A stretch of 19,132 nucleotides of DNA from an uncultured Bacteroidales bacterium (lineage in GTDB: Bacteria > Bacteroidota > Bacteroidia > Bacteroidales > UBA932): positions 1-19,132 of the forward strand of contig CAMOGR010000229.1 of NCBI GenBank assembly GCA_946614205.1, read 5' to 3'. A model generated the notes under the pieces. It worked only from the letters and a program-made list of their open reading frames with translations. It made no database searches and was not told the DNA's origin. The position numbers were made by a program, and so were the translations under genes. Each line of letters begins with the position of its first letter. The stretch's first letter is position 1. Below, piece by piece: positions 1-19,132 of this stretch.

Positions 1-591
1 CCGGCCGTTCCCGAGGAGGCCGGCGCCGTGACCGAGTATTATGCCGACGGCACCGTCCGTGAGAAGTATGTCCGCAAGGACGGCATGCTGCAGGGCCAGT
101 ATCTCCGATACTATCCGTCCGGGGATATGGAAAGTTCTTCGGGCTACAAGGACAACCTGCTGGACGGCATGGACATACGTTATTATGGGTCGGGGAACCG
201 CGTCCGCAGTACGCAGCCTTACAAGGCCGGCCGCCGCGACGGCCCCATGACCGTCTATTACCCCGACGGCATGGTAAAGATGGTTCTCAGCCATTCCGAC
301 GAAGGGACTGCGGGTTCTGTCACCACGTATTATCAGAACGGCAGGAAGATGTCCGAAATGTATCTTCCCCCTGCTGGAGGTGTGATGATAGGCAATATCG
401 TGATGTATTACGACAACGGTGAAGTGTCGGAGAAGTATTCTTTCCGCGGCGGCGAAATAGACGGCCCTTATGAGAGTTATTACCCCGACGGCAGCCTGAG
501 GCGCAAAGGCAGCTATCGCATGGGAGAAATCGTCGGCAGGTGGTATTTCCGCGACCGCAGCGGCAATGAGACCACTTACGACTACGATTAG
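1..591 (+). CDS. MORN/YwqK-repeat protein, 5' end missing
   Basis: The frame is open from base 1; the first usable start in view is a GTG at 28, but the codons before it read on without a stop, so the gene most likely begins outside the window. The visible part is a run of about seven repeats of 23-26 residues, each opening with a Tyr-Tyr-x-(Asp/Ser/Asn)-Gly turn (for example YYADG, YYPSG, YYPDG, YYQNG, YYDNG) and ending in a Gly-rich turn. This is the pattern of MORN-like repeats in YwqK-family proteins, often labelled 'toxin-antitoxin system YwqK family antitoxin'. Those repeats form beta-hairpin sheets and probably mediate binding; no catalytic residues are visible. It ends in TAG and overlaps the HTCS stop on the other strand by 4 nt. 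No toxin partner is visible, so the antitoxin label should not be read as a function. Confidence 0.8.
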   Translation, partial: PAVPEEAGAVTEYYADGTVREKYVRKDGMLQGQYLRYYPSGDMESSSGYKDNLLDGMDIRYYGSGNRVRSTQPYKAGRRDGPMTVYYPDGMVKMVLSHSDEGTAGSVTTYYQNGRKMSEMYLPPAGGVMIGNIVMYYDNGEVSEKYSFRGGEIDGPYESYYPDGSLRRKGSYRMGEIVGRWYFRDRSGNETTYDYD

Positions 592-3500
592 CCCTCGTAC
601 TTGCTCGGTGACACCCCGAACTGCTTCTTGAATGCCTTGGAGAAATGCGGCAGGGTGTTGAATCCTGTCTTAATCGCAATTTCGCTCACGTTCCATTTGC
701 CCTCCATGAGCATCTTTGCCGCCATGTTGAGCTTGTACTGCATGAAGAATTCGCTCGGCGTCTTCCCGGTGAGGCCCTTTATCTTGTAGTAGAACTTCGT
801 GCGCGACATCCTCAGCATCTCGGTGAGGTGTGCGACGTCGAGGTCTTCGTTGCCCAGCTCCTTCTCCATCAGCGAATACAGCTCTTCCATGAAGGCCCGG
901 TCGCGGGCCGTGAGCGTATCTTCCACCTCGCTGCCCTGCGTCGCTGCGTTGAGGATGCTGCGTACCCTCTGGCGGTTCTCCAGCTGCGACTTCACCAGGG
1001 CCCTTAGATAATCGGGGTCGAAGGGCTTGGTGACGTAGGCGTCGGCACCTATGTCAAGTCCGTGGACCTGGTTCTGAACGGTCCCCATGGCGGTGACCAG
1101 GATGACCGGTATGTGGCTGAGCTGCAGGTTGGACTTCAGGCTCCTGCACAGCTCGAAGCCGTCTTTCCCGGGCATGGCCACATCGCTCAGGACGATGTCC
1201 GGGCTTTGCGCGGCCGCCTTCTGCAGGGCTTCGTCCGCCCCGGAAGCGGTGAGCACCCTGTACTGGCCGGCAAACAGGGCCTGCAGGTAACGCAGGATGT
1301 CAGGGTCGTCGTCCACGGCGAGCAGCAGCGGCAGCTCTTCTGAGGGGGCTGGTGCCTGAGCCTCTGAAGGAACTGTCTCCAGTGGATATTCCCCTGCGAC
1401 GGGAAGTTCCTCCGGAACGCGCTCCTGAGGCGAATAGGCGTCTTCCGAAGAGGGGAGAAGCAGCGTGAATACTGCTCCGGACCCTCCGTCCTCCCTGCCA
1501 GAGGCGGCAAGCGAGCCATGGTGGATGGCGGCAAGGTTGCGGGAATAGTACAGGCCTATGCCCGTCCCGTAATTGAAACGTCCGCCGTCCTGAAGCTGGT
1601 AGTAGCGTTCGAATATCTTTTCCCGCTGGTCTTCGGGGATGCCCGGGCCGGTGTCGGAAACGGCAATCTTCACGTCCGCCGCCGTCTGGTCCAGCTCGAC
1701 GCAGACCGTCCCTCCGGAAGGAGTGTACTTGAGCGCATTGGACAGCAGATTGCTCAGAATCTTCACGACCTTGTCTTCATCGAACCACGTAACGAGCGGA
1801 TATTCAAGACCTTTAAGCTCCAGCGCCACCCCCTGCGAGCGGGCGTTCAGAAGAAAAATCTCGGCGGTGTCGCGTATGACGGGCACTATGTCGGCGCGGC
1901 GGACCTTGAGCGTGAGGGTGGCGTTCTCCATTTTGCCCAGGTCGAGAAGCTGGTTTACCAGGGATAGCATCCTGCCGACGCTTCTCTGCACTATGTCCAG
2001 CAGGCGGCGGTCTTCTCCGTTCAGCCTCCCGCTTCGAGACAGCTCGGCCACCGGGCCTGAAATCATTGTAAGCGGGGTGCGGAACTCGTGCGAAATGTTG
2101 GAGAAGAATGTCATGTTCATGCGGTTGACGCGGGCTTCCTGCTCCTTGTCGAGCCGCGCCTTCCGTGCAGCTGCCCGTTCCTGAGCGAGGCGTCTCAAAA
2201 CGCTCCACAGGAACCAGCCGAGGAGTATGGTAAGAAGAGCGTAAAAGCTTATGGCAAAAGGGGAAAGCCATGGCGCGGGCTTTATCCTTATGCGTATGCT
2301 GTCTTCGCCGAAAGAACTGCCGTCCGGTTGCAGGGAATAGCGGACGCGCAGGGTATAGCGCCCTGCCGGCACTCCGGCAAACCAGGCTTCATGGGCGCTG
2401 CCCGTCTCGACCCATTCGCGGTCGAAACCCTCCAGGCGGTAACTGTACCGTATGCGGCGTATGTTGCGGAAGTCGGGGACGGCAAATGTAATGCTGAAGC
2501 TGTTCGAGTTGTGGCCGAGCACTATGTCATGCCCGTCCGTCAGGCTCCGGGTCAGGCTGTTGTGGACTTTCAGGTCTTCGAATACAAGCCTTGCAGAGGT
2601 GTGTGCCGACTCCTCGGCAGGGTCTATCAGCGTAAGCCCGTGGGTGCCCCCGAAGGCCAGCCTTCCGTCCGGCAGCCTTGCAGCGGAACGCTCGTGGAAA
2701 GTGACACCTACCCCCAACTGCGGCGGAAGATAGTCGGAGAACTGCCCTGTGGCAGGGTCCAGCACGGAGATGCCGTCCACGGTCCCCGCCCACAGGCGTC
2801 CCTGCAGGTCTTCCACCAGGGACAGGATTTCTCCTGAGGGTGAGCCTGGTACGGGTTCAAAAGCCTTCTGTACGGGGTTGTATCGCAGTATTCCGTCCGA
2901 GCGGGTTCCTATCCAGACGGTTCCGTCCCGGCCGGAGACTGAAGACGTCGGGTCGAAGAGGCCTCCGTTCCGGGCGCGGGAGCCCTCGCCGCCGAGGATT
3001 GACACGCCGCTCATCATGCCGGAACGCGGATTCAGCAGCATCAGGTCGTTGTCGTAGGCCCCTATGAGTATGTCGTCCCCTGCTAGGGCAAGTGTATTGA
3101 TGAAGGTGGTGCGGTAGGGATAAATCTGCACCCGTTCGGGTCCGGCGCCTCCCGGCGGTATATGGACGAGGAATTCGTTGCGGGTGCCGAACCACATGCC
3201 GCCGTCCTTGTCTTCGATGGCTGTACGGGGGTAGAATGCATGATAATCCCCCTTGACCTTGAGGGACTTGCCGTCGAATGAGCAGAGCACAAGGCGCTGC
3301 TGGTTGGGGAGCGAAAGCCACAGGTCGGAAGAGCGTGTGGCATATACCAGAGGTTCGTTTGTCTGGAGGTAGTCGGTGCGGTCTTTGCGTTCGAGCGCCG
3401 ACAGGTCGGGATGCTCCACGGCTCCGCTTGCAGGGTCCAGAAGGTACAGGCCGTCGTGCCGGGTGAAGAGCCACAGGCGGCCGTCGGGGGCGAGGCTCAT

Positions 3501-4538
3501 GGAAGCCACCGATTTGCCTTCGAGCTGACGGATTCCGTTGGAGCGGGGGGAGAATATGTCCTGCGAAGAGGGGTAGAAGCGGAATCCCTTGTCGTCGGAG
3601 CCGGCCCAGACGTCGCCGAGGCTGTCCTTGTAAAGGGTCTTGATATCGAAACCGGGGGGCAGCCCCAGGTCGCTTATGTCCGTCGTGCTTGCTTCCGTTC
3701 CGTCGCTGTCGGCAAGCAGGAAACTGCCGTCGGCGGTCTTGAAAAGGAGCCTTCCGTCTCCGGCGTCCCATAGGATTTCAACTTCGCGCCCTGCCAGCGC
3801 ATCTGCGAGGCTTGCAGGGGGCTTGACGAAGACGCCCCTGCGGGTGTCGAAAACGGAGACGCGGCCGTGTCCTGTCATCCACAGCTGTCCGTTGGGCAGG
3901 AGAACCGATTCGGTGACGAAGTGCAGGCAGGGCCAGTTGTCCAGGTTCTCGAAGCCCGCGTCGGGGTCGAAGCAGCGTATCTCCCGGGGGGCCACCACCC
4001 ACAGCAGGTTGCCGGAGTCGATGTAGCAGCGGGAGTGATAGCTGTAGAAGCGGTCGAAAGCGGGATTGACGTTCACGAAGCGGCGGCTTGCGGTATCGAG
4101 CACGCACAGGTCTTCCATCATGTTGAGAATCACGCGGCCGCGCCGGTCGCACAGCACTTGGTAGACGGCCTTTTCGTCGGAATCGATGGGGAAGCGGCGG
4201 AAGGAGTTGTCGCCGTTGTACATTGCGACGCCCGTCTCCGTGCCCACCCAGAGGCGCCCGGCTCTGTCGGTGCAGATGTCGTAGATGCGGTTGTCGGGGA
4301 TGGAGGTGCTGTCCGGAGTGTTCAGGTAGTGGTGGAAGTCGTAGCCGTTGTAGCGGTTGAGGCCCCTTTCGGTGCCTATCCACATGCGTCCGTGGCTGTC
4401 CTCGCCGAAGCAGCGGACGTCGGGGTTGGAGAGGCGGTCCGTAACCGTGACGCTCCCGGGTTGCGTCTGCGGCTCAGGAGCGGAATGGGAACAGCTGCCC
4501 AGAAGCAGGGCGGCAAGTATCGGGACCATTCTCTTCAT
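588..4538 (-). CDS. Hybrid two-component system sensor/regulator (HTCS)
   Basis: A 1316-residue single-chain sensor kinase plus transcription factor, the usual HTCS size. Order: signal peptide with a lipobox-like LGSC (Cys16); periplasmic two-component-regulator propeller repeats (for example RMWIGTERGL near 51-60 and RLWVGTETGV near 95-104) over about 35-640; Y_Y_Y domain about 670-735 (YRLEGFDREW ends at W709); membrane helix about 757-779; HisKA with SHEFRTPL and phospho-acceptor His817; HATPase with N934 in the N box, DTGPGIP, and the GTGIGL box near 992-996; receiver domain about 1071-1185 with Asp1119 in LSDVAMPG and Lys1171 in TKPF; AraC-type DNA-binding domain about 1230-1316 with two helix-turn-helices. 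All key residues are intact. In known HTCSs the periplasmic sensor binds an oligosaccharide and the AraC domain activates the neighbouring PUL. Here the likely targets are the flanking esterase and the susCD operon, but this is inferred from position only. The start has a TATCTTTG box 4 nt upstream. Confidence 0.96.
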   Translation of the reverse strand: MKRMVPILAALLLGSCSHSAPEPQTQPGSVTVTDRLSNPDVRCFGEDSHGRMWIGTERGLNRYNGYDFHHYLNTPDSTSIPDNRIYDICTDRAGRLWVGTETGVAMYNGDNSFRRFPIDSDEKAVYQVLCDRRGRVILNMMEDLCVLDTASRRFVNVNPAFDRFYSYHSRCYIDSGNLLWVVAPREIRCFDPDAGFENLDNWPCLHFVTESVLLPNGQLWMTGHGRVSVFDTRRGVFVKPPASLADALAGREVEILWDAGDGRLLFKTADGSFLLADSDGTEASTTDISDLGLPPGFDIKTLYKDSLGDVWAGSDDKGFRFYPSSQDIFSPRSNGIRQLEGKSVASMSLAPDGRLWLFTRHDGLYLLDPASGAVEHPDLSALERKDRTDYLQTNEPLVYATRSSDLWLSLPNQQRLVLCSFDGKSLKVKGDYHAFYPRTAIEDKDGGMWFGTRNEFLVHIPPGGAGPERVQIYPYRTTFINTLALAGDDILIGAYDNDLMLLNPRSGMMSGVSILGGEGSRARNGGLFDPTSSVSGRDGTVWIGTRSDGILRYNPVQKAFEPVPGSPSGEILSLVEDLQGRLWAGTVDGISVLDPATGQFSDYLPPQLGVGVTFHERSAARLPDGRLAFGGTHGLTLIDPAEESAHTSARLVFEDLKVHNSLTRSLTDGHDIVLGHNSNSFSITFAVPDFRNIRRIRYSYRLEGFDREWVETGSAHEAWFAGVPAGRYTLRVRYSLQPDGSSFGEDSIRIRIKPAPWLSPFAISFYALLTILLGWFLWSVLRRLAQERAAARKARLDKEQEARVNRMNMTFFSNISHEFRTPLTMISGPVAELSRSGRLNGEDRRLLDIVQRSVGRMLSLVNQLLDLGKMENATLTLKVRRADIVPVIRDTAEIFLLNARSQGVALELKGLEYPLVTWFDEDKVVKILSNLLSNALKYTPSGGTVCVELDQTAADVKIAVSDTGPGIPEDQREKIFERYYQLQDGGRFNYGTGIGLYYSRNLAAIHHGSLAASGREDGGSGAVFTLLLPSSEDAYSPQERVPEELPVAGEYPLETVPSEAQAPAPSEELPLLLAVDDDPDILRYLQALFAGQYRVLTASGADEALQKAAAQSPDIVLSDVAMPGKDGFELCRSLKSNLQLSHIPVILVTAMGTVQNQVHGLDIGADAYVTKPFDPDYLRALVKSQLENRQRVRSILNAATQGSEVEDTLTARDRAFMEELYSLMEKELGNEDLDVAHLTEMLRMSRTKFYYKIKGLTGKTPSEFFMQYKLNMAAKMLMEGKWNVSEIAIKTGFNTLPHFSKAFKKQFGVSPSKYEG

Positions 4539-4542
4539 GTGA

Positions 4543-4550
4543 CAAAGATA
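4543..4550 (-). promoter_or_regulatory. Putative -7 box of the HTCS gene
   Basis: On the minus strand this reads TATCTTTG, a full match to the Bacteroidota -7 consensus TAnnTTTG. It ends 4 nt before the HTCS ATG, which would put the transcription start at or next to the start codon and imply a leaderless or nearly leaderless mRNA. I see no convincing TTG -33 element at the usual spacing. Confidence 0.5.
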
Positions 4551-4593
4551 ATCAAATGAACGCTCAGGTAAAGATTAAATGCAAAAAAATTGC

Positions 4594-4601
4594 TTTATTT
4601 G
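4594..4601 (+). promoter_or_regulatory. Putative degenerate -7 box of the esterase gene
   Basis: TTTATTTG matches TAnnTTTG except at the second base. It sits 4 nt before the ATG at 4606, the same geometry as the HTCS box on the opposite strand of this 67-bp intergenic region. It also argues for 4606 rather than the upstream ATG at 4579 as the translation start, because a promoter here would exclude 4579 from the mRNA. Confidence 0.35.
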
Positions 4602-4605
4602 TGTC

Positions 4606-6306
4606 ATGAAAAAGATTCTTTTGCCGCTGTTTCTGGCCTTCCTGTCCCTGCAGGCCATTGCTCAGATTAGCTTTACCCCCAATCCGCAGATGCCCCTTCC
4701 GGACAATGTGTTCTTCTACATGAGCACGGATACCGGCTACGAAGGGCGCTTCACATTCCTGCGTCCGGTGTGGTTCATTTATCCGGACGGGCCCTGCACA
4801 CGCGAGGATGCCGAGGCCCTCGTTGACCGGATGGGCCTCAATGACACGCTCAAAGATTATGTGAGCATGGTTGCGGTGCTGGGGCCGGTAAACGGGAAAT
4901 CCTACGACAAGGCGGCTGATTTCGCCATGTACGAGGCTTTGCTCAACAAGATGCGCGTGTTCACCAATCTCAAGGTGATAGGCATAGGCGAGGGGGCCAC
5001 GTTCGTCAGCGAAGCCATCGCCCCTGTGGCTTCCGAGGTCGCAGGCATAGTCTGTATCGGCGGAAAGGCCGCACGCAAGACGGAGGGCACGTCCACCGTC
5101 CCTGCATATCTTGCCGGAAAAGATGCAGCCAAGGCTGCCGGGGCTTATATCACCCGCAACAAGGCCGTGCCCGTGGAAAAAGGAAAGGACCTGAAGGTCT
5201 ACAAGAATGCCGCCGAGCCGCTGCTCCAGGTAATAGTGAATACGGACAGGAATCCCGACTTGCGGCAGACGATCGCCGATGCGTGGGAACGCCTTCTTTC
5301 AGTCAACTACCGCTGCTCCAACCTTGGCCACACGAGCTATATGGGGGCTTCGCTCGGCCAATACGGCGACTACGAGCTGGAGCCGTATCTGATGTGGGAG
5401 CGCATCGGAACCAGAAGGGTCATGGTGGAAAAAGAACTCTTCAGCTACAATGACAAAAAGGAGAAATACCTGTGGTACGAATACATTCCCTCCTGCCTGG
5501 AGGATGCGCCTGCCGGGTCGGTCCCGCTGGTCATACTGCTCCACGGTCACAACAACGACCCCCGTACGCAGGCGGAGACCAGCGGATTTGTGGAACTGGG
5601 AGCTTCTGAGGGCTTCTTTGTCGCAGAACTGGAGTGGCAGGGGAAGCCGGGCTACGATTACATGGGCGATCACGGCATAGAGGCGACAGTGCGTGAAATC
5701 CTGCGGGAGCATCCGCAGCTCGACCCTTCGCGCGTGTATGCCGAGGGACTTTCTGCAGGAGGGTTCTGCGCAACCGCACTGGGAATCACCAAGAGCCACC
5801 TGTTTGCGGCCGTGGGGGCCCATTCTGGCGGCATTTTCAGCGATGCGCTCAATCTTGGATTTCCGTTCATGAATCCGGTGTCGCTGCGCTCTGCGGCGCT
5901 CCAGAATTCCGGCAAGGTCAGGATGCCGTACTTCAGTATCACCGGCACCGTAGACGATGCCGTGCCCTTCGTGCGTCCCGACCTGCCGCAGGGAGAGATG
6001 ATTTCCGGAGCCTGGAGGCTGTATCAGCAGTATAACGGCCTTCCGGTCAGCGGTCCCACCGACCTGGAAACGTATCCCGTATTCGGCCTGCCGCTACAGG
6101 GGCGCCGCCGCATCGAAACGAACAAGGGACACGCCATGGAGGCAGGCGACATTGCCGATGCCGCCGGACGTCCGGTCATCCGGATCGTCGCGGTGGAAAA
6201 CTTCGGCCACTGGAACTTTGTTCCCGGGGCGCGGCAGATGTGGGAGTTCTTCAAACTTTGGAGAAGGGACCCCCTGACGCTGGAATCACGCTATTCGCTT
6301 GATTAG
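4606..6306 (+). CDS. Secreted CE1/PHB-depolymerase-like esterase with degenerate N-terminal hydrolase-like domain
   Basis: The start chosen is 4606 (566 residues), because it begins directly with a clean signal peptide (MKKILLPLFLAFLSLQAIAQ, about 1-20); the in-frame ATG at 4579 would add nine residues before it. The C-terminal half (about 280-555) is an alpha/beta hydrolase of the feruloyl esterase/PHB-depolymerase/LpqC type: oxyanion-hole LLHGHNND near 311-318, nucleophile elbow GLSAGG with Ser383, acid in GTVDDAVP (Asp450 or Asp451), and His535 in FGHWNF. The N-terminal half (about 45-240) also has an alternating strand/helix pattern and an elbow-like GIGEG at 126-130, but glycine occupies the nucleophile position, so it may be an inactive hydrolase-like or binding domain. 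Expected role: hydrolysis of acyl or feruloyl-type esters in the periplasm or outside the cell. It is divergent from the HTCS and convergent with the susCD operon. The ester substrate is unknown. Confidence 0.85.
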   Translation: MKKILLPLFLAFLSLQAIAQISFTPNPQMPLPDNVFFYMSTDTGYEGRFTFLRPVWFIYPDGPCTREDAEALVDRMGLNDTLKDYVSMVAVLGPVNGKSYDKAADFAMYEALLNKMRVFTNLKVIGIGEGATFVSEAIAPVASEVAGIVCIGGKAARKTEGTSTVPAYLAGKDAAKAAGAYITRNKAVPVEKGKDLKVYKNAAEPLLQVIVNTDRNPDLRQTIADAWERLLSVNYRCSNLGHTSYMGASLGQYGDYELEPYLMWERIGTRRVMVEKELFSYNDKKEKYLWYEYIPSCLEDAPAGSVPLVILLHGHNNDPRTQAETSGFVELGASEGFFVAELEWQGKPGYDYMGDHGIEATVREILREHPQLDPSRVYAEGLSAGGFCATALGITKSHLFAAVGAHSGGIFSDALNLGFPFMNPVSLRSAALQNSGKVRMPYFSITGTVDDAVPFVRPDLPQGEMISGAWRLYQQYNGLPVSGPTDLETYPVFGLPLQGRRRIETNKGHAMEAGDIADAAGRPVIRIVAVENFGHWNFVPGARQMWEFFKLWRRDPLTLESRYSLD

Positions 6307-6327
6307 GATCCCCTCCCGCAGCATGCG

Positions 6328-6346
6328 CCCCTCCTATAGGCAGGGG
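6328..6346. terminator. Weak hairpin between convergent genes
   Basis: CCCCT (6328-6332) pairs with AGGGG (6342-6346), with the small palindrome CCTATAGG in the loop. It lies in the short gap after the esterase stop and overlaps the stop of the last gene of the opposite operon. The 5-bp stem and lack of a T-run on either strand make it a poor intrinsic terminator, but it is the only candidate between the two convergent units. Confidence 0.22.
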
Positions 6347-7425
6347 TAGATGTAGTCCCAGATTAAGTCCATCTCGGCTTGCGTGTCGGACAGCCATGCA
6401 GTGACGGCCACCACTGCGTTCTTCTCGGGGAGGACCAGGATGAACTGTCCGCCTGCCCCGTCGGCGCGGAAGCCTTCCACTTTGTTGCGCCAAGTCTGGA
6501 AACCATAGCCCTGACGCCAGTCGTTCCTGGCGGGATCCAACTTGGCGTCAGCCTCTTCAGGGCTGAGGGTAGCCGGAGCGCAGTCGATGTGACTGGCGCC
6601 CATGTTTTCCACCCATTCGGCGGGAATCAGCTGCTTGCTTCCCCATCTGCCCTTCTGCAGCAGCAGCTGGCCCATCTTGGCCATGTCTTCCGTCTTGAGG
6701 TGCAGGCCCCATCCGCCGAGGCTCACCCCGTTTTCATCTGCATCCCATTCGGGAATGTCGATGCCGAGGGGCTCGAACAGCCTGGGAGTCAGATAGTCGA
6801 GGACGCTCTCGCCGGTGAGCTTGGTCACGATGGCCGACAGCAGGTATGTGCCCAGGGAATTGTAGCAGAAATGGGTGCCGGGTTCATGTACAAACGGATG
6901 GGAGAAGAAGGCGGCGGCGATGTCGGTCCCTTCCTTTACGGAAGTTGTCATTGCCGTGATGTCGAACTGCAGTATGCCAAGGGAAGGGTCGGTGTCGTGG
7001 CCGCCTGCCATCATCAGCAGGTCCTCGACGGTGGCGTTGCATGGATTGTCAGGCCGCACCTTGTCGGGGAAGAACTTGTCCACCCGGTCCTTGAGCGAAA
7101 GCTTTCCGTCTGCGATGACCATTCCTACAGCAGCGGCTGTGAAGGTCTTGGATACCGAGAACATCGTGTGGGGCTGCTCGGGAGCGAACTTGCCGAACCA
7201 TTTCTCGAGCACGACCTTGCCGTCCTTTACCACCATGATGCTGTGGAAGTTCAACAGCTTCATGTAGTCGATCGGTTCGGTAAAGGAAGCCACTATGCTG
7301 TCCTGCATGGCATGGAAGCTGGCTGCGAGTTCCGGTGAAGGTTCAGCCCTCTCAAGGTCCCTGGGAGGCTGTGTGGTGCAGGCTGCAAGCATTATGCAGC
7401 CAAGAAGGATAAGTGTCTTTTTCAT
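6334..7425 (-). CDS. Beta-lactamase-fold serine hydrolase lipoprotein (paralog 2)
   Basis: A 363-residue member of the beta-lactamase/class C-like serine hydrolase family (PF00144 type), which includes esterases, DD-peptidases and amide hydrolases. A lipoprotein signal peptide ends in LAAC (Cys16), so the protein is probably membrane anchored facing the periplasm or cell surface. Catalytic SxxK is S90-V-S-K93 in MFSVSKTFT; the second motif is Y188-N-S in the place of the usual Tyr-x-Asn; the third region near the C terminus reads RADGAGGQ, replacing HxG/KTG. It starts 3 nt after the stop of its close paralog and is the last gene of the susCD operon. The start is the ATG in front of the signal peptide. 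The family does not predict a substrate; beta-lactam resistance is unlikely given the SusCD context. A role in cleaving an ester or amide on the imported compound is inferred. Confidence 0.9.
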   Translation of the reverse strand: MKKTLILLGCIMLAACTTQPPRDLERAEPSPELAASFHAMQDSIVASFTEPIDYMKLLNFHSIMVVKDGKVVLEKWFGKFAPEQPHTMFSVSKTFTAAAVGMVIADGKLSLKDRVDKFFPDKVRPDNPCNATVEDLLMMAGGHDTDPSLGILQFDITAMTTSVKEGTDIAAAFFSHPFVHEPGTHFCYNSLGTYLLSAIVTKLTGESVLDYLTPRLFEPLGIDIPEWDADENGVSLGGWGLHLKTEDMAKMGQLLLQKGRWGSKQLIPAEWVENMGASHIDCAPATLSPEEADAKLDPARNDWRQGYGFQTWRNKVEGFRADGAGGQFILVLPEKNAVVAVTAWLSDTQAEMDLIWDYIYPCL

Positions 7426-7428
7426 TGT

Positions 7429-8541
7429 TTACAATGCCGGATAAATGAAGTCCCAGAAGAGCCAGAGCTCCATCTGGTGGTTTTGCAATTCTGCGCGGGC
7501 TGCGATGACGGCGTCCTTCTCGGGAAGGACGATGATCATCTGGCCCCAGGCTCCGTCGGCACGGAAGCCGCCTACGGTGTTGCGCCAGGTCTGGTAGCCG
7601 TATCCTGCGACCCAGTCGTTGCGGGAAATGGGGTAGAAGGGCGGCTGGTCTATCTGCTCGGCGGTCAGGCCGTTGGGATAGTTGTCGATGTGCTTTGCCG
7701 TCTGCCTCTCAATCCATCCGGCGGAAATGAGCTGCCTGCCGTTCCACCGGCCTTTCTGCAGCATCAGCTGGCCGGCCTTCGCCATGTCTTCGAGGCGCAG
7801 GTGCAGGCCCCATCCGCCGGTGCACACGCCGGCCTCGTCCATGTCCCACTCGGGGGTCTCGATTCCCATGTACTTGAAGACTCGCTCGTCGAGCAGGTCG
7901 CGTATGTTCTTGCCTTCAACCTTCTGTACGATGGCCGAAAGAGCGTAGGTACACAGGGAATTGTAGGTGAAGTACGTACCGGGTTCGTGTACGAAGGGAT
8001 GGTTCAAGAAGGCTGCGGCAAGGTCAGCGCCCGGCTTGAGCTTGATTTCCATCGAAGTGGTATCGTATTTCTCCATCGTGTCCCATGTGGGGTCTGTCTC
8101 GTGGCCGCACTGCATGGTGAGCAGGTCCTCGACCCTGAGTTTCCTGAGGTTCTCCGAAGGCTCGGCGGGCAGTTTGTCGGAGAAGAAGTCCGCGACTTTG
8201 TCCTCTACCGTGAGCAGACCGTCATCAACTGCGAGTCCCACTGCAAGAGCAGTGAAAGTCTTGCTGGCGGAGAAGACGTGCTGAGGTCTGTCGGCAGGCC
8301 ATTCGGGATCCATGTCCTCTTCAAGGACGACCTTTCCTCCCTTCAGGACCATGATGTTGTGCATGAATACCTGCTTCATGGGATTGGGGTCGGATGCGGA
8401 CCTGGCTACGGTGTCCTTCCAGGCGGAAAATGCCTTGAGAAGTTCTTCAGACGCCTCTGCGCGAGGAAGGTCCTTGGGTGCTTGGGTACAAGCAATGGCG
8501 GCAGATACTGCCGCCATTGCAAGTATGTTATAAAACTTCAT
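7429..8541 (-). CDS. Beta-lactamase-fold serine hydrolase lipoprotein (paralog 1)
   Basis: A 370-residue protein, by eye roughly half identical to the following gene along its whole length, so the two arose by tandem duplication. The lipoprotein signal peptide ends in AIAC (Cys18). Catalytic SxxK is S91-A-S-K94 in FSASKTFT; the Tyr motif is Y193-N-S in FTYNSLCTY; the C-terminal box is RADGAWGQ. Shared blocks include HPFVHEPGT, IPEW/TPEW, GGWGLHL and LQKGRW. Divergence lies mainly just before SxxK and in the stretch after the Gly-Arg-Trp block, around 285-310, regions likely to shape the active-site rim. It starts 1 nt after the stop of the upstream lipoprotein gene, so translation is probably coupled. 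It is probably periplasmic or surface-exposed. Substrate unknown; esterase, lactonase or amidase are all compatible with the fold. Confidence 0.9.
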   Translation of the reverse strand: MKFYNILAMAAVSAAIACTQAPKDLPRAEASEELLKAFSAWKDTVARSASDPNPMKQVFMHNIMVLKGGKVVLEEDMDPEWPADRPQHVFSASKTFTALAVGLAVDDGLLTVEDKVADFFSDKLPAEPSENLRKLRVEDLLTMQCGHETDPTWDTMEKYDTTSMEIKLKPGADLAAAFLNHPFVHEPGTYFTYNSLCTYALSAIVQKVEGKNIRDLLDERVFKYMGIETPEWDMDEAGVCTGGWGLHLRLEDMAKAGQLMLQKGRWNGRQLISAGWIERQTAKHIDNYPNGLTAEQIDQPPFYPISRNDWVAGYGYQTWRNTVGGFRADGAWGQMIIVLPEKDAVIAARAELQNHQMELWLFWDFIYPAL

Positions 8542-8542
8542 A

Positions 8543-9829
8543 TCAGAAATAATAACCCATGAGGTTCCATATGCTCAGGCCGTTGGCCGCCATTCCGCTC
8601 AGAAGGGGTTCGGGCAGGCTGTAGCTCATGTTGGTTGGGGCGAGCAGCGCCGCGACGACTCCCGAGGCTTTCTGCCCGTTCATCACCATGGCAAATCCCT
8701 CTTCGAAAGGAATCTCATACCTGACCCCCTGCCATACATAGTAGCAGGTGGGAGCGATGGCGGATTTGGTTGATGCCGAGCCGCTCAGGTATTCATCATA
8801 CGATACGGGCATGAATGCGACGCCGCCGGTCGAATCTCCGTCTTTCTGGAGAGGCCCAAGGATAGGATTGGGGGTGTCGGTAATGCCTGTGAAAGAAATG
8901 AACTCGTCGCCGGCAGTGTAATTCATCTTGACGGTAAACTCGTACATTCCCTGGATGACGGGGGATTCCACCGAGTAGAAGTGGAGCATCATGAAGGACA
9001 TGTCGCCGGAGCTTGCCGGAGTTGCGGGAACGAGGTCGTCCTTCTTTTCGCAGTACAGGAAGTCCACGCTTGGGCTCTCCGTGAAGTTGAACTTGTCGGT
9101 GAAGCTGAAGTTGAGGCGTCCGGGGAAGTTGCTGCTTACGGAAACGCCGCCGTGAATCATGATGTAAGTGCCGTAGGAAGGTTCGAAGAACCAGCAACCG
9201 GCATTTGCAGAACCGTAGACTGCCGTCCCGGCATCGCCTGTGGCGGCAATGGCGTAATCACCGGTTCCATCGCCCACTACCGAAACTTCAGCCAGCTGGG
9301 CGGAAGTTTCCTTGTCATAAATCCTGTAAACGTGTGCGGCAAGGCCGTTTGCTTTGGCTGCAGGTTCTTCGGTGTAGTAGTAGTTCGTGGGAATGTCATA
9401 TTCGAGCACGCCTTTTGCGCGAATCTTCACTATCGTGCCTTCCTCGTCCTTCAGGCGGACGGTTCCGGAGATGCTGTAGTCCTTCACTCCGTCCAGGGTG
9501 ACGGTGACCATTCCGTTATTGATGTCGCCGTCGGCTTTGTCGCTCTTGAAATGTCCGTTGAAGAAGCCGATCCCCTCTCCCACTGTATATGAACCGGGAG
9601 TAAGGAAGGGTATGACGGAATAGAAGTTAAGGTCGAGTTTGCCATTTTCCGAAGTGGCGGAAACAGGGAGTGTCAGGACGTCGCTGCCTGATTCCTGTCC
9701 TCTGGCGATGCTGGAATAAGTAGCGTCGATGACAGTCCAGCCTGTGGTTTCCGGCTGTCCGTCACCCGTGCAGGATGCGAGTAAGCAGCTTGCGGCAGCA
9801 GCCAGGGCTAAATATAGTAACTTTTTCAT
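8543..9829 (-). CDS. Unrecognised SusE/F-position lipoprotein with internal repeat
   Basis: A 428-residue lipoprotein, with signal peptide ending in LASC (Cys20). I do not recognise a family. Composition is beta-rich, with many Tyr, Phe, Ser and Thr and no visible catalytic motif. Two segments look alike: LDLNFYSVIPFLTPGSYTV near 65-83 and LHFYSVESPVIQGMYEFTV near 282-300, each the start of a strand-rich block, suggesting two copies of a domain of about 100-130 residues with a linking region (about 145-260) between them. It lies directly after susD, where SusE/SusF-like or other surface glycan-binding lipoproteins normally sit, so a ligand-binding role at the outer surface is a reasonable inference. 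AGGA stands just upstream of the ATG as a possible ribosome-binding site. It is 18 nt from susD and 1 nt from the next hydrolase. Confidence 0.82.
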   Translation of the reverse strand: MKKLLYLALAAAASCLLASCTGDGQPETTGWTVIDATYSSIARGQESGSDVLTLPVSATSENGKLDLNFYSVIPFLTPGSYTVGEGIGFFNGHFKSDKADGDINNGMVTVTLDGVKDYSISGTVRLKDEEGTIVKIRAKGVLEYDIPTNYYYTEEPAAKANGLAAHVYRIYDKETSAQLAEVSVVGDGTGDYAIAATGDAGTAVYGSANAGCWFFEPSYGTYIMIHGGVSVSSNFPGRLNFSFTDKFNFTESPSVDFLYCEKKDDLVPATPASSGDMSFMMLHFYSVESPVIQGMYEFTVKMNYTAGDEFISFTGITDTPNPILGPLQKDGDSTGGVAFMPVSYDEYLSGSASTKSAIAPTCYYVWQGVRYEIPFEEGFAMVMNGQKASGVVAALLAPTNMSYSLPEPLLSGMAANGLSIWNLMGYYF

Positions 9830-9847
9830 ATCCTGTTGTTTTCAAGA

Positions 9848-11455
9848 TTAATAACCGGGATTCTGCTGATTTGCCATGGCCTTGTTGGTCTGGAGTTCAG
9901 TCAGAGGGAAAGGAAGGAGGAGGTCACGCTCCTGGAAACCTGCGGCAGGGTCGGGATTGTCAACATACTGTACGATTCCGCCGGGCATGAGGGTTGGCAG
10001 TTTCTTGCCCTTGTCGGCGCATTCCTTGGCAAGGTCGCCCCAGCGCTTGAGGTCCTGGAAACGTACGGCCTCGAAGCAGAGCTCGAGCATGCGCTCGGTC
10101 TTGACGTCCTCGAAGGTGACTCCGCTCTTTGCGGGCAGGCCTGCGCGGGCGCGAACTTCGTTTACATAAGCGTCAGCGCTTCCGCCGCCACCGCGCACAG
10201 CGGCTTCAGCAGCCATGAGGAGTACATCCGCGTAGCGCATGCAGGGAGTGTTGGTGAGGTTTCCGGTCCATGCGTTCCATATCTCGTCTTCCTGGCTCAT
10301 GAGCCACTTGAAGCGGAATACGCCCTCGTTGCCTCTCCAGCTGGAGCCGCCTGTGTAAACGACACCGAATGAAGGGAGGTCGTCGATTACGAGGCAGGAA
10401 GCGAGGCGCCTGTAGCTGCTGGGACCTTCCTCCTTTACGAATGCATCGTAAATCTTCCTGGTAGGGTTCATGCCGCCCCATCCCATCAGGTCGACGAACG
10501 GGAAGGTGTTGGTGCCGTCGGTCGTGAAGCAGTAGGGGAAAGGCCAGTTGTCCTGGAGTCCGTACCAGCCGTCTTGCACGGCGCTTGCGGCAGCGTCGGG
10601 ATTGCGGAGGTTGGCGGTGTCCCACTTGCGGACGTTCTCGAAGATGTACTCGCGGCAGCCGTTAGCCTGCATGTGATACAGGTCGTTCATGTCGGGAATG
10701 AGGCCGTACAGACCGGAGCTGATGACCTTGTCGAATGCGTTCTTGGCATCGGTGAACTTCTCCTCGGTAAGATAGACTTTGCCGAGTACTGCGAGAGCGG
10801 CTTCCTTCGTAATGCGTGTGCCGGTGTCCTTGTCGTCGATGCCTGCCTTGGAAGGGAGCTTGCCGGAGTCGATGGCCTCGGTGAGGTCGGTCTCGACGAA
10901 CTGCCAGAGCTCGCTGATTTCGGTCTTGCCGATGTTGTATTCTTCCGGTGCAAGGACATGGTCTACCTTGGGGACGGCTCCCCACAGGGTAATGAGTTCA
11001 TAGTAGCACAGGGCCCTGAAGAACTTGGCTTCAGCTATGCAGCGGGCCTTGACCTCGCTCTCGGGCTCGAACTTGTCAAGCACCATGTTGGCGAAATAGA
11101 TGTTCCTGTAGAGTCCGTTGTAAACGGCTTCCACCCAACTGTTCGACGGGGTGACGGTGCTGGATGAGAATTCCGCCTGGTTGGCGCTGGAGTCGACCAT
11201 GTCGTCCCCCATGTTGTTCAGCATCCAGAACATGTTTACGTAGCAAGGGCCGATGGTGTAGCCGCATCCCGACCAGTTGGCGCGCCATGCGTGGTAGACT
11301 GCGGCGGTCGCGGCAAGGCAGTCGTCATCGGTTATGTAGGAGTTGTCCTCGCTCTGGACACCCTGCTGTGGGATGTCAAGCAGTTTCTCGCTGCAGGCGC
11401 TCAGGATTGCAGCCGAACTTGCAAGGAGGGCGAATAACTTGAATATCTTTTTCAT
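9848..11455 (-). CDS. susD: SusD/RagB-family surface lipoprotein
   Basis: A 535-residue RagB/SusD-family outer-membrane lipoprotein that lids the partner SusC transporter and binds the substrate. A signal peptide ends in LSAC (Cys21). The N-terminal part carries the family's helical TPR-like pattern (for example VYNGLYRNIYFANMVLD, then AKFFRALCYYELITLWG). The C-terminal hallmarks are present: RYADVLLMAAEAA, the block from VRARAGLP to ELCFEAVRFQDLKRWG, and the ending LLPFPLTELQ...NQQNPGY. Length is normal and nothing is missing. It begins 12 nt after the susC stop, with an AAGGA-like element just upstream. An aromatic-rich stretch around 290-330 (DGWYGLQDNWPFPYCF region) is a plausible ligand platform, but no specificity can be read from it. 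The symbol is a family name, not an ortholog claim for the starch system. Confidence 0.96.
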   Translation of the reverse strand: MKKIFKLFALLASSAAILSACSEKLLDIPQQGVQSEDNSYITDDDCLAATAAVYHAWRANWSGCGYTIGPCYVNMFWMLNNMGDDMVDSSANQAEFSSSTVTPSNSWVEAVYNGLYRNIYFANMVLDKFEPESEVKARCIAEAKFFRALCYYELITLWGAVPKVDHVLAPEEYNIGKTEISELWQFVETDLTEAIDSGKLPSKAGIDDKDTGTRITKEAALAVLGKVYLTEEKFTDAKNAFDKVISSGLYGLIPDMNDLYHMQANGCREYIFENVRKWDTANLRNPDAAASAVQDGWYGLQDNWPFPYCFTTDGTNTFPFVDLMGWGGMNPTRKIYDAFVKEEGPSSYRRLASCLVIDDLPSFGVVYTGGSSWRGNEGVFRFKWLMSQEDEIWNAWTGNLTNTPCMRYADVLLMAAEAAVRGGGGSADAYVNEVRARAGLPAKSGVTFEDVKTERMLELCFEAVRFQDLKRWGDLAKECADKGKKLPTLMPGGIVQYVDNPDPAAGFQERDLLLPFPLTELQTNKAMANQQNPGY

Positions 11456-11467
11456 ACTTCCTTCGAA

Positions 11468-14400
11468 TTAGAATGTTACGGTAACACCGAAGAGCATCTT
11501 CTTGGTGGTAGGATAGGCACCGAAGTCGAGGCCTATGCCGGAAACGGCGTCGGTAGATATTTCAGGGTCGAGGCCCGGATACTTGGTGAAAAGGAAGAAG
11601 TTGTCCAGGGATGCATACAGGCGGAGCTTCTCGATGAAGATCTTGCGGGTGAAGTTCTGGGGAAGCGTGTATCCGAGCTGGATCTGGCGGATGCGGAAAT
11701 AGGAACCGTCAAATACGAATGCGTCGGAGAGCATGTAGCGCTGGATGTTTTCCGAACGGGACTGGGGACGTGCGAACCTGGTGTTGGTGTTGGTTGGAGT
11801 CCACCTCTGGTCGTACAGGGACTTGAGGTTGTAGAAGAGCAAGGCGTTGTTGTAGCACATGAACACGTCGTTGCCCTCGCTGCCGTTGGCGAATACCGTG
11901 AAGTCTATGCCCTTCCAGCCAAGCTGGAGCGTGAGGCCGTAGGTGAAGTCGGGAAGCGGCTTGCCTATCATGGTCTTGTCGCTTTCGTCGATGACACCCT
12001 CGGGGTCACCGGAGAGGTTCTTGAATACTGGATCGCCGTTCTCATCGAGCTTGTCGAGCTGGAAGCCGCGGAAGTACCACACGGGATATCCTTCTTCGAA
12101 GGCGGCCAGCCTGCCGACTCCGTTGATCTGTACGGTGGGGCTCATGATACGGCTGTCGCTCACGTTGGGGTTGAGCCAGGTGACCTTGTTCTTGAGTGTG
12201 GCGATGTTGCCGCTGACAGAGTAGAAAAAGTCGCCGATCTGGTCTTTCCAGCTGAGGTCGATTTCTATACCCTCGTTGCGGATGTTGCCTCCGTTGACGG
12301 GAGCCGCGGTGTTGCCGGCCTCGAAGGGAACCTTGATGCCCTGGATGATGAGGTCCTTGGTGTCCTTGCGGAACCAGTCGGCAGAGAGGGCCAGGCGGTC
12401 TGAGAAGAAGCGGGCGTCGAGACCGAAGTCAAGCTGCTCGGAAGTCTCCCACTTGAGGTCGGGATTGTACAGCTGGCCGGGACGGAACATCTTGTTGTAG
12501 GAGATGCCGTTGTTGGTGAAGCTGTATCCTACCGCATCGGAAATGATGGAGTTGGAATAGGTGTAGCCGGAGAGGTTGCTGGTAGAGCCGTTCTGGCCCC
12601 AGCTGGCGCGCAGCTTGAGGAAAGATACTGTCGGCTTGATGCCCTTGAAGAACTCTTCGTTGGAAATGACCCAGCCTGCGGATGCGGAGGGGAAGAAGCC
12701 CCAGCGGTTGCCGGCAGGGAGGACGGAAAGGTCTGCCGCGTCAGCGCGAAGGGTGGCCTCGAGGAGGTACTTCTCCGCGTAATTGTAATTCAGACGGCCG
12801 AAGTAGGAGAGTTTGGTGTTCACCAGCTCGTAGCCGTCGGTCTCATGGATTGCAGTGCCGGAAGGATAGCTGATGTCGGCGAACAGGGGGTCGTCCTTTG
12901 CGGCGGAGCTGATGCCGACCATCTCATAAAGCCTTGAATTGCGGCTGAATGACATACCTGCCATCACTCCGAAGTTGTTCTTGCCGAGGGAGAAGTTGTA
13001 GTTGGCGAAGTTCTCCCACTGATAGTAAGTGGTCGAGGTGCTGGTCCTGGATACGGACAGGCCTTCATCGGAGGTGAAGTAGTTGGATCCTCCGTAGTAA
13101 TTGTGGGCGAAATAGTAGGCGTTGTCCCCGTAGACCTTGTATCCCAGGCGGGACGTCAGGACGAGACCCTTGACGGGGGTGAAGTTCGCAAACAGCGTAC
13201 CGGACAGGCGGTTGCCGTAGTTCTTGCGCTCTGCGCTCCTGACCGCGACCATGGGGTGAAGGAGACCTTCGGTAGAGTAGTAGTTGCCGTTGGCGTCGGT
13301 GAATAGATTGTAGACACCCTGGTTGAGTATGGTCTGCATGTTCGTAGGCAGATTGTCAGGAGAATAGGTGTCTGCAAGATAGGGCGGCTGGTACAATGCC
13401 TGCGCAAAGATGTTGGGGTTGCGCACGCCGCTTCCGTTCAGGGGAACGCCGTCCACGAGCGGTGATGCCTGGTAGTAAGCATAATCCGCGGTGGCGCCCA
13501 CCTTGAGCCACGGCTTGACCTGGTAGTCTGCATTGAGAGCTACGCTGTACCTTTTGTAGGTGTCCCTGCTGAGTCGTACCACGCCATCTTCGTCATGTGC
13601 GCCGAGGGAGATGTAGAATGAACCCCTGTCGTTGGCGCCCTGGACGTTCACGGTGTGCTTCTTAGTGACGCCCTTGCCGAATGCCACGTCGAGCCAGTCG
13701 GTGGAAGTCTGGCCGTCCCAAACGCCCTGGTCGATGAGCAGCAGGAGGTTGTCGTCGGTGAATGAGGGGTTGGACTCCTGGTTCTGCTTGATGTACTCAA
13801 GTGCGTTGATGACCTTGGGCTTTACGGCCAGGCTGCTGATATGGTACTGGAAGTCGTAGCTGACGGCTCCTTCGCCCTTGGCACCCCTCTTGGTGGTGAT
13901 GAGGACGACACCGTTGCCTGCCTGGGCTCCGTAGATTGCTGCCGATGCGGCATCCTTGAGGACCTCCATGCTCTCGATGGAGTTGGGGTCGATGCTGGAG
14001 ATGTCGTCCATCAGAAGGCCGTCCACGACGTACAGGGGGTCGGAGGTTCCGTTGGATGCGATACCGCGGATGCGGATCGTAGGAACGGCACCGGGCTGTG
14101 CGGAAGTCGTGATGAGGGTGACGCCGGGGGTCTTTCCCTGGAGAGCCTGCTCGAGGTTGGCGATTGCACGGCCCTGGATTTCTTCGGAGCCTACGGATGA
14201 GATGGCTCCCGTGAGGTTGGCCTTGCGCTGGACGCCATAGCCGACGACGACGACTTCTTCAAGAAGTTGGTTGTCGTCCTCGAGGACGACGTTCATCTGC
14301 GGAGCTGCAGGGAGTACGGCGTCCTTGTAGCCGATGCTGGAAAAAGTAAGGCTTGCGCCCTGGGGGACGCTGATCGAGAAGTGGCCTTCGGCGTTGGTGA

Positions 14401-14572
14401 CTGTTCCGTTGGCGGGTGCGCCGCTTTGGACGACACCGGCTCCGATTACAGGCACTCCTGCCTTGTCGGTCACAGTACCGGAGACCCGGATCTGCTGGGC
14501 GAAGGCCATGGGCCCTATGGCAAGCAGTGTTGCAGCCAGCAGAATCTTGATTAGATGAATGGTTTTTTTCAT
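11468..14572 (-). CDS. susC: SusC/RagA-family TonB-dependent outer-membrane transporter
   Basis: A 1034-residue TonB-linked outer-membrane importer and first gene of the operon. Order: signal peptide about 1-26 ending AMAFAQ-like (PMAFAQ); carboxypeptidase-regulatory-like domain about 28-98 (VSGTVTDKAGVPVIGAGV); TonB-box segment EEVVVVGYG at 105-113; plug domain about 115-230 with the SusC signature LYVVDGLLMDDI and MEVLKDAASAAIYGAQAGNG; then a 22-strand type barrel to the C-terminal aromatic ending GVTVTF. It imports the ligand captured by SusD, using TonB energy. There is no N-terminal STN domain and no sigma/anti-sigma pair nearby, which fits control by the HTCS rather than by an ECF sigma system. 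A TATTTTTG box lies 42 nt upstream of the start. Substrate not predictable from sequence. Confidence 0.97.
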   Translation of the reverse strand: MKKTIHLIKILLAATLLAIGPMAFAQQIRVSGTVTDKAGVPVIGAGVVQSGAPANGTVTNAEGHFSISVPQGASLTFSSIGYKDAVLPAAPQMNVVLEDDNQLLEEVVVVGYGVQRKANLTGAISSVGSEEIQGRAIANLEQALQGKTPGVTLITTSAQPGAVPTIRIRGIASNGTSDPLYVVDGLLMDDISSIDPNSIESMEVLKDAASAAIYGAQAGNGVVLITTKRGAKGEGAVSYDFQYHISSLAVKPKVINALEYIKQNQESNPSFTDDNLLLLIDQGVWDGQTSTDWLDVAFGKGVTKKHTVNVQGANDRGSFYISLGAHDEDGVVRLSRDTYKRYSVALNADYQVKPWLKVGATADYAYYQASPLVDGVPLNGSGVRNPNIFAQALYQPPYLADTYSPDNLPTNMQTILNQGVYNLFTDANGNYYSTEGLLHPMVAVRSAERKNYGNRLSGTLFANFTPVKGLVLTSRLGYKVYGDNAYYFAHNYYGGSNYFTSDEGLSVSRTSTSTTYYQWENFANYNFSLGKNNFGVMAGMSFSRNSRLYEMVGISSAAKDDPLFADISYPSGTAIHETDGYELVNTKLSYFGRLNYNYAEKYLLEATLRADAADLSVLPAGNRWGFFPSASAGWVISNEEFFKGIKPTVSFLKLRASWGQNGSTSNLSGYTYSNSIISDAVGYSFTNNGISYNKMFRPGQLYNPDLKWETSEQLDFGLDARFFSDRLALSADWFRKDTKDLIIQGIKVPFEAGNTAAPVNGGNIRNEGIEIDLSWKDQIGDFFYSVSGNIATLKNKVTWLNPNVSDSRIMSPTVQINGVGRLAAFEEGYPVWYFRGFQLDKLDENGDPVFKNLSGDPEGVIDESDKTMIGKPLPDFTYGLTLQLGWKGIDFTVFANGSEGNDVFMCYNNALLFYNLKSLYDQRWTPTNTNTRFARPQSRSENIQRYMLSDAFVFDGSYFRIRQIQLGYTLPQNFTRKIFIEKLRLYASLDNFFLFTKYPGLDPEISTDAVSGIGLDFGAYPTTKKMLFGVTVTF

Positions 14573-14604
14573 ACTGTATGGGTTGGTTATTGAGTGTTAT
14601 CGGT

Positions 14605-14645
14605 TTTGCTTATGCAAAAATAGCAAACCCTCGATACAATTTGCT
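14605..14645. repeat. Three TTTGCT hexamers in alternating orientation
   Basis: TTTGCT occurs on the plus strand at 14605-14610, on the minus strand at 14622-14627, and on the plus strand again at 14640-14645, so start positions are 17 and 18 bp apart. The first and third copies extend to TTTGCTTA. The middle copy abuts the susC -7 box. This could be an operator for a dimeric or tandem-binding regulator such as the AraC-type domain of the HTCS; chance is not excluded in AT-rich DNA. Confidence 0.4.
14615..14622 (-). promoter_or_regulatory. Putative -7 box of the susC operon
   Basis: The minus strand reads TATTTTTG, a full match to TAnnTTTG. It would start transcription near 14610 and give a leader of roughly 38 nt before the susC ATG. 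A TTG exists upstream on the same strand (14637-14639), but the spacer of 14 bp is short compared with the usual 19-21 bp, as often seen at promoters needing an activator. Confidence 0.5.
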
Positions 14646-14732
14646 TACCTTTTTGTATTTTTACTTATCCGTGCGTTCACATCGGGGCAAACAAATGAAC
14701 AAACAAATAATAATAAATACGCGGGGAATGTT

Positions 14733-14740
14733 TTTATTTG
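14733..14740 (+). promoter_or_regulatory. Possible degenerate -7 box of the phosphatase operon
   Basis: TTTATTTG, the same one-mismatch form of TAnnTTTG seen before the esterase at 4606, lies 21 nt before the ATG at 14762. No -33 element was found. Confidence 0.28.
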
Positions 14741-14761
14741 CATCAAGTAATACCACCGATT

Positions 14762-16120
14762 ATGAAACGCCTGCCGATTATCCTGTTTTTGCTTGCTGTC
14801 CTGTTGCCGCTTGGCGTCATGGGACAGGCCGACACCCTTACCCTCGCCCAGCTCCGCTCCGCCGTCCAGGCCGATCCGGGCCGAGCCGGGGGCAATCACT
14901 ACAATTACCAGTTCGCTCCTTACAGCGCCGCTCCCGCTCCCAGGGGATATGAGGCCGTATATATCAGCCATTACGGCAGGCATGGTTCCCGCCATGTCAC
15001 CAACAGCAAGAAGTACGACGACCTGGCGAGGATATTCAAAGAGGCTGCGTCCGCCGGAGTCCTTACGCCCGAAGGGGAGAGGCTCTGCGCCGACTACATG
15101 GCCATATACCCCAAGCTTCAGTACCATAACGGCGACCTCACGCTCAAGGGCCAGTGGCAGCACCGCGAGCTTGCCCGCCGCATGGTGAAAGCGTATCCTT
15201 CGGTATTCAGGAAGAAAGTGGCGGTCGACGCCCGTTCCACGGTGTCGCACCGCGCCATGATAAGCATGATGTCATTCTGCGACGAGCTCAGGCAGCTGCG
15301 CCCCAAGGCGACCATCAGCTACGCAGCCAACTACAGCGACCTCCACATCACGGCCCTGAATCCCCCGGGTGCCGGTGAAGAAGCTGCCGGGAAGGATTTT
15401 GCACGCATGTTTTCGAGCGAAACGATGCGGGCCGAGTTCGCACGTGCAGCTACCGCCGATTCACATTCCACGGAGGCGACTCTCGGACGCTTCTTTACGA
15501 GCCTGGAGCCGCTGGAAGGGTGCGGAACTCCCGCCCAGATGCTTTCTGACCTTCTTGAGGTCGCGGGCATTCTGCAGTGCATGGACTTCGACGCCGACCT
15601 GTCTGGTTATTTCACTTCGGACGAACTGTTCGACGGCTGGGCGTACAGCAATCTCTTCGCAGCTCTCATGTTCCGCGAGAACGCTTATTCCGCCGGTTTC
15701 CTGACGGCCCGCGCATATACTCTGCTGGACGACATCATCTCCCTTGCCGACAGCGACATGGCTTCCGGAGACATCGACGTGCGCCTCCGTTTCGGCCACG
15801 ATACGGTTGTGGCTCCACTCATGGGGCTGCTGGGAGTCCCCGGCTGGGAAGCGCTCGGAGCGGACATGACCAGCTGGAAATACCATTTCCAGAGCTGGAA
15901 CGTACCAATGGCATCCAATGCCCAGTTCATTTTCTACCGCAACAGGAAGGACCCTTCCGACATCCTCGTGCGCCTGATGTACAATGAGAAAGACCAGGCT
16001 CTCCCGCTTGCAGACCAGAGCCTCGCTCCGTACTACCGCTGGAGCGACTTCAAGTCTTATTATGCTCCCGTGATTGAAAACGCGCGCGAGCTCTGCGAGA
16101 GACTGCGCAGCCAAGAATAA
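14762..16120 (+). CDS. Histidine acid phosphatase (phytase/MINPP-like), secreted
   Basis: The start at 14762 (452 residues) gives a direct signal peptide (MKRLPIILFLLAVLLPLGVM, cleavage near GQA); an ATG at 14738 would add eight residues in front. The protein belongs to the histidine-type acid phosphatase branch. The phosphate-binding signature is SHYGRHGSR, with R73-H74-G75-S76-R77 and nucleophile His74; a further active-site arginine lies in DARST (R158), followed by SHR; the distal proton-donor motif is FGHDT (H346-D347). The family removes phosphate from phytate, inositol phosphates or sugar phosphates in the periplasm. Gut Bacteroides MINPP enzymes are of this general type but carry HAE, while HD as here is typical of bacterial phytase/glucose-1-phosphatase relatives. 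It is first in a rightward operon with an esterase and a GH3 enzyme, divergent from susC, so its substrate may be linked to the same nutrient. Confidence 0.9.
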   Translation: MKRLPIILFLLAVLLPLGVMGQADTLTLAQLRSAVQADPGRAGGNHYNYQFAPYSAAPAPRGYEAVYISHYGRHGSRHVTNSKKYDDLARIFKEAASAGVLTPEGERLCADYMAIYPKLQYHNGDLTLKGQWQHRELARRMVKAYPSVFRKKVAVDARSTVSHRAMISMMSFCDELRQLRPKATISYAANYSDLHITALNPPGAGEEAAGKDFARMFSSETMRAEFARAATADSHSTEATLGRFFTSLEPLEGCGTPAQMLSDLLEVAGILQCMDFDADLSGYFTSDELFDGWAYSNLFAALMFRENAYSAGFLTARAYTLLDDIISLADSDMASGDIDVRLRFGHDTVVAPLMGLLGVPGWEALGADMTSWKYHFQSWNVPMASNAQFIFYRNRKDPSDILVRLMYNEKDQALPLADQSLAPYYRWSDFKSYYAPVIENARELCERLRSQE

Positions 16121-16141
16121 CATTAAAATATTATAGCCTTT

Positions 16142-17317
16142 ATGAAACGTTTATTCCTTTTTGTTCTGGCAGCATGTGCCACGCTTCTGGTCTCTTGTGC
16201 GAATGACCCCAATCCCGTCGTAAAAGTGGACGGAGGCTCCGTCCAGGGTATACTGGAGGATGATGTGCTCATCTACAAGGGCATTCCCTTCGCCGCTCCG
16301 CCCGTAGGCGAACTGCGCGGCAAGCTCCTTCAGCCTGTGCAGCCCTGGGAGGGCGTACTGGAGGCCGACGCTTTCCGCGCTGCTGCCGCCCAGGCCGTCA
16401 AGACCGCTGACGACCCCATCTGGTATAAGGAATTCTATGCTGACGGACAGCCCGAGTACAGCGAAGACTGCATGTACCTGAATGTCTGGGCTCCCGCCGG
16501 AGCAGTGGGCAACGCCGGCTCCAAGGCTCCCGTAGCCGTGTGGATTCACGGCGGCGGCTTTCAGCAGGGCTACAGTTTCGAGAAGGAAATGGACGGAATG
16601 GAGTGGGCCAGGCGCGGAGTTATCCTCGTCACCATCCCTTACCGCCTCGGAGAAATCGGATTCCCTTCGAAGGACTGCCTGCTCGGTCTTCAGGATCAGG
16701 TGTTCGCCCTCAAATGGGTGAGGGACAATATCTCTGCATTTGGCGGAGACCCTTCGAACGTGACGATTTTCGGCCAGAGCGCCGGAGCCATAAGCTGCAA
16801 GTACCTGCTCACTATGCCTGAGGCTGAAGACCTTTTTGCAAGGGCCATTCTGCAGTCCGGCGGCGGCGTCAACGACATGTCCTTCCACCCTTCGCTCCCC
16901 GCCGGGACAGGCGGTGAAATCTTCCCCGCAAAGGTTGAGGAAGGCTGCTTTGACACCAAGCCCATAATGATGGGATGGGTGGCCCAGGACCCCGATTTCC
17001 TCGGGAAGCCTACAGTTGCCGAATTTGCCGACATCCTCGTGGCCCGTTCCGCCGACAGGCCTGTGTACGTATATGCCTTCAACCGCAATCTGCCCGGAGA
17101 GGCGGAGGGAGAGCCCGACTTCGGTGCGTTCCACTCCTTCGAGCTCTGGTACACTTTCGGCACCCTGGACCGCTGCTGGCGTCCTTTCACCGCGGCAGAC
17201 CACGAACTGAGCCGCCGCATGCTCGACTGCTGGACCTCGTTCGCCCGCACCGGCAACCCTGGCTGGAAAGCCTATGACAGCACCGATAAATATGTAGAAA
17301 CTTTTGATGTTGAGTAA
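16142..17317 (+). CDS. Compact type-B carboxylesterase lipoprotein
   Basis: A 391-residue carboxylesterase (COesterase/para-nitrobenzyl esterase family). A lipoprotein signal peptide ends in LVSC (Cys19). Family blocks in order: YKGIPFAAPPVGELR (45-59), SEDCMYLNVWAP (107-118), oxyanion loop WIHGGGF (134-140), nucleophile elbow FGQSAGA with Ser213, and the catalytic-His block GAFHSFELWYTFGTLDRCWR with His331. The family is usually near 500 residues. Here the stretch between the QSGGG after the nucleophile and the acid region (GWVAQDPD near 278-285), and the part after it, are much shorter, without any frameshift in view, so it looks like a stable compact form. The acid residue is probably Asp283 or Asp285 rather than the common Glu. 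It lies 21 nt after the phosphatase and 3 nt before the GH3 gene; role: removal of acyl or aryl esters, substrate unknown. Confidence 0.9.
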   Translation: MKRLFLFVLAACATLLVSCANDPNPVVKVDGGSVQGILEDDVLIYKGIPFAAPPVGELRGKLLQPVQPWEGVLEADAFRAAAAQAVKTADDPIWYKEFYADGQPEYSEDCMYLNVWAPAGAVGNAGSKAPVAVWIHGGGFQQGYSFEKEMDGMEWARRGVILVTIPYRLGEIGFPSKDCLLGLQDQVFALKWVRDNISAFGGDPSNVTIFGQSAGAISCKYLLTMPEAEDLFARAILQSGGGVNDMSFHPSLPAGTGGEIFPAKVEEGCFDTKPIMMGWVAQDPDFLGKPTVAEFADILVARSADRPVYVYAFNRNLPGEAEGEPDFGAFHSFELWYTFGTLDRCWRPFTAADHELSRRMLDCWTSFARTGNPGWKAYDSTDKYVETFDVE

Positions 17318-17320
17318 CTT

Positions 17321-19132
17321 ATGACTATACTTGAACTTCTTGCCGCAGCACTTGTTGCTGCCGCACCAGCGCAATGCGCAAAGGCGCCGTCACTGGAAAA
17401 GCAGGTCGACAAGATTGTTTCCGGCATGACGCTCGATCAGAAAATCGGCCAGATGATTCAGCTGGAAAGCGCCCAGCTCGCTTACGTCAATCCCGAGCTG
17501 GAGTTCGTTACCTTGATGAACTACGGGCCGGAGAAACTCTCCGAAATCATCGCCCGCGCAGGCCTGCAGGACCGTTACGACGCAGCCTCGATGTTCTCAG
17601 CACTCAAGCAGGGGAACTTCGACACCATGTATCCCTTCTATCTTCTGAGCCAGGAGCTTTGCGCGCTTGAAGGCTATTCGCTGGACCCTGCAAAACTCAA
17701 GACGGTCCTCGGAGAGCATAAGGTGGGCTCCATAATCAACATGCTCGGTGTGGAAGCCTCGGAACTCCCGCTTTGGCGCAAGACCATCGCCGGTCTGGAA
17801 GCCGCAGCCCTTGAGTACACCGGTGTGCCGATTATCTACGGACTCGACCAGGTACACGGCCCCACGTATATCTACGGCGGCACAATGTTTCCCCAGCAGC
17901 TGGGAATGGCGGCCACCTTCAACCCGGAACTCGTGCATGAGCTGGGAGAGATGAATGCCTACGAGACCCGTGCCGGCGGCGTGCGCTGGTGCTTCGGTCC
18001 CAGCATGGACCTTGCCCTCAAGCCCACCTGGTCCCGTTTCTACGAGACCTGGGGAGAGGACCCGTACCTCACCGGGGTCATGGCGACGTCTTACGCCCAG
18101 GGCCTGCTCGGTCCCGATCCCGACCACATTGATGAATATCATGTCATCCCGTGCCTCAAGCACTACGTGGGATACGGTACGCCCGACAGCGGCATCGACC
18201 GCACGCCTGCCACCATCACCCTTCAGGACCTGCGAGAGAAGCATTTCGAGCCTTTCCGCAAGGCTCTGCTCGCCGGAATTCCGTCCGTCATGACCAATTC
18301 CTCAGTGGTCAACGGCGTGCCCGGAGTCTGCAACAAGATGCTGCTTACCGACTGGCTCAAGGATGAGCTGCAGTGGGACGGAGTGGCCGTTTCCGACTGG
18401 GCCGACGTGCAGGAGCTCAGCCGTCTTATCAAGATTTCTCCGGGCCCCAAGGAAAGCATAGCGATGGCGGTGAACGCCGGCATAGACATGATAATGGTGC
18501 CCTCTGACCTTTCCTACGGCCCTCTGCTCCATGAGCTTGTGGCGGAAGGCAAAGTGAGCATGGAGCGCATTGACGACGCCGTGCGCCGTATCATACGCAT
18601 GAAGGTGCGTGCGGGCCTCTTCGACAAGAAGCAGAAGAAGGTCGAATATCCCAAGTTCGGCAGTCCCGAATTCGCCGCCAAGGCCCTGCAGGCTGCCGTC
18701 GAGAGCGAAGTGCTGCTCAAGAACGAGGGAGGCCTTCTGCCTCTTGCCCAGGGTACGAAAATCCTTCTCTGCGGCCCCAATGCCGATACCATGCGCGGCC
18801 TTTCCGGCGGCTGGACCTATTCCTGGCAGGGGAGCAAGGTGGAGCATTTCAGCGAGCCGTACAATACCATCCGCGAGGCTCTGGAGGCCCGATTCGGAGC
18901 GGACAACGTCATTTATGAGCCCGGTGTGGAATATGACTTCGGAAGCGACTGGTACAATGAAAAGGAGCCTTGCATCGACAAGGCCGTAGCGCGTGCGGCC
19001 GGGGCCGACTGCATCATTGCATGCGTAGGCGAGTGCTCTTACGCCGAAATGCCCGGCAGCATCAAGGACGCAAACCTGTCGCCTGCGCAGAAGGAACTCG
19101 TACGCGCCCTTGCAGCCACCGGAAAGCCTCTT
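17321..19132 (+). CDS. Glycoside hydrolase family 3 beta-glycosidase, 3' end outside window
   Basis: The frame from the ATG at 17321 stays open to the last base (604 codons seen), so the C terminus is missing. An in-frame stop, which is also the stop of the upstream esterase, lies 3 nt before this ATG and fixes the start region. The N terminus (MTILELLAAALVAAAPAQCA) is hydrophobic and signal-like but lacks a basic n-region. GH3 features: VDKIVSGMTLDQKIGQM near 29-46, VGSIIN near 135-140, IIYGLDQVHG, TMFPQQLGMAATF, the FYETWGEDPYL block, substrate-binding K280-H281 in CLKHYVGYG, and nucleophile Asp359 in VAVSDWADV. The second alpha/beta domain starts near 455 (ESEVLLKNEGGLLPL). Members are exo-acting, typically beta-glucosidases or beta-xylosidases, releasing single sugars in the periplasm. 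It is third in the operon, so it may act on the de-esterified or dephosphorylated glycoside. Exact sugar specificity cannot be called. Confidence 0.93.
   Translation, partial: MTILELLAAALVAAAPAQCAKAPSLEKQVDKIVSGMTLDQKIGQMIQLESAQLAYVNPELEFVTLMNYGPEKLSEIIARAGLQDRYDAASMFSALKQGNFDTMYPFYLLSQELCALEGYSLDPAKLKTVLGEHKVGSIINMLGVEASELPLWRKTIAGLEAAALEYTGVPIIYGLDQVHGPTYIYGGTMFPQQLGMAATFNPELVHELGEMNAYETRAGGVRWCFGPSMDLALKPTWSRFYETWGEDPYLTGVMATSYAQGLLGPDPDHIDEYHVIPCLKHYVGYGTPDSGIDRTPATITLQDLREKHFEPFRKALLAGIPSVMTNSSVVNGVPGVCNKMLLTDWLKDELQWDGVAVSDWADVQELSRLIKISPGPKESIAMAVNAGIDMIMVPSDLSYGPLLHELVAEGKVSMERIDDAVRRIIRMKVRAGLFDKKQKKVEYPKFGSPEFAAKALQAAVESEVLLKNEGGLLPLAQGTKILLCGPNADTMRGLSGGWTYSWQGSKVEHFSEPYNTIREALEARFGADNVIYEPGVEYDFGSDWYNEKEPCIDKAVARAAGADCIIACVGECSYAEMPGSIKDANLSPAQKELVRALAATGKPL

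Follow-up and report, generated by a model that had tools for sequence, protein, structure and literature searches.

A SusCD island of rumen-type Bacteroidales with several exported esterases and a phosphatase that is fused to its partner enzymes in relatives

The window, meaning the whole stretch of 19,132 nucleotides analyzed here, carries an island that belongs to rumen-type gut Bacteroidales. Pfam and NCBIfam searches of the window identified one SusC/SusD pair, a third lipoprotein, two beta-lactamase-fold serine hydrolases (BL1 and BL2), a tandem esterase, a histidine acid phosphatase (HAP), a type-B carboxylesterase (COE), a GH3 enzyme and a hybrid two-component system regulator (HTCS). 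The genes named in an earlier sequence-only reading were all found, as open frames and approximately where it had placed them. The HTCS gene (588..4538, reverse strand; Reg_prop, Y_Y_Y, HisKA, HATPase_c, Response_reg and HTH_18 by Pfam) is divergent from the tandem esterase gene (4606..6306, forward strand), with a gap of 67 bases before position 4606. The island has two operons, within which intergenic gaps are 1-21 bases. On the reverse strand lie the SusC TonB-dependent transporter (11468..14572; TIGR04056, 829 bits, exceeding the cut-off), SusD (9848..11455; SusD_RagB, 113.5 bits), the lipoprotein as the third gene of the susCD operon (8543..9829), BL2 (7429..8541) and BL1 (6334..7425); on the forward strand lie HAP (14762..16120), COE (16142..17317) and a beta-glucosidase-type GH3 enzyme (17321..19132) that is cut by the window end. 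The adjacency of susC and susD, 12 bases apart, identifies a SusCD-type nutrient acquisition locus, and a divergent intergenic region of 189 bases (14573..14761) separates susC from HAP. As the sequence-only reading had claimed in seeing no endo-glycanase, Pfam detected no endo-acting GH or lyase in the window, and such enzymes, common though not obligatory in polysaccharide utilization loci (PULs), were also absent from the island of the relative G620.

No regulatory motif longer than 9 bases was common to the susC/HAP spacer of the window and its esterase promoter, and no clear conserved block was seen in these regions across six loci. Rfam and tRNA scans of the window gave no match, and its repeats were unremarkable. 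Shuffled sequences had 5.9 +/- 2.3 promoter-like and 16.0 +/- 3.8 terminator-like sites, against 9 and 12 in the window, and the sites were given no weight.

Catalytic-type motifs were found in every hydrolase of the island. BL1 and BL2 matched PF00144 with 123.9 and 102.7 bits, are 53% identical to each other, and both carry an SxxK motif (SVSK and SASK, respectively) and a lipoprotein-type signal, as judged by eye. Their best NCBIfam match was the 3-succinylated cholic acid synthase family (NF045925), but at 234.4 and 200.7 bits, over about 330 of 498 model positions, they fell far below its cut-off of 800 and outside the family; a bile-acid acyltransferase role for the pair was dropped on account of this sub-threshold score. 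The third lipoprotein had no Pfam or NCBIfam match. It has 35 homologs counting itself and was found in 3 of 299 genomes of a family-wide sample, with G002 as the sole strong match, and from its position we take it as a SusE-like surface binder.

The tandem esterase, an exported PHB-depolymerase-like serine esterase of 566 aa, matched Pfam Esterase_PHB with 27.9 bits (cut-off 23) and stands outside the type 1 scl-PHA depolymerase family (NF050058; 81.6 bits, below the cut-off of 150). Its motifs are GLSAGG, GTVDDA and FGHWNF, and the G.SAG elbow was present in 120/120 of its homologs (best 120 of 1161). The protein had been described as a CE1-like alpha/beta hydrolase; the esterase assignment holds, amended to two modules of which the C-terminal one has the full triad and the N-terminal part only a GxGxGA motif. 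The N-terminal part may be a dead copy; BLASTP between the two halves gave no significant similarity. The compact COE (391 aa) has a COesterase domain (PF00135, 270.7 bits), the motifs GQSAG, AQDPDF and AFHSFE, and by eye a lipoprotein-type signal. Its Ser and His align with those of pNB esterase, while about 130 middle residues are missing and the acid was assigned tentatively, by hand, to the Asp of AQDPDF. The family of BD-FAE, an enzyme to which the cited passages of PMC8165983 ascribe feruloyl and acetyl esterase activity, likewise consists of alpha/beta hydrolases of PULs, and PF20434 matched both the COE (43 bits) and a domain fused to the tandem esterase; the window COE, however, matches PF00135 far better.

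The HAP belongs to histidine phosphatase branch 2 (PF00328, 54.3 bits versus a cut-off of 23.6), with RHGSR at residue 73, RFGHD at residue 343 and a Sec-type signal judged by eye. It shares the RHGxR and HD motifs, Sec export and matches to MINPP structures with MINPP/phytase-type HAPs, but differs from them in being nearer to 7r5y (its nearest PDB entry, 187.5 bits, followed by MINPP chains at 104.5 bits) and in its recurrent fusion to esterases. That MINPP-type phytases come next after 7r5y among solved structures is consistent with a phosphate-scavenging system like Pus of Flavobacterium, in which phosphate would be the main product and the esterases and GH3 would only open access to it. 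The cited passages of PMC8115612 describe such Pus clusters, in which SusCD complexes are encoded next to phosphomono- and phosphodiesterases and respond to phosphate depletion by induction. The island likewise has SusCD-like transporter genes beside a phosphomonoesterase, but here esterases dominate: one phosphatase stands against four esterases and a GH3, and the phosphomonoesterase-type HAP is the only Pus-type enzyme among the window genes; neither the window nor the G620 island encodes a phosphodiesterase. Carbon-source sensing is also a better fit for the HTCS genes of the window and its sibling loci, and we regard phosphate scavenging as improbable.

The GH3 has both GH3 domains (PF00933 and PF01915) and the motifs VSDWAD and GECSYAE, as a GH3 beta-glucosidase does. 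Through an ortholog in G537 (804 aa, 74% identical to the window GH3), SDW and GE..YAE, which supply the nucleophile Asp and the acid/base Glu, align with BoGH3B. The ortholog matched BoGH3B with 831.5 bits over residues 111-802 and differs from it by an extra N-terminal stretch, residues ~51-110 being unmatched; a further difference is that the island-type GH3 is fused to a HAP in one relative (P0079).

This fusion is one of several. Among 54 listed HAP-containing homologs (clusters), 29 were HAP-COE, 3 HAP-tandem esterase and 1 HAP-GH3 fusions, and 21 were HAP alone, as counted from the best 120 of 527, with at most ~8000 candidates scored; the same limit applied to the tandem-esterase homologs (best 120 of 1161). 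Each search covered proteins between 0.55 and 1.75 query lengths, which places single HAPs shorter than ~452 aa outside the first and esterase fusions longer than ~990 aa outside the second. The fused esterase in P0071 is 68% identical to the island tandem esterase, and the fused GH3 in P0079 is 66% identical to the G537 ortholog, used as the island GH3 reference. In a HAP tree built on an author-chosen sample (8 of the 29 HAP-COE clusters, 9 of the 21 single HAPs), the HAP-esterase fusions and the HAP-GH3 fusion fell into separate supported groups; the latter is a single cluster, and 2 of the 3 HAP-tandem esterase clusters are incomplete. Among the best 120 of 1161 homologs of the tandem esterase, 10 listed clusters join it to BD-FAE-like hydrolases and 8 rows to a metallo-beta-lactamase fold, one of the latter short and doubtful (P0269, 595 aa). 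The joining of the HAP to three of its partners (COE, tandem esterase and GH3) in relatives lends support to the shared purpose that the sequence-only reading had proposed for the island hydrolases, and the fusions suggest a common ester-rich target; that the enzymes serve one substrate pathway we still only infer. What sets the island apart is this network of fusions. In the open-licence literature we recognized no HAP-carboxylesterase fusion and no SusCD locus of such content, subscription papers being mostly outside this scope.

Beta-lactamase-fold D-amino esterases such as FmtA exist, and other HAPs of the genus occur as fusions with calcineurin-like phosphoesterase domains. Both would suit a teichoic-acid-like polymer of Gram-positive neighbors, from which BL1 and BL2 would cut D-alanyl esters, the HAP phosphate and the GH3 glucose. 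The island has no phosphodiesterase, however, and partners such as the COE, the BD-FAE-like hydrolases and the CBM48-type esterases speak for esters of acyl or aryl groups, which makes such a target very unlikely.

The divergence of SusC and HAP was retained in all five informative relatives (G001, G002, G620, G537 and G523), so this part of the proposed linkage between the operons and the regulator stood, whereas the HTCS was absent beside the esterase in 4/4 informative relatives (G001, G002, G620 and G071), and no match to the window HTCS at E <= 1e-100 was found in G001, G002 or G620. In G523 the HAP lies beside SusC on a 7.3-kb contig, with neither COE nor GH3 after it. In G620, the only relative that shows the island end, no endo-GH or lyase lies downstream of the GH3, as the sequence-only reading would predict; a 107-aa ORF without a family is followed by Rnf/Nqr genes, and the island, seen whole in this genome only, is bounded by these and GltA-like genes. 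Of SusCD, HAP, COE and GH3, none lies in the 19.9 kb that were read from G071, which keeps BL2-BL1-esterase. A tandem esterase lay within 15 kb of SusC homologs at least 50% identical at 11 of 17 places, compared with 1 of 60 below 50% (p = 2e-8, uncorrected for relatedness); for the remaining 6 of the 17, none of the listed esterases shares the contig. This count omitted a second G002 esterase fragment, whose contig has no listed SusC.

Our best explanation, to which we give about an even chance, is that the island imports and trims short, acylated, probably phosphorylated beta-glucosides. SusD, and perhaps also the third lipoprotein, would capture the ligand at the cell surface, and SusC would import it, already short on arrival. 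The exported esterases (BL1, BL2, tandem esterase and COE) would then take off acyl groups, the HAP would take off phosphate and the GH3 would free beta-linked glucose, in a trimming that presumably is mostly periplasmic. The ligand would be small and would probably carry phosphate monoesters, to which only the HAP points. If this is true, SusCD import in rumen Bacteroidales is not confined to polysaccharides but extends to phospho-conjugates or small acylated metabolites of plants, and the substrate could be sought directly through the natural fusions of phosphatase and esterase.

The neighbors of related genes point partly elsewhere. In G066 (SusC 53% identical), the surroundings of a SusC-SusD-BL-esterase operon include a GH9 gene, whose 47.7 bits exceed the cut-off, two GH3 genes and an esterase of the CBM48 type, so cell-wall oligosaccharides are a possible substrate. 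The island could be an accessory plant cell-wall locus that imports and trims oligosaccharides, feruloylated or acetylated, which endo-enzymes encoded elsewhere have cut from xylan, xyloglucan or some other polymer. The GH3, nearest to BoGH3B, an enzyme of xyloglucan origin, argues for this, as do the BD-FAE-like fusions in the 10 listed clusters, the CBM48-type PF00756 esterases beside related genes in G071 and G066, and the G066 GH9. Esterase-bearing xylan PULs are also already known: Dysgonomonas mossii PUL17, in the cited passages of PMC8040265, shares with the island a SusCD pair, an HTCS, lipoproteins and several exported esterases including a two-domain one. PUL17, however, has xylanases and many exo-GHs, whereas the island has a single GH3, lacks an endo-enzyme and adds two beta-lactamase-fold hydrolases and a phosphatase. 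Neither the window nor the G620 island has a xylanase-, arabinofuranosidase- or xylosidase-type gene, and the phosphatase and its fusions are left unexplained, so that we consider a cell-wall target possible but somewhat doubtful. If it were the only target, the island would be a small satellite of other PULs and not a system for a substrate class of its own, and its phosphatase would lack an explanation.

More distant tandem esterases adjoin GH5 and GH106 in G490 and G399, GH115 in G069, and AMP-binding and L-rhamnose isomerase genes in G352. Esterase relatives beside GH5, GH106, GH115 or GH9 genes count against import of an acylated, phosphorylated glucoside, as do the commonness of small SusCD loci, a phosphate to which the HAP is the one pointer, the G523 HAP without COE or GH3, G071 without SusCD, and an island end seen in one genome. 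An M13 peptidase follows the HAP in G525, G402 and G452, with FtsX-type proteins in G525 and G452; these look like chromosomal flank, and peptide substrates were dropped.

In G451, G576, G391 and G366, sibling SusCD loci combine the tandem esterase with an HTCS and with metallo-beta-lactamase-fold proteins, one or two per locus, and no GH was seen among the neighbors scanned. More speculatively, and rather against our expectation, the island may be the best-equipped of a family of SusCD loci for small ester-linked molecules and not polysaccharides: its own target would be a beta-glucoside that is phosphorylated and multiply acylated, and that of the siblings an acyl ester processed by the tandem esterase and the metallo-beta-lactamase-fold enzymes, with the HAP-esterase and HAP-glucosidase fusions as single-polypeptide processors of such substrates. 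The several esterase families of the island would be of interest to feed and lignocellulose work. In a family-wide sample HAP-COE was found in 3 of 388, including G046, which matched the COE part only, and the SusD search gave 7 of 101 at E <= 1e-80.

The island is a SusCD nutrient-acquisition locus, a known kind; what is new in it is the mixture of hydrolases and the fusion network. All the genes named in the sequence-only reading are present in the window, with open frames and catalytic-type motifs. On the minus strand, susC, susD, a third lipoprotein gene and two genes for beta-lactamase-fold hydrolases, BL2 and BL1, follow one another with gaps of 12, 18, 1 and 3 bases. Divergent from susC over 189 bases is a plus-strand run of HAP (histidine acid phosphatase), COE (compact type-B carboxylesterase) and GH3, spaced by 21 and 3 bases, in which GH3 is truncated at the window end. 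The tandem esterase gene (PHB-depolymerase-like) converges on BL1 with 27 bases between them and diverges over 67 bases from the gene for the hybrid two-component system regulator (HTCS). No endo-GH or lyase was found within the window. A gene for a MORN_2-repeat protein (1-591, truncated by the window start) overlaps the HTCS end by 4 bases on the opposite strand and has no visible tie to the island.

Among 400 same-genus genomes sampled, a SusC at least 69% identical to that of the window occurs in G001, G002, G537, G620 and G523, with a fragment in G464, and the island is therefore patchy. G001 (L001) repeats the entire island order, with HAP and COE as a single gene. SusC and HAP are divergent in all five loci whose contigs cover this junction (G001, G002, G620, G537 and G523; G464 is uninformative and outside the count). 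The HAP of G523 is unfused and 41-43% identical, with neither COE nor GH3 found behind it on the 7.3-kb contig. BL2 and BL1 followed by the convergent esterase were found in G001, G002, G537 and G071; the lipoprotein and a C26 amidase sit between BL1 and the esterase in G620, and the arrangement in G523, where the lipoprotein and BL1 adjoin the esterase, is similar. In G002 the esterase frame is broken in the assembly (L002:4500-6078), with matches in two frames and ~38 residues missing between them, reflecting either a frameshift or an assembly error. The G620 Peptidase_C26 gene (gamma-glutamyl hydrolase-like; L075:7347-8078) overlaps BL1, and another lies near the esterase in G001 (L001:14727-15770); none is present in the window. 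The third lipoprotein matched three contigs in the genome collection (two true relatives, at 75% and 73%, plus a third match that is short and weak), each from Bacteroidales MAGs with RUG names, names from which we read a rumen origin. G071 (L120:5416-13249) carries BL2, BL1 and the esterase as a block that matches G001 at 97.8% identity across 3966 bases, without the rest of the island in the 19.9 kb read; this block looks like a recently exchanged cassette. A CBM48-type esterase precedes it, and a 1.2-kb segment flanks it in two direct copies (88.7%).

The strongest sign that the island enzymes have a common task is that one phosphatase has been fused repeatedly to three island enzyme families. 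A single polypeptide that lacks the COE signal peptide joins HAP and COE in G001, G002 and G620 (821, 821 and 814 residues) and, as a 612-residue piece, in G537; the window has a separate gene for each, and its COE bears its own lipoprotein-type signal. Sorting by BLAST against references gave, among the 275 homologs in the capped, length-filtered lists, 29 HAP-COE, 21 HAP alone, 3 HAP-tandem esterase and 1 HAP-GH3, together with 9 tandem esterase-BD-FAE (an alpha/beta-hydrolase esterase family), 1 BD-FAE-tandem esterase, 8 MBL-tandem esterase (MBL, metallo-beta-lactamase fold), 1 tandem esterase-MBL, 101 tandem esterase alone, 66 COE alone and 35 lipoproteins. Only one HAP-esterase cluster of the three is full length, namely P0071 with 1014 aa, whose esterase part is 68% identical to the window tandem esterase; P0072 ends early within the esterase and P0074 retains 68 esterase residues. 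The GH3 part of the HAP-GH3 fusion P0079 is 66% identical to the G537 GH3 (27% for the other G402 GH3). In a HAP tree the three esterase fusions cluster with one another and with two single HAPs, the GH3 fusion falls far from them in the group that holds G523, and HAP-COE rows occupy two groups, one with a single HAP (P0076) nested inside it; this placement indicates that HAP fusions arose more than once. HAP-COE itself may have arisen, or come apart, on more than one occasion, and the separate genes of the window may either never have been fused or stem from a split. The observation made in the sequence-only reading is thus confirmed and its interpretation supported in part: a shared purpose is better supported than that reading, which proposed it, could know; the HTCS linkage proposed with it is not conserved. 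Fusion of the tandem esterase in both orders, to the MBL-fold domain and likewise to a BD-FAE-like one, was seen in L130:272-2905, P0246, P0228 and P0247. HAP genes are abundant in the genus (at E <= 1e-20 they were found in 311/400 genomes, which often have several each), and some are joined to domains of the calcineurin-like phosphoesterase type (MetallophosN/C; scanned in three proteins, L082:13797-16739, L084:10968-13841 and L086:10035-12947).

No HTCS adjoins the esterase in G001, G002, G620 or G071 (G537 is uninformative), and at E <= 1e-100 nothing in the whole of G001, G002 or G620 matches the window HTCS. Its best matches elsewhere (39-42%; G391:C45, G525:C37, G066:C1 and G071:C13) differ from the HTCS genes adjoining the esterase in sibling loci, which share 31-36% identity with it along most of the protein (in G504, 41% along a piece).

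The transporter is tied to the esterase. At E <= 1e-250, 77 SusC places were listed, 17 at >=50% identity to the window SusC and 60 below. A tandem esterase lies within 15 kb in 11/17 of the former (largest gap 5.9 kb) versus 1/60 of the latter (Fisher p 2e-8, a statistic that ignores relatedness); for the other 6/17, no esterase was listed on the contig that holds SusC. Overall, the tandem esterase was found in 69/400 genomes (E <= 1e-40). In a sibling group, a SusC of 55-57% identity adjoins the esterase and an HTCS; the loci of G451, G576, G391 and G366 add a SusD (40-42%) and one or two MBL-fold proteins, contig ends truncate those of G485, G504 and G061, and G373 encodes the esterase as a fusion with an MBL domain. 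No GH was found among the sibling-locus neighbours scanned, a subset of ORFs.

The end of the island is visible only in G620, where an ORF of 107 aa that matches no family comes after GH3 and genes for Rnf/Nqr subunits come next, and where the esterase comes directly after a GltA-like flavoprotein gene. In this one genome, the claim that the locus lacks an endo-glycanase held, with no endo-GH or lyase downstream of GH3. This absence is not remarkable by itself, since PULs of <=6 proteins are common (19/29 predicted PULs in D. mossii; PMC8040265). Lipoprotein-type signals were recognized by eye in SusD, the third protein, BL1, BL2 and COE, and Sec-type signals in HAP, the tandem esterase and GH3. 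With no surface endo-enzyme, the ligand should fit through SusC unaltered; the esterases would then remove acyl groups, HAP would take off phosphate and GH3 would take off beta-glucose, each activity being predicted from family membership. The GH3 is BoGH3B-like (BoGH3B is a known beta-glucosidase), HAP is nearest to PDB 7r5y with MINPP chains next, and BL1 is nearest to Lsa45 and a class C-related serine hydrolase.

Several neighbourhoods weigh against a separate substrate class, namely those bearing GHs, the G525/G402 arrangement and the lone G071 block. In G066 (SusC 53%), a SusC-SusD-BL-esterase operon with an HTCS has two GH3 nearby, as well as a CBM48-type esterase (PF00756) and a GH9 gene that scores 47.7 bits against a cut-off of 27.7. 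G525 and G402 are arranged differently, with a single run of SusC, SusD, another GH3, HAP and an M13 peptidase; an HTCS, one BL, the esterase and a separate COE are nearby in G525. More distant esterase copies occur with GH5 and GH106 in G490 and G399, with GH115 in G069, and with AMP-binding and L-rhamnose isomerase genes in G352. In two genomes (L134:8434-16114 and L138:3539-12724) a related esterase has as neighbours a GH106 rhamnosidase and a GH5 that carries a List_Bact_rpt domain. The target of the esterases found with GH106 and GH5 is perhaps a rhamnose-containing ester.
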